The notes below the pieces were generated by a model that saw nothing but the letters and a program-made list of their open reading frames with translations, had not been told where the DNA came from and ran no database searches. DNA of 64,000 bases. It comes from a bacterium (GTDB lineage: Bacteria > Desulfobacterota > Binatia > DP-6). Position 1 is the first letter of the stretch. Each line of letters opens with the position of its first letter. The translations under genes and the position numbers were made by a program. Location of the stretch: NCBI GenBank assembly GCA_026129405.1, contig JAHCID010000009.1, positions 62,001 through 126,000 on the forward strand, given 5' to 3'. Below are positions 1 to 64,000 of this stretch, piece by piece.

Positions 1-682
1 CGCCCGGCTGCGGGTCGCAGCCGCGGACGAGATCGTGCACGCGCTGCTGCGGCTGCGTCCAGTCGATGCGCGCATGGGCGTCGGTGAGGAGCGGATCGTA
101 CGTCCCCTGCGCGTCGTCCTGGGGCACGCGCGGCGCCCGGCCCTCGCGCACCAGCCGAACGCTCTCCAGCACGACGTCGACGCCGAGGGGAAAGAGCTTC
201 TGGTAGTAGAGGCTGCCCGCGGTGTCGTCGGGGCCGACGTCGGCGGTGCGCTGGAGGAGGATCGGGCCGGTGTCGATGCCGGCGTCGGTCCAGAAGACGG
301 TGACGCCGGTCGTCGTCTCGCCGTTGATGAGCTGCCACGGGATGGCGCTGCCGCCGCGATACTTCGGCAGCAGCGACGGGTGGAAGCAGATCGTGCCGTG
401 ACGCGGCAGCCCGATCAGCGACTCGGGCACGATCTGGGTGACGTAGGCGAGCACGCCGAGGTCGGCACGCGCGTTCGTGAACACGGCGCGGGCGTCGTCG
501 CCCTTCAGATTCTTCCACTGATGCACCGGGATGCCGCGCGCGAGCGCGGCGGCCTTCACGGCATCGGGCTTCGGCCCGCGATCCGGCGGGCAGACGACGC
601 CGACGATCTCGTCGCCCGCGGCGACGAGCCCCTCGAGCACCTTCTCGGCGAACGCGGCCTGGCCGACGAGGAGAACGCGCAC
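1..682 (-). CDS. Formyltransferase family protein (partial, 3' end outside window)
   Basis: About 227 residues are visible, starting at a GTG placed directly after the stop of the dienelactone hydrolase gene; the C-terminus lies beyond the left edge. The sequence shows the formyl-tetrahydrofolate-dependent transferase/hydrolase fold: the FHPSLLPKYRGG motif puts the catalytic His near residue 101, and DAGIDTGP puts the catalytic Asp near residue 137. The wording of this block is closer to the N-terminal hydrolase domain of 10-formyltetrahydrofolate dehydrogenase than to classical methionyl-tRNA formyltransferase, where an Asn normally precedes the His. Either role (fMet-tRNA formation or formyl-THF hydrolysis) is possible, and the missing C-terminal domain would decide. 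It is probably co-transcribed with the upstream hydrolase. Confidence 0.8.
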   Translation of the reverse strand, partial: MRVLLVGQAAFAEKVLEGLVAAGDEIVGVVCPPDRGPKPDAVKAAALARGIPVHQWKNLKGDDARAVFTNARADLGVLAYVTQIVPESLIGLPRHGTICFHPSLLPKYRGGSAIPWQLINGETTTGVTVFWTDAGIDTGPILLQRTADVGPDDTAGSLYYQKLFPLGVDVVLESVRLVREGRAPRVPQDDAQGTYDPLLTDAHARIDWTQPQQRVHDLVRGCDPQPG

Positions 683-1393
683 TCAGGCGGCCTTCAGGTG
701 CTTCGCGAAGAAGGCCTTCAGCTGCTCCCACGCGTCCTTCGCCGCCTCGGGGCGGTACGAGTCGCGCTCGTTGCAGAAGAAGCCGTGCGGCGCCTTCGGA
801 TAGACGACGTCGTCGATGTGCTTGCCGTGCTGCTTCGCCTCGGCGCGCAGCGCCTCGACGGAGTCCAACGGGATGAACGGGTCGTCGGCGCCGAAGAAGG
901 CGAGCACGGGCTGGGTCAGCTCCTTCGTGCGGTCGATCGGGATGCCGCCGCCGTAGAACGGCGCCGCCGCCGTGATCTTCCCCGGCAGCGCGGCGGCGGC
1001 GAGGAAGCTCACGCGTCCGCCCATGCAGAAGCCGGTGATGCCGATGCGGTCGCCGCGCACGCCCTGGTGCTGCTGGAGGAACGCGACGGCCGCGGCGACG
1101 TCCTCGACGATGGCGTCGTCGCGGAGCTCGCCCATGAGGCGCAGCGCATCGGGAAGCTGATCGTAGCCCGCGGTGCGACCGGCGCCGCCGCGGTAGAACA
1201 TGTCGGGCGCCAGCGTGACGTAGCCCTCGGCGGCGATGCGCTGTGCGACGTCCTTGATGTGGTCGTTCAGGCCGAACGCCTCCTGGATCACGATCACCGC
1301 CGGCGCCTTCGCCGCGCCGGCCGGGATCGACAGCTGCGCGGGCATCGTTCCCGCGGGCGTCGGCACCTCGATCATCTCCGTCTGCACGCTCAT
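683..1393 (-). CDS. Dienelactone hydrolase family protein
   Basis: This is a 236-residue alpha/beta hydrolase. The family nucleophile is the Cys of GFCMGGR (about residue 123), with the acid in FFGADDPF (about 170) and the His in PKAPHGFF (about 203), so the Cys-Asp-His triad of dienelactone hydrolases is complete. Family members open dienelactones in chlorocatechol breakdown, but many act on other lactones or esters. The ATG at 1393 was chosen because a GGAAGGGAG ribosome-binding site precedes it and the conserved N-terminus begins there; upstream codons in the same frame look non-coding. The gene is divergent from an IclR regulator, a common arrangement for an aromatic-catabolism gene and its controller, and abuts the formyltransferase gene. 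Confidence 0.9.
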   Translation of the reverse strand: MSVQTEMIEVPTPAGTMPAQLSIPAGAAKAPAVIVIQEAFGLNDHIKDVAQRIAAEGYVTLAPDMFYRGGAGRTAGYDQLPDALRLMGELRDDAIVEDVAAAVAFLQQHQGVRGDRIGITGFCMGGRVSFLAAAALPGKITAAAPFYGGGIPIDRTKELTQPVLAFFGADDPFIPLDSVEALRAEAKQHGKHIDDVVYPKAPHGFFCNERDSYRPEAAKDAWEQLKAFFAKHLKAA

Positions 1394-1547
1394 CGCTCGG
1401 CTCCCTTCCTCGTTCGGCGCCCGTCTCTTCCCGAGTCGAACGCTGCTGTCAAGACGACGTTTAGTCGCTCGCGCACGGCCCATCGCGCGCCATAAATAAG
1501 CGATTTCCCAAGCAAACCACCTCGACCTGAGGGACCGGATGCGCGCG

Positions 1548-1588
1548 TTGACACCCTCCGGGGAGCGTCGTAGCCTAAAACGCGTTTT
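1548..1588 (+). promoter_or_regulatory. Promoter with overlapping palindromic operator of the IclR gene
   Basis: A TTGACA -35 box (1548-1553) and TAGCCT -10 box (1571-1576) are separated by exactly 17 bases. A perfect 12-base palindrome, AAAACGCGTTTT (1577-1588), follows at once and would cover the transcription start, 14 bases before the ATG. Binding there would block initiation, so autoregulation by the IclR protein is the simplest inference. Confidence 0.6.
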
Positions 1589-1601
1589 CGCAGAGCGAAC
1601 C

Positions 1602-2399
1602 ATGCGCCGCGAGAAGACCAACTACGTCATCCAGTCCGTCTCCCATGCGCTCGACGTGCTGGAGCAGTTCTGTCGCGACAGCGACGAGCTCGGCGTCACC
1701 GAGCTGTCGAAGCGGCTGAAGCTGCACAAGAACAACGTCTTCCGTCTCCTCGCGACGCTCGAGTCACGCGGCTACATCGAGCAGAACCGCGCCACCGAGA
1801 ACTACCGCCTCGGCATCCGCTGCCTCCAGCTCGGCCAGGCCTACGTGCAGCACATGGGGCTGCTGCGGCAGGCCGGACCGATCATGACCGACGTCGTACG
1901 CCAGGCGCGCGAGACCGTCTACGTCGCCGTCCTCCGCCGCGGCGGCATGGTGCCGGTCGAGGTCGTCGAGGCGGATCGTCCCGTGCGCATCGTCCCGAGC
2001 CTCGGCGAGGCGCTGCCGCTCCACTGCACCGCCGCCGGCAAAGCCTATCTCGCCTTCGAGACCGAGGACGACTTTCGCGCGCTGGTCCCCGACGCGCTCC
2101 AGCGCTTCACCGACCGCACACCCGTCGACCGCAGCGCGCTGCAGCAGCAGCTCGAGAAGGTCGCCTCGCAGGGCTACGCCATCGACATGGGCGAGCACGT
2201 CGAGGACGTGCGCGCCGTCGCCGTGCCGATCCGTGACTACACGCGCACGGTGGTGGCGACCATGGCGGTCGCCGGACCCGCCTATCGCTTCCAGGCGGAG
2301 CGCATCGACAAGGAGCTGGCGCCGCTCATCGTGAAGGCGGGCCGCGAGCTGTCGAGCCGGCTCGGGTCCGACGTCGGCGTGCAGAAGGCCCAGGCCTGA
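1602..2399 (+). CDS. IclR family transcriptional regulator
   Basis: The 265-residue protein has the two-domain IclR layout. An N-terminal winged helix-turn-helix runs over about residues 8-70 (SHALDVLEQF, then LGVTELSKRLKLHKNNVFRLLATLE split across the recognition helix). The C-terminal GAF-like effector domain includes the LPLHCTAAGKAYLAF signature typical of the family and a Cys in that segment. The ATG at 1602 was preferred over an upstream in-frame ATG at 1539 because the promoter and operator lie between them. It is divergently placed from the dienelactone hydrolase and probably controls that gene and itself. The ligand is unknown; an aromatic acid or lactone is plausible from context only. 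Confidence 0.9.
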   Translation: MRREKTNYVIQSVSHALDVLEQFCRDSDELGVTELSKRLKLHKNNVFRLLATLESRGYIEQNRATENYRLGIRCLQLGQAYVQHMGLLRQAGPIMTDVVRQARETVYVAVLRRGGMVPVEVVEADRPVRIVPSLGEALPLHCTAAGKAYLAFETEDDFRALVPDALQRFTDRTPVDRSALQQQLEKVASQGYAIDMGEHVEDVRAVAVPIRDYTRTVVATMAVAGPAYRFQAERIDKELAPLIVKAGRELSSRLGSDVGVQKAQA

Positions 2400-3040
2400 C
2401 CCGGGGGCCTGCCCCCCTACCGGGCTCCGGTCCGTAGGGTGCTCGCCGAGCACGCGCGCGTTTCGGGTCGCGTCTGCAACCCGGACGAATGCCGTCCGCG
2501 CGGCTCGCGGCGCGCCTACCGGGCGTCGCCTCCCGGGTGCGGAGCTGGTCGTGCGCGCGGGACATGTGCGCCAGCTGGCCGTGATCGAAGGCAACGTACA
2601 CTACGTGCCGCTGACGCCTCGCCAGGCATGGACGTCAGCGCATGGTGCGGCGGACGATCGCGCTCCTCCAGTTGCCAGCGCCGCTCTGAACCGACCCGCC
2701 GCCCGTCTGACACTGCCCCCCGGGGTCGTGGGACGATGGGAAGAAGAACCCGGGGACGGTGACCAAGCGCCCGCTCGTCGGACGTTCGGCCCTTGCTCCC
2801 CGCCACCCGCACGCTGGCGCGCGCCGTCGGCGTGGCTCGCCCTTCGCGGATCGTACGAGGAGTGGGCGTCGCGTACGCGCGCCACCACTGCGGGCGCAGA
2901 GGGGCACGGACACGAGCCGCGCGGGCTCGTCCGCGATACATATCGCAACGATCCCAAAGAGATACCGCCGGAGGCGCTACCCATCGAGCCGTGCTTGCCG
3001 ATGAGCTGATCGGCCCTACGTCACGGAGCCGCGCACGCCA
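2400..3040 (+). other. Intergenic region, no gene supported
   Basis: About 640 bases lie between the IclR stop and the next promoter. Open frames exist on both strands but are Arg/Pro/Ala-rich shadows without recognisable domains. Two short hairpins are visible just after the IclR stop: GGGGGC/GCCCCC (2403-2416) and a perfect 7-base inverted repeat (2439-2445 with 2447-2453). Either could end IclR transcription. Nothing else is supported. Confidence 0.5.
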
Positions 3041-3075
3041 TATTGAGTGAACGTTCAGAACGTTCCAAACGTTCA
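3041..3075 (+). promoter_or_regulatory. Putative -10 box followed by three tandem 9-base AACGTT operator units
   Basis: A TATTGA element (3041-3046) is followed by three consecutive 9-base units, GAACGTTCA, GAACGTTCC and AAACGTTCA, occupying 3049-3075. Each is centred on the palindrome AACGTT and the centres are 9 bases apart. The array ends five bases before the ATG of the downstream regulator. Spacing near one helical turn suggests cooperative binding of a dimeric repressor, probably the regulator itself; this is inference. Confidence 0.55.
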
Positions 3076-3079
3076 CCTC

Positions 3080-3580
3080 ATGGATAGAGCCACCGCGATC
3101 TTCGTCGACGGCCTCGGCAGCGCCGCCGCCACCTCCGGCGTCGTGAACCAGCTCCAGGGCCGCATCTTCGCCCTCCTCTATCTGCAGCCCCAGCCGATGG
3201 CGCTCGACGACATCGCCAGCGAGCTCGGGCAGTCGAAGAGCAACATCTCGGTCAACGTGCGCGGCCTGATCGACTGGCACCTGGTGCGGCTGGTGCGCGT
3301 CGGCGGCTCGCGCCGCGACCACTACGAGGCGGCCACCGACTTCTGGCGCGTGTTCCTCGAGATCCTCGAGCGCCGCTACCGCTTCAACGTGCGCCAGGTG
3401 CTGCTCGCCGCCGACGAGGGCGCGCGGGCGCTCCCCGACGCCGACCCCGAGCGCGCCGAGCTCATCAAGGCCCGGCTCGACGCGCTGACGGCGTTCTTCT
3501 CGCTGCTCGAAGCCGGGATCGCGGCCTTCACCCGCGGCGAGCCGCTCGCGGCCGACGCACTGAAAGTGAGGACGTCATGA
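3080..3580 (+). CDS. GbsR/MarR-like winged-helix transcriptional regulator
   Basis: The 166-residue protein has a winged helix-turn-helix at about residues 25-90, with the segment SELGQSKSNISVNVRGL as the recognition helix and a basic wing (VGGSRRDHYEA). A C-terminal helical dimerisation region follows. This matches the GbsR branch of the MarR superfamily, which senses small molecules and often represses its own operon. The ATG at 3080 was chosen; a GTG at 3047 is in frame but would translate the operator repeats. The stop overlaps the next ATG (ATGA), so the regulator and the following membrane protein are translationally coupled. Confidence 0.8.
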   Translation: MDRATAIFVDGLGSAAATSGVVNQLQGRIFALLYLQPQPMALDDIASELGQSKSNISVNVRGLIDWHLVRLVRVGGSRRDHYEAATDFWRVFLEILERRYRFNVRQVLLAADEGARALPDADPERAELIKARLDALTAFFSLLEAGIAAFTRGEPLAADALKVRTS

Positions 3581-3987
3581 AGCATCTCGCCGGACGTCTG
3601 CTGCTGGCTACGGCGGTGGGGCACGCCGTCGTCGGCGTCTGGCTCTTCCACGGGCCGCTCGCGGCCATGCTGCACGACGGTGTCGTCGGCTCGCTCGTGC
3701 CGCGCGTCGTGCCCGACGCGTCGTCGTGGCTGCCGGCGGTCGTCGTGCCGGTCGAACGCTCGGCGGCGTTCTGGTTCCTGCTCTTCACGCCGGTGCTGGC
3801 GCTGCTCGCGTGGCTCGTCGATCGCGCGGAGGACACCGGCGCCGACTGGGTGCTGGGCGGCCTCGGACGCGGGCTCGTCGCTCTCGGCGTCGCCGGCGTG
3901 CTGATCGCGCCGGTCTCGGGCTTCTGGCTGCTGCTCGCGCTCGGGCCGCTGGTGCTGCACGCGCGACGCCGCACGGAGGTGCGATGA
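3577..3987 (+). CDS. Small four-helix membrane protein (DUF6463-like)
   Basis: The 136-residue protein has four hydrophobic segments: about residues 5-25 (AGRLLLATAVGHAVVGVWLF), 48-75, 93-112 and 113-130. The N-terminal GH motif in the first helix and the overall length fit the uncharacterised DUF6463 family; I make this match from memory with moderate certainty. It overlaps the regulator upstream and the hypothetical gene downstream by four bases each, so the three form one transcription unit and the regulator likely controls membrane-protein expression. Biochemical function is unknown. Confidence 0.7.
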   Translation: MKHLAGRLLLATAVGHAVVGVWLFHGPLAAMLHDGVVGSLVPRVVPDASSWLPAVVVPVERSAAFWFLLFTPVLALLAWLVDRAEDTGADWVLGGLGRGLVALGVAGVLIAPVSGFWLLLALGPLVLHARRRTEVR

Positions 3988-4571
3988 CCGCCGCAGCAGA
4001 CCCGACGCCGGGCGCGGCCGACCTGCTCGACGACCTCCTGCCCCGCTGGGACGTCCGCAGCCGTCACCAGCTCGACGTCGGCGCGCCCGTCGCCGATACC
4101 TGGGACGCGCTCACGGAGGACGACATCCTCAGCGGCTCGTTCATCACCGGCCTGCTCCTCAGGCTGCGCGGCCTCGGCACGAAGCGCGGCGCGCTCCGCG
4201 ACACCATGGGAGCCACCGGCTTCTCCATCCTCGTCGAGCGCCCGGGCCGCGAGATCGTCCTCGGCATCGCCGGACGCTTCTGGGCGCTGCGGGAGACGCA
4301 GGCGCTCCGGCGCCTCCCCGACGCCGACACGTTCCGGCGCTTCGCCGAGCCGGGTTGGGCCAAGGCCGCGATGACGATCCGTCTCGAGCCGCTGGCCGAG
4401 CGCAGCACGCGCGTCGTCACCGAGACGCGCGTCGCGTGCTGCGACGCGGCCGCGGGCCGGCGCTTCTCCTGGTACTGGATGCTGATCGGACCGTTCAGCG
4501 GGTTGATCCGCTGGGAGATGCTGCACGGGCTGCGCCGAGCGGCGGAGGCACGCCGGCAGCCTCCGTGCTGA
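3984..4571 (+). CDS. Hypothetical protein, third gene of the regulator operon
   Basis: The product has 195 residues and overlaps the membrane-protein gene by ATGA with a GGAGG ribosome-binding site just upstream. It is soluble, with no signal peptide or membrane segment. The pattern (RHQLDVGAPVADTWDALT near the start, later ETRVACCDAAAGRRFSWYW) resembles SRPBCC/START-type ligand-binding proteins: a beta strand, a short helix with a Trp, and a Thr-rich strand feeding a final long helix. That resemblance is weak, so I leave the function open. Its coupling to a GbsR-like regulator suggests a small-molecule stress response. Confidence 0.65.
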   Translation: MTAAADPTPGAADLLDDLLPRWDVRSRHQLDVGAPVADTWDALTEDDILSGSFITGLLLRLRGLGTKRGALRDTMGATGFSILVERPGREIVLGIAGRFWALRETQALRRLPDADTFRRFAEPGWAKAAMTIRLEPLAERSTRVVTETRVACCDAAAGRRFSWYWMLIGPFSGLIRWEMLHGLRRAAEARRQPPC

Positions 4572-4595
4572 TTGTGGCCGTCACGACCCCCTGAT

Positions 4596-4892
4596 ATGGG
4601 TGGCCGTATCAAGACCACGCTCGACATCACGACGCCGCTTCTCGAGGAAGCGAAACGACTGGCGGAGCGCGAGCGCGTCACGCTGCGGGCTCTCGTCGAA
4701 GAGGGACTGCGTGCCGTGCTCGCGGCACGCGGAACGGCTCGGCCGTTCCGGCTGCGGGACGCGCGCTTCAGCGGCAAGGGCCGCGGCCTTCATCCCGACT
4801 TTGCGGCGCGCGGATACGCTGCGCTGCGCGACGCCGCCTACGAGCCAGACGGCGCCGACCGCGGCCGAGCGACATCGAAGCCGAAGTCGTGA
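4596..4892 (+). CDS. VapB-type antitoxin (ribbon-helix-helix)
   Basis: This 98-residue protein begins with RIKTTLDITTPLLEEAKRLA, the beta strand and first helix of a ribbon-helix-helix DNA-binding fold seen in VapB antitoxins (DUF2191-like), followed by RERVTLRALVEEGLRAVLA. The C-terminal half, rich in Arg and Gly, would wrap the toxin. It starts at the ATG at 4596 rather than at 4572, which adds eight non-conserved residues. The stop overlaps the toxin start (GTGA), the usual antitoxin-first order that keeps antitoxin in excess and allows autorepression by the complex. Confidence 0.85.
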   Translation: MGGRIKTTLDITTPLLEEAKRLAERERVTLRALVEEGLRAVLAARGTARPFRLRDARFSGKGRGLHPDFAARGYAALRDAAYEPDGADRGRATSKPKS

Positions 4893-5422
4893 TCGCCGTC
4901 GACACCAACGTCCTCGTCTACGCACATCGCCCCGACAGCCCGTTCCACGAACCGGCCCTCGCGGCCGTGACGGCACTCGCCGAAGGACGGGAGACCTGGG
5001 CCATCCCGTGGCCGTGCCTCCACGAGTTCCTCGCGGTCGTCACACGGCCACGCATCTTCGACCCGCCCACGCCGCTTGCGCGCGCACTGGGCCAGATCGA
5101 GGCGTGGCTCGAATCCCCGAGCCTGGTGCTGCTCGCCGAGGGCCGGACGTACTGGACGACGTTCAGGGCCGTGGCATCGCCCGCGCACGTCTCCGGCTCG
5201 CTCGTCCATGACGCCCGCATCGCCGCGCTGTGCCGGGCACACGAGGTGCACGAGCTCTGGACGGCCGATCGCGACTTCAGTCGTTTCGAGGGCCTCGTCG
5301 TCCGCAATCCCACCGCGAGCAATGTCGTTCGGGAAGGAGCCACCCCGTACGGCCGGCGGCGAGCGCCGCGCTCGCGCAGCGGGCGGAACGCACCGGCCGC
5401 ACCACGTCGCCGCGCCCGCTGA
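4889..5422 (+). CDS. VapC-type PIN-domain toxin ribonuclease
   Basis: The 177-residue protein carries the four acidic residues of a PIN domain: Asp in VDTNVLVYA (residue 5), Glu in CLHEFLAVV (about 45), Asp in LVHDARIAAL (about 109) and Asp in TADRDFSRF (about 129). These bind Mg or Mn for RNA cleavage, and VapC toxins typically cut initiator tRNA or rRNA. The GTG start overlaps the antitoxin stop. About 30 residues after the PIN fold are Arg/Ala/Pro-rich and look like translation past an ancestral stop; they may be dispensable. Confidence 0.85.
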   Translation: MIAVDTNVLVYAHRPDSPFHEPALAAVTALAEGRETWAIPWPCLHEFLAVVTRPRIFDPPTPLARALGQIEAWLESPSLVLLAEGRTYWTTFRAVASPAHVSGSLVHDARIAALCRAHEVHELWTADRDFSRFEGLVVRNPTASNVVREGATPYGRRRAPRSRSGRNAPAAPRRRAR

Positions 5423-5526
5423 TCACGCGAACCGACTCCACGTGACGTGCGTCCCGAATCCTCGCATCGTGCGCCCGATGCGAGCCGACGACGCGACGCC
5501 GTGAGAGCCGCTCGGGCTCGCCGACG

Positions 5527-6294
5527 TCATGGCAACCCTCCGCGCGAGCGGATCACCTGTCCCGTGACCCATCGCGCCGCGTCCGAGGCGAGGAAGGCGA
5601 CGAGGCGCGCTGCGTCGTCCGGCTCGCCGACGCGCCCGCGCGGCGCCCGCGCGACGAGATCGCGGCGCACGTCGGGCGACATCCACCCGGTGTCGGTCGG
5701 ACCGGGATCGACCGCGTTGACCGTGATGCCGCGTCCCGCGAGCTCGGCAGCGAGGCTCGTCGTGAAGGCGTCGAGCGCGCCCTTCGTGGCGGCGTAGGCG
5801 AGCTCGCCCGGCATCGCGTGCAGCCCCTGACCCGACGTCAGGTTGACGATGCGTCCGTCTCCGGCGCAGCGGCGCGCGAACTCCGCGCAGAGCAGGATCG
5901 GCGCGCGCACGTTCACGGCGTAGTGGCGGTCGATCTGCGCGGCGTCGAGCGTGGCGAGCGGCGTCGCCTCCCAGTGTGCGGCGTTGTTCACGAGGATGCG
6001 CAGCGGCCCGACGCCGGCCGTCGCGCGCTCGATCAGGGTCGCGGGCGCGGTCGGGTCGGCGAGATCGATCTCGACGGCGGCGGCGCGCACCCCGTGCGCG
6101 CGCATGGCGGCGAGCAGTGCATCGACGTCGCCCGCGTCCGATCCCCACGGCGTCGCCGCATCGTATGCGCGGTGGTACGCGACGACGACGTCGGCACCGG
6201 CCGCCGCCAGGGCTCGCGCGACGGCGGCCCCGATCCCGGCACGCCGGCCGGCGCCGGTGACGAGCGCGGCACGGCCGTGGAGGTCGCCACTCAT
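5527..6294 (-). CDS. Short-chain dehydrogenase/reductase (SDR)
   Basis: A classical SDR of 255 residues. The cofactor site is the Gly-rich TGAGRRAGIG near the N-terminus, followed by NNAA; the catalytic Ser lies in NLTSGQG and the Tyr-Lys pair in YAATKG, and PGPTDTGWM follows as usual. The C-terminal GQVIRSRGG replaces the commoner GxxxxxDGG. The enzyme should reduce or oxidise a carbonyl/alcohol using NAD(P)H; the substrate cannot be inferred. It stands between the toxin-antitoxin pair (convergent) and a hypothetical gene on the same strand. Confidence 0.9.
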   Translation of the reverse strand: MSGDLHGRAALVTGAGRRAGIGAAVARALAAAGADVVVAYHRAYDAATPWGSDAGDVDALLAAMRAHGVRAAAVEIDLADPTAPATLIERATAGVGPLRILVNNAAHWEATPLATLDAAQIDRHYAVNVRAPILLCAEFARRCAGDGRIVNLTSGQGLHAMPGELAYAATKGALDAFTTSLAAELAGRGITVNAVDPGPTDTGWMSPDVRRDLVARAPRGRVGEPDDAARLVAFLASDAARWVTGQVIRSRGGLP

Positions 6295-6355
6295 CTCCGC
6301 TGGACGGTACTCGCGGGTCTCGCAAGGTTCCCGCGGCCTGCCGCCGTGCGTGGGC

Positions 6356-6790
6356 TCATCGCCGCATGCCGGGAAACACCGGCCGCCCGTCGTCGACGAA
6401 GATCGTGGTCTGGACCGAGAGGAGTGCCAGCGATTCGAGAGCCCGGACGATGCGCGCGACGTCTCCCGGCTCGATCCGGTCGCCGCACGAGCCGTTGCGT
6501 ACCGTCGTGACCGCGGCGTCTGCGTCGAGGACGAGGCTCCACCACCGTGTGGCGAGCGCGTCCTTGCCGCCCCACGCCTTCCTCGCGAGCAACACGTGAC
6601 AGCGCCCGTCTATCTGGGTCCGCTCCGCCAACGCCACGCGACATGCGCCATCCTGGCGCAGCTCGAGCACGCCGATGGTCTGGCGCGGACCGGCTCGCTC
6701 GTCGCCGCGCACCCACGTGATGCGGTCGTCCACCGGACGCTCGGGTGCGTCGTGCCCGAGCCGCGCCCGCCGGTTTCGCTTCTTCGCCAC
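6356..6790 (-). CDS. Hypothetical protein
   Basis: This 144-residue open frame has codon use typical of the neighbourhood (mostly G or C at third positions) and a believable alternation of strands and helices, including TTVRNGSCGDRIEP, ARIVRALESLALLSVQTTIF and a final VDDGRPVFPG. The Lys/Arg-rich start (MAKKRNRRARLG) may bind nucleic acid or simply be a soluble tail. I recognise no family. It is co-directional with the SDR downstream and the cupin upstream, with gaps of about 60 and 20 bases, so a small operon is possible. Confidence 0.55.
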   Translation of the reverse strand: MAKKRNRRARLGHDAPERPVDDRITWVRGDERAGPRQTIGVLELRQDGACRVALAERTQIDGRCHVLLARKAWGGKDALATRWWSLVLDADAAVTTVRNGSCGDRIEPGDVARIVRALESLALLSVQTTIFVDDGRPVFPGMRR

Positions 6791-6812
6791 GCGATCGCGA
6801 CCGCGCTCGAGG

Positions 6813-7277
6813 CTACCGCGGGCCGTCCTCCGGATGCACGTATGTCAGCGTCCACGGGCCCATCGTGCTGAGCTGTAGCACGACCTCGCCCGTCATCCAG
6901 CCGAAGTGCGCCATGCCGGGTGGCATCGAGCTGTACGTGCCGGGACCGAGTGCCTTCGTCGCCTTCGCGTCGAAGGTGTCGCCGTGGCCGAGGTTCAGGG
7001 TGCCCGAGAGGACGGTCACGCGCTCCTGCTGCGAGTGGGAGTGCGGCGGCACGCGGTAGCCGTCGGGCATCTTCACCCGCATCGTGAAGAAGCCCGCCTT
7101 CGACGGATCGCCCTCGAGCAGCGCGACCATCGCGCCGGGCGGCAGCGAGTCGGACGGTCGCCACGCGAGGTCGTCGGGCTGACGCAGGAGCCACTCGCCG
7201 CCTGCGTCCCCCGGCAGCGCGGGCGACGCGACGAGCAGGACGAGCGCGGACACCAGCAGCGCGAGACGTCGAGTCAT
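6813..7277 (-). CDS. Secreted cupin-domain protein
   Basis: The 154-residue precursor has an N-terminal signal peptide (basic MTRR, hydrophobic core to about residue 20, ASPALPG cleavage region). The mature part is one cupin barrel: PPHSHSQQERVTVLSG supplies the His/Glu metal ligands of motif 1, and GTYSSMPPGMAHFGW supplies the motif 2 His. Such proteins are periplasmic metal-dependent sensors or enzymes, and related ones carry DUF4437 labels. No substrate is evident. It is the first gene of the possible minus-strand unit with the hypothetical protein and the SDR. Confidence 0.8.
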   Translation of the reverse strand: MTRRLALLVSALVLLVASPALPGDAGGEWLLRQPDDLAWRPSDSLPPGAMVALLEGDPSKAGFFTMRVKMPDGYRVPPHSHSQQERVTVLSGTLNLGHGDTFDAKATKALGPGTYSSMPPGMAHFGWMTGEVVLQLSTMGPWTLTYVHPEDGPR

Positions 7278-7598
7278 GGCCGCTCCCCTTTAGTCGCCTC
7301 ACCGGTGGCGAGTCGACCTCACGGGGCGCGGCGCTCGACGTCGGGCTCGCGCGCGATCACCCGGCGGCACCCGAGCACCGGGGCTTCCCCCGACCGGGGA
7401 TGAGCCCGCCCGTCGGACGGCCTGCGCCCGCCGTGGCGATTCGAACGGAGCCTCAGCTTGATACGGCGCGTTGGCGCCGGGGCCGGGCGGCTCGTCCGCG
7501 GCGGCCGTCGTACCCGGGCGATGCTACCTCCTGCCCGGACGCCCTGCCGCAGGTCGGGCGGAGATGGTCGCTCGATGCGACCCAGCTGCGTCCCCGGG
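7278..7598. other. Intergenic region between the divergent cupin and etf genes
   Basis: About 320 bases separate the cupin start from the etfBA promoter. A CCCC/GGGG hairpin lies near 7387-7400. A GATTCGAAC string at 7438-7446 resembles a tRNA T-loop on the minus strand, but flanking bases do not pair into arms. No coding signal is supported. Confidence 0.5.
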
Positions 7599-7672
7599 TT
7601 GACTAGGGCTTTCCGGGCAGTGTAGCGAACACCGGTTTCCCTTCCGGGACCCATCCCCACCCCGCAGAGGAG
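7599..7672 (+). promoter_or_regulatory. Probable promoter and ribosome-binding site of etfBA
   Basis: TTGACT (7599-7604) and TGTAGC (7621-7626) form a sigma70-like pair with a 16-base spacer. An AGAGGAGAG ribosome-binding site lies shortly before the GTG start at 7682. Confidence 0.45.
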
Positions 7673-7681
7673 AGCTCCGTC

Positions 7682-8431
7682 GTGAAGATTCTCGTCACCG
7701 TGAAGCGCGTCCCCGATCCGGAGAGCAATCTCAAGATCGACGCGTCCGGCACCGGCTTCGCCACCGACAACATCAAGTGGGTCGTGAACCCCTTCGATGA
7801 GATCGCCATCGAGGAGGCGCTCCGCATCAAGGAGAAGAACGCCGGCAGCGAGGTGGTCCTGGTCAGCATCGGCCCGAAGACGGCCCAGGAGCAGCTCCGT
7901 ACCGGCCTCGCCATGGGCGCCGACCGCGCCATCCTGGTGGTGAGCGACGAGAACCTCGAGCCCCTCGCGGTCGCCCGCGTGGTCCAGAAGCTGGCCGAGA
8001 CCGAGAAGCCCGAGCTGATCCTCATGGGCAAGCAGGCGGTCGACTACGACAACAACTGCGCCGGCCAGATGCTCGCCGAGCTGCTCGGCTGGCCCCAGGC
8101 GACCTACGCCTCGGCGGTCGAGATCAGCGGCACGAACGCCACCGTCACCCGCGAGGTCGACGGCGGTCTCGAGAAGCTCTCCTTCGCGCTGCCCGCGGTC
8201 GTCACCACCGATCTCCGCCTCAACGAGCCGCGCTACGCCTCGCTCCCGGGCATCATGAAGGCCCGCAAGAAGGAGCTGAAGGAGATCCCGGTGGCCGACG
8301 TCGGCGTCGACGTGAAGCCGAAGGCCAGGATCGTCAAGCTCGAGACCCCGCCGAAGCGCGCCGCGGGTCGCAAGGTGGGCTCGGTGGAAGAGCTGGTGAA
8401 GGTCCTCCACGACGAAGCCAAGGTCATCTGA
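7682..8431 (+). CDS. etfB: Electron transfer flavoprotein subunit beta
   Basis: The 249-residue protein is a full-length EtfB. The start MKILVTVKRVPDPESN, the AMP-binding region (LMGKQAVDYDNNCAGQMLAELLGWPQAT) and the conserved LPAVVTTDLRLNEPRYASLPGIMKA stretch, in segments, are the family hallmarks. EtfAB takes electrons from acyl-CoA and related dehydrogenases and passes them to a membrane quinone reductase. The GTG start has a strong AGGAG site. It is followed ten bases later by etfA, with which it forms a heterodimer. A membrane Fe-S oxidoreductase about 2.6 kb downstream on the opposite strand is a likely acceptor. Confidence 0.97.
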   Translation: MKILVTVKRVPDPESNLKIDASGTGFATDNIKWVVNPFDEIAIEEALRIKEKNAGSEVVLVSIGPKTAQEQLRTGLAMGADRAILVVSDENLEPLAVARVVQKLAETEKPELILMGKQAVDYDNNCAGQMLAELLGWPQATYASAVEISGTNATVTREVDGGLEKLSFALPAVVTTDLRLNEPRYASLPGIMKARKKELKEIPVADVGVDVKPKARIVKLETPPKRAAGRKVGSVEELVKVLHDEAKVI

Positions 8432-8441
8432 GAGGTTTCCG

Positions 8442-9404
8442 ATGAGCAACGTTCTCGTCTTCGCAGAGCATCTCCACGGCAAGTTCCCCAAGACCACGCT
8501 GATCGGCGTCGCCGCCGCCAAGGAGCTGGCCTCCAAGTCGGGCGGCAAGGCGATCGGCGTCGTCCTCGGCAAGGGCGTCGACGCGCTCGCCGCCGAGCTC
8601 GCGGGCTACGGCATCGACGTGGTCGCGATCGACGGCGACGCCTTCGAGCACTACGTCGCCGACGCGCACACCGCCGCGATCGCCGAGGCGGCCAAGGCCA
8701 AGGGCGCAGCCGCCGTCGTCGCCACCGCCACCGCGGTCGGTAAGGACCTCCTGCCCCGCCTCGCCGCCCGCCTCGACGCGGCGATGGTGTCGGACATCAG
8801 CCACATCGTCGACGCCAAGACGTTCGTGCGGCCGATGTGGGCCGGCAACCTCTTCGCCACCGTCGAGACCGACGCCGCGGTGACCGTCGTCTCCGTCCGC
8901 GGCACCGCGTTCGACCCGGCGCCCAAGGAGGGCAGCGGCAGCGTCGAGAAGCTCGCCGCCGGCGCCGGCGACCAGAAGACCAAGTTCGTCGAGTTCGCCG
9001 AGACCAAGTCCGACCGCCCCGTGCTCACCGAGGCGGCGATCGTGTGCTCGGGCGGCCGCGGCCTCAAGAACGGCGAGAACTTCACCACCGTCCTCGAGCC
9101 GCTCTGCGACGCCCTCGGCGCCGCCATGGGCGCCAGCCGCGCCGCCGTCGACGCCGGCTTCGTGCCGAACGACCTCCAGGTCGGCCAGACCGGCAAGGTC
9201 GTCGCGCCGAAGCTCTACATCGCCGTCGGCATCTCCGGCGCCATCCAGCACCTCGCCGGCATGAAGGACTCGAAGGTCATCGTCGCCATCAACAAGGACG
9301 AGGAGGCGCCGATCTTCCAGGTCGCCGACTACGGCCTCGTGGCCGACCTCTTCAAGGCGGTCCCCGAGCTGACCGAGGAAGTGAAGAAGCTGAAGGCGTC
9401 ATGA
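8442..9404 (+). CDS. etfA: Electron transfer flavoprotein subunit alpha
   Basis: The 320-residue EtfA has an N-terminal Rossmann-like half shared with EtfB and a C-terminal FAD-binding half. The latter carries [48 protein letters not shown] and [20 protein letters not shown] (given in pieces), all diagnostic for FAD binding. With EtfB it carries electrons from fatty-acid, branched-chain or other acyl-CoA dehydrogenations to the quinone pool. The stop overlaps the next ATG (ATGA), linking it translationally to a DNA glycosylase, an unusual operon partner. Confidence 0.97.
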
Positions 9405-10123
9405 CGCGCCGTCGCCCGCCGGCGGGCGATTCCGAGATCGACGCAGCACTGGACGAGCGGGCCCCGGCCCGCTCGTTCTTTTTGCAGCCCACGCTGCGCG
9501 TGGCCCGCGCCCTCCTCGGCATGGTGCTGGTCCACGACGCGCCCGAGGGCCGCACCGCCGGGCGCATCGTCGAGGTCGAGGCCTACCGCGGGCCCGGCGA
9601 CCGCGCCGCGCACACCTGGAACGGCCGCCGCACGCCGCGCAACGAGGTGATGTGGGGCGCGCCGGGGCACGCGTACGTCTACTTCGTCTACGGGATGCAC
9701 TGGTGCGTGAACGTGACCACGCAGGAGGCCGGCGTTCCGGAGGCGGTGCTGATCCGGGCGCTGGAGCCGCTCGTCGGCCTCGACCGCATGCGGGCGCGGC
9801 GCGGGCTGCCGGCGACGGCCCCCGACTGGCGGCTCTGTCGCGGGCCGGGGGCACTGTGCCAGGCGCTCGGCATCGGGCGCACGCAGAACGGTGCCGACCT
9901 CCGCGCGGGGCCATTGCGGCTGCTGGACGGAACCCCGGTCCCCGCCCGTGCCGTCGCGCGCACGCCGCGCATCGGGGTGGGCTACGCCGGCGCGCATGCC
10001 GTCCTGCCCTGGCGGTTCGCCCTGCGCGAGAGCCGCGCGGTCTCGGGACCGCGGCTGGCGGCCGCAGCCACGCAGCGACGACGCCGCGCCGACGCGGTAG
10101 CGGCGCGACGCACATCCCGGTAG
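9401..10123 (+). CDS. DNA-3-methyladenine glycosylase (AAG/MPG family)
   Basis: The 240-residue enzyme matches the AAG family of base-excision repair. [12 protein letters not shown] opens the fold. [17 protein letters not shown] carries the catalytic Glu and the residues that activate water. The substrate pocket follows in [23 protein letters not shown] (in two parts), then [12 protein letters not shown] and [18 protein letters not shown]. It removes alkylated or deaminated purines from DNA. It overlaps the etfA stop by four bases, so it is expressed with the flavoprotein genes. The last 30 residues are Arg/Ala-rich and not part of the fold. Confidence 0.93.
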
Positions 10124-10133
10124 ACGACGGCAC

Positions 10134-11387
10134 GTGCGACGCGGCCGTTCCCTCCCCACGATCGTGCTCTCGATCGCGCTCGCCTCGCCCGCGGCGGCGT
10201 GGATCACGAACCTCGGCGCCTGCGGCAGCCCGGTCGCCATCGTCGCGGCGCTCGACGGCGATCCCATCGTCGTCTGCAACCGCCGGGCCGGCATCCGCGT
10301 CGCCCGCGTCGCCCGCTGCGCCGGAACGGTCGAGTGGACGCGGCGCCTGCCCGGCGCGACGTTCGCGGTGCTCCCGATGAAGGACGGCTCGCCCGTGGTC
10401 GTGGCGATCGAGGCGCCGAAGAAGGATTCGGCGCCCTACCGGATAGCACTCCGACGAATCGACCAGAGCGACGGCCGGCAGCGCTGGCGGTGGCGATCGC
10501 GACGCCTCAGCCCCGTCGCCTATGGCGCCGACCGGGCCGAGTACTACGTCCGCCGTCCGGGCTACGCCACGCCGCTGCCCGACGGCGACGTGGTGGTGGT
10601 GCTGCCGTCCATCGTCGTCGTCCGCGTCGACGGCGCCACGGGACGCGAGCGCTGGAATCGGGAGATGCCGGGCCTCGGAGCGCCGCAGGCCATCGCGGCG
10701 ACCACGGACGGCACGGTCGTCTTCAAGCAGGGTCCCGGACCCTTCGGCGACCTCCGCGCCGTGAGCGCCGAGGACGGGGCGGTCAGGTGGACGCGCGACC
10801 GCAGCGCGATCTCGGAGGACATCGACACGCTCGCGACCGCGCCGGAAGGCGACGTCTACGCGGCCGGGACCGACGACCTCGAGGACAGCCCCACGCACGT
10901 CTTCGTCGCCCGGCTCGCCGGCGACGGGGCCGAGCGATGGCGCATCCGCCCGTTCCCGCCGCTCACGGCGCCGTCGCCGCCCATCCGATCGAGCCTCGGG
11001 CCGAGCGGCACCCTCGCGATCTGGGGAACGACGAGCGGGCCGATCGGCGTGCAGACCGGCGGCGCCTTGGCGGTCCTGGAACCGTCCGGGAGGCGACGTT
11101 GGCGAACGACGGTGCGGCTCGACGACGGCGCCAGTACGCGGCTCGACTCGGTCGACATCCGACCCGACGGCGACGTCGTGCTGGTCGCCGACAGCTCGTA
11201 CGCGCCGAGGCGAATGCTGATCGAACGCCTCGAGCCGACGTTCGGCTTCGCTCGCCTGCGCATCGAGCAGCCGGGGCGCGCCGACGCCGTGCTCGCCGAC
11301 CGCGGCGAGCAGCTGATCGCCGCACGACGCACGGGTAAGGCACTGCATCTCGTCGCCCGCGGTCCACTGCCGCCGGGCTGTCCGTAG
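10134..11387 (+). CDS. Secreted PQQ-like beta-propeller protein, function unknown
   Basis: A 417-residue protein with a signal peptide (GTG start, MRRGRSLPTIVLSIALASPAAA) and then repeated blade-like units of about 45-60 residues. Several end in the strand pattern LRAVSAEDGAVRWTRD, TGRERWNREMP or GRQRWRWRS, that is (D)GxxRWxx, typical of PQQ/quinoprotein-like eight-bladed propellers. No PQQ-binding Trp disc or catalytic acid could be assigned, so an enzymatic role is not supported; a protein-binding or outer-membrane assembly (BamB-like) role is possible. It starts ten bases after the glycosylase stop. Confidence 0.65.
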   Translation: MRRGRSLPTIVLSIALASPAAAWITNLGACGSPVAIVAALDGDPIVVCNRRAGIRVARVARCAGTVEWTRRLPGATFAVLPMKDGSPVVVAIEAPKKDSAPYRIALRRIDQSDGRQRWRWRSRRLSPVAYGADRAEYYVRRPGYATPLPDGDVVVVLPSIVVVRVDGATGRERWNREMPGLGAPQAIAATTDGTVVFKQGPGPFGDLRAVSAEDGAVRWTRDRSAISEDIDTLATAPEGDVYAAGTDDLEDSPTHVFVARLAGDGAERWRIRPFPPLTAPSPPIRSSLGPSGTLAIWGTTSGPIGVQTGGALAVLEPSGRRRWRTTVRLDDGASTRLDSVDIRPDGDVVLVADSSYAPRRMLIERLEPTFGFARLRIEQPGRADAVLADRGEQLIAARRTGKALHLVARGPLPPGCP

Positions 11388-11554
11388 CGTCTGCACGAGC
11401 GCCTGCCGGAGCGCGGCGGCGGTGTGCCACGATGGCGCGCGTGCCCACGCATTCTCCCTCCATCGGACGGCGATGGCACAGTCGGGGTCGCATGGCCCCC
11501 GCCGTCACGGCGTTTCGTGTCGGCCCGTCGTTTGCTCTGGGACGGCTACACGCC

Positions 11555-11785
11555 ATGCTCGACCTCTCCGGCCTCTGCCACGACAACCGTCCCGCTCCGG
11601 CGACCGTCACCCTCCATGACGTTCGCATCGTGGCCGCCTCCACCCAGGCGCTGATCGTCCAGTCCGGCGATCGTCGCGTCGCCGTCCCGCGCGCGAGCGT
11701 CCAGCCGGGCAGCACCGCGTGCGAAAGCGCGCGCGGCACGCTCGTCCTCCCCATCCACACCGCCGGCGCCCTCGGCCTGCACTGA
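11555..11785 (+). CDS. Small hypothetical protein
   Basis: A 76-residue frame from the ATG at 11555 reads as a compact beta-rich domain (VTLHDVRIVAASTQALIVQSG, in two strands, then RRVAVPRASVQPGST). Alternating hydrophobic residues and G/C third positions support translation, but no family is recognised. A longer frame from 11432 adds 41 Arg/Ser-rich residues that look non-coding. The evidence is composition only. Confidence 0.4.
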   Translation: MLDLSGLCHDNRPAPATVTLHDVRIVAASTQALIVQSGDRRVAVPRASVQPGSTACESARGTLVLPIHTAGALGLH

Positions 11786-11848
11786 TCCTCCGGCTCCCCC
11801 CGCCGGTTTCACCGGACGCCCACCCACACCACGCATCGTCCGGTCCTC

Positions 11849-11895
11849 GCCCCGCGTCGGGCTTCGGCCCTCCTCTCCGGAGTCCGACGCGGGGC
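11849..11895. terminator. Large inverted repeat between convergent genes
   Basis: A perfect 12-base stem (11849-11860 pairing with 11884-11895, GCCCCGCGTCGG and its complement) encloses a 23-base loop. It lies between the convergent small hypothetical gene and the Fe-S oxidoreductase gene and may end transcription from either side. No T-run is present on either strand. Confidence 0.45.
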
Positions 11896-11950
11896 ACTCC
11901 TCCCGCGGCGACCGCGGCGCGCCGGCCCCGGCGCCCTCCTCCGACGCAAC

Positions 11951-11977
11951 GCCGCGCACGCGCCCGGCGTGCGCGGC
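11951..11977 (-). terminator. Hairpin just past the Fe-S oxidoreductase stop
   Basis: A perfect 11-base stem (11951-11961 with 11967-11977, GCCGCGCACGC and its complement) has a 5-base loop. It begins 8 bases downstream of the minus-strand stop at 11986, which fits a transcription end or mRNA 3' stabiliser, although a U-tract is missing. Confidence 0.5.
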
Positions 11978-11985
11978 GGGACGCG

Positions 11986-14076
11986 TCAGCGCAGCGACCG
12001 CTCGACGATCTCCATCACGTCGAGCGTCTGCACCTTCTCCTCGAGGTCCTTCGCCTTGATGCCGTCGGAGAGCATCGTCATGCAGAACGGGCACGACACG
12101 GCGATCACCTCGGGATCGTTCTCGAGCGCCTGATCGGTGCGCTTCAGGTTGACGCGCTTGTCGGCGTCCTCCTCGAGCCACATGCGCCCGCCGCCCGCGC
12201 CGCAGCACATGCCGAACTGGTGGTGCTTGTGCGGGATCTCCTCGACCTTCGCACCGGCGCGCTCGAGGACCTCGCGCGGCTCGTCGTACACGTCGTTGAA
12301 GCGGCCGTAGTAGCAGGAGTCGTGGTAGGTCGTGCGCTTGCCGTTGCCGTCGCCGGTCAGCTGCAGCTTGCCGCTCGCGACCAGCTGCTGGATCAGCTCG
12401 GCGGCGTGGATCACCTCGTAGTGGCCCTCGAACTGCGGCAGCTCGTTCTTGATCGTGTTGAAGCAGTGCGGGCAGTTGACGATGATCTTCTTCACCTCGT
12501 AGCCCTTGAACGTCTCGACGCACATCTGCGCCATCGCCTGGTACAGATACTCGTTGCCGAGACGGCGGGCCGAGTCGCCGTTGCAGGGCTCCTCCGGGCC
12601 GAGGCAGGCGAAGTCGACGCCGGCCTTCGTGAGGATGCGCGCGAACGCCTGCGTCGTCTTCTTGTTGCGGTCGTCGAAGGCGCCCGCGCAGCCGACGTAG
12701 TAGAGGTACTCGGGGTTCGGCTTCTCGGCCATGGTCGGGATGTCCAGGCCGTCGGCCCAGTCGAAGCGCTTCTCGGCGCCGATGCCCCAGGGGTTCGACT
12801 GCGTCTCCATCGACTTGAAGACGCGCGTCAGCTCGGTCGGGAAGCGCGACTCCTCCTGCACGAGGTGGCGGCGCATGTCGACGATCTTGTCGACGTACTC
12901 GATCATCACCGGGCACGACTCCTCGCAGGCGCGGCAGGTGTTGCAGGCCCACAGGGTCTCGTCGGCGATGACGTGGTTCGGGTCGTCGATCGGCGCGATC
13001 AGGTTGCGACCGACCTCGGGCAGCTCGCCGTCGGGGCCGGGCGTCACGTCGACGCGCTTGGCCACGATCTCGGACTGGTTCTCGTAGAGGTAGTCGCGCA
13101 GGTTCAGCAGCAGCTGGCGCGGCGCGAGCGGCTTGCCGGTGGCCGTCGCCGGACACTGCGACGAGCAGCGCCCGCACTCGGTGCAGCTGAACATGTCCAG
13201 CACCTGCTTCCAGGTGAACTGGTCGATGTGCGAGGTGCCGAACGTGGTCGCGTTCTCGAGGTCCTGCTTCGAGAGCTGGCCGATCGGCTCCATCTTCTTG
13301 AAGAAGACGTTCGGCAGCGAGGTGATGACGTGGAAGTGCTTGGCCAGCGGCAGGAAGTTGAGCATCACCAGCACGGCCAGGTTGTGCAGCCACCAGGCGA
13401 CGTTGCTGGCGTGCTCGGCGAAGCCGACGCCGCCGAGCGACAGCAGGAGACGGCTGGTCGCGTAGGAGAACGGCTCGTACCAGTACGTCGCCGCGACCGC
13501 CTCGGTGCCGTGCTCCATGACGATGCGGCCGCCGTCGTAGACCAGGCCGCCGCTCGTGATCATGCCGATGCAGCCGAGGATCAGATACGCCTCCCAATGG
13601 GAGTGATGCGCGTGCCGGCTCTCGGCGGGCTCGAAGCCGAAGAGGCGCTTCGGACGCGTGATCAGCCAGCGCGCGAACAGCGCCAGGATGCAGACGAAGA
13701 CGGTGACCTCGAAGAGGTCGCGGACGAGCGCGTAGGGCTTGCCCAGCAGCCACGGAACGAACGGGAACAGGTGGAAGTCGGGCGCGTAGGCGCGCGCGAA
13801 CATCGTCGTCACCTGGACGCCGAGGATCGTGAAGCCCCAGAACACGAAGAAGTGGATCCACCCCGCGGTCCGCTCCTGCACGATCCCGACCGCCGGCCGG
13901 ATGAACTTCTTCTGACCGAACGCGTAGACGAGCACGGCCTGGACCCGCTCGGGCAGGAAATCGATCTTCCAGGGCCCACGCGCCGCGCGCAGCAGGTTGA
14001 AGCGGCCCCAGAGCTGGTAGATGAACAGACCGACCCCAGCGAGGAGCACGATCGAGAAGGCGATGGCGCTGAGCAT
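11986..14076 (-). CDS. Membrane Fe-S oxidoreductase (HdrD/DUF224-like), probable EtfAB:quinone partner
   Basis: The 696-residue protein starts with about six membrane helices (residues 1-260) of NarI-like cytochrome character, with His residues that could bind heme. A ferredoxin-like domain follows with two 4Fe-4S motifs, CTECGRCSSQCP and CNTCRACEESCP. Two CCG domains close the protein: one with CPHCFNTIKNE and nearby YYVGCAGAFD, the other with DSCYYGRFND, FGMCCGAGGGR and CPFCMTML. This layout matches the heterodisulfide-reductase-related oxidoreductases encoded near etfAB in bacteria that degrade acyl-CoA compounds, thought to pass electrons from EtfAB to quinone. The ATG at 14076 was chosen at the first hydrophobic helix. 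It is divergent from the DUF192 gene by only 28 bases. Confidence 0.88.
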   Translation of the reverse strand: MLSAIAFSIVLLAGVGLFIYQLWGRFNLLRAARGPWKIDFLPERVQAVLVYAFGQKKFIRPAVGIVQERTAGWIHFFVFWGFTILGVQVTTMFARAYAPDFHLFPFVPWLLGKPYALVRDLFEVTVFVCILALFARWLITRPKRLFGFEPAESRHAHHSHWEAYLILGCIGMITSGGLVYDGGRIVMEHGTEAVAATYWYEPFSYATSRLLLSLGGVGFAEHASNVAWWLHNLAVLVMLNFLPLAKHFHVITSLPNVFFKKMEPIGQLSKQDLENATTFGTSHIDQFTWKQVLDMFSCTECGRCSSQCPATATGKPLAPRQLLLNLRDYLYENQSEIVAKRVDVTPGPDGELPEVGRNLIAPIDDPNHVIADETLWACNTCRACEESCPVMIEYVDKIVDMRRHLVQEESRFPTELTRVFKSMETQSNPWGIGAEKRFDWADGLDIPTMAEKPNPEYLYYVGCAGAFDDRNKKTTQAFARILTKAGVDFACLGPEEPCNGDSARRLGNEYLYQAMAQMCVETFKGYEVKKIIVNCPHCFNTIKNELPQFEGHYEVIHAAELIQQLVASGKLQLTGDGNGKRTTYHDSCYYGRFNDVYDEPREVLERAGAKVEEIPHKHHQFGMCCGAGGGRMWLEEDADKRVNLKRTDQALENDPEVIAVSCPFCMTMLSDGIKAKDLEEKVQTLDVMEIVERSLR

Positions 14077-14104
14077 AGGGCCGCATAATTCACGCCTTGC
14101 GCGC

Positions 14105-14563
14105 ATGCAACTGCGCGTCATCACGAGCGTCTTTTTTCTGCTCGCCGCGTGCGGCAACGGCCGTCCGGCAGGCCCGACGGCGGTCATCGAGCGCCAGGGA
14201 CGTACGCCGGTGACGGTCGCCCTCGAGGTCGTCCGCACCCCCGCCGAGCTCCAGAAGGGCCTCATGTGGCGCAGCGAGCTCGCCGACTTCACCGGCATGC
14301 TCTTCGTCTTCCCGCAGGAGGAGGAGCATTCGTTCTGGATGAAGAACACGCTCATCCCGCTCGACATGATCTTCATCGCCCGCGACGGACCCACGGCCGG
14401 AAGGATCGTCGGCGTGCACGCCAACGCCGTGCCGCATTCGACCGCGCCGGTCACCGTCGGCAAGCCGTCGACGTGGGTGCTCGAGGTGCCGGGCGGCTGG
14501 TGCGCGCGCGAAGGCGTGCAGGCCGGCGACGTCGTGCGACTGGAAGGGGTCGCGCCCCCCTGA
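14105..14563 (+). CDS. DUF192 family lipoprotein
   Basis: The 152-residue precursor begins [16 protein letters not shown], a short lipoprotein signal with a lipobox (LAAC) whose Cys at residue 16 should be lipidated. The mature domain is DUF192: [21 protein letters not shown], a [27 protein letters not shown] block (shown in the sequence as a run around residues 72-99) and [18 protein letters not shown]. These proteins are found in the envelope of many bacteria and archaea; their biochemical role is unknown. The gene is divergent from the Fe-S oxidoreductase gene and precedes the carboxylase genes by about 40 bases. Confidence 0.88.
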
Positions 14564-14601
14564 TAGGCGGGAGCGACCCGCGCTCCACGAGCCGGACCGC
14601 G

Positions 14602-16152
<1,551 letters not shown>

Positions 16153-16280
16153 GCCGCCGCGCGGCCCGGCGGACGTGCTCGGGCGATCGCGCTGGGCCGC
16201 GGCGGCACGCCGCGACGGGCTGCACCGCCCGCGGCGGCGATCCTGGCTCGCGCCGCCGGCCGAGGTCGCGGCGCCCGCGC

Positions 16281-16538
16281 GTGCGCGCCCACGCCGAACG
16301 GTCCGCGCGACGCCGCCGCGAGGGGCCGCCGGAGCTGCGTGCGGTCATGCCGGGGAAGGTGCTGGCCGTGCTCGTCGCCGCGGGCGACGCCGTCGTCCTC
16401 GGCCAGGGCATCGTCGTCATCGAGGCGATGAAGATGGAGAACGAGCTGGGCGCCCCGCGCAGCGGCGTCGTCCACGAGCTCGAGGTGCAGGTGGGCCAGG
16501 CCGTCGAGAGCGGCGAGCTCCTCGCCGTGATCGCGTGA
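16281..16538 (+). CDS. Biotin carboxyl carrier domain protein (N-terminus uncertain)
   Basis: Eighty-five residues from a GTG at 16281 contain a full biotinyl domain: MPGKVLAVLVAAGDAVVLGQ, then VIEAMKMENELGAPRSG with the Lys of AMKM as the biotin site, and a closing VGQAVESGELLAVIA. It should carry carboxyl groups for the carboxyltransferase upstream. The upstream gene ends at 16152, and the 130 bases between look coding but change frame: an ATG at 16133 opens a different frame with a plausible SRWAAAARRDG segment. I suspect lost bases in this stretch, as in the RNase R gene next door. The stop overlaps the RNase R start (GTGA). Confidence 0.75.
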   Translation: MRAHAERSARRRREGPPELRAVMPGKVLAVLVAAGDAVVLGQGIVVIEAMKMENELGAPRSGVVHELEVQVGQAVESGELLAVIA

Positions 16539-18526
16539 AGCGCCGGCGCCCGCCGGCCCCGGCGCCGCGCCGCCGGCGCGACGCCGCCGCCCGGAACGAC
16601 GCCAGGGCCCGCGGCCCGGCGAGGTCGCCCGGCCTCCTCCTCGGCCATCCCGACGGCTTCGCCTTCGTGCGCGCCGACGACGGGCGCGGCGACGTGCACG
16701 TGCCGGCGCGCGGCGTCCATCCGCCGTGCACGGCGACCGCGTGCTGGTCCGACTCGGGCGCGGCCGCGGCGGCCCGGGGCGCAGCGGCCGCGTCGTGCGC
16801 GTGCTCGGCGGCGCGACGACCGCGTCGTCGGCATCCTGCGCCGCGGCCGCGGGGTCGTCGTCGTGGTGCCGCGCGAGGCCGGCTTCACCACCCCGATCGT
16901 CGTCGGCCGCGGGCAGGACGGCGGTGCGCGCGACGGCGACCTGGTCGCGGCCCGCGTGGTGCGCTGGCCGAGCGACGCGCATCGCTTCGTCGGCGCCCGC
17001 GTCGAGCACGCCCTCGGCGCCGCCGGCGACCTGCAGAGCGAAACCGCGGCGATCCTCGCGTCGCACGGGCTGCCCACCGCGTTCCCGAAGGCCGTGGCGG
17101 CGGCCGCGCGCCGCCTGCCGCGCGACCTCGACACCGCCGACCGCCGCGATCTCCGCGCCCTCCCCCTCGTCACCATCGACGGCGAGCGCGCGCGTGACTT
17201 CGACGACGCCATCCACGTCGCCCGCGCCGGCCGCGGCTTCCGCCTCACGGTGGCCGTGGCCGACGTCGCGCACTACGTCGAGGCCGGCAGCGCGCTCGAC
17301 CGCGAGGCGCGGGCACGCGGGACGAGCGTCTACTTCCCCGACCGCGTCGTGCCGATGCTGCCGGCGGAGCTGTCCGAGGACCGCTGCAGCCTGAAGCCAG
17401 GCGAGGACCGGCTGTGCCAGGTCGTCGAGCTCGACTGCGACCCGTCGGGCGCGGTCACCGGCGCGCGTTTCGCCGACGCCGTCATGCACAGCGCCGCGCG
17501 CCTCACCTACCCGCAGGTGCGGCGCGCGCTCGTCGACCGCGAGGACGCCGCGCGGCGCGAGCTCGCCGGCCTGCTCGCGTCGCTCGAGGCCGCGGCCGAG
17601 CTCGCCGAGCGCCTGCTGGCGCGACGCCGCGCCCGCGGGGCGCTCGACTTCGACCTGCCCGAGCCCGAGATCCTGCTCGACCTGCGCGGCCAGCCGGAGC
17701 ACATCCTGCGCGCCGAGCGCTCGCTCGCGCACCGCATCGTCGAGGAGTGCATGCTGGCGGCGAACGAGGCCGTCGCGCGCGACTTGGCCCGGCGCGGCGT
17801 GCCGTCGCTCCATCGCGTGCACGAGCCGCCCGCGCCCGACGCCGTCACCGCGCTGGCGCGCTTCCTCGCCGACCTCGGCCTGCGCCTCGAGACCGCCGAC
17901 GGCCACGTGACGCCGCTCGCGCTCCAGCGCGTGCTCGACGCCGTCCAGGGACGGCCCGAGGCGCGCCTCGTGCACACCGTCCTGCTGCGCAGCCTCAGCC
18001 AGGCGCGCTACGCCGCCGAGCCGCTCGGCCACTTCGGCCTCGCGGCCGAGGCCTACACCCACTTCACGTCGCCGATCCGGCGCTATCCCGATCTCGTCGT
18101 CCACCGCCTGCTCCGCCGCGTCCGCCGGGGCCTCGGCGCGCTGCCGGACGACCTCGCCGCGATCGCCGCCGAGGCCTCGCAGCGCGAGCGGGTGGCGGTG
18201 GACGCCGAGCGCGACGTCGTGGCGCTGTGGCGGGTGGCGGCGATGCAGGCCCGGGTCGGCGAGGAGCACGCCGGCGTCGTCGCCGGCATCGCGCCGTTCG
18301 GCTGCTTCGTCGAGCTGACCGACGTCTTCGTCGAGGGCCTGATCCACGTCCGCGACCTGCCCCCGGACCGGTGGGAGCACGACCCGGGGAAGCACGTGCT
18401 GTGCGGCCGCCGCAGCGGCCGGCGACTGCGCGTCGTCGATGCCGTGCGGGTCGTGGTCGCCGCCGCGGTGCCCGCGCGTCGCCACATCGACCTGGTCCTG
18501 GCACAATCGGAGCTTCCGACACCGCG

Positions 18527-19891
<1,365 letters not shown>

Positions 19892-19896
19892 CGCGC

Positions 19897-21549
19897 GTGC
19901 GGCTCCCCCGCTTCGTCCGCGGCGACGTCGACGGATTCTTCGGGCTCGCGCTCGACAACCTCGTCCAGCTGCTCCTCATCGACGCGCTCTGCCGCACCGT
20001 GCTCGGCATGTCGCCCGAGCTGCTGTACGGCCGCGTGCTGCCGGCGGCGGCCGTGTCGCTGGTCGTCGGCAACCTGTTCTACGCCTGGCAGGCGCGCCGC
20101 GTCGCCCGCGCCACCGGCCGCACCGACGTGTGCGCGCTGCCCTACGGCATCAACACGGTGTCGCTCTTCGGCCACGTCTTCCTCGTCATGCTGCCCGCGA
20201 AGATGGTCGCCGAGGCGGCCGGTGCGGCCGACCCGGTGCTGGTGGCCTGGCAGGCCGGCCTCGTCGCGACGCTGGGCTCGGGCGTGATCGAGATGGTGGG
20301 CGCGCTCGGCGCCGAGCGGCTGCGGCGCGCGACGCCGCGCGCGGCGCTGCTCGCGACGCTCGCCGGCATCGCCCTCGGCTTCATCGCCATGGGCTTCTTC
20401 TTCCGCACCTACGCGCGGCCGATCGTCGGGCTGACCACGCTCGCGATCGTCCTGGTCACCTACTTCGGCGGCGTGCGCCTGCGCGGCGGGCTGCCGGGCG
20501 GGCTGGTCGCCGTCGTGGTCGGCACTGCGCTCGCGTGGCTCACGGGCATCGCGCCCGGCCCGGATCCGCACGCGCCGCCGCAGCTGCACCTGCCGGTGCC
20601 GGTGCTCGGCGATCTCCTCGCCGGCCTGCGCGGCGACCATCTGCTCGCCTACCTGTCCGTCATCCTGCCGATGGGGCTCTTCAACGTCGTCGGCTCGCTC
20701 CAGAACATCGAGAGCGCCGAGGCCGCCGGCGACCGCTTCCCCACCGCTCCTTCCCTGGCGGTGAACGGGCTCGGCAGCATCGCGGCCGCCGGCTTCGGCT
20801 CCTGCTTCCCGACCACGATCTACATCGGCCACCCGGGCTGGAAGGCGATGGGCGCGCGCTCGGGCTACTCGGTGCTGAACGCGGTCTTCGTGACCATCGT
20901 CTGCCTCACCGGCACGCTCGCCCACATCGCCTGGGCGGTCCCCGTCGACGCCGGCATGGCCATCGTGCTGTGGATCGGCATCGTCATCACGGCGCAGGCG
21001 TTCCAGGCGGTGCCGGTGTCCCACGCGCCCGCCGTGGTCCTCGGCCTCATGCCCGGGCTCGCCGCATGGGGCGCGCTGATGGCGAAGAACGGCCTCCATG
21101 CGGCCGGCGTCGGCGACCCGGGCGGGCCGCCCTTCTCGCCCGACCTGATCACGAAGTTCCATGCCACCGACACCTGGATCGACGGCGCCTTCGCGCTCGA
21201 GCAGGGCTTCATCTTCACCGCCACGATCCTCGCCGCCGCGACCGTCGCGATCATCGAGCGTCGGCTCGGGCGTGCCGCGGTCTGGTGCGCCGTCGCCGCG
21301 GGGCTGGCGGCGGTCGGGCTCGTCCACTCGTACCGCTGGACGCCGGGCGACACGGTGATGGCCCTGCGCCCGGCGTGGGAGTGGGCCGCCGGCTACGGCT
21401 GCATGACGCTCTGGCTGCTGGCCGCGCGCTGGCTCACGGTTCCCGACGACGGGCCGGGCCACGACGGCTCCGCCGCCGTTCCGCTCGCGACGTCTCGCGC
21501 GACGCCCGCATGCGGCGCCGAATCGCGCGCGCCAGCGTCACGCGAATGA
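19897..21549 (+). CDS. NCS2-like (xanthine/uracil-type) permease
   Basis: A 550-residue polytopic membrane protein with about 12-13 hydrophobic helices. The N-terminal [17 protein letters not shown], the [17 protein letters not shown] loop and [20 protein letters not shown] resemble the AzgA branch of the nucleobase-cation symporter-2 family, where these loops line the substrate site. The substrate is not certain; purines are the usual guess. The start is a GTG six bases after the protease stop; an upstream frame reading is only a shadow of that gene. The last 40 residues are hydrophilic. Confidence 0.75.
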
Positions 21550-21650
21550 CGATCGGGCAGGTTCGGCGACACCGGCAGCCGGCGCGACGTCGAGCGCAGC
21601 TGCCGTAGTCGGCGGTATGCGCATTGCAGGTCGGCAACTTCGAACTGGCC

Positions 21651-23234
21651 ATGTCCCTGTCCCTGCCTGCGCGCCAGCTCGTCTCCGGCTCCTCCCCGGC
21701 AACGGGCCCCGGATCGCCACCCGCCGCGCCGCTCGAGGTGGCACCGCGCGGCGCGCTCCTGCGCGCCATCGTCGCCGGCGGCCGCGACGTCCTGCTGACG
21801 GTCTCGTCGGACGGCTGGATCGAGCGCGCCAGCGACGCCGCGCCGGCCGTGTTCGGACGCACCGAGGGCGAGCTCGCGGGCATGGCGCTCGACCACGTGG
21901 TGCGACCCGCGGACGACGGCGGCGCGGAGCACGCCGACCTCGTGCGCCCGGATGGACGGCGCGTCCGCTGCGCCCTCGCCGCATGGCCGGCAGCGGAGGC
22001 CGGCCGGTGGATGGTGCTCGTGCGCGACGTCGCCGAGGCGCAGGCCGCCGAGGCGGCGCTGCGCGAGGAGGGCGAGGTCGCGCGCGCCCTCCTCGATCTC
22101 GGCGATACGCTGAACCGGCACCTCGGCGATCCCTACGTCCTCGACTGGGTGACGACGATCGCGCTCCGCCTCCTCGGCTGCGACTGGAGCACCGTCCTCG
22201 GCTGGGACGCGCGCCGCCGGCGCTATCGGCCCTTCGCCACCGCGGGCGTCCTGCCCGGCGATCCGGGCGCGCTGGTGCTCGCTCCCGAGGAGCTCGGCCT
22301 CCTCGACCTGCTCGAGCCGGGCGGCGTCGTCGAGCTCGCCGACCTCGCGCGTCAGGACCTGCTGCCGGCCGCGCCGCTCCTCGAGCTCGGCCTCACGACG
22401 GCGCTCTGCGTCCCCATCTGCCAGCGGCGCGACGTCGTCGGTCTCCTGATCCACGCCTGGAAGCAGCCGCCGGCGCCGAGCCCACGCACGCACCGCCTCG
22501 CCGTCGGCATCGCGCAGGCGACCGCGTTCGCGCTCGACAACACGCTCCGCCTCTCCGAGCTCCAGAGCGCCAACCGCATGAAGTCGGAGTTCCTGAGCAC
22601 GCTCTCGCACGAGCTGCGCACGCCGCTCAACGTGCTCCTCGGCTACAGCGAGATGCTCGCCGACGCCGACGCCGCCGACCGGGCGCTCGTCGGCGGCATC
22701 GCGCGCGCCACCGTGCAGCTGCGCGACGTCGTCGAGGGCGCACAGGACCTCAGCTGGCTCGACGCCGGCGTCGTCCTCGAGCCCGAGGAGATCGACCTGC
22801 CGGCGCTGGCGGCCGAGCTGGTCGCCGCGGTGGACCCGCTGCGCACCGCCGACACCGCGCTGCTGACGGAGGGCGTGCCGCCGGGGCGCGTCGTCCTCGA
22901 CCGCCGCGCGCTCTACACGACGCTGAAGCACCTGCTCACGAACGCGTGCAAGTTCACGCCGCGCGGGTGGGTGTCGCTCGGGGTCGAGATGGGCGACGAG
23001 GTCGCGACCTTCACCGTGCAGGACACCGGCGTCGGCATGGCCGCCGACGACGTCCCCGCGTGCTTCGAGCGCCTGCGCCAGATCGACGGCTCGAACACCC
23101 GACGCTTCGGCGGGCTCGGCATCGGGCTCTACGTGGTGCGCCGGCTGGTCGAGACGCAGGGCGGGACGGTCGCGGTCGACACCGCACCCGGCGCCGGCAC
23201 GACCGTCAGCGTGTCGCTGCCGCTGGCGGGCTGA
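21651..23234 (+). CDS. Soluble PAS-GAF sensor histidine kinase
   Basis: About 527 residues, with no membrane helix. Domains in order: PAS (about 35-135, DGWIERASDAAPAVFGRTE), GAF (about 160-300, with LTTALCVPICQRRDVVGLL), HisKA with the phospho-acceptor His in FLSTLSHELRTPLN, and HATPase with the N-box KHLLTNACKFTP, G1 DTGVGMAADD and G2 GGLGIGLYVV. It should autophosphorylate in response to a cytoplasmic signal. No response regulator is adjacent, so it is an orphan. The ATG at 21651 is used; a TTG at 21624 adds nine residues. The 3' end overlaps the convergent M16 gene by 29 bases. Confidence 0.88.
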   Translation: MSLSLPARQLVSGSSPATGPGSPPAAPLEVAPRGALLRAIVAGGRDVLLTVSSDGWIERASDAAPAVFGRTEGELAGMALDHVVRPADDGGAEHADLVRPDGRRVRCALAAWPAAEAGRWMVLVRDVAEAQAAEAALREEGEVARALLDLGDTLNRHLGDPYVLDWVTTIALRLLGCDWSTVLGWDARRRRYRPFATAGVLPGDPGALVLAPEELGLLDLLEPGGVVELADLARQDLLPAAPLLELGLTTALCVPICQRRDVVGLLIHAWKQPPAPSPRTHRLAVGIAQATAFALDNTLRLSELQSANRMKSEFLSTLSHELRTPLNVLLGYSEMLADADAADRALVGGIARATVQLRDVVEGAQDLSWLDAGVVLEPEEIDLPALAAELVAAVDPLRTADTALLTEGVPPGRVVLDRRALYTTLKHLLTNACKFTPRGWVSLGVEMGDEVATFTVQDTGVGMAADDVPACFERLRQIDGSNTRRFGGLGIGLYVVRRLVETQGGTVAVDTAPGAGTTVSVSLPLAG

Positions 23235-24633
23235 CCGCCAACGCGTCGCAGCCCTCGGGCGTCGTCGACTGCACCGGCCCGAAGCGCGCCTCGAGCTGCT
23301 CGCGCACCTCGGCGGCGTTGCCCACGACGACGATCGCCATGCGATCGGGGTCGGGCATCCACCGCTCGGCCGCGCGCTCGGCGTCCGCGTCGGTGACGGC
23401 GGCGAGGCGGGTGCGGTAGGTGACGAGCTCGTCCGGCGGCAGACCGAAGAACTCGATCTCGGCCAGCCGGGCGGCCAGCGCGTCGGGGCTCTCGAGGCGG
23501 AGCGGGAACTGGCCCGCGAGGTAGGCCTTGGCCTTGCGCAGCGCCTGCGGATCGATCGGGCCCCGACGAAAGCTCCCCTCCACGTCGAGCGCGAGCCCGA
23601 GCGTCTCGGCCGTGGTGGCGCTCTTGGTGAACGTCGCCATCCGGAAGTCGCCGCCCGTCAGCCGCGCGGCGAAGCCGCTCGAGGCTCCGTACGTGAGGCT
23701 GCGCTTCACGCGCAGCTCTTCGATCAGCTTCGAGGTGAAGCCGCCGCCGAGCACGGTGTTCGCGACCTGCGCCGGAAGCAGATCGGGGGCGTTGCGCGCC
23801 ATGGCGATCGCGCCGGCGCGCAGCTGGGTCTGCGTGGCGTCGGGCTTGTCGACGAGGAGCACGCGGCGCGCCTCGACCGGCGGCGGCGGGCCGGCGCGCT
23901 GCGCGATCGCCTCGGGGCTCGGCGTCCAGCCGCCCAGCGCCTCGCGTACGCGCGCGACGATCCTGTCGGTCGCGACGTCGCCGACGATCGCGAGCACCGT
24001 GGCGTTGGGACGCCACCAGCGGGCGTGGAACTTGCGCACGTCGCCGCGACCCAGGCCTGCGACCGTCTTGTGCCGGCCGTCGATCGGCCGCCCGTAGGAG
24101 TAGCCGCCGTACAGGAAGGCGGCGAAGCAGCGCTCGGCGATGGCCGTCGGCTCCTCGAGATCGGCGACGAGGCCCGCCAGCTGCTGCTCGCGCGCGCGGC
24201 GCACCTCGTCGGCCGCGAACGTGGGCTCGCGCAGGACGAGGCGCAGCAGATCGAGCCCGCGGTCGAAGTCCTCGGACAAGAACTCGGCGTTGACGATGGT
24301 CCCGTCGGTGCCGGCCGCGGCGGCGATGCCGCCCGCCAGCGACTCCACGGCGCGCGCGAACTCCTCGGCGTCGAGCTTGCCGGCGCCGCGCGTGACGCTC
24401 GCCGCGGTGAGCGAGGCGAGCCCCAGCTGATCCGCGGGATCCTGCGCCGCGCCCGCGCCGATCATGGCGTAGAACTCGACGAGCGGCAGCTCGTGCGACT
24501 CGGCGACGACGAGCCGCAGCCCGTTGTCGAGCGTGACCCGCGTCACCGCCGGCAGCTCCAGCTCCTCGGCCGCACCCGCCGCGACCGGCAGCAGCGCGAC
24601 CAGGGCCACCAGGCCCGCGAGCAGGCGCCTCAC
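23206..24633 (-). CDS. M16 family peptidase-like protein, probable non-catalytic subunit
   Basis: The 475-residue precursor has a signal peptide (GTG start, RRLLAGLVALVALLPVAAGAA) and two M16 domains: TLDNGLRLVVAESHELPLV at the front and the C-terminal domain with KPDATQTQLRAGA and NTVLGGGFTSKLIEELRVKR. At the place where active members carry HxxEH, this protein reads DQLGLASLTAAS, so the zinc site is absent. Inactive M16 proteins pair with an active partner, here encoded directly upstream with a GTGA overlap. The pair probably forms a periplasmic zinc peptidase. Confidence 0.88.
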   Translation of the reverse strand: MRRLLAGLVALVALLPVAAGAAEELELPAVTRVTLDNGLRLVVAESHELPLVEFYAMIGAGAAQDPADQLGLASLTAASVTRGAGKLDAEEFARAVESLAGGIAAAAGTDGTIVNAEFLSEDFDRGLDLLRLVLREPTFAADEVRRAREQQLAGLVADLEEPTAIAERCFAAFLYGGYSYGRPIDGRHKTVAGLGRGDVRKFHARWWRPNATVLAIVGDVATDRIVARVREALGGWTPSPEAIAQRAGPPPPVEARRVLLVDKPDATQTQLRAGAIAMARNAPDLLPAQVANTVLGGGFTSKLIEELRVKRSLTYGASSGFAARLTGGDFRMATFTKSATTAETLGLALDVEGSFRRGPIDPQALRKAKAYLAGQFPLRLESPDALAARLAEIEFFGLPPDELVTYRTRLAAVTDADAERAAERWMPDPDRMAIVVVGNAAEVREQLEARFGPVQSTTPEGCDALAVSPPAAATR

Positions 24634-25985
24634 GAGCCGCCCCCGGGCGCCGGCGCGCGGCGGCGCCCGTCCGCGGCGATCGGCTCGAGCACGACCACCG
24701 TGCGCCTGGTCGGCACGAGATGGGTGGCGACGACGCGCTGCACGTCCGCCGCCGTCACCGCCTCCCATTCGGCGCCGAACTGGAAGAGCCGCCGGTAGTC
24801 GCCCAGGACGACCTCGCAGAACCCGAGCTGGTTCGCCTTGCCGCCGACGGTCTTCAGGCCCTTCACCAGCTCGGCGCGCAGCTGCCGCTTCGCGGTCTGG
24901 AGCTCCTCGGGCGTGACCGGCTCGCGCGCCATCGCCGCCAGCACCTCGTCGATGCGCTGCTCGACCAGCGCGACGCCCTTGCCGGGCCGGGCCTGGGCGT
25001 AGATCACGAACAGCTCGGGGTCGATGGCCCAGGTGATGTCGGCCGACACCCCCGTGGTGAGCTCGTGCTGCCGCACCAGCGCCCGGTCGAGGCGGGCGCT
25101 GTCGCCGCCCGTCAGCAGCTTGCCGAGCACGTCGAGGGCGGCGCGATCGGGATCGAGGGCGCGCACGCCGTGGTAGCCGAGCAGCAGGGCCGGCAGCTCG
25201 GCCGGCTTGCGCACCGTGATGCGGCGCTCGCCGTCCTGGGGCGGCTCCTCGGCGCTCACCGGGCCGGGGGGCGTCTGGCGCGGGATGCGGCCGAAGTGCT
25301 TCTTCGCGAGCGCGAAGCCGTCCGCGGGCTCGACGTCGCCGGAGAGCACCAGCACCGCGTTGTTGGGCGCGTAATACGTCTTGTGGAAGGCCTGCGCGTC
25401 GGCGAGCGTGATCAGGCGCAGGTCGGCCATGAAGCCGACGGGGTTCCAGCGGTACGGGCTGCGCTCGAAGGCGTGCAGGTAGAGCTGCTCGTACATCGTG
25501 CCGCCGACGTCGTTGTCGATGCGCAGCCGGCGCTCCTCCATCACGATGCCGCGCTCCTGCTCGAGGTTCTGCGGCGTGACGGCGAGATGCCCCATGCGGT
25601 CGGCTTCGAGGTCGAGCACGATCGGCAGGGCCTCGCGCGGAAAGTTGTTGAGGTAGGCGGTGAAGTCGCGCGTCGTGTAGCCGTTGGTCGAGCCGCCGTT
25701 GCCCTCGATGAGATCGTCGAACTGGCCCGGCCCGAACTTCTGCCCGCCGTTGAACATCATGTGCTCGAACAGGTGGGCCATGCCGGTGCGGTCGAGCTTC
25801 TCGTTGCGCGAGCCGACCCGGTAGAACACGTACGACGACACGACCGGGGCGGAGCGGTCGGTGTGCACGAGGACGCGCAGCCCGTTCGGCAGGGTCGCCG
25901 TCTCGACCGGCAGCGTGAACGCGCCCGACGACGCGATGGGCAGGGCCGCGACCGCGGCGAGCAGGACGAGGAGGCGGCGCAGCAC
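24630..25985 (-). CDS. M16 family zinc metallopeptidase, catalytic subunit
   Basis: The 451-residue precursor starts at a GTG (25985) with a signal peptide (LRRLLVLLAAVAALPIASSG). The inverted zinc motif HLFEH lies at residues 71-75 (GMAHLFEHMMFNG) and the third ligand Glu is in GIVMEERRLR (about 150). The second M16 domain begins near residue 240 and includes ALLLGYHGVRA and LLTGGDSARLDRALVR. It overlaps the downstream inactive partner by four bases. The family digests peptides in a closed chamber formed by two halves. It is divergent from ligA across 62 bases. Confidence 0.92.
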   Translation of the reverse strand: MLRRLLVLLAAVAALPIASSGAFTLPVETATLPNGLRVLVHTDRSAPVVSSYVFYRVGSRNEKLDRTGMAHLFEHMMFNGGQKFGPGQFDDLIEGNGGSTNGYTTRDFTAYLNNFPREALPIVLDLEADRMGHLAVTPQNLEQERGIVMEERRLRIDNDVGGTMYEQLYLHAFERSPYRWNPVGFMADLRLITLADAQAFHKTYYAPNNAVLVLSGDVEPADGFALAKKHFGRIPRQTPPGPVSAEEPPQDGERRITVRKPAELPALLLGYHGVRALDPDRAALDVLGKLLTGGDSARLDRALVRQHELTTGVSADITWAIDPELFVIYAQARPGKGVALVEQRIDEVLAAMAREPVTPEELQTAKRQLRAELVKGLKTVGGKANQLGFCEVVLGDYRRLFQFGAEWEAVTAADVQRVVATHLVPTRRTVVVLEPIAADGRRRAPAPGGGS

Positions 25986-26032
25986 GAGTCCGAGCGGGTC
26001 TATCAGATGACGGCACCGGATCAAGCTGCTAG

Positions 26033-28335
<2,303 letters not shown>

Positions 28336-30056
28336 GCTGCGGCGCTGGCTCGCATCGCCGGCGGCGCGCGGGCCGCTGCTCGCGCTCGTCTATCTGCTGC
28401 TGGCGCTGCACGGGCTCGGCGACGCGCCCATCGTCGGCGACGACGAGGCGCGCGAGGTCGGCATCGTGCAGGACGTCGTGCGCGGACACGTGCTGTGGCC
28501 GCGCTTCAACGACGACACGCTGCCCGACAAGCCCACCGGCTATCACTGGCTCGCGGCGATCCCGACCGCGCTCGCCGGTTTCTCCGAGACGGCGGTGCGG
28601 CTGCCGTCGGCGCTGTGCGGCGCGGCGCTGGTGTGGTGGACGGTCGCCTTCGGCACGCGTCTCGTCGGCCCCGCGTCCGGCACCGTCGCCGGCGTGCTGC
28701 TCGCGACCATGGTCGCGCTGTTCACGCGCGTGCGCGTCGCGCGGCCCGACGTCCTCCTGACGCTGTGCCTCGCGCTGGCGCTCGGCGCCGTGTGGGGGTG
28801 GTGGCGTGACGGCGATCGCCGCCAGGGCACCTGGGCACTCGTCTGGGCCGGGGCGGCGACGCTGGCGAAGGGCCCCGTCGGTCCGGTCATCTTCGCGATC
28901 GCGGTCGGCGGCTTCCTGCTCTGGCAGCGGGCCCTGCCCCGCCTGCGACGCCTGCCGACGCTCGCGGGCGTCCTCGGCTTCGCGGTGCTCGGGCTCGGCT
29001 GGTACGCCCTCGCGCTCCTCGGCTGGGGGGACCTCTTCGTGCAGGAGCACCTCGTCGGCCGCTACGTCCGCAACCTCGCCGGCGGCCTGCCCGAGGGCGG
29101 CGACTACTCGACGAACCCGATCTGGTACCATCTGTCGTTCTACGTCGTGCACCTGCCGATGGTGGTGATGCCGTGGACGCCCTTCCTCGCCGTCGCGCTG
29201 TGGCGCCTCTGGCGCCGCGACGGCTTCCGCGATCCGCGCGCGCGCTTCCTCGTCTGCTGGGCGCTCGCGCCGGCGATCGCGTTCACGCCCGCCGAGTGGA
29301 AGCTGCGCTACTACCTGCTGCCGGCGCTGCCGGCGCTGGCGCTGCTCATGGCGCCGACGGTGGAAGCGCTGCTGACGGCGCCGCGCGGGGCGCTGCGCCC
29401 GAGCCGGGCCTCGCTGATCGCGGCCGGGGTGACGGCGGTGCTGCTCGCCACCGGCACGTTCGTCGCGCTGGCGCGGCCCGACTGGCTGGCGCGCTCCGAC
29501 CGGCTCACGGTCGAGGCCTTCGTCGGCGCGCACGGCGGCGCCGGCGCCGCCGCCGCCGTGCTCGGCCTCACGGTGGGCGTCGTGTCGGGCGCGATCGCCT
29601 ACCGCGCCTGGAGCGTCATCGCGACCGGGGTGGCCGTCGTCGCCACCGGCTGGCTCCTCGTCGCCGTGCCGCGCATGGAGGCCGACAACGCCACCCGCGC
29701 GTCGTTCAAGCCCTTCGCCCAGGAGGCCGCGGCCCGCTTCCGCGACGCGCCCCTCGTCTTCTACGGCAAGGTGGTGCGCCAGATCGTCGTCTACGCCGAG
29801 CGCCCCATCCCGGCGCTGGCGCGCGATCCCGGCAAGATCACGCCCGGCATGGGCGTCATCGCCTTCGAGCCGGCCCAGCGGGCGCTGTCCGAGGCGAGGC
29901 TCGTCGGCCCCGTGCTGGCCGCAGGCGCGGGACGCCTCGGCAACGTCAGCCACGGCACCCTGACGCTGTCGGAGGGCCGCGTGCCGCCCGCGGAGCCGAT
30001 CCTGCCGCCGCCGCCCGAGCCGGCGGCCGATCGACCGCCGTCCGAGCCCCGATCGC

Positions 30057-31340
30057 TCACCGGGCCATGACGCTCGCGAGCCGGGGCTGCCGGGAGAAGA
30101 CGGCGAAGACGCGGACGAAGCGATCCTGGCTGCGATCGGCGATCCCGCAGTCGAGCGGGCCCGTGGTGACGATCGCGTAGGGGGCGCCGGCGCTCGCCGA
30201 TGCGAGCGCCTCGGCGACGCGTCGCGCGCGTGCCCGTGCCAGCCGCTGGTTGGTCCCGAAACGGGTCAGGCAGGCGTCCACCAGTCGATCGCGGTCCACC
30301 GACGGCACCAGGAGCAGGCGGACGTCGTGACCGTGCGCGAGGATCCGCCGCAGCTTCCGCGCCGCCGCTTCGATGCTCCGGCGAAAGGCGGCGCGATCCG
30401 CCTCGGCGACCGGGGCGCAGGACGCGGCCTCGTCGGGACTCGCCACGCCCGAGGAGAACCCACGGACCCGTGCGACCTGTCGGACGGACACGCCTGCCGC
30501 CGCGCGCGGCGGCGGCGCAGTCGTCGTCGTCGCGCCGGGCGGAGGCGAGGTCGAGGTTACGGTCGACGTCGTGGTGGGAACCAATGTGGTCGTCGGCGGG
30601 AACCCGTCGGTCTCGGTTTCGCCGCAGCCGAGCAGCGGAGCGATCAGCCCCACGAGGCAGACTCCGACGACCGCCGTTCCGAGCCGGGACATGCAACGAT
30701 CGTCGCTGCGTGCGACCGCCAACCCCACGCACACGAGCGTCGCCAGGGTGGCCTGCCCTGCGACCATGCCCCAGGACTCCGGCAGCACCGGCGCACCGAT
30801 CTTGGAGAGGGCGAACACGCCGCCGATCGTGCCGATGGCCGCGGCGATGATCCGCGTCACACCATCGTCGTCGTTCCGGGGCCGAGCTCCGTCGGAGGTG
30901 CCGAACAGCTTGGCGACGGCCAGCAGCAACGCGATGGTGACCAGAACGACGGCGAGGCTCGCCGCCCCCGAATCGAAGGCCGGGCTCGGCGTATGCCCCG
31001 CGGCCACGAGGCGTTCGACGAGCCCGACCAGGGGCTCGGCCCCGCTCGGGCTCGCCACCGGGACGCTCCGAAACGCCATCCACAGCGCGATGGCGGCGAA
31101 CGCGACCGCTACACCCGCTGCCCCCGCCCCGGTCGACACCCAGCGCCTCCAGCCCCGCGCCCAGGCGAGGTCGGCCTCGCGCTGCCGTCGCGCCTGCTCG
31201 GCCTCCAGCCACCGCTCGAGATCACGCGCCACACGCTCGGCATCATGCTCGGACAATCTGTCCGGATAGCCCGCAAGCTCCTCGAGACGGTGTTCGCGAT
31301 AGCGCGCCAGGGCCGCGGCGATCTCGGCTTCGCTCTCCAT
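30057..31340 (-). CDS. Multispanning membrane protein with C-terminal OmpA-like domain, function unknown
   Basis: The 427-residue protein begins with a charged helical region (MESEAEIAAALARYREHRLE). About five membrane helices follow between residues 75 and 255. A Thr/Pro-rich linker (TTTLVPTTTSTVTS and TTTTAPPP) leads to a soluble domain ending RLLLVPSVDRDRLVDA, NQRLARARARRVAEALASA and GPLDCG, which looks like a divergent OmpA/peptidoglycan-binding fold. It may tie an inner-membrane complex to the cell wall. It lies 136 bases downstream of rsmI on the same strand, possibly as a late operon member. Confidence 0.6.
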   Translation of the reverse strand: MESEAEIAAALARYREHRLEELAGYPDRLSEHDAERVARDLERWLEAEQARRQREADLAWARGWRRWVSTGAGAAGVAVAFAAIALWMAFRSVPVASPSGAEPLVGLVERLVAAGHTPSPAFDSGAASLAVVLVTIALLLAVAKLFGTSDGARPRNDDDGVTRIIAAAIGTIGGVFALSKIGAPVLPESWGMVAGQATLATLVCVGLAVARSDDRCMSRLGTAVVGVCLVGLIAPLLGCGETETDGFPPTTTLVPTTTSTVTSTSPPPGATTTTAPPPRAAAGVSVRQVARVRGFSSGVASPDEAASCAPVAEADRAAFRRSIEAAARKLRRILAHGHDVRLLLVPSVDRDRLVDACLTRFGTNQRLARARARRVAEALASASAGAPYAIVTTGPLDCGIADRSQDRFVRVFAVFSRQPRLASVMAR

Positions 31341-31476
31341 GCTCGGCGACGATCGAAGCAAAGCCCACGCCACACCGCGAATGAGACGCCGCCTACGGCA
31401 TCCGACCAGGGGCCGCCGCCAGACCGTCCACCGGCGCGGACACGGCGACCGCCCCGTGGACGGCGGGCGCGCGGCG

Positions 31477-32328
31477 TCAGTCGCCGCGTCCGTCCGCCAC
31501 CAGCGCCAGCGCGCGGCGATACACCTCGCGCCGCGGCACGCCGAGCGCACCCGCCACCGCGTCGGCGACGTCGCGCACGCGCTGTCCCGCCGCGAGCCCG
31601 GCGCGGATCGCGTCGTCGAGCGCCGTCGCGCTCGGCGCCGGCGCCTCGGTGGCGCCCGACACCAGCAGCGTCAGCTCGCCGAGCGGCACCGGCTCGGCGG
31701 CGACGGCGTCGCGCAAGGCGACGAGCCGCCCGCGGCGCACCTCCTCGTGGAGCTTCGTCAGCTCGCGGCCGACGACGACGTCGCGGTCGCCGAGGACGTC
31801 CGCCGCGTCGGCGAGGAAGTCGGCGAGCCGCCGGCCCGCCTCGAGGAAGACCGTCGCCCGGGTCTCGCCGGCAAGGGCCTCCAGCCGTGCCCGTCGCGCC
31901 GCGCGTCGCGCCGGCAGGAAGCCCTCGAAGACGAAGCGCTCGGCGGGAATGCCGGCGATCGACACGAGCGCCGTCACCGCCGACGGGCCCGGGATCGGCA
32001 CCACCGGCACGCCCGCCGCGATCGCCTCGCGCACGAGGTGGTAGCCGGGATCGTTGATGCCGGGCGTGCCGGCGTCGCTCACCAGCGCGACGCGCTCGCC
32101 CGCGAGCAGACGCGCCACGAGCTGCGGCGCGCGCGCGCGCTCCACGGCGTCGTAGTAGGCGACCAGCGGCCGCTCGATGCCGTGGTGCGCGAGCAGGACC
32201 TTCGTGCGGCGCGTGTCCTCGGCCGCGACGACGTCGGCCTCGCGCAATACCCGCAGCGCGCGCAGGGTCACGTCCTCGAGGTTGCCGATCGGGGTCGCGA
32301 CGACCCACAAGACGCCGGGCGCCGCCAC
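31477..32328 (-). CDS. rsmI: 16S rRNA (cytidine1402-2'-O)-methyltransferase
   Basis: The 283-residue protein is RsmI: LWVVATPIGNLEDVTLRALR opens the tetrapyrrole-methylase fold, followed by VAAEDTRRTKVLL, LVSDAGTPGINDPGYHLVR and PIPGPSAVTALVSIAGIP, the SAM and substrate loops. It methylates the ribose of C1402 in 16S rRNA and tunes decoding. The GTG at 32328 is five bases after the nuoN stop, so it is probably read from the complex I transcript. The C-terminal 60 residues carry a helix-turn-helix-like tail (LGVPRREVYRRALAL). Confidence 0.93.
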   Translation of the reverse strand: MAAPGVLWVVATPIGNLEDVTLRALRVLREADVVAAEDTRRTKVLLAHHGIERPLVAYYDAVERARAPQLVARLLAGERVALVSDAGTPGINDPGYHLVREAIAAGVPVVPIPGPSAVTALVSIAGIPAERFVFEGFLPARRAARRARLEALAGETRATVFLEAGRRLADFLADAADVLGDRDVVVGRELTKLHEEVRRGRLVALRDAVAAEPVPLGELTLLVSGATEAPAPSATALDDAIRAGLAAGQRVRDVADAVAGALGVPRREVYRRALALVADGRGD

Positions 32329-32333
32329 CGCGC

Positions 32334-33842
32334 CTAACCCGCGAACACGCGCCGCGCCTCCTCGGCGCGATCGACGAGCCAGCCGAAGCGAACGCCGAGC
32401 ACTACCGTGGCGACGCCGAGCGCCGCCGCGGCGAGCACGTCGCCGGTCGGGAACGCGAGCGAGCGGTCGTCCGGGCCCGGGCGATCGAGGAACATCGTGC
32501 GCACCACGCGGGCATAGTACGCGAGCGACAGCACGCTGTTCAGCACGCCGGCGACGACGAGCCCGTACAGCCCCGCCTGCACGCCCGCGGCGAAGACGTA
32601 GAACTTGCCGATGAAGCCGGCGAGCGGCGGCAGCCCCGCGAGCGAGAAGAGGAACACGGCCAGGAGCGCCGCCACCGGCCCGCCCCCGCGCCACGCGAGC
32701 CCGCGGTAGGCGTCGAGATCCTCCCGGCCCGTGGCGTTGCGCATCATCATGACGATCCAGAACGCGCCCAGCGTCATGACGTAGTAGATCGCGAGATACA
32801 GCAGCACGGCCCGCACGCCCGTATCGCGGAACACGACGACGGCGAGCAAGGCATAGCCCGCGTGCGCGACCGACGAGTATGCGAGCAGCCGCTTCATGTT
32901 CGTCTGCGCCAGCGCCGCGAGGTTGCCGAGCGTCATGGTCGCGACGCTGACGCCCCACACCAGCGGGACGAGCGGGATGCCGGCGACCGACGCCGCGGGT
33001 CCGTCCGCCCCGACGGCGAAGGCGAAGAAACGCAGCAGCAGCGCGAAGCCCGCCGCCTTCGAGCCGACGGCGAGGAGCGCGCTCACCGGCAACGGCGCGC
33101 CGGTGTACGCGTCGGGCGCCCACATGTGGAACGGCACCGCGGCGATCTTGTAGCCGAAGCCGACGAGCACCAGCAGCAGCGCGACGAACAGGACGCCCTG
33201 CGCGTCCGGCCCGAGCGCGCCCAGGGCTTCGCCGATGCCGTGGTAGTCCATGGTCCCGGCGAGCCCGAAGAGGAGGCTCATGCCGTAGATCATGGTGCCC
33301 GACGCGACCCCGCCGTAGAGCAGATACTTGAGCGCCGCCTCGCCGCCGCGCCGGTCGTGGCGCAGGAAGCCCGTCAGCGCATACGCGCACAGGCTCACCA
33401 GCTCGAGGGCCAGATAGGCCATGAGGAGATTGGCGGCGGACGCCATCAGCAGCATGCCGAGTCCGCTGCCGAGCAGCAGCGCGTGGAACTCGGCCTCGTG
33501 CGGCCGCCCGTGCACCTCGCGCGAGCGCAGCGCCATCCACACCGCCGCCAGCAGCGCGAGCAGGAGCAGCAGCTTGAAGAACACGGCGAACGGATCGAGC
33601 ACCAGCATGCGGCCGAACAGCGGCACCGGAGCGGCCTCGAGCAGGCCGCGGATGCGCAGCACCGGCAGCCCGGCGGTGAGGACGAGCGCCGCCGCCGCGC
33701 CGAGGAGCGCGAGCGTTCCGGGCCACTCGCGCCCGCCGCGCGCGCGCACCGCCGGCACGAGGTCGACCAGCAGCACGGCGAGGATGGCCGTCGCGAGCGC
33801 CAGCTCCGGGAGGAAGAAGGCGAGGCTGTCCGCGGGACTCAC
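32334..33842 (-). CDS. nuoN: NADH-quinone oxidoreductase subunit N
   Basis: The 502-residue membrane protein has about 14 helices. GFGYKIAAVPFHMWAPDAYTGAP (in two halves) holds the conserved Lys of the proton channel. TNMKRLLAYSSVAHAGYALL carries the second channel segment, and LAGLPPLAGFIGKFYVF the late helix. NuoN is one of three antiporter-like proton-pumping units of complex I. The GTG start overlaps the nuoM stop by four bases, and the gene is last of the nuo series, followed by rsmI. Confidence 0.96.
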   Translation of the reverse strand: MSPADSLAFFLPELALATAILAVLLVDLVPAVRARGGREWPGTLALLGAAAALVLTAGLPVLRIRGLLEAAPVPLFGRMLVLDPFAVFFKLLLLLALLAAVWMALRSREVHGRPHEAEFHALLLGSGLGMLLMASAANLLMAYLALELVSLCAYALTGFLRHDRRGGEAALKYLLYGGVASGTMIYGMSLLFGLAGTMDYHGIGEALGALGPDAQGVLFVALLLVLVGFGYKIAAVPFHMWAPDAYTGAPLPVSALLAVGSKAAGFALLLRFFAFAVGADGPAASVAGIPLVPLVWGVSVATMTLGNLAALAQTNMKRLLAYSSVAHAGYALLAVVVFRDTGVRAVLLYLAIYYVMTLGAFWIVMMMRNATGREDLDAYRGLAWRGGGPVAALLAVFLFSLAGLPPLAGFIGKFYVFAAGVQAGLYGLVVAGVLNSVLSLAYYARVVRTMFLDRPGPDDRSLAFPTGDVLAAAALGVATVVLGVRFGWLVDRAEEARRVFAG

Positions 33843-35416
33843 GGCGCCTCGCGCTCGGCGCGGAGCGGCCCGGCCGCGACGCGGGCCGGATCGCGGGGCG
33901 CGGCCGCCGCGGCGTCGGCCGGGGCTGCGGCGCGCACGTGCTCGGCCAGCCGCAGCAACGCGGGGCTCTGCAGGTCGAGGACCAGCGTCGGCACGATGCC
34001 GAGCGTGAGGACGATCGCGGCGAGCGGCAGGAGCATCCCGAGCTCGCGGGCGTCGAGCTCGCGCAACCCGGCCCAGCGCGGGTTCGGCGGCCCGAGGTAC
34101 ACGCGCTGCAGCGCCCACAGGAAGTAGCCGGCGGTCAGCACCACCGACGCGGCGGCGACCACGGTGAGGCCCGGATACACCGGCCAGGCGCCGAGCAGGA
34201 CGAGCACCTCGGAGATGAACGCCGACAGCCCCGGGATGCCCATGGCGGCGAAGAACGCGAAGCCCGCGACGCCGGCATAGCGCGGCATGATCGCCGCGAT
34301 CCCGCCGAAGCCGTCGATGTCGCGACGCTGGGTGCGGTCGTAGAGGACCCCCACGAGCAGGAACAGCATCGCGGTGATCGTCCCGTGGTTGAACATCTGG
34401 AGGACCGCGCCGTTGAGCGCCATCGGCGTCAGCGCCGCGAGGCCGAGCAGCACGAAGCCCATGTGGCTGATGCTGGAGTACGCGACCAGCGCCTTCAGGT
34501 CCGTCTGCGCCATGGCGCAGACGGCGCCGTAGACGATGCCGAGCGCGCCGAGTGCGCCGAGAAGCCAGAACGAGAGCGTGGCCCCGGCGAACGGCGCCCA
34601 CGTCGCCTCCGGCAGGATGCCGAAGTTGATGCGCAGGAGCCCGTACGTCCCCATCTTGAGGAGCACGCCCGCGAGGATCACCGAGATCGCCGTCGGCGCC
34701 TGGACGTGCGCGTCGGGCAGCCAGGTGTGGAACGGCACGACCGGGATCTTGATCGCGAAGCCGACGAAGAGCGCGATCCACAGGAGCAGCTGCGTCTCGG
34801 GCGCCAGGCGGTCGCGCACCAGCGCGCCGAGCCGGGTGATGTCGAACGAGTGCGGATCGGGCGTGACGTAGAGGACCAGCATCGCCACCAGGATCAGCAC
34901 CGACCCGAGCAGCGTGTAGAGGAAGAACTTGATCGCCGCGTACTCGCGCCGCGGCCCGCCCCAGATGCCGATGAGGAAGTACATCGGCAGCAGCATCAGC
35001 TCCCAGAAGACGAAGAACAGGAAGAAGTCGAGCGCGACGAAGGTCCCGAGCATGCCCGTCTCGAGCAGGAGGAACAGCGCCGCGTATCCCTTCACCGCCT
35101 CGCCGACGTTCCACGACGCCACCATGCACAGCGTCGAGAGCAGCGCCGTCAGCAGCACCATCGTAACGCTGATGCCGTCGACGCCGACGAAGTATTCGAT
35201 GTTGAACGCCGGGATCCACGGCACGCGGTCGACGAACTGGAAGCCGCCCGCCGGATCGAAGCGGGCGACCAGCCGGCACGCGAGCCCGAGCGAGGGCAGC
35301 GTCGCCGCCGTCGCCACCAGGCGCACGAGCCGCGGCTCGCTCGCGGGCAGGGCGAGCACGACCGCCGCCCCGACGAGCGGCAGGAACGTGATGAGCGTCA
35401 GGATGCCGTCGTCCAT
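33839..35416 (-). CDS. nuoM: NADH-quinone oxidoreductase subunit M
   Basis: The 525-residue antiporter-like subunit has WELMLLPMYFLIGIWGG with the conserved Glu in helix 5, FVGFAIKIPVVPFHTWLPDAH with the channel Lys, and TDLKALVAYSSISHMGFVLLG. It pumps protons in the distal arm of complex I. The ATG at 35416 overlaps the nuoL end by 19 bases; a GTG two codons upstream is also possible. The last 45 residues are Ala/Arg-rich and extend past the usual C-terminus. Confidence 0.96.
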   Translation of the reverse strand: MDDGILTLITFLPLVGAAVVLALPASEPRLVRLVATAATLPSLGLACRLVARFDPAGGFQFVDRVPWIPAFNIEYFVGVDGISVTMVLLTALLSTLCMVASWNVGEAVKGYAALFLLLETGMLGTFVALDFFLFFVFWELMLLPMYFLIGIWGGPRREYAAIKFFLYTLLGSVLILVAMLVLYVTPDPHSFDITRLGALVRDRLAPETQLLLWIALFVGFAIKIPVVPFHTWLPDAHVQAPTAISVILAGVLLKMGTYGLLRINFGILPEATWAPFAGATLSFWLLGALGALGIVYGAVCAMAQTDLKALVAYSSISHMGFVLLGLAALTPMALNGAVLQMFNHGTITAMLFLLVGVLYDRTQRRDIDGFGGIAAIMPRYAGVAGFAFFAAMGIPGLSAFISEVLVLLGAWPVYPGLTVVAAASVVLTAGYFLWALQRVYLGPPNPRWAGLRELDARELGMLLPLAAIVLTLGIVPTLVLDLQSPALLRLAEHVRAAAPADAAAAAPRDPARVAAGPLRAEREAP

Positions 35417-37407
35417 GTCCACGTCCACCAGAGGACGACCCCGCCGAGCACGCCGAGGGCGACCACGAAGAGATACGTCGAGATCGCGCCGGTCTGGAGC
35501 GCGCGGGCGCGGTCCCCGAGGCGGCGCGTGAGCGTCGCCACGCCGTCGACGGCGCCGTCCACGACCACGCGGTCGAGCCACCCGCTCGCCCCGGCGAGGC
35601 CGCGTACGAGCGCCGCCGTCCCGTCGACGACGCCGTCGAGCACCGTGCGATCGAAGCGCGCCGCACCCGCCGCTGCGGCGAGCACGGCGGGCACGACGGC
35701 GCGCGCGTAGAGCGCGTCGAGGGGATCCGTCGCCGCCGCTCCCGTCGCCGGCGGCGCGCCGCGGCCGAAGCGCCACCATGCGACGAGCATGCCGGCCGCC
35801 GCGACGGCCACCGACACGCCCATGAGCGCGAGCTCGACCCCGCGGGCCGGATGGGGCTCGGCGACGGGCGTCCCGAGCACCGGCGCGAGCCACGCCCCGA
35901 AGAGATGCGGCACGCCGAGGACGTCGCCGAGCGCGGGCGGCACGCCGAGCCAACCGACGCCGAGCGCACCCGCCGCCAGCACCCACAGCGGCAGCATCAT
36001 CACCGGCGGCGACTCGTGGATGCGCGCCGCCGCCGGCTCCAGGCGCGACGCCCCCGCGAAGACGAGCAGCAGCTGCCGGACCATGTAGTAGGCGGTGAGC
36101 CCGGCGACGGCCGTGGCGACGAGCCACAGCCCGGCGTGTCCCCGCTCGCCCGCGAACGCCTCCCACAGGATCGCGTCCTTCGAGAAGAAGCCGCCGACGA
36201 AGGGCACCCCGGTGAGCGCCAGGGTCGCGACGACGTACACCGCGCAGGTGTGCGGCAGCGCGCGGCGGAGCCCGCCCATGCGCCGCATGTCCTGCTCGCC
36301 GCCGAGCGCGTGGATGACGCTGCCGGCGGCGAGGAACAGCGCGGCCTTGAAGAACGCGTGCGTGGTCAGATGGAAGACGCCCGCCGCCGCGGCGCCGACG
36401 CCCATCGCGAGCATCATGTAGCCGAGCTGCGAGACCGTCGAGTACGCGAGCACCTTCTTCACGTCGTGCTGGGACGCCGCCAGCACCGCCCCCCAGAGCG
36501 CGGTCACGGCGCCGACGCCCGCGACCACGTGCGCCGTCACCAGCGCCGGCGCGAAGAGCGGGTGCAGGCGGGCGAGCAGGTAGACGCCCGCCGTCACCAT
36601 GGTCGCCGCGTGGATCAGCGCCGACCCCGGCGTCGGGCCGGCCATCGCGTCGGGCAGCCATACGTGCAGCGGGATCTGCGCGGACTTGCCGGCGGCGCCG
36701 AGGAAGAGGAGCAGCGTCACCGTCGTCACCACCTCCGGCGCGAGCCCCCCGACCAGCGGCCCCAGCTCGCGGAACGTCAGCGTCGGCGGGCCGGCGGCGG
36801 CGAGGCTCGCCACGAGCAGCGCCGTCCCGAGGAGCACGCCCACGTCGCCGGCGCGATTCACGAGGAAGGCCCTGGTCCCCGCGGCCGCGTTCGCGCGGTC
36901 CTCCCACCAGAACCCGACGAGCGCCCAGGAGCAGAAGCCCACGCCCTCCCAGCCGAGAAAGAGCAGGAGCAGGTTGTCGGCGAGGACGAGCACGAGCATC
37001 GCCGCCGTGAACAGGTTGAGGTACGCGAAGAACCGCCAGGCGGCGGGATCGTCGCGCATGTAGCCGATCGCATAGACGTGGATCAGCCCGCCGACGCCGC
37101 CCACGAGCAGGACGAGGACGGCGGACAGCGGATCGAGCGCGAGCGTGAACGGCACGCGCAGCCCGCCGACGTCGATCCACGTCGGTCCCTCGGCGAGCAG
37201 CAGGCGCTCGCTCGCGGGGAGTCCGGCCAGGGTCCAGACCGCGGCCGCCCCGACGCCGAACGCCGCCCACACCCCGGCGCAGCCGAGCGCTCCGACCGCC
37301 CCCGCCCCGGCCCGCGCCTGGAGCCGCGCCCCGCCGACCCCGAGCACGAGCGCCCCGAGGAGCGGGAAGAGCGGCATCAGGGCGAGCACGGGCGCGGCGG
37401 TCGGCAT
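35398..37407 (-). CDS. nuoL: NADH-quinone oxidoreductase subunit L
   Basis: The 669-residue protein is the longest antiporter-like subunit. Conserved parts include WEGVGFCSWALVGFWWED, GKSAQIPLHVWLPDAMAGPT (with the channel Lys), ALIHAATMVTAGVYLL and QHDVKKVLAYSTVSQLGYMM. The C-terminal part should form the long lateral helix along the membrane arm. It begins at an ATG eight bases after the nuoK stop and ends with an overlap into nuoM, in the standard J-K-L-M-N order. Confidence 0.97.
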   Translation of the reverse strand: MPTAAPVLALMPLFPLLGALVLGVGGARLQARAGAGAVGALGCAGVWAAFGVGAAAVWTLAGLPASERLLLAEGPTWIDVGGLRVPFTLALDPLSAVLVLLVGGVGGLIHVYAIGYMRDDPAAWRFFAYLNLFTAAMLVLVLADNLLLLFLGWEGVGFCSWALVGFWWEDRANAAAGTRAFLVNRAGDVGVLLGTALLVASLAAAGPPTLTFRELGPLVGGLAPEVVTTVTLLLFLGAAGKSAQIPLHVWLPDAMAGPTPGSALIHAATMVTAGVYLLARLHPLFAPALVTAHVVAGVGAVTALWGAVLAASQHDVKKVLAYSTVSQLGYMMLAMGVGAAAAGVFHLTTHAFFKAALFLAAGSVIHALGGEQDMRRMGGLRRALPHTCAVYVVATLALTGVPFVGGFFSKDAILWEAFAGERGHAGLWLVATAVAGLTAYYMVRQLLLVFAGASRLEPAAARIHESPPVMMLPLWVLAAGALGVGWLGVPPALGDVLGVPHLFGAWLAPVLGTPVAEPHPARGVELALMGVSVAVAAAGMLVAWWRFGRGAPPATGAAATDPLDALYARAVVPAVLAAAAGAARFDRTVLDGVVDGTAALVRGLAGASGWLDRVVVDGAVDGVATLTRRLGDRARALQTGAISTYLFVVALGVLGGVVLWWTWTWTTAS

Positions 37408-37415
37408 GGCCCGGG

Positions 37416-37730
37416 TCAGCCTCGGAGCCGATCGGCCGCGTCGACGTCGATGGTCTCGAAGCCCTGGTAGAGCCCGAGGACGATCGCGAGCCCGACTGCG
37501 GCCTCGGCAGCCGCGAGCATGACGACGAAGATCGCGAACACCTGCCCGTCGACGCCGGTGTCGCGGTAGCGTGCGAACGCCACCCAGTTGACGTTCGCCG
37601 CGTTGAGGATGAGCTCGATGCCCATCAGCATGCCGAGCGCGTTGCGGCGCGTCAGCACGCAGTAGAGCCCGAGCGCGAAGAGGATCGCGCCGACGACGAG
37701 GAAGTGGAGCAGCGTCGGCTCGCCGATCAC
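37416..37730 (-). CDS. nuoK: NADH-quinone oxidoreductase subunit K
   Basis: The 104-residue, three-helix subunit shows GLYCVLTRRNALGMLMGIELILNAANVNWVAF (around residues 19-50), with the conserved membrane Glu in GIEL, and the late Glu in AAAEAAVGLAIVL. These acids lie in the E-channel that links quinone reduction to pumping. The GTG start overlaps the nuoJ stop. Confidence 0.95.
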   Translation of the reverse strand: MIGEPTLLHFLVVGAILFALGLYCVLTRRNALGMLMGIELILNAANVNWVAFARYRDTGVDGQVFAIFVVMLAAAEAAVGLAIVLGLYQGFETIDVDAADRLRG

Positions 37731-38227
37731 CGGCCGAGCTCCTTGCGCGACACGACCACCGCGCCGACGAGGGCGAGCAGCAGGACGAGCGACGCCACCT
37801 CGAAGGGCAGCGCGTAGTCGCCGAGGAACGCCATGCCGACGGCGTAGGTGGTCGGGGCCGGCGGCGGCAGCTCGGCCGTCCCCCACTCCGTCTGCCCCAG
37901 CGCGCGCAGCAGCGCCGCCAGCACGAGCCCGACGACGACCGCCGCCGGGCCGCGGCCCACGGCGCGGTTCGAGACCTCCGCCTCCGCGATCCGGTGCGTC
38001 AGCATGATCGCGAACAGGCCGAGCACGAGGACGCCGCCGACGTAGACGAGCAGCTGCACGACGGCGAGAAAGTCCGCCGACAGGAGGACGAAGAGGCCCG
38101 CGACGCCGAGCAGGGTGCTCATGAGCGCGAACGCGGCGTAGACGACGTGCCGGCTCACCGCGACGGCGATCGCGGAGCCGACGGTGAGCCCGGCGAGCAG
38201 ATAGAAGACGGCGAGCGTCGTCGACAC
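37727..38227 (-). CDS. nuoJ: NADH-quinone oxidoreductase subunit J
   Basis: The 166-residue, five-helix subunit carries ADFLAVVQLLVYVGGVLVLGLFAIML, the pi-bulge helix region of NuoJ, and a typical N-terminal helix (AVFYLLAGLTVGSAIAVAVS). The GTG at 38227 starts right at that helix. Upstream lies the divergent mlaC gene rather than nuoI, so nuoJKLMN must have its own promoter. The 128-base spacer contains TTGCCC and GCTAGA with about 16 bases between them on this strand as a candidate. Confidence 0.94.
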   Translation of the reverse strand: MSTTLAVFYLLAGLTVGSAIAVAVSRHVVYAAFALMSTLLGVAGLFVLLSADFLAVVQLLVYVGGVLVLGLFAIMLTHRIAEAEVSNRAVGRGPAAVVVGLVLAALLRALGQTEWGTAELPPPAPTTYAVGMAFLGDYALPFEVASLVLLLALVGAVVVSRKELGR

Positions 38228-38356
38228 GTGGACTCGCGGCGAGCCGTTCCCGGCGGGGCCGGCTGGCCGTCTAGCAAAAGGCCCCCCGCCAGGGCAACTC
38301 CGTATCCGCGCACGCGAACGGTTCGGCTTCCCGCGAGCCTGTGCTAGCACGAGCGC

Positions 38357-38986
38357 ATGGGGAGAGGACGCTCCGGCCACGCCGCCGGCCTCCTGGGAAT
38401 GCTGGCGACGGTCGCCGTCGCCGCCGGCTCGGGGCCCCAGTCGACGGTCGAGAAGCTCAACGCGGGCATGCAGCAGACGCTCGCGAAGGCCGAGAGCCTC
38501 GGCTACCAGGGGCGCTACGACGCGCTCGCCCCGCTGCTCGCGAGCACGTTCGACCTCGGCCTCATGGCCGAGAAGTCGCTCGGCAGGTACTGGGCCCCGC
38601 TGTCCGACGCCGACAAGGCGCGCTGGAAGACCACCTTCGCCGACTTCATGACGGCCACGTACGCCGCGAACCTCGACCACGCCGGCGGCCAGACGTTCAC
38701 GATCCTCGGCGAGGAGCCGAGCAGCCACGGCACGGTCCTCGTCCGCACCCGCATCGACGAGCCGGGGAAGGACCCGGTCGAGCTGGCCTACCGGCTCCAG
38801 GAGACCGACGGGACGTGGCGCATCGCCGACGTCTTCTACCGCGGCACCGTGAGCGAGCTGGCGCTGCGCCGGTCGGACTACTCGGCGGCGCTCGCGCGCG
38901 GCGACCTCGACGCCCTAGTAGCGACTCTGCGGGGCAAGATCGCGGATCTCGCCGCGGGCCGGGGCGAACGTCAGCGCCCCCAGTAG
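38357..38986 (+). CDS. mlaC: MlaC/Ttg2D-family periplasmic phospholipid-binding protein
   Basis: The 209-residue precursor has a signal peptide (GHAAGLLGMLATVAVAAGS) and the MlaC fold: LASTFDLGLMAEKSLGRYWAPL, FADFMTATYAANLDHAGG, VLVRTRIDEPG and ETDGTWRIADVFYRGTVS. MlaC ferries phospholipids between the outer-membrane MlaA complex and the inner-membrane MlaFEDB transporter. It is the only plus-strand gene within the complex I locus and converges on mlaA, overlapping it by 72 bases. mlaFEDB are not in the window. Confidence 0.9.
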   Translation: MGRGRSGHAAGLLGMLATVAVAAGSGPQSTVEKLNAGMQQTLAKAESLGYQGRYDALAPLLASTFDLGLMAEKSLGRYWAPLSDADKARWKTTFADFMTATYAANLDHAGGQTFTILGEEPSSHGTVLVRTRIDEPGKDPVELAYRLQETDGTWRIADVFYRGTVSELALRRSDYSAALARGDLDALVATLRGKIADLAAGRGERQRPQ

Positions 38987-39781
38987 CGACGTCCGCCACG
39001 CCGGCGCGGCCGCGTCGCGCTGCTGCGCCGCACGGCGCGAGCCGATCTGCCCCATCGCGTTCTGGTAGTAGGCGTTGCGGACCGCGGCGTAGAAGTCGAC
39101 GCTCGATTCGCGCAGCGCCCGCAGCGCGCCGGCGTTCTCGTCGTAGCTGGCGAAGCCCGCCCCGCCCTCGCGCGCGGCCGTGAGGACGATCACGACCGCC
39201 GGGGTGAGCAGATAGGTGATCGGCTGGAAGGCCAGATCGACGAGGAAGCCGGTGCCGTCGCGCGCCGTCGTCGGGCCGAGCACGGGCAGCACGAGGAACG
39301 GCCCGCTCGGGATGCCGACGAGCGCCATCGTCTCGGCGAAGTCGGTGCGATGCCCCTCGATACCCATCACCGCCGCGACGTCGAAGAAGCCGAGCACGCC
39401 GAGCGTCGTGTTCACGCCGAAGCGGGTCAGGGTGACGATCGCCCGGCCCGGATCGAGCTGCAGCAGGTCGTTCACGAAGACGACCGGGGCATCGAGGTTG
39501 GCGAGCGCGCGGCGCACGGCGCGACGGCCGCCCTCCGGGACCGCGGCGACGTAGGCGTGATCGAGCGGCGCCAGGACGAAGCGATCGACCTGCTGGTTGA
39601 AGCCGAAGACGGCGCGGTTGATCGGCTCGAAGGGATCGGGGAACCCCGACGGCACCTCGGCGCCCTCGGGATCGTCGAACAGCGGATCCGGCTGGCTCGC
39701 CCGCGCCTCGGCCCCCCCGAAGAGCAGCAGCAGCGCCAGGACGCCGAGGGTCGCCCACGTCGGGCCGGCGCTCCGCCTCAC
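38915..39781 (-). CDS. mlaA: MlaA/VacJ-family outer-membrane lipid-asymmetry protein
   Basis: The 288-residue precursor (GTG start) has a signal peptide to about residue 28; no lipobox Cys is seen, although many MlaA proteins are lipoproteins. Family blocks are clear: DPFEPINRAVFGFNQQVDRF, NLDAPVVFVNDLLQLD, RFGVNTTLGVLGFFDVAA, DFAETMALVGIPSGPFLVLP and DENAGALRALRESSVDFYAAVRN. It removes surface phospholipids from the outer membrane. It follows nuoI by 75 bases on the same strand and is likely co-transcribed with nuoABCDHI. Confidence 0.93.
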   Translation of the reverse strand: MRRSAGPTWATLGVLALLLLFGGAEARASQPDPLFDDPEGAEVPSGFPDPFEPINRAVFGFNQQVDRFVLAPLDHAYVAAVPEGGRRAVRRALANLDAPVVFVNDLLQLDPGRAIVTLTRFGVNTTLGVLGFFDVAAVMGIEGHRTDFAETMALVGIPSGPFLVLPVLGPTTARDGTGFLVDLAFQPITYLLTPAVVIVLTAAREGGAGFASYDENAGALRALRESSVDFYAAVRNAYYQNAMGQIGSRRAAQQRDAAAPAWRTSLLGALTFAPARGEIRDLAPQSRY

Positions 39782-39856
39782 GCGCTCCGCCGTAACGGAA
39801 TCCCGCCCGGAGGTCCACCGGCGCCGTGCCGAACGGCGGCAGATTTCACGACCCCG

Positions 39857-40438
39857 TCAGCTCCGCGGCGGCGGCGTGGCCGCGGGGCTCGCGAACTCGT
39901 CGACGTAGCGCAGCCCGCGCTCGAGGAGCGGGGCCAGGACCGGATCGCGCTCGCCGCCCTTCTTCGGGCGGTAGGCCCGCACCGGCGCGTCGACGAAGCG
40001 GAAGACGAGGCTCTCCAGGGTGTAGTCCGCCCCTTCGAACTCCGGGGTGTGGTGGATCGCGCCCGTCGGACACGGCTCGCTGCACAGGCCGCAGTACATG
40101 CATTTGGCCATGTCGATGTCGAAACGCGACATGACGAGGCCGCCCGCCTCCTTGTCCTTCACCGCGTCGATCACGATGCAGTCGATCGGACACGCACGCT
40201 CGCACGCGAGGCAGGCGGTGCAGATCTCGAGATCGACGGCGAGCATGCCCCGGTAGCGGAACGGCAGCGTGTCCTGGACGCGCAGGCCGTCGGGCAGACG
40301 GTCGGGATACTGGAGCGTCACGGGCTTGCGCACGAGGTGCGACGCGGTCACCGCGAGCCCCTCGGCCACCGTGAGGAGCGCCTCCGCGAGATTGCGCAAC
40401 CAGCCGGTGACGCCGCCCATGGTCGTCCGCCCGCTCAT
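39857..40438 (-). CDS. nuoI: NADH-quinone oxidoreductase subunit I
   Basis: The 193-residue subunit holds two 4Fe-4S motifs, CTACLACERACP and CMYCGLCSEPCP, which bind clusters N6a and N6b that pass electrons to N2 in NuoB. An N-terminal amphipathic helix (LRNLAEALLTVAEGLAV) anchors it on the membrane. The ATG overlaps the nuoH stop. In this locus it is the only ferredoxin-like subunit, because nuoEFG are absent. Confidence 0.96.
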   Translation of the reverse strand: MSGRTTMGGVTGWLRNLAEALLTVAEGLAVTASHLVRKPVTLQYPDRLPDGLRVQDTLPFRYRGMLAVDLEICTACLACERACPIDCIVIDAVKDKEAGGLVMSRFDIDMAKCMYCGLCSEPCPTGAIHHTPEFEGADYTLESLVFRFVDAPVRAYRPKKGGERDPVLAPLLERGLRYVDEFASPAATPPPRS

Positions 40439-41658
40439 CCCGGCGACCGTGCCGTGCCGAGCGGGTTCCAGCTGAGGTGGGCGCGGCCGAGACCCGCGTG
40501 ACGCAGATGGAACGCGACGCGGCGGACGAAGAGGGCCGCCAGCACGACGGCGAGCCCGCACAGCGCGCCGCGCACGGCGGGCACGCCGACGGGGAAGACG
40601 ACCATCCACACCGCCGTGCCGACGAGGTTCACGAGCGCCACCGGCACGAGGTACTTCCAGCACATCGCCATCATCTGGTCGACGCGCACGCGCGGCAGCG
40701 TCCAGCGCAGCCAGATCGGGAGCAGCACGCCGACGGTGTAGGCCTTCGCGAAGAAGGTGCCGAGCTGGAGGAGGTTGCGCAGCACGGGCCGCCCGTCGAG
40801 CGCCCACGGGATCTGCCAGCCGCCGAGGAAGAGCGTGGTCGCGAGCGCGCCGATCACGTAGAGGTTGCCCCACTCCGCCATGAAGAAGAGCAGGCTGCGC
40901 ATGCCGCTGTACTCGGTGGCGAACCCGGCGACCAGCTCGGACTCGGCCTCGGGCAGGTCGAACGGCGTGCGGTTGCCCTCCGCCAGCGCCGCGGTGAAGA
41001 AGACGAGGAAGGCGACGAACGTGAACGGCGAGTCGAAGACGTACCACGTCCACGGCGCCGCCCCCTGCTCGAGGATGATGCCCTGCATCGACAGCGTCCC
41101 CGACAGCAGCACGACCGGCACGATCGAGAGCCCGGCCGGGATCTCGTAGCTCACGATCTGCGCCGCCGAGCGCACGCCGCCGAGCAGCGACCATTTGTTG
41201 TTCGACGCCCAGCCGGCCATGAGGATGCCGACGACGACGAGCGCCGTGACCGCGGTCACGTAGACGACGCCGACGTTCAGATCCGCGACGACGAGGTCCT
41301 GCGTGAACGGCAGGCAGGCGAAGGTCGCGACGAAGCCGACCATGACGACGTACGGCGCCGCCCGGAAGAGGCGCGCGTCGGCCGCCGCCGGCACGACGTC
41401 CTCCTTCAGCAGGCTCTTCACGCCGTCGGCGAGCCACTGGAGGATGCCGATCGGACCCGTGCGGTTCGGGCCGACGCGGCTCTGGAGCCGCGCCATGAGG
41501 CGCCGCTCGACCCACGTCGTCACGCCCGCGATCGGCAGCACGAAGCCGAAGACGACGAGCCCGCCGGCGACGAGCATGGTGCCCAGCGCCAGCGCCCACG
41601 GCGGCACCCACGCCGGCACGAGGCCGCTCGCCGCCAGCTCCGCCACCAGCGCCTTCAC
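40435..41658 (-). CDS. nuoH: NADH-quinone oxidoreductase subunit H
   Basis: The 407-residue, eight-helix subunit forms the quinone chamber with NuoB and NuoD. Conserved blocks are [60 protein letters not shown] (in parts), [26 protein letters not shown] and FLGGWQIPW. The GTG start overlaps the nuoD stop by four bases, so nuoEFG are missing without a scar. Confidence 0.96.
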
Positions 41659-42818
41659 CGGTCGATCTCTGGGGCCACGAGGTCGTAGCTGGCGATGACG
41701 GCGACCAGATCGGCGATCATGAGGTCGCGGCTGACCTGCGGGATGGTGGCGATGGCGGCGAACGAGCCGGTGCGGATCTTGCAGCGGTAGGGGAACGCGG
41801 TGCCGTCGCTGACCACGTACCAGCCCATGTCGCCGCGCGCGCTCTCGACGCGGACGTAGCACTCGCCCGCCGGCGGCTTGAAGTTGCGCGGCACCTTCGC
41901 GATCACCGGCCCGTCCGGCAGCCGCGCGACGCACTGGCGCAGGATGCGGCAGCTCTCGCGCATCTCCCGCATGCGCACGATGTAGCGGTCGAAGGCGTCG
42001 CCGAGCGTCCCCATCTCGCCGCGGCCGACCGGCACGTCGAACTCCAGCTCCGGGTACACGGAGTACGGATCGTCGCGGCGCACGTCGTAGGCGAAGCCGG
42101 TGCCGCGCAGGTTCGGGCCGACGAGGTTCCACGCGATCGCCTGCTCGGCGCCGACCACGGCCACGTCGGCGAGCCGCTCGGCGTAGATCTTGTTGTACGA
42201 GATCAGGCGGTCGTACTCGTCGAGGATGGGCTCGAAGCGACCGAGGAAATGCGTCAGCCGCCCGAGCCACCCCGGCGGCAGATCCCATCCCACGCCGCCG
42301 ATGCGCATGTAGTGGAACGTGAGGCGCGCGCCGCACAGCTCCTCGAAGAGGTCGTTCAGGTACTCGCGCTCGCGGATGGCGTGCGTGAACGGCGTGAACG
42401 CGCCCAGGTCCATCGCCATCGAGCCGACGGAGAGGAGATGGCTGTGCAGGCGGCAGAGCTCGTCGGCGATCACGCGGCAGTACTCGCCGCGCGGCGGCAC
42501 GGTGATGCCGGCGAGCCGCTCCGCCGCCATCGCCCAGCCGTGGTTGCAGAACATCGCCGCCACGTAGTCGACGCGGTCGGTGTAGGGCAGGAAGCCGTGC
42601 CAGCCGACCTTCTCCGCGATCTTCTCGATCGAGCGGTGCAGGTAGCCGACGTCGGGCACCGCCTCCTTCATCACCTCGCCGTCGGCACGCACGACGAAGC
42701 GCAGCACGCCGTGCGTCGACGGGTGCTGCGGGCCCATCGACAGCGTCATGTCCTCGGTGACGACGCCGCCCGGCGTCTCCCGCTGCACCTCGACCTCGAA
42801 GCCTCCGAGCCCCGCCAT
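41655..42818 (-). CDS. nuoD: NADH-quinone oxidoreductase subunit D
   Basis: The 387-residue, 49-kDa-type subunit has the quinone-binding [14 protein letters not shown], then [49 protein letters not shown] and the C-terminal [17 protein letters not shown] and RIRTGSF-like [10 protein letters not shown]. It is separate from nuoC here, unlike the fused NuoCD of enterobacteria. It starts six bases after nuoC. Confidence 0.97.
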
Positions 42819-42824
42819 GCCGCC

Positions 42825-43325
42825 TCAGGGTCGGAGCAGGCTCGCGCGCGAGGTCGAGATGCCGTGGTACTCCTCCGGCTCGACGAAGTCCTTGCGCAGC
42901 GGATGCCCGGGCCAGTCCTCGGGCATCAGCAGGCGGCGGAGATCGGGATGGCCGTCGAAGACGACGCCGAAGAGATCGAAGACCTCGCGCTCGGGCCACT
43001 CCGCCGCCGGCCAGACGCCGCTCACCGTCGGCACGCCGGGGGCGTCGCGCGGCGTCTCCACCTTCAGCACGCCCCAGTGCCGCAGCCGGTACGAGTAGAG
43101 GTGGTAGACGACCTCGATCACCTCGCGCTTCGGCCAGTCGACGCCCGACAGGCACGACAGGCAGTCGAAGGCGAGAGCGGGATCATCCTTCGCGAACCGG
43201 CAGACGAGCGCGATCTGCGCGGCGTCGACCCGCTGCCAGGCGTCGCGGCCACTGCCCGTGAGCGGGCCGATCGCCTCGCCGAAGCGATCGCGGAGCCGCG
43301 CGTGCACGCCGGCGGCGTCGAGCAC
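42825..43325 (-). CDS. nuoC: NADH-quinone oxidoreductase subunit C
   Basis: The 166-residue, 30-kDa-type subunit shows [28 protein letters not shown] (around residues 52-79) and the family end [38 protein letters not shown] (around residues 111-149). It joins NuoD and NuoB in the peripheral arm. The GTG at 43325 is one base past the nuoB stop. An upstream frame with similar residues is a shadow. Confidence 0.95.
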
Positions 43326-43326
43326 G

Positions 43327-43818
43327 TCAGGCCGTCTCCGGGGCGCGGACGAGCCAGCGCTCGCGCTGGATCTTCGCCTGCAGCTTCACCAGCCCCTCGG
43401 TGAGCGCCTCCGGCCGCGGCGGGCAGCCGGGCACGTAGACGTCGACGGGGATCACCTTGTCGACGCCGTCGCACACCGAGTAGGCGAGCTGGAAGAGCCC
43501 GCCGCAGTTGGCGCAGCTGCCCATCGAGACGACGTACTTCGGCGCCGGCATCTGGTCGTAGAGCACCTTCGTGCGCAGCGCCATCTTGAGCGTCAGCGTG
43601 CCGGAGACGATGAGCACGTCGGAGACGCGCGGCGTCGCGCGCGGCGCCATGCCGAAGCGCTCGAGGTCGGCGCGCGGCCCGCCGGTCTGCATCATCTCGA
43701 TGGCGCAGCAGGCGAGGCCGAACATCATGTACCAGACCGACGATTTGCGGGTCCAGTTGAGGAGGTCGTCGACCCGCGTGGTGATCGCCATCTCGGGCGC
43801 GGTGTTGAGGAGCGACAT
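43327..43818 (-). CDS. nuoB: NADH-quinone oxidoreductase subunit B
   Basis: The 163-residue subunit binds cluster N2, the last Fe-S centre before quinone. Its ligands are the tandem Cys pair in [11 protein letters not shown], the Cys in [10 protein letters not shown] and the Cys in [12 protein letters not shown]. The GxxxxPRxSD-like segment ([18 protein letters not shown]) is also typical. It starts 16 bases after the nuoA stop. Confidence 0.97.
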
Positions 43819-43834
43819 GGGCGGTCTCCCGATG

Positions 43835-44236
43835 TCAGGCGGCGGGACGCACCCGATCGCGGCGTGCGTGCCAGGCGAGATCGCCGCGCGCCCACACGTA
43901 CGCGAGCCCGACGGCGAGGATGCCGACGAAGAACAGGAGCTCGACGAGCGCGGTCACGCCCCTGCCGTCTTCCACCATCTCGCGGAACACGGCGGCGACC
44001 GGATAGACGAACGCCAGCTCGACGTCGAAGATCACGAACACCAGCGCGATGAGATAGAAGCGGATGTTGAAGTTGATCCACGCCGGCCCGCTCGGCGGCT
44101 CGCCGCACTCGTAGGTCGCCAGCTTGCCGGGCGACGGCGCGCTCGGGCGCAGGAGCGACCCCAGAGCGAGCATCAGCGCGCAGAGCCCGACGCCCAGCCC
44201 GACGAACACGAGCACGTTCGCGAAGTCGAAGTGCAT
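43835..44236 (-). CDS. nuoA: NADH-quinone oxidoreductase subunit A
   Basis: The 133-residue, three-helix subunit has the loop [38 protein letters not shown] (around residues 39-77), whose YECG and FDVE residues line the quinone site. The first gene of the nuo cluster, it starts at the ATG at 44236; a GTG one codon upstream is possible. The 60-base gap to the btuD-like stop must contain the operon promoter; no clear box pair stands out. Confidence 0.95.
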
Positions 44237-44295
44237 CACGGACCGGTCTCGCCCCGCTCCCTACCAGCGCCCCGGCGGGCGGCGCAATCCACGCC

Positions 44296-45087
44296 TCAAC
44301 CGGCCGGCGCGTCCAGCCGCGGCACCACGATCCGGCGCCCGCTCGGACCGTGCGTCTCGACCAGGACCGGAGTCGCGAACACGGCCTCGAGCACGTCCGG
44401 CGCCAGCACCGCCGCCGGCGGCCCGGCACACACGACGCGCCCGTCGGCGAGCAGCACGAGATGGTCGCAGAAGGCGGCCGCCAGGTTGAGGTCGTGCAGG
44501 ACGGTGAGCGCCGCCATCCCGTCGCGCCGGCAGCGGGCGCGCACCACCGCGTGCAGCAGGCTCTGGTGGCGCAGGTCCAGGTGCGTGGTCGGCTCGTCGA
44601 GGAGCAGGACCTGCGGCTCCTGCGCGAGCGCCCGCGCCAGGAAGACGCGCTGGCGCTCGCCGCCCGAGAGCGCGTCGATGGGCCGCACCTCGAGGGCGTC
44701 TATCTCCAGCGCGGCGAGCGCCGCCCGCGCCACGGCGAGGTCGTGCGGGCCGGGGAACCCGAACGGGCCGAGGTACGGCGTACGCCCCATCAGCACCGCC
44801 TCGAGCACCGTGAACGGGAACTCGAGCCGCGGGTCCTGCGGCACCAGCGCGAGCACCCGCGCCACCTCGCGGCGCGGCCACGCGGCGAGCGGGCGGTCGC
44901 CGAGCACGACCGTCCCCGCCGACGGGCGATCGAGGCCGGCGAGCAGGCGGACCAACGTCGACTTGCCGGCCCCGTTCGGACCGACGAGGCCGACGACGGC
45001 GCCCGGCTCGAGGGCCAGCGACACGCCGCGCAGCACCGGGCGCGCCTGGTGCGCGAAGTGGACCGCGTCGGCCGTGAGCCGGGTCAC
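44296..45087 (-). CDS. ABC transporter ATP-binding protein, BtuD/FepC type
   Basis: The 263-residue ATPase has Walker A VGPNGAGKST, Q-loop LVPQDPRLE, signature LSGGERQR, Walker B VLLLDEPTTHLD and the H-loop VLHDLNLA. It belongs to the vitamin B12/iron-siderophore group. The GTG overlaps the permease stop by four bases, giving binding protein, permease, ATPase in order, all on the minus strand. Two flanking cobalamin-riboswitch operons make corrinoid import the best guess, though heme or siderophore import cannot be excluded by sequence alone. Confidence 0.9.
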   Translation of the reverse strand: MTRLTADAVHFAHQARPVLRGVSLALEPGAVVGLVGPNGAGKSTLVRLLAGLDRPSAGTVVLGDRPLAAWPRREVARVLALVPQDPRLEFPFTVLEAVLMGRTPYLGPFGFPGPHDLAVARAALAALEIDALEVRPIDALSGGERQRVFLARALAQEPQVLLLDEPTTHLDLRHQSLLHAVVRARCRRDGMAALTVLHDLNLAAAFCDHLVLLADGRVVCAGPPAAVLAPDVLEAVFATPVLVETHGPSGRRIVVPRLDAPAG

Positions 45088-46103
45088 GCGCTCCCCCGGC
45101 GCAAGGTGCGGCGCAGGAGGTAGAGGAAGAACGGGCCGCCGAGGAAGGCCGTCACGACGCCCACCGGCAGCTCGTTCGCGCCGAGCGCGGTGCGCGCCGC
45201 CGTATCCGCCCACACGAGCAGGACGGCGCCGCCGAGGAACGACGCCGGCAGCAGCAGGCGCAGGTCCGGCCCGAACAGCAGGCGCAGGAGATGCGGCACG
45301 ATGAGGCCGACGAAGTTGATCATGCCGCTCACCGAGACGGCGGCGGCGACGAGCAGCGACGCCGCCACGAACACCGTGCGCCGCACCCGCTCGACGTCGA
45401 CGCCGAGCGCGTGCGCGCCCTCCTCGCCCGCCGCCATGAGGTTCAGGTGCTGCGCGTGCCGGCCGAGCGCGACGACGCCGGCCAGCGCGTAGGCGGCCAC
45501 CAGACCGACCAGCACGTAGCTCTGCGCCGACAGCGACCCCATGATCCAGAACAGCACGCCCTGTGCCTGCGTGTAGCTCGCGAGCGCGTTGACGAGCATG
45601 ATCGCCGCGGCCCCGAGCGCGTTGCACACGACGCCCACGAGCAGCAGCGTCGTCGGCGCCGCACGGCCGTCGCGCCGCGCCAGCACGAAGACGAGCGCCA
45701 TCGTGCCGAGCGCCCCCGCGAACGCCGCGAGCGGCACGACGGGCGACACCGGATCGGCCCCGGTCACCAGCACCAGGGCGCCGGCGACCGCCGCCCCGGC
45801 CGAGATGCCGAGCAGGTGCGGATCGGCGAGCGGGTTGCCGAGCAGGCCCTGGAGCGCCGCGCCGGCGCAGGCCAGCGCCCCGCCCACGACGGCACCGAGC
45901 AGCACGCGCGGCAGGCGGGTGCGAAACAGGATCAGATGGTCGGGCGTCCCCGCGCCGTCGGGTCCGAGCGCGCGTGCGAGGCTCGCCGACGTCGGCCCGA
46001 TCAGCGTCGCCGCCACGATCGACGCGACCACGAGCAGCGCCAGGACGGCGAGCACGCCGAGCAGGCGCCGCGGCGTCAGATGGGCGCCACGACCGCGCCT
46101 CAC
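45084..46103 (-). CDS. ABC transporter permease, BtuC/FecCD family
   Basis: The 339-residue permease has about ten helices and the family blocks RLPRVLLGAVVGGALACAGAALQGLLGNPLADPHLLGISAGA (around residues 57-98), then VSVSGMINFVGLIVPHLLRLLFGPD and GGPFFLYLLRR. FecCD permeases import B12, heme or iron chelates. The GTG start overlaps the binding-protein stop. It should pair as a dimer with the ATPase encoded next. Confidence 0.92.
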   Translation of the reverse strand: MRRGRGAHLTPRRLLGVLAVLALLVVASIVAATLIGPTSASLARALGPDGAGTPDHLILFRTRLPRVLLGAVVGGALACAGAALQGLLGNPLADPHLLGISAGAAVAGALVLVTGADPVSPVVPLAAFAGALGTMALVFVLARRDGRAAPTTLLLVGVVCNALGAAAIMLVNALASYTQAQGVLFWIMGSLSAQSYVLVGLVAAYALAGVVALGRHAQHLNLMAAGEEGAHALGVDVERVRRTVFVAASLLVAAAVSVSGMINFVGLIVPHLLRLLFGPDLRLLLPASFLGGAVLLVWADTAARTALGANELPVGVVTAFLGGPFFLYLLRRTLRRGSA

Positions 46104-46990
46104 CCCGGGGCTCCGGGATGGATCGCCGTCGCCAGCGCCGCGGCCGCCTCGCCCACGCGCGGCCCGGCGCGGAACAGCGCGTCCGGGGCGATCCGTACGA
46201 CGCGGCCGTTCGCCACCGCGGGTACGGTCGTGAGCGGTGCGAACAGGTCGCGGCCGCCCTCCTCCGTGCCCATCGCGGCGTCGAGGATGACGTCCGGCGC
46301 ACGCGCGACGACCACCTCCGTAGCGATCTGCGGAAACGCCTGGCCGACGTCGGCCGCGACGTTGGTCGCGCCGGCGACACGCAGCAGCTCGTCCTGGAGC
46401 GTCCCGCCGCCCGCGACGATGAGCGGCCGATGCCCCACGACGAGCAGTACGCCCTGCATGGGCAGGCCGGCGACGCGCCGGCGGACGGCGTCGAGCTCGC
46501 CGTCGATGCGCGCGACCAGGGCCTCGCCGCGCGCCGGCTCGCCGATCGCGGCGGCGATGGCGCGGATCGCCGCCCGCAGGTCGGCGAGCGTGCGGTCGCC
46601 GACGACCAGCACCGGGATGCCGGCGCGCTCGATGGCGCGCACCGCCTCGCGGTTCCCGGGCGACGGCACGGCGATGACGAGCCCGGGCGCGACCGCGATC
46701 ACCGCCTCGACGCTCGGCGACAGATAGCCGCCCACACGCGGCAGGCGTTCGACCGCCGGCGGAAAGTTGCAGTGTCCGCAGACGCCCACGAGACGCGCGC
46801 CGGCGTCGAGCCCGAAGAGGATCTCGGTCACCGACGGCGCGAGCGAGACGATGCGCGCACCGTCGCCCCGCGCCGCCGGCGGCGGCGCACACGCGGCCAA
46901 CACGACCGCGAACGCCGCCGCGCCGAGGAGCCGGAGCACGGCCCGTGCATCCGCGCCGGCGGCTCCCCTGTCAACGATTGCAGTGCACAT
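46100..46990 (-). CDS. Periplasmic cobalamin-type ABC binding protein, BtuF-like lipoprotein
   Basis: The protein has 296 residues from the ATG at 46990, or 279 from a GTG at 46939; both give a signal with lipobox VLAAC, so it should be membrane-tethered. The mature domain is BtuF/FhuD-like: ARIVSLAPSVTEILFGLDAGARLVGV, LPRVGGYLSPSVEAVIAVAPGLVIA and a long connecting helix, without the metal-binding His of zinc proteins. It is the first gene of the importer operon. No riboswitch precedes it, unlike the two operons downstream, but its start faces the outer-membrane barrel gene across about 200 bases. Confidence 0.85.
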   Translation of the reverse strand: MCTAIVDRGAAGADARAVLRLLGAAAFAVVLAACAPPPAARGDGARIVSLAPSVTEILFGLDAGARLVGVCGHCNFPPAVERLPRVGGYLSPSVEAVIAVAPGLVIAVPSPGNREAVRAIERAGIPVLVVGDRTLADLRAAIRAIAAAIGEPARGEALVARIDGELDAVRRRVAGLPMQGVLLVVGHRPLIVAGGGTLQDELLRVAGATNVAADVGQAFPQIATEVVVARAPDVILDAAMGTEEGGRDLFAPLTTVPAVANGRVVRIAPDALFRAGPRVGEAAAALATAIHPGAPG

Positions 46991-47187
46991 TGCCTGGGCA
47001 GGTGCATGCCCGATGCGAGGCAGGCGACGACATCCGGCTGCGAGCGGCGGCGGCAAACGATCGTTCACCAGGGGACTTGGCGGTCGCCTGCGCGACGGAG
47101 CGTCGCGGCATGCGGGTTGCTGTGCCCCGGGACGACGGCCGACGCGCCCTCGATGGTGCCGGTCGCGAAATGGAGGGAGGGACACTC
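46991..47187. promoter_or_regulatory. Divergent control region between the btuF-like and barrel genes
   Basis: This spacer holds a perfect 10-base palindrome AACGATCGTT (47056-47065) and a tight hairpin CGCGACG-GAG-CGTCGCG (47091-47107). A GGAGGGAGG ribosome-binding site precedes the barrel ATG. No cobalamin-riboswitch core (no CTGCCCCGCA-like box) is present on either strand. The palindrome is a candidate site for a shared regulator. Confidence 0.4.
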
Positions 47188-48072
47188 ATGGATCATCGAC
47201 GTCGATCGTCGAGGGCGGGGCGCTTGGCCGGCCTCGTCGCAGCAGCCGGCCTGCTGTTCGCAGCTCCGGCGGTCCACGCCGGACCGAACAGCGGGAAGAT
47301 CGAGTTCAGCGTGGGCATGGACTTCACCACGGCCTACTTCTTCCGCGGCATCCTCCAGGAGCGCAACGGCTTCATCTGGCAGCCCTACGGTGAGGTGAAC
47401 ATCAACCTCTTCGCGGACGAAGACGAGAACGCGATCTTCACGGGCTTCACGCCCTTCATCGGCACCTGGAACTCGGTCCACTCGAAGGCCACCGGCGCCG
47501 TCAGCGGCCCGACCAACTGGTACGAGTCCGACGTCTACCTCGGCGCCAAGTTCACCTTCTTCAACAAGCTCGAGGTGAAGCCCTTCTACATCGCCTACAC
47601 CTATCCGAACGGCGCCTATTCCACGGTGCAGGAGTTCGACATGTCCTTCAGCCTCGACGACAGCGAGTGGCTGGGCATGTGGGCGATGTCGCCGAGCTTC
47701 CTCTGGGCGCACGAGCTCGAGGGCACCGCCCTCGGCGACAAGCGCGGCGACTACATGGAGTTCAACGCCGGCCCGTCGTTCACCATCCTCGAGAGCGAGG
47801 ACTATCCGGTGTCGCTGGCGGTGCCGCTCCAGCTCGGCATCGGCATCGACAACTACTACGAGGGCCCGTTCAGCAACTCGAACGAGACCTTCGGCTTCTT
47901 CCGGGCGGGCGCGATCTTCAGCGTCCCGCTCGCCTTCATGGGCGAGGACTACGGCTCGTGGTCGGCCAGCGCCGGCGCCTACGTCTACACCTTCGGCAAC
48001 GTGAACAAGTTCTACAACGACAACGACGACCCCTGGGTCGTCGGCACCTGGTCGATCAACATGACCTACTGA
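47188..48072 (+). CDS. Outer-membrane beta-barrel protein (TorF/Gcw_chp-like porin)
   Basis: The 294-residue precursor has a signal peptide (RLAGLVAAAGLLFAAPAVHA). The mature protein alternates polar and aromatic residues in strands such as KIEFSVGMDFTTAYFFRG, GEVNINLFADE, WYESDVYLGAKFTFF and ASAGAYVYTFGN, and ends in an aromatic strand (VVGTWSINMTY) as barrels do. The opening FTTAYFFRGILQ resembles the TIGR02001/TorF porin group. There is no plug domain or TonB box, so it is not a BtuB-type receptor. Its place between the importer and the riboswitch operons makes a role in corrinoid entry possible. Confidence 0.72.
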   Translation: MDHRRRSSRAGRLAGLVAAAGLLFAAPAVHAGPNSGKIEFSVGMDFTTAYFFRGILQERNGFIWQPYGEVNINLFADEDENAIFTGFTPFIGTWNSVHSKATGAVSGPTNWYESDVYLGAKFTFFNKLEVKPFYIAYTYPNGAYSTVQEFDMSFSLDDSEWLGMWAMSPSFLWAHELEGTALGDKRGDYMEFNAGPSFTILESEDYPVSLAVPLQLGIGIDNYYEGPFSNSNETFGFFRAGAIFSVPLAFMGEDYGSWSASAGAYVYTFGNVNKFYNDNDDPWVVGTWSINMTY

Positions 48073-48100
48073 GGGCGCGGCTGCGCGCCCGCGAAGCTGC

Positions 48101-48144
48101 GGCCCCGATCGGCGGAGTGCTGGGGAGCCCCGCCGATCGGGGCC
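48101..48144. terminator. Bidirectional terminator hairpin between convergent genes
   Basis: A perfect 15-base stem (48101-48115 with 48130-48144, GGCCCCGATCGGCGG and its complement) closes a 14-base loop. On the plus strand a GTGGTGTTT tract follows. It separates the barrel gene from the convergent first riboswitch operon and can serve both. Confidence 0.75.
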
Positions 48145-48203
48145 GTGGTGTTTGCGGCCCGAGCGACGGGCGCCGGGCGCCCGCCGCTCGTTCCGTTCCG
48201 ACC

Positions 48204-49625
48204 TCACTTGCAGCGCACGTTCGGCCCGGCGAGCGCACAGCTCGCGAACGCGCTCGTACCGCACTGCCCCGCCGCATCGAGGCTGAAGGTCGCCCGCAGG
48301 GGCAGATCGCCGGCACCGGCGACGAATGCGCCCTTCTTGCCGGTGACCTTCACCTTCACGCGGCCCGCCGGTACGGGGAGCTTCTTCACGGCCACCTTCG
48401 TGATGCCTGCGACCCCGGCCTTGCTCGAGAACGTCCAGGCCGTACCGCCGCCCTTCACCTTCCAGCCGGTCTTCGTCCCGGCGTCGTAGGCACCGCCCGG
48501 GAGCGCGACGTCGGCGACGGTGCCGGCGGCGCCGGTGACCGCGAGGCGCACGCCGTTCATGAGCGGATCGAGCGCCGGGGACGTGGGCACGATCATCTCG
48601 CCCGTCAGCTTGAGGCCGTCGTCGCCGGTCGGCAGAGCGACCTTCGTGAGCGTGAGCTTCGCCCGCGTGAGCGCCACGCCGCCGATGCACGGCTGATCGG
48701 CGTCGCAGGCCCCGTCGGCGTCCGCGTCGCGACAGATGGTGGCGATCTCGCTCACGCCGACGTCGAGGACCAGCGTCTCGTTGCGGGCGGGGTCGTGGAA
48801 CAGCTCCGACGAGAAGACGAAGCCGCTGGCCCGCTCGCTCTGGGCGCCTCCCGGCGCCACCGCCAGGATGGTGCTGCTGGAGAAGTCCGGCTTGAAGCCG
48901 CCGCTGACGAGCAGGTTGCCGTCGTTGTCGAGATCGATGGCGTAGCAGCCGGAGAGCCCGCCGACGACGGGCCCGACCGGCGTGCCGGCGAGCGTGTACG
49001 CCGCCACGGAGCCGGTGAACGTCGCATCGACGTTGCCGACCAGGAGATTGCCGCCGGCGAGGGCCAGGCCCGCGGTGTAGTCGAATCCGGTGACGAGGTT
49101 CGACGCCACGCCGCCGGTGATCTTCACGACCCGGCCGGCGCCGGGGCCCGTCCCGTCGCTCACGATGAGATCGCTCCCCGAGACCACGACGTCCTGCGCG
49201 AAGGGGATCGAGCCGCTGGGCACGACCTCGGCTCCCGCCGCGGGCAGCGCGGTCGCCCGCGTGAGCGCGTCCGGAACGGCGTAGACGGTGTCGCCGGTGG
49301 TCGCCCCCATGAGGTGGCCGCCGTTGTCGGTGACGTAGAGCGTGCCGCCCGCGAAGGCGAAGCCGCCGAGCGAGTTGAAGCCGGTGGCGATCGTGGTGGC
49401 GACGCCGCCGTCGAGCCGGATCACCTGCTGGAGCCCGACCCCGAAGGCGCCCTGGCCCACGAAGACCGCGTCGCCGGCACGGACGACGCCGCCCTGCACG
49501 AAGTCCGGCGTCGGGATGGTGCCGGCAACCCAGCCGGGCGCCGTCGTGATGGCGGCCCCGACCGGGGCCACGGCGGCCAGCGCGAGCGCGCCGGCCAGAG
49601 TCGCATGACGTGTCCAGGAAACCAT
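48204..49625 (-). CDS. Secreted beta-propeller protein with CK-terminal domain, operon 1 gene C
   Basis: The 473-residue precursor has a signal peptide (HATLAGALALAAVAPVGAA). Residues 30-310 form NHL-like propeller blades (GFAFAGGTLYVTDNGGHL, VVVSGSDLIVSDGTGPGAGRVVKI, LALAGGNLLVGNV). A calcium-loop-like CRDADADGACDADQPC follows, then a C-terminal domain of about 150 residues (LTLTKVALPTGDDGLKLTG to the final RCK). Gene C2 (54436-55878) is a paralogue over its whole length. It is last in an operon under a cobalamin riboswitch. A role in binding corrinoid outside the cell, like the BtuG propeller of Bacteroides, is inference. Confidence 0.75.
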   Translation of the reverse strand: MVSWTRHATLAGALALAAVAPVGAAITTAPGWVAGTIPTPDFVQGGVVRAGDAVFVGQGAFGVGLQQVIRLDGGVATTIATGFNSLGGFAFAGGTLYVTDNGGHLMGATTGDTVYAVPDALTRATALPAAGAEVVPSGSIPFAQDVVVSGSDLIVSDGTGPGAGRVVKITGGVASNLVTGFDYTAGLALAGGNLLVGNVDATFTGSVAAYTLAGTPVGPVVGGLSGCYAIDLDNDGNLLVSGGFKPDFSSSTILAVAPGGAQSERASGFVFSSELFHDPARNETLVLDVGVSEIATICRDADADGACDADQPCIGGVALTRAKLTLTKVALPTGDDGLKLTGEMIVPTSPALDPLMNGVRLAVTGAAGTVADVALPGGAYDAGTKTGWKVKGGGTAWTFSSKAGVAGITKVAVKKLPVPAGRVKVKVTGKKGAFVAGAGDLPLRATFSLDAAGQCGTSAFASCALAGPNVRCK

Positions 49626-49648
49626 GCTGCGGATGTCCTTTCGTCGCC

Positions 49649-51160
49649 TCAGCGGAGCGTCACCGTGAAGCGGTCCAGGTCGACGGACTTCCGCCGTCGC
49701 TTCGTGCCGGGGCCCTCGGCACGAAGCACGACGGTGGTCCGTCGACGCGCGAGCGGGATGCGCAGCCGGCGTGTCGATCCCGGGATCGACGCGCCCAGCT
49801 CCGCGGTGAGGTCGCGCTTGCCGGCGCGCACCGTGACCGACCCCGCCCGGACCTCGGGCGCGATCACCACGATGAGCTCGGCATGCGTGCTGCCCGCCGG
49901 CAGCGCGATCGCGGCGCCGGTCGGGCTGACGTAGGTGAGCAGGTGGTCGGACGCGCGCTTGCCGCCGCGGCCGCGGAACGCGCCCGTGACCAGCGGCCCG
50001 CACGCGGCGTCGGCCGGGCACGGATCGCAGGCGTCGCCGACGCCGTCGCCGTCGGTGTCGAGCTGCTCGGGGTCGGCGACCGTGACGCAGAGGTCGCAGG
50101 CGTCGCCGACGCCGTCGCCGTCGGCGTCGGCCTGCGCGGGATCCGGCACCAGCGGACAGACGTCGGCGGCGTCGGGCACGCCGTCACCGTCGCTGTCGGG
50201 CGGTCCGCTCGGACCGTCCTCGCAGGCGTCGCCGACTCCGTCGCCGTCGGCGTCGGCCTGGTCGGGATTCGGCGTCCCCGGGCAGTTGTCGCACGGATCG
50301 CCGACGCCGTCGCCGTCGCGGTCGCGGCGGTCGGGGCTCGCGAGCCCCGGGCAGAGGTCGCAGGCGTCGCCGACGCCGTCGCCGTCCGCGTCGGCCTGGG
50401 CGGGATCGGCGACCAGCGGACAGCCGTCGGCGACGTCGGGGATGCCGTCGCCGTCGCCGTCGGCCGAGCCGGCGGTCTCCTTCGAGTTGAGGCCGGCGAT
50501 GGCGTCGAGGTCGAAGCCCGCGAGCTGCTGGAGCCCGAACACGTATGGGCCGGCGTCGATGCGCACGAAGCGGATCGCGGCGAGCCCGACGTCGGCGAGA
50601 TCGAAGACGTCGCCGCCGGAGCCCGGCGGCGGCACGAAGGCGTCGACGTCGACGCCGACCAGCGACGCGATCGGCGCCGTCGAGGGCACGAGCGGCGACG
50701 GCGCGCCGGGATCGGCCGCGTTCGCGAACACCGGATAGACGCCGGCGCAGCCGGGATAGAACGGCGGCTGGTCGAGCGCGCAGGCGAACGTCGCCCAGGT
50801 GACGCCGTCGGCGCTCACCGACACGGTGCCCGGCTCGGCGAACGGATCGAGCGTGGTCGCCCCGAACGTGAGGAAGGCGTTCTCGAAGACGGTGAAGTCG
50901 GGGCCGGGACCGTTCACGACCACGTTGTCGGTGAAGGCGACCACGACCTGGCCGCCGAGCCCGAGCGACAGGGTGTCGAGCGAGCCCGCGAACGGCCCCG
51001 CGCCGCGCGGCGGCCCGAGCACCACGCCCGGCAGGTCGGCGACCCGGGCGCCGCCGCCGGGGCCGATGGTCCAGCTGACGACGTCGTCGAGGAAGGGATC
51101 GGCCCGCCCCGCCGCCGGCACGAGCAGCAGCAGCACGACGAGGAGCGCGCGCACCGTCAC
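49649..51160 (-). CDS. Surface protein with thrombospondin type 3 repeats, operon 1 gene B
   Basis: The 503-residue precursor has a signal to about residue 20. Residues 21-225 form a beta-sandwich-like domain with [49 protein letters not shown] and [20 protein letters not shown], a pattern I know from surface proteins near B12-uptake genes in other phyla. Residues 233-380 carry seven DxDGDGxxD calcium loops of the thrombospondin type 3 kind. The last 110 residues are basic ([14 protein letters not shown] to RFTVTLR). Its paralogue B2 has exactly the same length. The GTG overlaps the gene A stop, so A and B are co-translated under the riboswitch. Confidence 0.82.
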
Positions 51161-52738
51161 GGCAGGAATCCGATCGAGAACGGCGGCAGCCCGAGCCGCA
51201 GCGGGCGGCGCTGCACCGGGCGGTCGGTGGACGGATCGAAGAGGCGCAGGCCGGGATCGGGCATGCCCTGGTCGGCGAGCCACACGAGGCCGTCGGGGCC
51301 GACGGCGACGTCGGGCAGGAAGCCCATGCGCGCGTAGAGGTCGCGCGGCGGCGTCGCGCCGGTGGGATCGAAGGCGACGAGGTGGTTGCGCAGCGTGCCG
51401 TCCTGGACCACGGCGTAGCCCTTCGTGGGCGCGAGCAGCACGAAGTCGGTGACGTTGCCGCCGAGCGCGACCTCGTCGGCGAAGAACCGGCCCTCCGCAC
51501 GCAGCGCCACCGGGTCGACGCGCTCGAGGCCGCCGTCGCCGACCCGATAGATGTCGCCGGGCGTGCCGAGCACCAGCATGCCGGTCCCCGGCTCGCGCAC
51601 GATGCCGCTCGCGTCGCCGAAGGCGTTGGCGCCGAAGAGGGGGATGTCGCCGACGATGGCGTCGGTGGCGACGTCGATCACGACGAGACGGCTCGGCCCG
51701 GTGGGCGCGAACCCGCGCCGGCGGTCGAGCCGCTGCACGCTGACGAAGAGCCGCCCGTCGACCAGCGCCATCTGGCTCATCTCCGGCAGCCCGTCGCCGT
51801 CGGCGAAGCCGCGGAGATCGATGGTGCCGCGCCGGAAACGCTCGCAGCCGCGCACCGACGGATCGACGATCCACAGCTCGGCGCGGTCGTAGCGCGTGAC
51901 GTAGGCCTTGTCGGGCGCCACGACGACGATGTCGTGCGGGTTCGAGCCGGGCCCGGTCGAGCACTGGAAGCGGGTGCGCAGGCCTTTGTCGGGCTCGAGA
52001 CGCTGCACGTTGTCGCCGAGGAAGCGGTTCAGGACGAAGACCATGCCGCCCGACGTCCGCACCACGGCGTCGGAGTGCACCCGCGCGGGCGGGTGGCCGA
52101 CGCGGCGGGGGCTCGCGAGCCCCACCGTCGCGAGCCCCCCGGTCTCGAAGTCCGTGGTGACGACGAGCGCGCGCCCCGCCCCGCCGCCGCTGCGCCGGCA
52201 GGTGACGCGCAGCCGATCGGTGTCGCGGCGACCGCCGGCGTCGCGCACCGTCGCACGCAGCGTCGCACGGCGCCGGCACGCGCCCGACGGACGACCTCGG
52301 CCGGCGCGCTGCACATCGTCGGCCTGTCACCGGATAGGCGAGCGCGCCGGTGCTGGTCGCGACGGGCGCGCCGGCGGCGGCGCCGCCGATCACCGGCGGC
52401 TCGATCGCCGCCGCTCCGCACGCACCCACGTTCAGGCAGTACGCGACGGCGATCCGGCAGGTGCCGTCGGCCGTCCCGTCACGGTCGCAGGCGGGGTCAC
52501 CGTCGCGGCAGACGACGGCGAGGTTGCCGAGCGCCGCGGGCGCGGCGTCGAGCCGCCACGCGCCGAGGCACTCCGCGGCCGCGGCGGCGTGGACCGCGGC
52601 GGCCGACGGCAGCAGGCCGGCGCACAGAAGAACCCCGAGGGTCATGCGGATGGGTCGCGTCGTCGTGATCTCCTCGCCGCCGCGGAGACCGGTGCGCGCA
52701 CCCCGCCGCCATGCGCCATGGACGGCCGTGCCCGACAC
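51157..52738 (-). pseudogene. Secreted YncE-like beta-propeller, operon 1 gene A, with two apparent frameshifts
   Basis: The GTG at 52738 follows a GGAAGGAG ribosome-binding site at the end of the riboswitch. The first part (signal, then AECLGAWRL and [19 protein letters not shown]) runs to about 52325. A short piece in another frame reads CSAPAEVV to about 52285, and a third frame continues with [20 protein letters not shown], the propeller ([40 protein letters not shown]) and [12 protein letters not shown]. Restoring one base at each break gives 527 residues against 526 for the intact paralogue A2, so single-base losses explain it. Whether these are errors or real mutations is open. It is likely a corrinoid-binding or surface partner protein. 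Confidence 0.75.
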
Positions 52739-52913
52739 CCAGCTCCTTCCCCGCGGAAGGCGTACTCTGCTGGCTCCAGTCGGGCAGGTCTTCTGGCTCG
52801 GGGATCGTCCTCCCCCGGTCCCTTCCCGCCTGACGGCAGTGGTCGCGACCGGGTTCGTCCCCCCTCACAGCTGCGGGGCAGCGAGGGATTCGCACCCTCT
52901 TCCCCAACCCGCC
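52739..52913 (-). promoter_or_regulatory. Cobalamin riboswitch with start-codon-sequestering hairpin, operon 1
   Basis: Read on the minus strand, the aptamer spans about 52913-52783. P1 pairs GGCGGGT with ACCTGCC. The conserved core is present: GCGAATCCC, CTGCCCCGCAGCTGTGAG, CCACTGCC, GGGAAGG and CCGAGCCAGAAGACCTGCC. The expression platform (52760-52743) is CCTTCC-GCGG-GGAAGGAG, a hairpin that hides the ribosome-binding site of the GTG at 52738. Bound cobalamin should therefore block translation of gene A and its coupled partners. Confidence 0.93.
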
Positions 52914-52927
52914 TGGGTCGAGCGGGG

Positions 52928-52956
52928 ACATAAGCCGGCCGGCGGAGACGGGTCAA
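52928..52956 (-). promoter_or_regulatory. Promoter of the operon 1 riboswitch
   Basis: On the minus strand TTGACC (complement of 52951-52956) and TTATGT (complement of 52928-52933) are 17 bases apart. Transcription would begin just before the aptamer. Confidence 0.65.
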
Positions 52957-53040
52957 GCCGCCAGGCCGTCGCGTCACGAAGACGCGCGTCACCTCCGCGC
53001 GTGGACGGCGGTCGTCATGGCGGCCTTCTCTTCGCACCGG

Positions 53041-53073
53041 GGTAGTGACTCAGTTCCAAGCTGAGTCACTACC
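53041..53073 (-). terminator. Terminator-like hairpin after operon 2
   Basis: A perfect 13-base stem (53041-53053 with 53061-53073, GGTAGTGACTCAG and its complement) has a 7-base loop. It is much less GC-rich than its surroundings and lies 11 bases past the stop of gene D, so it likely ends operon 2 before the promoter of operon 1. Confidence 0.75.
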
Positions 53074-53083
53074 CGCACGGACG

Positions 53084-54364
53084 TCACTTGCAGACCACCT
53101 TGCCTTTGCTCGGCTGCGCCATGCAGGCGCCCGGCGCGAAGGCGACCTCGCCGCAGCGCGCGTCCACGCGCAGCTGCGCCCGCAGCGGCAACGCGGGCGA
53201 CGCCAGCGCGACGCGTTTGCCGGTGACGGTGAGCTTCAGCTGCCCGGGCGTCTTCGCGACCAGCTTCACGACCCCGAGCCCGCCCGCCGCGCCCTTCCAG
53301 GACGAGGTGCCGCCCTTCACCTTCCAGCCGCTCTTCGTCGCCTTGTCCCAGGCGCCGCCCGGGATCGTCACGTCGAGCAGCGTCGTCGCCGCGTCGGCGA
53401 GGACGACCCGCACTCCGGTCGCGACCGGATCCGGCGCCGCGCCGGGAAACGGCAGGAACGTGCCCGACCAGGTGACCACGGCGTCGCCGGCCGGCATGTG
53501 GAGCTTCGTCAGCGTCAGCTTCGACGCGACGATCGTGCCGGTGCATCCGCCGCCGCCCTCGCAGGCGTCCCCCACGCCGTCGCCGTCGCTGTCGCGCTGC
53601 TGCGGATCGTAGACGTCCGGACAGCCGTCGGCGACGTCGGGATAGCCGTCACCGTCGGCGTCGGGCGCCCCGTTGCGCTCGACCGAGTGCACCGCCGCCA
53701 TCGCATCGAGATCGAAGCCCGACAGGCCGAACAGACCCACCACCAGCGCCGGCGACGCGGTGACGCGGACGTAGCGCGCCGCTGCCAGACCGACGTCGGC
53801 GAGATCGAACGCGTCGCCGCCGGCCCCGGCGGGGGGCACGAACATGTCGACCGGGATGCCGACCAGATCCGCGATCGGCGTGGTCGAGGGCACGAGCGGC
53901 GACGGGGCGTTCGGATCGTCCGCGTTCGCGAACACGGGATACACGCCGGCGCAGCCGACGTAGTAGGGGCCCGCGCCGATCGCGCAGGGGATCGCATGCC
54001 AGTCGTTGCCGTCGCCGCTGATCTCGATCAGGGCCGGCTCCGCGAAGGGCGGGTTGGTGATGGCGCCGATGACGAGGAACGGGTTCTCGAACACGAGGAG
54101 ATCGGGACCGGGGCCGTTGACGATGACGTTGTCGTCGAACGCGACCGTGATCGTGCCGCCGAGCCCGAGCGACACGACGTCGAGCGATCCCTGGAAGGCG
54201 CCACCGCCGCGCGGCGGGCCGAGCACGATGCCGGGTAGATCGGCCGCGCGTCCCCCGCCGCCGACGCCGGCAGTGTAGTCGACCACCCGATCGACGAAGG
54301 GATCGGCGCCGGCAAGCGTCGCCAGCCCCAGTGCGGCGATCGCCGCCCACGTGATGCGTCCCAT
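53084..54364 (-). CDS. Secreted mosaic protein, operon 2 gene D (B-type front, C-type tail)
   Basis: The 426-residue precursor has a signal to about residue 20. Residues 21-228 repeat the B-type domain ([59 protein letters not shown]). Only two calcium loops follow (DADGDGYPD, DSDGDGVGD). The remaining 165 residues match the C-type terminal domain (SKLTLTKLHMPAGD, IPGGAWDKATKSGWKVKGG, final VVCK). It is thus a fusion of parts from its neighbours B2 and C2. It has no counterpart in operon 1 and is the last gene of operon 2. Confidence 0.78.
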   Translation of the reverse strand: MGRITWAAIAALGLATLAGADPFVDRVVDYTAGVGGGGRAADLPGIVLGPPRGGGAFQGSLDVVSLGLGGTITVAFDDNVIVNGPGPDLLVFENPFLVIGAITNPPFAEPALIEISGDGNDWHAIPCAIGAGPYYVGCAGVYPVFANADDPNAPSPLVPSTTPIADLVGIPVDMFVPPAGAGGDAFDLADVGLAAARYVRVTASPALVVGLFGLSGFDLDAMAAVHSVERNGAPDADGDGYPDVADGCPDVYDPQQRDSDGDGVGDACEGGGGCTGTIVASKLTLTKLHMPAGDAVVTWSGTFLPFPGAAPDPVATGVRVVLADAATTLLDVTIPGGAWDKATKSGWKVKGGTSSWKGAAGGLGVVKLVAKTPGQLKLTVTGKRVALASPALPLRAQLRVDARCGEVAFAPGACMAQPSKGKVVCK

Positions 54365-54435
54365 GACGTCCTCCTCCGCCCGCGGGCGGGCGGAACGCCG
54401 CAGCGCCCCGCCCGCCCGACTCCGGGGCGATCAGC

Positions 54436-55878
54436 TCACTTGCACTTGAGCGTGGTACCGCTGCCGTTGAAGGCGCAGATCGGCGCCGGACCGCTGAAGT
54501 CCGCGGTGCCGCACTGCCCGTCGGGCGCGAGCACGAAGGTCACGACGAGCGGCAGCCCCGCCGGCGTCACCGGGAAGGAGCCCTTCTTGCCCGTGACCTT
54601 GAGCTTCAGGAGCCCGGGGGTCTTCGGCACGGCCTTCACCGACACCTTGGTGACGCCCGCGACGCCCGTCTTGCTGGTGAACGTGAACGACGTGCCGGTG
54701 CCGTTCGCCTTCCAGCCGGCCTTCGCGGCCGGGTCGAAGGCGCCGCCCGGGATCGCGACGTCCGCCACGGTGCCGAGGGCGTCGCCGAGGACGATGTGCA
54801 CGCCGTTCGCCACCGGATCGATCGCCGGAATCGTCGGGATCACCATCTCGCCGCCGAACTTGAGGCCGTCGTCGCCCGGCGGCGTCGCGAGCTTCGTGAT
54901 CGTCGCCTTCGCCTTGGTGATGATCGCCCCGCCGTTGCAGAGCGCGTCGGCGTCGCAGACGTCGTCGCCGTCGACGTCGCGGCAGATCGCCGCGACGCTG
55001 GTGGCGGCGTAGTCGAGCACCAGGGTCTCGTCACGGGCCGCGTCGTGGAACAGCTCCGTCGTGAAGACGAAGCCCCAGGCGCGCTGCGACTGGGCGCCGC
55101 CCGGCGCGATCGCGAGCACGTTCGAGCTCGAGAAGTCGGGCAGGAAGCCGCCGGTGACGAGGACGTTGCCGTCGTTGTCCAGCTCCTGCGCGTACTCGCC
55201 GGACAGCCCGGACGCGATCGCGGTCACGAACGTGCCGCCGAGGGTGTACTCGGCGAGCGAGCCGACGAAGAAGCCGTCGACGTCCCCGACGAGGAGCCGC
55301 GTCCCGTCGACCGTGAGGCCCGCGGCGTAGCCGAGCCCGGTGATGATCGGCGTGACGACGCCGCCCGACACGCGCACGACGCGCCCCGCGCCCGGTCCGG
55401 CCGCGTCGCTGACGAGCAGGTCGGCGCCGTCGACGACGACGTCCTGCGCGAACGGGATGCTCCCGGCCGGCGCCACCTCGGCCCCGAGGGCGGCCACCGC
55501 AGTGGCGCGGGTCAGCGCGTCGGGAATGGCGAAGGCGGTGTCGCCCGTGAGCGCCCCCGGCACGTTGCCGCCGTTGTCGACGACGAAGAGCGTGCCGTTC
55601 GGGGCCAACGCGAAGCCGCCGAGCGAGTTGAAGCCCGTGGCGATCGTGGTCGCCACGCCGTTCTCGAGGCGGATGATCTGCTGGAGCCCGGCGCCGAAGG
55701 CGCCCTGCCCGACCAGGACCGCGTCGCCGGCGCGCACGACGCCGCCCTGCACGGCGCCCGGCGTGGGGATCGCGTAGTAGTGCCAGCCGGGCGCGGTCGT
55801 GATCTGGGCGCCCGCGGGCGCCGCGAGGACGGCCGCGAGCGCGAGGGCTCCGGCGAGCGAGACGGATGGTTTCGACAT
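54436..55878 (-). CDS. Secreted beta-propeller protein with CK-terminal domain, operon 2 gene C
   Basis: The 480-residue precursor has a signal peptide (VSLAGALALAAVLAAPAGA). Blades include GFALAPNGTLFVVDNGGN, VVVDGADLLVSDAAGPGAGRV and LTVDGTRLLVGDVDGFFVGS, then LDNDGNVLVTGGFLPDFSSS. A CRDVDGDDVCDADALC loop leads into the C-terminal domain (AKATITKLATPPGDDGLKFGG to LKCK). It is similar along its length to C1 in operon 1. A GC-rich palindrome (54376-54389) sits between it and gene D and could tune mRNA ends. Confidence 0.75.
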   Translation of the reverse strand: MSKPSVSLAGALALAAVLAAPAGAQITTAPGWHYYAIPTPGAVQGGVVRAGDAVLVGQGAFGAGLQQIIRLENGVATTIATGFNSLGGFALAPNGTLFVVDNGGNVPGALTGDTAFAIPDALTRATAVAALGAEVAPAGSIPFAQDVVVDGADLLVSDAAGPGAGRVVRVSGGVVTPIITGLGYAAGLTVDGTRLLVGDVDGFFVGSLAEYTLGGTFVTAIASGLSGEYAQELDNDGNVLVTGGFLPDFSSSNVLAIAPGGAQSQRAWGFVFTTELFHDAARDETLVLDYAATSVAAICRDVDGDDVCDADALCNGGAIITKAKATITKLATPPGDDGLKFGGEMVIPTIPAIDPVANGVHIVLGDALGTVADVAIPGGAFDPAAKAGWKANGTGTSFTFTSKTGVAGVTKVSVKAVPKTPGLLKLKVTGKKGSFPVTPAGLPLVVTFVLAPDGQCGTADFSGPAPICAFNGSGTTLKCK

Positions 55879-55900
55879 GGAAGTATTGCCTCCGGTCGCT

Positions 55901-57412
55901 TCAGCGGCGCTTCTTCACCGTGAAGCGGTCTCGATCGACGGCGCGCCGGCGACCCTTCGTTCCGGGTCCCTCGGCACGGAGGACGACGACGCTGCGTCGA
56001 CGGGAGATGGGAATGCGCAGCGTCCGTGTCGATCCGGGGATCAACGACGGCAGCTGCGCGGTGAGATCACGCTTACCGAGACGCACGGTCACGGATCCGG
56101 GGACCACGTCCGGGGACACCACCACCACCAGCTCGGCCTGCGTGGCGTCGGCCGCGACGATCATGAGCGCCGCGGCGGGGGATACGTAGGTGAGGAGATC
56201 GTCGGTCGCGCGCTTGCCGCCGCGGCCGCGGAACGTGCCCGCGACGAGCGGGCCGCACTCGGCGTCGGCCGGGCACGGGTCGCAGGCGTCGCCGAAGCCG
56301 TCGCCGTCGGTGTCCGCCTGGAGCGGATCGGCGTCGGCGGGACACACGTCGCAGGCGTCGCCGACGCCGTCCCCGTCGCGGTCGTCCTGCGCGGGATCGG
56401 GCACGAGGGGACAGACGTCGTCGGCATCCGCCACGCCGTCGCCGTCGGTGTCGGGCGGACCATTCGGTCCCGCCTCGCACGCGTCCCCGACGCCGTCCCC
56501 GTCGGCGTCGGCCTGATCGGGATTCGGGGTCGCGGGACAGTTGTCGCAGGGGTCGCCGACGCCGTCGCCGTCGCGGTCGCGCCGATCCGCGCTCGCGAGG
56601 CCCGGACACAGATCGCACGCGTCGCCCACGCCGTCGCCGTCGGCGTCCTCCTGGCCGTCCGGGATCTGCGGACACGCGTCGGCGGCGTCGGCGATGCCGT
56701 CGCCGTCGCCGTCCGGCAGCCCGCCGACCTCCACCGAGTGGACGCCGGCCACGGCGTCGAGGTCGAAGCCGGCCTTGCCCTCGAGGCCGAAGGCCGCGTT
56801 GCCCGCGTCGATGCGCACGAAGCGGATGGCGGCGAGGCCGACGTCGGCGAGATCGAAGCCGTCGCCGCCCGAGCCGGCCGGCGGGACGAAGTCGTCGATC
56901 GGGATGCCGACCAGCGCCGCCAGCGGCGTCGTCGACGGCACCAGCGGCGACGGCGCGCCGGGGTCGTCGGCGTTGGCGAACACGGGGTACACGCCGGCGC
57001 AGCCCGCGTGGTACGGCGCCGCGTCGCGAGCGCACGGGAACGTTCGCCAGGTCGTGCCGTCGGCGCTGACCGACACCGTGGCCGGCTCGGCGAACGGCGG
57101 GTTCGTGGTCGCGCCGATCACGAGGAACGGGTTCTCGAACACGGTGAAGTCGACGCCCGGCCCGTCGACGACGACGTTGTCGTCGAAGCGGACGACGATC
57201 TGCCCACCGAGCCCGAGCGACACGACGTCGAGCCCGCCCGCGAACGCCCCACCGCCGCGCGGCGGGCCCAGCACGACGCCGGGCAGCGCGCCGGCGTTCC
57301 AGCCGCCGGCGGTCCCGGGCGTGAAGGAGACGACGGCGTCGAGGAACGGATCGGCGGCCGCGACCCGCGCGGCCAGGACGACCGCGGCGGCGACGAAGCG
57401 GAGTGCCTTCAT
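55901..57412 (-). CDS. Surface protein with thrombospondin type 3 repeats, operon 2 gene B
   Basis: The 503-residue precursor (ATG at 57412, overlapping the gene A2 stop) has a signal to about residue 20 (RFVAAAVVLAARVAAA). The B domain contains [52 protein letters not shown] and [20 protein letters not shown]. Seven DxDGDG loops follow, some spaced by CPxxP linkers ([19 protein letters not shown]). The basic C-terminal domain (GRGGKRATDDLLTYVSP to RFTVKKRR) matches that of B1. Calcium would stiffen the repeat rod, projecting the B domain from the cell. Confidence 0.82.
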   Translation of the reverse strand: MKALRFVAAAVVLAARVAAADPFLDAVVSFTPGTAGGWNAGALPGVVLGPPRGGGAFAGGLDVVSLGLGGQIVVRFDDNVVVDGPGVDFTVFENPFLVIGATTNPPFAEPATVSVSADGTTWRTFPCARDAAPYHAGCAGVYPVFANADDPGAPSPLVPSTTPLAALVGIPIDDFVPPAGSGGDGFDLADVGLAAIRFVRIDAGNAAFGLEGKAGFDLDAVAGVHSVEVGGLPDGDGDGIADAADACPQIPDGQEDADGDGVGDACDLCPGLASADRRDRDGDGVGDPCDNCPATPNPDQADADGDGVGDACEAGPNGPPDTDGDGVADADDVCPLVPDPAQDDRDGDGVGDACDVCPADADPLQADTDGDGFGDACDPCPADAECGPLVAGTFRGRGGKRATDDLLTYVSPAAALMIVAADATQAELVVVVSPDVVPGSVTVRLGKRDLTAQLPSLIPGSTRTLRIPISRRRSVVVLRAEGPGTKGRRRAVDRDRFTVKKRR

Positions 57413-58989
57413 GGCGCGAATCCAATCGAGAACGGCGGCAGGCCGAGGCGCAGCGGGCGGCGGCGCAACGGCTCGTCGGTGGCGGGATCGAAGAAGCGGA
57501 TACCCGGATCGGGCAGGCCCTGATCGGCGAGCCACAGGAGCCCGTCGGGACCGACGACGATGTCGGGCAGGTAGGCCTGGCGGTTGTAGACGTCGACGGC
57601 GGGCGCGGCGCCCGACGGATCGAAGCGCACCAGGTGGTTCTTGAGATTGCCGTCCTGGACGACGGCGTAGCCCTGCGTCGGCGAGAGCAGGACGAAGTCG
57701 AGGATGTTGCCGCCGACGGTCTTCTCGTCGACGTAGAAGCGGCCCTCGGCCCGCAGCGCGTGCGGATCGACGCGCTCGAGGCCCCCGTCGCCGACGCCGT
57801 AGATGTCGCCGACCGAGCTGACCACGAGCCAGCCGGTGGCGGGATCGCGCGGGATGCCGGTGGCGTCGCCGAACGGGTTGGCGCCGAAGAGCGGGATCTC
57901 GCCGACCACCGCGTCGCTGGCGACGTCGATGACGATCATCCGTCCCGGCCCGGTGGCGCGGAAGCCGATCCGACGGTCGAGCCGCTGGATGGCGACGAAG
58001 AGGCGGCCGTCGACGACCGCCATCTGGCTCATCTCGGGCAGCCCGTCGCCGTCCGCGAACGGGCGCAGGTCGATCGTGCCGCGGCGGAAGCCGCGGCAGT
58101 CCGCCCCCACCGAGGGATCGACGATCCACAGCTCGGCGCGGTCGTAGCGCGTCACGTACGCCTTGTCGGGCGCGACCACGGCGATGTCGTGCGGGTTCGA
58201 GGCGGTGCCGGTCGAGCACTGGAAGCGCGTGCGCAGGCTGCCGGGCTCGAGCCGCTGCAGGTTGTCGCCGAGGAAGCGGTTCAGGACGAAGACGACGCCG
58301 TCCGCGACCCGCACGACGGCGTCGGAGTGGATCCGGGTCGCGGGCTTGCGTACGCGGTGCGCGGCGTTCGCACCGACCGTGGCGAGCACGCCGGTCTCGA
58401 AGTCGGTGGTGACCACGATCGCGCGGCCGCCGGCGAGCGATCCCCTGCAGACGACCTTCAGCCGGTCGACGTCGCGACGCCCGCTGGCGGCGTCGCGCAC
58501 CTGCGCGCGGATCGTCGCCTTGCGCTGCCGGTGCCCGCCGAGCGCGAGCGTGATCTCGGCCGCCTCGGGACAGACCCCGGGGCTCGCGATCGGCGCCACC
58601 AGCGCGCCGGCGGCGGCGGCGAGCGCCTCGGCGCCGGGCCCGCGGAACGTCGGCGCCTCGAGCTGCCCCGGCGCGCACGGCGCGAGATTGAGGCAGTACG
58701 ACACGGCGAGGCGACAGGTACCGTCGGCGACGCCGTCGGCGTCGCAGGCGGGATCGCCGTCGGTGCAGACGAGCCGCGCGTTGCCCGGCGTCGGAGCGGC
58801 GGCGGCGAGACGCCAGCCGCCGAGGCACTCCGCGCGCGCCGCCCATGCGTCGGGCGGGCTCGCGAGCGCGAGCAGGAGGAGGGCCAGGGCCTGTCGGGTC
58901 GGTGTCGTCGTCGTCTCCGCGAACGCGGAGACGGCCCGAGTGCACGCTGCGCTGCGACTCGCTACATGGTCGCCCGCTCTGCCTGACAC
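57409..58989 (-). CDS. Secreted YncE-like beta-propeller, operon 2 gene A
   Basis: The intact 526-residue member of the A pair. It starts at a GTG right after the riboswitch's GGAAGGAG site; no other in-frame start exists before the signal-peptide core (QALALLLLALASPPDAWA). Residues 54-110 hold a Cys-rich part with CTDGDPACDADGVADGTCR and SYCLNLAPC. Propeller blades follow: [75 protein letters not shown] and YLPDIVVGPDGLLWLADQG. YncE-like propellers resemble the corrinoid-binding BtuG proteins of Bacteroides, so cobalamin capture is a reasoned guess. Confidence 0.85.
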   Translation of the reverse strand: MSGRAGDHVASRSAACTRAVSAFAETTTTPTRQALALLLLALASPPDAWAARAECLGGWRLAAAAPTPGNARLVCTDGDPACDADGVADGTCRLAVSYCLNLAPCAPGQLEAPTFRGPGAEALAAAAGALVAPIASPGVCPEAAEITLALGGHRQRKATIRAQVRDAASGRRDVDRLKVVCRGSLAGGRAIVVTTDFETGVLATVGANAAHRVRKPATRIHSDAVVRVADGVVFVLNRFLGDNLQRLEPGSLRTRFQCSTGTASNPHDIAVVAPDKAYVTRYDRAELWIVDPSVGADCRGFRRGTIDLRPFADGDGLPEMSQMAVVDGRLFVAIQRLDRRIGFRATGPGRMIVIDVASDAVVGEIPLFGANPFGDATGIPRDPATGWLVVSSVGDIYGVGDGGLERVDPHALRAEGRFYVDEKTVGGNILDFVLLSPTQGYAVVQDGNLKNHLVRFDPSGAAPAVDVYNRQAYLPDIVVGPDGLLWLADQGLPDPGIRFFDPATDEPLRRRPLRLGLPPFSIGFAP

Positions 58990-59170
58990 CCAGCTCCTTC
59001 CCCGCGGAAGGTGTGTTGCTGCTGGCTCCAGGCAGATAGGTCTTCTGGCTCGGGGATCGCTCTCCCCCGGTCCCTTCCCACCTTTCGGCAGTGGTCGTGA
59101 CCGGGATCGTCCCCCCTCACAGCTGCGGGGCAGCGAGGGATTTGCACCCTCTTCCCTGACCTGTCTGGGG
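58990..59170 (-). promoter_or_regulatory. Cobalamin riboswitch with start-codon-sequestering hairpin, operon 2
   Basis: On the minus strand the aptamer runs about 59170-59031, with P1 between CAGACAGGTC and GACCTATCTG (one mismatch). The core GCAAATCCC, CTGCCCCGCAGCTGTGAG, CCACTGCC, GGGAAGG and CCGAGCCAGAAGACCT is present. The platform (59011-58994) has the same CCTTCC-GCGG-GGAAGGAG hairpin as operon 1, hiding the site for the GTG at 58989. Cobalamin should repress operon 2. Confidence 0.93.
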
Positions 59171-59179
59171 TCGGCGTGC

Positions 59180-59209
59180 GTCTTACGCTGCGCGCGCGCG
59201 TTCTGTCAA
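59180..59209 (-). promoter_or_regulatory. Promoter of the operon 2 riboswitch
   Basis: TTGACA (complement of 59204-59209) and TAAGAC (complement of 59180-59185) on the minus strand have an 18-base spacer. The -35 box overlaps the last codons of the methyltransferase gene, which runs the same way. Confidence 0.65.
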
Positions 59210-59946
59210 GGTAGAACGGCTCGCGCGGGCGCATCGGCGATGCGGAAGCGCGCGAAATACGCGCACGCCAAACCGAGCCGAGCGTCGAGCACGAAGCCGG
59301 CACGCGCCGCCGCCTCGCACAACGTCGCCAGGCGCACGGCGTCGGGATCGAGGACGAGCACCTCGCCGACGACCAGCCGTGCGTCCGGCTTCAGCACACG
59401 GCGCAGCTCGCGCAGCGCCGCATCCGGATCGGGAACCTCGCCGAGGACGCCGATCAGATATGCGCCGTCGAACGAGGCGTCCGCATACGGCAGGCGTTGC
59501 GCGTCGCCCTGCCGCGCGACGACGTTGCCGACGCCGGCGGCGCGCGCGCGGCGCCCGAGCACCGCCAGCATCTCGGGCTGCACGTCGAGGGCGTCGAGCC
59601 TGCCGCCGGCGAGCGCGGCGGCGACGGGGACGGCGTAGATGCCGACCCCGGGCCCCAGCTCGAGCAGCCGCTCGCCGGAGCGCGGCGCGAGGATGCGACG
59701 CAGGCGTGCCACCGACAGCGGCCAGCGCGGCAGGTAGAGCACGAAGCGCAGCGCGAACGGCATCGGCGACGGCTGCCGGCGGCTCGCGATGCGCGCGGCC
59801 GCCGCGCAGCCGATCGCGACCGCGGCGGCGAGCACGGCCGTCCCGGCGCGGCCGGCGAGCGCCGCCGCCACGGCCACGACGACGCCGAGCGTCCCCGCCG
59901 CCGAGATCCAGTCGTGCGCCCTCGGGCGTCGCGTCTGCGTCGACAT
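59206..59946 (-). CDS. SAM-dependent methyltransferase with N-terminal membrane segment
   Basis: The 246-residue protein has two hydrophobic stretches (about residues 14-55, WISAAGTLGVVVAVAAALAG and TAVLAAAVAIGCAAAARIA), then a class I methyltransferase fold: RLLELGPGVGIYAVPVAAAL is motif I, DALDVQPEML holds the acidic SAM ligand, and RQGDAQRLPYADASFDGAYL and LRELRRVLKPDARLVVGEVL follow. The substrate is unknown; membrane attachment suggests a lipid or quinone. It is divergent from a TetR regulator across an operator, so it is probably the regulated gene. Confidence 0.82.
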   Translation of the reverse strand: MSTQTRRPRAHDWISAAGTLGVVVAVAAALAGRAGTAVLAAAVAIGCAAAARIASRRQPSPMPFALRFVLYLPRWPLSVARLRRILAPRSGERLLELGPGVGIYAVPVAAALAGGRLDALDVQPEMLAVLGRRARAAGVGNVVARQGDAQRLPYADASFDGAYLIGVLGEVPDPDAALRELRRVLKPDARLVVGEVLVLDPDAVRLATLCEAAARAGFVLDARLGLACAYFARFRIADAPARAVLP

Positions 59947-59959
59947 GCCGGCTCGTATA

Positions 59960-59973
59960 TGAGCATTTGCTCA
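59960..59973. promoter_or_regulatory. TetR-type operator, TGAGCATTTGCTCA
   Basis: A near-perfect inverted repeat (GAGCA-TT-TGCTC, extended by T/A) lies between the methyltransferase and TetR starts, 14 bases from the former. TetR-family operators commonly have this form. A second copy with the same spacing lies inside the tetR gene. Confidence 0.65.
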
Positions 59974-60007
59974 CGTCCTTCTACTCGCGTTGGAGGCGCC
60001 CTCACCC

Positions 60008-60604
60008 GTGCCCACGAAGCCCACATCCGGCCAGCAAAGACGGCCACACCAGCGCCGCGCCCGGGAGACCGTCGAGGTCATTCTCCGAGCAACTGCTCAC
60101 ATTCTGAGCCGCGACGGCCTCGGGGGGCTCACCACCAACCGGGTGGCCGAGAAGGCCGGCGTATCGATCGGCTCCCTCTACCAGTACTTCCCGGACAAGG
60201 AGGCGCTCGTCGCCGAGGTGCGCCGGCGCTACGACGACGCCTTCCGTGAGCGGATGCTGGCGCTCGTCGGCGAGGCCGTGACGCTGCCCCTCGCCGCGAC
60301 CATCGCGCGGGGCGTGCGCACGTTGATCGCGCTCCATGCCGAGGACCCGGGGTTGCACAACGCGGTGTCCGCCGGCGGTCTCGCCGAGACCGAGCGCCGG
60401 CTGCTGCACCAGGTGGCGGCGGGATGGCTCGAGGCGCACCGCGACGAGGTGCGCCGTCCGGACCGTGCCCTCGCCGCCGCCGTCGCGCTCGACGTCGCCG
60501 AGGGCATCGTCCACGGCGTCGCGTTGCGCGACCCCGATCGGCTCGCACGCGACGACTTCGCCGCCGAGGTGATCGACCTCCTCGTGCGCTATCTCGTGCG
60601 CTGA
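60008..60604 (+). CDS. TetR/AcrR family transcriptional regulator
   Basis: The 198-residue protein has the TetR helix-turn-helix at about residues 20-65 (ILRATAHILSRDGLGGLTTNRVAEKAGVSIGSLYQYF over residues 25-61), then a Lys-containing start of the ligand domain (PDKEALVAEVRRRYDD). The C-terminal ligand-binding domain is helical and unassigned. The GTG at 60008 has a GGAGG site 11 bases upstream; a TTG at 59990 would place that site inside the coding region. It probably represses itself and the divergent methyltransferase gene through the GAGCA-N2-TGCTC sites. Confidence 0.85.
   Translation: MPTKPTSGQQRRPHQRRARETVEVILRATAHILSRDGLGGLTTNRVAEKAGVSIGSLYQYFPDKEALVAEVRRRYDDAFRERMLALVGEAVTLPLAATIARGVRTLIALHAEDPGLHNAVSAGGLAETERRLLHQVAAGWLEAHRDEVRRPDRALAAAVALDVAEGIVHGVALRDPDRLARDDFAAEVIDLLVRYLVR
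60087..60098. promoter_or_regulatory. Second GAGCA-N2-TGCTC site, inside the tetR coding region
   Basis: GAGCAACTGCTC repeats the arms and spacing of the intergenic operator 126 bases away (12 helical turns at 10.5 bases). DNA looping between the two sites is plausible. Confidence 0.45.
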
Positions 60605-60626
60605 CACGCCGACACCCAACATCTAG

Positions 60627-60656
60627 TTGACAGCGGATGGACCACCACAATATATC
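60627..60656 (+). promoter_or_regulatory. Promoter of the nrdAB riboswitch
   Basis: A consensus TTGACA (60627-60632) is followed after 17-18 bases by an AT-rich ATATATC stretch (60650-60656) serving as the -10 box. The riboswitch P1 begins about eight bases later, so transcription starts right at the aptamer. Confidence 0.7.
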
Positions 60657-60663
60657 GCGCCCC

Positions 60664-60849
60664 GTGCTGGTGCCGCTGGATCACTCCAGGGCCGAAAGAG
60701 GGAACCCGGTGGAAGTCCGGGACTGCCCCGCAGCGGTGAGCGAGAACGACATCCACCACAGGCACTGGTCGCACGACCGGGAAGCGGTGGACGGTAGGAC
60801 CATCCGGCGATAGCCGGACGAGCTCGCGAGTCCGAAGACCTGCCAGCAC
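60664..60849 (+). promoter_or_regulatory. Cobalamin riboswitch upstream of nrdAB
   Basis: P1 pairs GTGCTGG (60664-60670) with CCAGCAC (60843-60849) perfectly. Inside are GAGGGAACCCGGTGGAAGTCC, CTGCCCCGCAGCGGTGAG, GGCACTGGTC, CCGGGAAG and GCGAGTCCGAAGACCTGCC, the class I cobalamin aptamer elements in order (given in separate pieces). High B12 should switch off the class Ia ribonucleotide reductase below, as described for the Streptomyces nrdAB genes. Confidence 0.95.
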
Positions 60850-61081
60850 CCGTCGCGGGGAAAAATCCCGCGGCGGTCGATCAGCAAGCCACGAGGGGAA
60901 CGGGCGGCGATCCGATCACGCCCCGGTGGCGTGCGTCGTCTCGACCGATCCGTCTCCTCCGGCTGGAGGAAGGACGCAGGGTGGTCTCGCAGGCGACGAT
61001 CGAGCGCACACGACGACAGGGATGTCGTCCGCTCGGAGGTCGGGACGGCGCGCCCGGACGGCGCGCAGGACGGAGGGTGAC
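60850..61081 (+). promoter_or_regulatory. Long leader between riboswitch and nrdA
   Basis: The leader holds a 9-base stem with loop GAAAAAT (60851-60859 with 60867-60875) directly after the aptamer, a candidate expression platform without a U-run. A second small hairpin TCCTCC-GGCT-GGAGGA (60955-60970) precedes a 40-codon frame opened by a GTG at 60981 that ends inside nrdA at 61100. A GGAGG site five bases before the nrdA GTG closes the leader. Confidence 0.5.
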
Positions 61082-63505
61082 GTGCTGCTTCACGAGGTAG
61101 GGGAGTCCGCGCCGGAAGTGCGCGGGCGGGCGGCGATCGAGCGACGCCGCGCGGAGGACGACGGTCCGCAGACGACGATGCGCGTGCGCAAGCGCAACGG
61201 GTCCACGGAGCCGATCGACGTCAACAAGATCGTGCGCGCCGTGAGTCGCTGCTGCGACGGGCTGCTCGAGGTCGACGCCATGCGCGTCGCGCTGAAGACC
61301 ATCAGCGGCCTCTACGACGGCGCCACGACGCAGGAGCTCGACCAGCTCTCGATCCAGACGGCCGCGGGCCTAGTCGCCGAGGAGCCGCAATACGCGAAGC
61401 TCGCGGCGCGGCTGCTCTCGACGTTCGTCGAGAAGGAGGTGCGCAACCAGGGCATCCACGCCTTCTCGCAGTCGATCGCGACGGCCGAGAGCGTGGGGCT
61501 CGTCAATGCGCGCCTGGCGGCCTTCGTCGGCAGCAACGCGCGCAAGCTGAACGACGCGATCCGGCCGGAGCGCGACCGCGAGTTCGAGTACTTCGGCCTG
61601 CGCACCGTCTACGACCGCTATCTGCTGCGCCATCCGACGACGCGGCTCGTGATCGAGTCGCCACAGCACTTCTTCCTACGCATCGCCTGCGCGCTCGGCG
61701 AGACGATCGGGGAGGCGCTGGCGCTCTACGACCTCCTGTCGTCGCTCGAGTACCTCCCGAGCTCGCCGACGCTGTTCAACGCCGGCACCCGCCACGAGCA
61801 GCTGTCGAGCTGCTTCCTGCTCGACTCGCCGTCGGACCACCTCGAGGACATCTACCAGCGCTACACCGACGTCGCGCTGCTCTCGAAGTTCTCGGGCGGC
61901 ATCGGCCTCGCCTACCACCGCGTGCGCTCGCGCGGCTCGCTCATCGAGAGCACGAACGGCCATTCGAGCGGCATCGTGCCCTGGCTGCGGACGCTCGACG
62001 CGTCGGTCGCCGCGGTGAACCAGGGCGGCAAGCGCAAGGGCGCCTGCTGCGTTTACCTCGAGTGCTGGCACGCCGACGTCGAGGAGTTCCTCGAGCTGCG
62101 CGACAACACCGGCGACGCGGCGAGCCGCACGCACAATCTCAACCTCGCCAACTGGGTGAGCGACCTCTTCATGAAGCGCGTCGAGGCCGACGCCGAGTGG
62201 AGCCTCTTCGACCCGAAGCGCGTCCCTGCCCTACCCGACCTCTACGGCGACGACTTCGAGCGCGCCTACGTCGAGGCCGAGCGCGCCGGGCTCGCGGTGA
62301 AGAGCGTGCGCGCGCGCGATCTCTACGCCCGCATGATGCGGACGCTGGCGCAGACCGGCAACGGCTGGATGACGTTCAAGGACGCGTCGAACCGCGCCTG
62401 CAACCAGACGGCCCTGCCCGGCCGCACCGTCCATCTCTCGAACCTCTGCACCGAGATCCTGGAGGTGACGTCGGGGGCGGAGACGGCGGTCTGCAACCTC
62501 GGCTCCATCAACCTCGGCCGCCACACGACGCGCGACGCGGCCGGCGACGTGGTCTTCGACTTCGCGAAGCTCGCGCACACCGTGCGGCTCGCCGTAACGC
62601 AGCTCGATCGCGTGATCGACCTGACGTTCTACCCGATCCCGCCCGCACGCGACTCGAACCTGCGCTGGCGCCCCGTCGGCCTCGGCGTGATGGGCCTCCA
62701 GGACGTCTTCTTCCAGCTCGGTCTTCCGTTCGACGCCCCGGAGGCGCGCGCACTGTCGCGGCAGATCGCGGAGGAGGTGTACTTCCACGCGCTCACCGCG
62801 TCGACCGACCTCGCCGAGGACAGGGGCCGGCACCCGGCGTTCGACGAGACCCGGGCCGCGCGCGGCCAGCTCCAGTTCGACGCCTGGGGCGTCGTGCCCG
62901 CCGACACCGCCCGCTGGGAGGCGCTGCGCGCGCGTATCCGCGCCACCGGGTTGCGCAACTCCCTCCTCCTCGCGATTGCGCCCACCGCAACCATCGCGGC
63001 GATCGCCGGCTGCGGCGAGTGCATCGAGCCGCAGGTGTCGAATCTCTTCAAGCGCGAGACCCTCTCCGGCGACTTCGTGCAGGTGAACCGCTGGCTCGTC
63101 ACCGCGCTGAAGGAGCGCGGCCTGTGGACCGACGCGATGCGGGCCCGGCTCAAGCTCGAGGAGGGATCCGTGCAGCGCATCGACGAGGTCCCCGAGGACC
63201 TGCGGGCGATCTACCGCACGGCGTGGGAGATTCCGATGCGCGCGCTCATCGACATGGCGGCCGACCGCGGCGCCTTCATCGACCAGAGCCAGTCGCTGAA
63301 CCTCTTCAGCGAGAGCCCGACCATCGGCGCGCTGTCGTCCATGTACTTCTACGCCTGGAAGCGCGGCCTCAAGACCACCTACTACCTGCGCTCGCGCCCT
63401 GCGACCCGCATCGCGAAGGCGACCGTCGCCGATCCCGCGGCCACCGGCGCCGCCGCCGTCGCCTGCTCGCTCGAGAACCCCGAGACCTGCGAGGCCTGCC
63501 AGTGA
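61082..63505 (+). CDS. nrdA: Class Ia ribonucleoside-diphosphate reductase, alpha subunit
   Basis: The 807-residue enzyme starts at a GTG with a strong GGAGG site; an internal ATG at 61178 begins the conserved part. An ATP-cone (RVRKRNGSTEPIDVNKIVRA) precedes the catalytic barrel. SSCFLLDSPSD and CNLGSINLG supply the redox Cys pair and NLCTEILEV the radical Cys. YFYAWKRGLKTTYYLRSR has the Tyr pair of the radical path, and the tail ENPETCEACQ has the shuttle Cys pair. It makes deoxynucleotides with an oxygen-activated NrdB. Control by a B12 riboswitch implies that a B12-dependent reductase exists elsewhere in the genome. Confidence 0.96.
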   Translation: MLLHEVGESAPEVRGRAAIERRRAEDDGPQTTMRVRKRNGSTEPIDVNKIVRAVSRCCDGLLEVDAMRVALKTISGLYDGATTQELDQLSIQTAAGLVAEEPQYAKLAARLLSTFVEKEVRNQGIHAFSQSIATAESVGLVNARLAAFVGSNARKLNDAIRPERDREFEYFGLRTVYDRYLLRHPTTRLVIESPQHFFLRIACALGETIGEALALYDLLSSLEYLPSSPTLFNAGTRHEQLSSCFLLDSPSDHLEDIYQRYTDVALLSKFSGGIGLAYHRVRSRGSLIESTNGHSSGIVPWLRTLDASVAAVNQGGKRKGACCVYLECWHADVEEFLELRDNTGDAASRTHNLNLANWVSDLFMKRVEADAEWSLFDPKRVPALPDLYGDDFERAYVEAERAGLAVKSVRARDLYARMMRTLAQTGNGWMTFKDASNRACNQTALPGRTVHLSNLCTEILEVTSGAETAVCNLGSINLGRHTTRDAAGDVVFDFAKLAHTVRLAVTQLDRVIDLTFYPIPPARDSNLRWRPVGLGVMGLQDVFFQLGLPFDAPEARALSRQIAEEVYFHALTASTDLAEDRGRHPAFDETRAARGQLQFDAWGVVPADTARWEALRARIRATGLRNSLLLAIAPTATIAAIAGCGECIEPQVSNLFKRETLSGDFVQVNRWLVTALKERGLWTDAMRARLKLEEGSVQRIDEVPEDLRAIYRTAWEIPMRALIDMAADRGAFIDQSQSLNLFSESPTIGALSSMYFYAWKRGLKTTYYLRSRPATRIAKATVADPAATGAAAVACSLENPETCEACQ

Positions 63506-64000
63506 ACGCCGTCCAGCGCCCCGCCCGCCTCCTCGATCCCGGCCTCTGCCTGACGCTGCGGCCGATGGCCTACCCGCGCTTCTTCGAGATGTACCGCGCG
63601 GCGATCAAGAACACCTGGACGGTGGAGGAGGTCGACTTCGCCACCGACGTCAACGACCTGCGCTCGCGCTTCACCGACGCCGAGCGGCATCTCGTCCGCC
63701 GGCTGGTCGCCTTCTTCGCCACCGGCGACTCCATCGTCGCGAACAACCTCGTCCTAAACCTCTACCAGCACGTGAACGCCCCCGAGGCGCGCATGTACCT
63801 CTCGCGCCAGCTCTACGAGGAGGCGCTGCACGTCCAGTTCTACCTGACGCTCCTCGACACCTACGTGCCCGAGCCCGAGGAGCGGCATCGCGCCTTCGCC
63901 GCCGTCGAGACGATCCCGTCGATCCGCCAGAAGGCGGCGTTCTGCATGCGCTGGATGGACTCGATCCGCGAGCTCCAGCGGCTCGACACCCCGGAGATGC
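63502..64000 (+). CDS. nrdB: Class Ia ribonucleotide reductase, beta subunit (partial)
   Basis: About 166 residues are visible before the right edge cuts the gene. The GTG overlaps the nrdA stop. FFATGDSIVANNL holds the first metal ligand (Asp), and SRQLYEEALHVQFYLTLLDT holds the Glu and His of the EXXH motif, as in the radical-generating R2 subunit. The rest of the metal site and the radical Tyr region lie partly or wholly outside. Together with NrdA it forms the oxygen-dependent reductase under riboswitch control. Confidence 0.95.
   Translation, partial: MNAVQRPARLLDPGLCLTLRPMAYPRFFEMYRAAIKNTWTVEEVDFATDVNDLRSRFTDAERHLVRRLVAFFATGDSIVANNLVLNLYQHVNAPEARMYLSRQLYEEALHVQFYLTLLDTYVPEPEERHRAFAAVETIPSIRQKAAFCMRWMDSIRELQRLDTPEM

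Follow-up and report, generated by a model that had tools for sequence, protein, structure and literature searches.

Two operons of exported proteins in this bacterium each lie behind a cobalamin riboswitch and adjoin genes for a BtuFCD-type importer, which raises the question of whether their products capture corrinoids, as a first-pass annotation had proposed. The window, that is, the whole stretch of 64,000 nucleotides analysed here, corresponds to C9:62001-126000, where C9 is a contig of a 5.63-Mb genome in 15 contigs. Genomes related to it in gene content are MAGs carrying the labels Deltaproteobacteria, UBP10 or Candidatus Binatota, and the host bacterium probably belongs to the phylum Binatota and is probably free-living.

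We searched the genome with the Rfam covariance model RF00174 (gathering cut-off, 31.5 bits) and found four cobalamin riboswitches above the gathering score, all of them on contig C9:

52766-52931, minus strand: riboswitch of operon 1 (RF00174, 91.6 bits), with the B12-box and core conserved
59038-59157, minus strand: riboswitch of operon 2 (RF00174, 92.5 bits)
60651-60861, plus strand: third cobalamin riboswitch, 5' of class I nrdA (RF00174, 100.9 bits)
C9:170797-170916, outside the window: fourth cobalamin riboswitch, directly 5' of a TonB-dependent receptor gene

The riboswitches of the two operons and of the receptor gene are duplicates of one element, since the DNA around them shares 85-89% identity. 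The gene order is C1-B1-A1 in operon 1 and C2-B2-A2-D in operon 2, and all of these genes were open frames at the positions originally given, which bears out the description of two riboswitch-headed operons of exported proteins. Their products are listed below.

48204-49613, minus strand: A1, exported putative propeller with NHL-like repeats (profile matches to designed NHL-type propellers) and a C-terminal module
49649-51154, minus strand: B1, exported, with a predicted BtuH-like domain at about 50447-51103 (AF2 fold) and thrombospondin type 3 (TSP3) repeats (TSP_3, 2.5e-25)
51157-52645, minus strand: C1, exported, with a predicted BtuG-like propeller at 51157-52314 that is 75% identical to the C2 propeller
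53084-54364, minus strand: D, a mosaic of a predicted BtuH-like domain (53639-54307), a short TSP3 stretch and an A-type C-terminal module
54436-55878, minus strand: A2, exported putative propeller with a C-terminal module, 64% identical to A1
55901-57433, minus strand: B2, exported, with a predicted BtuH-like domain at about 56741-57370 (74% identical to the B1 domain) and TSP3 repeats (TSP_3)
57409-58989, minus strand: C2, exported, with an N-terminal module and a predicted BtuG-like propeller at 57409-58437 (AF2 pLDDT 93.9)

The assignment of B as a thrombospondin-repeat protein and of D as a mosaic, with a B-type N-domain joined to an A-type C-terminal module, thus agreed with the initial reading.

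The AF2 model of the C propeller, computed from an alignment of 28 sequences (pLDDT 93.9), was compared with solved structures using Foldseek, and the top 15 matches were all BtuG (E = 5e-14 to 2e-12), followed by BamB (3e-9); structural re-alignment (VIA) against BtuG1 gave a Z score of 30.9 and an rmsd of 2.8 over 305 residues. The sequence profile of C likewise retrieved nine BtuG sequences from the PDB (E = 1.6e-6 to 7e-5), with the next match, an unrelated protein, at 0.2. Overall identity between C and BtuG on the structural alignment is about 15-17%, which we counted against a capture role, as we did the lack of a lipobox in the window C and B proteins, which do carry signal peptides. 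Since the lipobox is missing, we call the window C proteins 'BtuG-like' rather than BtuG; by eye, C homologues at loci L044, L048, L049, L050, L052 and L085 possess one. At the position of the cavity residue Trp194 of BtuG2, a weak profile alignment places the motif LQRLDR in C, and the residue may therefore not be conserved, a further point on the negative side. Relatives have acidic C propellers, with net charges of –14 to –41, against just –5 and –2 for the window copies. The genome contains two copies of the C propeller, and the N-module of C recurs in many exported-looking frames. Judged by predicted fold and sequence profile, C, rather than A, is the BtuG-like protein; the initial reading had not told the two propellers apart in this respect, nor had it seen the likeness of B to BtuH.

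The latter likeness emerged from the AF2 model of the N-domain of B1 (pLDDT 79.9), for which the top three Foldseek matches were BtuG1 (8blw) and BtuH2 (7biz), with no others below E = 0.001. BtuG1 is a BtuG propeller fused to a BtuH domain of about 250 residues (Abellon-Ruiz et al., PMC10404256). VIA gave Z scores of 13.3 (7biz) and 12.6 (8blw), both alignments falling inside the H-domains, compared with 8.8 for the next fold, and the same two entries headed the matches of the B sequence profile in the PDB (8blw, 0.0086; 7biz, 0.34). Identity between B and BtuH on the structural alignment is about 23%, which was also counted against a capture role. On this modelled fold (that of B1) and on the profile matches, B is BtuH-like, and B and D would share the B12-binding C-terminal domain fold of BtuH2 and of the BtuG1 H-domain (PMC8941943). 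Unlike BtuH2, B lacks N-terminal PKD/Ig-like domains, its domain following directly after the signal peptide, and it has TSP3 repeats after the domain and no propeller fusion; because the Ig-like domains are missing, we speak of a 'BtuH-like' protein rather than a BtuH member. In BtuH itself, B12 is contacted by Tyr510, Trp511, Trp577, His476, Asn399 and Gln333. The BtuJ/DUF4465 proteins, exported B12 binders found in several phyla near TonB receptors (PMC12751083, PMC13398666), are another comparable system, but neither B nor D matched the DUF4465 Pfam model at E values up to 1.

For A, the profile matches to designed NHL-type propellers point to a propeller of NHL-like type. Its C-terminal module, of which the genome holds 21 occurrences, may serve as a surface anchor for the lipobox-free C proteins of the window. 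Apart from the TSP3 repeats of B and sub-threshold matches, Pfam and NCBIfam returned no informative family for A, B or C.

The genes required for import were sought both within and beyond the window, and the following were found:

44296-45084, minus strand: BtuD-type ATPase (NCBIfam corrinoid ABC transporter ATPase, 1.8e-73, below cut-off; in the same operon in relatives)
45084-46073, minus strand: BtuC-type permease (PF01032, FecCD, 1.7e-84)
46100-47185, minus strand: BtuF-type periplasmic corrinoid-binding protein (PF01497, Peripla_BP_2, 2e-30; NCBIfam BtuF, 2e-29, below cut-off)
60926-63505, plus strand: class I ribonucleotide reductase alpha (NrdA), the B12-independent isozyme (TIGR02506, 697 bits against a cut-off of 341)
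C9:168787-170493, same contig, about 45 kb beyond the window: TonB-dependent receptor (PF00593 and PF07715, over cut-off)

The adjoining btuFCD genes were thus recognized as such, BtuF and BtuC by Pfam and the ATPase by NCBIfam, and the outer-membrane barrel reported beside the operons is there, though it matches a TorF-type porin weakly. The system had been described as receptor-less. This is correct for the 64-kb window, in which we found no TonB-dependent receptor, and incorrect for the genome, in which a receptor lies under its own riboswitch. This receptor contains a TonB-box-like stretch (LPEVVVTAP), and its profile matched BtuB1 best in the PDB (8blw_A, 7.6e-49; E. coli BtuB, 2e-40). 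Its best NCBIfam model is the myxochelin receptor MxcH, which counts against a corrinoid substrate, and the NCBIfam B12 models TIGR01779/NF007926 gave 9e-30, far under their cut-off. Because it fails the NCBIfam BtuB cut-offs yet has BtuB1 as its best PDB profile match, we named it 'BtuB-like'. As the best matches of receptor, C and B are BtuB1, BtuG and the H-domain, the three proteins map onto one solved complex, 8blw, with the G and H parts on separate polypeptides.

Just past the window end lie nrdB, downstream of nrdA, a second FecCD-type importer, CobS and CobT. A B12-dependent class II reductase behind the third riboswitch was considered and ruled out, the genes there being class I NrdA-NrdB. 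Among the biosynthesis genes looked at (CbiJ, CobS and CobT), CbiJ is absent and CobS and CobT are present, and the absence of CbiJ fits a corrinoid salvager.

We then surveyed gene context at 38 distinct C loci, of which 20 came from whole genomes of the class and 18 from GTDB genomes after removal of redundancy. A receptor gene was present at 32 of these loci, and 24 had a cobalamin riboswitch that passed the threshold set by Rfam; in relatives a single operon often holds C together with B, A and BtuFCD. For example, the order is riboswitch-C-B-A-BtuFCD with the receptor just upstream in L042, riboswitch-receptor-C-B in L041, riboswitch-A-B-receptor-C-...-BtuFCD in L044, L045 and L062, and riboswitch-receptor-C-BtuFCD in L048. 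In the family to which the window belongs, the receptor is likewise on a separate riboswitch unit in L118, L119, L121 and L122, and its separation from the C operons is therefore a family trait. The MAGs that carry such systems are labelled Deltaproteobacteria/Binatota, Latescibacterota, Gemmatimonadota and Krumholzibacteriota, and some are from soil or groundwater according to their record names.

Among 38 genomes of the class, C occurs in 20, B in 18 and A in 16; all 18 genomes with B have C, and all genomes with A have B. The association of C with B is marked (Fisher test, 6e-9, a value that is not a strict probability since the genomes are related). Cobalamin riboswitches lie within 6 kb of 16 of 18 A genes, 18 of 20 B genes and 15 of 22 C genes, where about 0.1 would be expected in each case, and the exceptions for A and B, two of each, are near the start of their contigs. 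In the genomes lacking C, the riboswitches are mostly 5' of a more distant, classical BtuB; the E. coli-type BtuB-BtuFCD pathway in these relatives resembles the present one in combining a receptor with an ABC importer, but A, B and C are all missing from them. The proposed check, namely co-occurrence of A, B and C with B12 riboswitches and btuFCD, accordingly came out in favour of the initial reading.

Between the two operons, identities are 64% for A, 73% for B and 75% for C, with dN/dS values of about 0.40-0.48. Because the copies are 64-75% identical, both sets have long been retained. C1 is frameshifted near position 52320, such that the signal peptide/N-module and the propeller are in different frames, which reflects a mistake in sequencing or else incipient decay. 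Operon 1 might accordingly be a decaying duplicate of operon 2, the duplication having no function of its own. We consider this less likely than not, because no stop interrupts the frames of A1, B1 and the C1 propeller, whose dN/dS values are all under 0.5, because the riboswitch of operon 1 is intact, and because misassembly may account for one isolated frameshift in DNA this rich in GC; moreover, it concerns the duplication alone and is compatible with corrinoid capture.

Two further explanations concern the function itself. The exported proteins could be part of B12-limited physiology without touching corrinoids, as general surface or adhesion proteins for which riboswitch control is incidental. 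The repeated occurrence across the genome of the A C-terminal module and the C N-module would suit such proteins, as would the TSP3 repeats, which are common in surface proteins; however, these shared modules are the accessory parts, and the C propeller itself has only two genome copies. The core domains of B and A, in addition, nearly always have a cobalamin riboswitch next to them, and no other fold ranks above BtuG for C or above BtuH for B, such that we regard a general surface function as very improbable.

It is similarly hard to credit that the receptor and C import another chelate (a siderophore, haem, cobalt or another metal complex), with only A-B or BtuFCD serving corrinoids. In favour of this reading, the siderophore receptor MxcH leads the NCBIfam matches of the receptor, and XusB, a xenosiderophore-binding lipoprotein, is also a propeller, albeit lower in the fold list of C. 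Among solved structures, however, BtuB1 is the one that the receptor profile matches best. A cobalamin riboswitch is present at 24 of the 38 loci, many with btuFCD in line, whereas six receptor-C loci are riboswitch-free and lie near tRNA-Sec, an observation that was counted against capture. Nevertheless, four genomes of the same class with such tRNA-Sec-linked pairs hold riboswitch-linked A elsewhere, accompanied by B in three and split over contigs in the fourth. Since these genomes retain riboswitch-linked A(-B), A-B and receptor-C behave like the two halves of a single regulon. A selenium link of the loci adjoining tRNA-Sec was considered and rejected, L056 having just one glycosyltransferase-like frame in between, and this neighbourhood is probably simple synteny.

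We conclude that the duplicated riboswitch operons, together with the BtuB-like receptor and BtuFCD, very probably constitute a corrinoid scavenging system. This conclusion has its direct basis in the riboswitches, the gene context, the relationships seen in fold and profile, the pattern of co-occurrence and the lack of CbiJ. Binding of corrinoids, location at the surface and hand-over are putative and drawn from Bacteroides by analogy, and the complex of C with the receptor and the role of A are likewise putative. Under low B12, the riboswitches would permit expression of the operons; B, through its BtuH-like domain, and probably A too, would catch corrinoids at the cell surface; and C would act as capture lid and hand-over protein on the BtuB-type receptor, as BtuG, a cobalamin binder of very high affinity, does on BtuB. 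TonB would energize import through the receptor, BtuF-BtuCD would carry the corrinoid into the cytoplasm, and CobT/CobS could rebuild the lower ligand there, while co-induction of the B12-independent class I reductase would spare B12. Fold, profile, operon context and co-occurrence thus lend strong support to the core idea, that of a riboswitch-controlled surface system which captures corrinoids by means of a BtuG-type propeller, although the initial reading as a whole stands only in part.

The arrangement most closely resembles BtuB1G1 and BtuB2G2 of B. thetaiotaomicron (PMC6143338, PMC10404256), in which a TonB-dependent receptor and a surface propeller of the same fold are likewise encoded by linked genes with a cobalamin riboswitch and btuFCD. 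It differs from Bacteroides BtuB-BtuG in the low identity of C, in its occurrence in other phyla, in the extra N-module on the window C proteins, which by sequence are not lipoproteins, in the LQRLDR motif that the weak profile alignment sets at Trp194 (BtuG2), and in the placement of receptor and propeller in separate riboswitch operons in this genome. BtuG has been stated to be exclusive to Bacteroidetes, a restriction explained by gut competition (Wexler et al., PMC6143338). For BtuH, its B12-binding domain has been described as lacking known structural homologues, with three Firmicutes candidates only outside Bacteroidetes (PMC8941943). Among the open papers that the search covered, we found no report of BtuG or BtuH outside Bacteroidetes beyond those three BtuH candidates. 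The claim that the system is undescribed applies to these phyla and to the A family, and does not extend to the principle, which is known from the BtuB-BtuG-BtuH proteins of Bacteroides.

These results indicate that a variant of the BtuG/BtuH capture system, in which corrinoid binding is presumed by analogy, is present in several phyla beyond Bacteroidota and is new there, and they suggest that bacteria capture B12 at the surface far more widely than has been assumed. Somewhat more tentatively, the A-B pair could be an autonomous corrinoid-catching unit and the A propeller a surface protein that handles corrinoids and belongs to a third class, so far undescribed; B-C-receptor systems would then be an ancient trait shared by several phyla, with Bacteroides BtuG/BtuH as only one branch of it. 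The chances of this reading appear close to, but slightly short of, balanced. The analysis provides annotation for three protein families without a Pfam entry, as well as B12-binding candidates for testing in phyla with few cultured members. If true, the occurrence elsewhere of BtuG-like and BtuH-like proteins with a BtuB1-like receptor would alter the account that confines such capture to Bacteroidetes and attributes it to competition among gut bacteria.

Several further features stand out in and around the window, among them two copies of a TorF-like outer-membrane barrel gene; L005 denotes the stretch around the BtuB-like TonB-dependent receptor and L006 that just past the window end.

Window 47253-48072: TorF-like outer-membrane barrel gene, copy 1, adjoining btuF
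L005 16778-17594: TorF-like barrel gene, copy 2, adjoining the receptor operon, 45 kb away
L005 11902-13620: PhoD-like phosphatase frame 3' of the receptor gene, recognised by eye only
L006 511-6670 (JAHCID010000009.1 126511-132670): second FecCD-type importer, two Peripla_BP_2 proteins, CobS and CobT
Window 54436-54900 and 20 further places in the host genome: C-terminal module of the A propeller proteins

DNA comparison of the window with L005 showed 98.9% identity across 820 bases between the barrel genes, and the pair is, on this sequence evidence, a recent duplication. The second importer/CobS/CobT set comes directly after nrdAB. The 21 genomic occurrences of the A module lie within large exported-looking frames, and the module is a candidate for sorting or anchoring. 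The reading frame of C1, the BtuG-like propeller protein of operon 1, shifts near window position 52320, between its N-module and propeller.

In six loci of relatives (L053, L055, L056, L057, L072 and L082), a selenocysteine tRNA gene lies 2-4 kb from a receptor-C pair at which the cobalamin riboswitch is absent; this proximity may reflect synteny or a different ligand.

The BtuH-like domain (in the genes at window 49649-51154, 53084-54364 and 55901-57433) weakly matched the NCBIfam LIC_13355 lipoprotein family of Leptospira (best E 2e-11, under the NCBIfam cut-off). Binding activities of the protein that gives this family its name have been investigated (PMC11891782), and a possible part of the family in corrinoid biology deserves attention.
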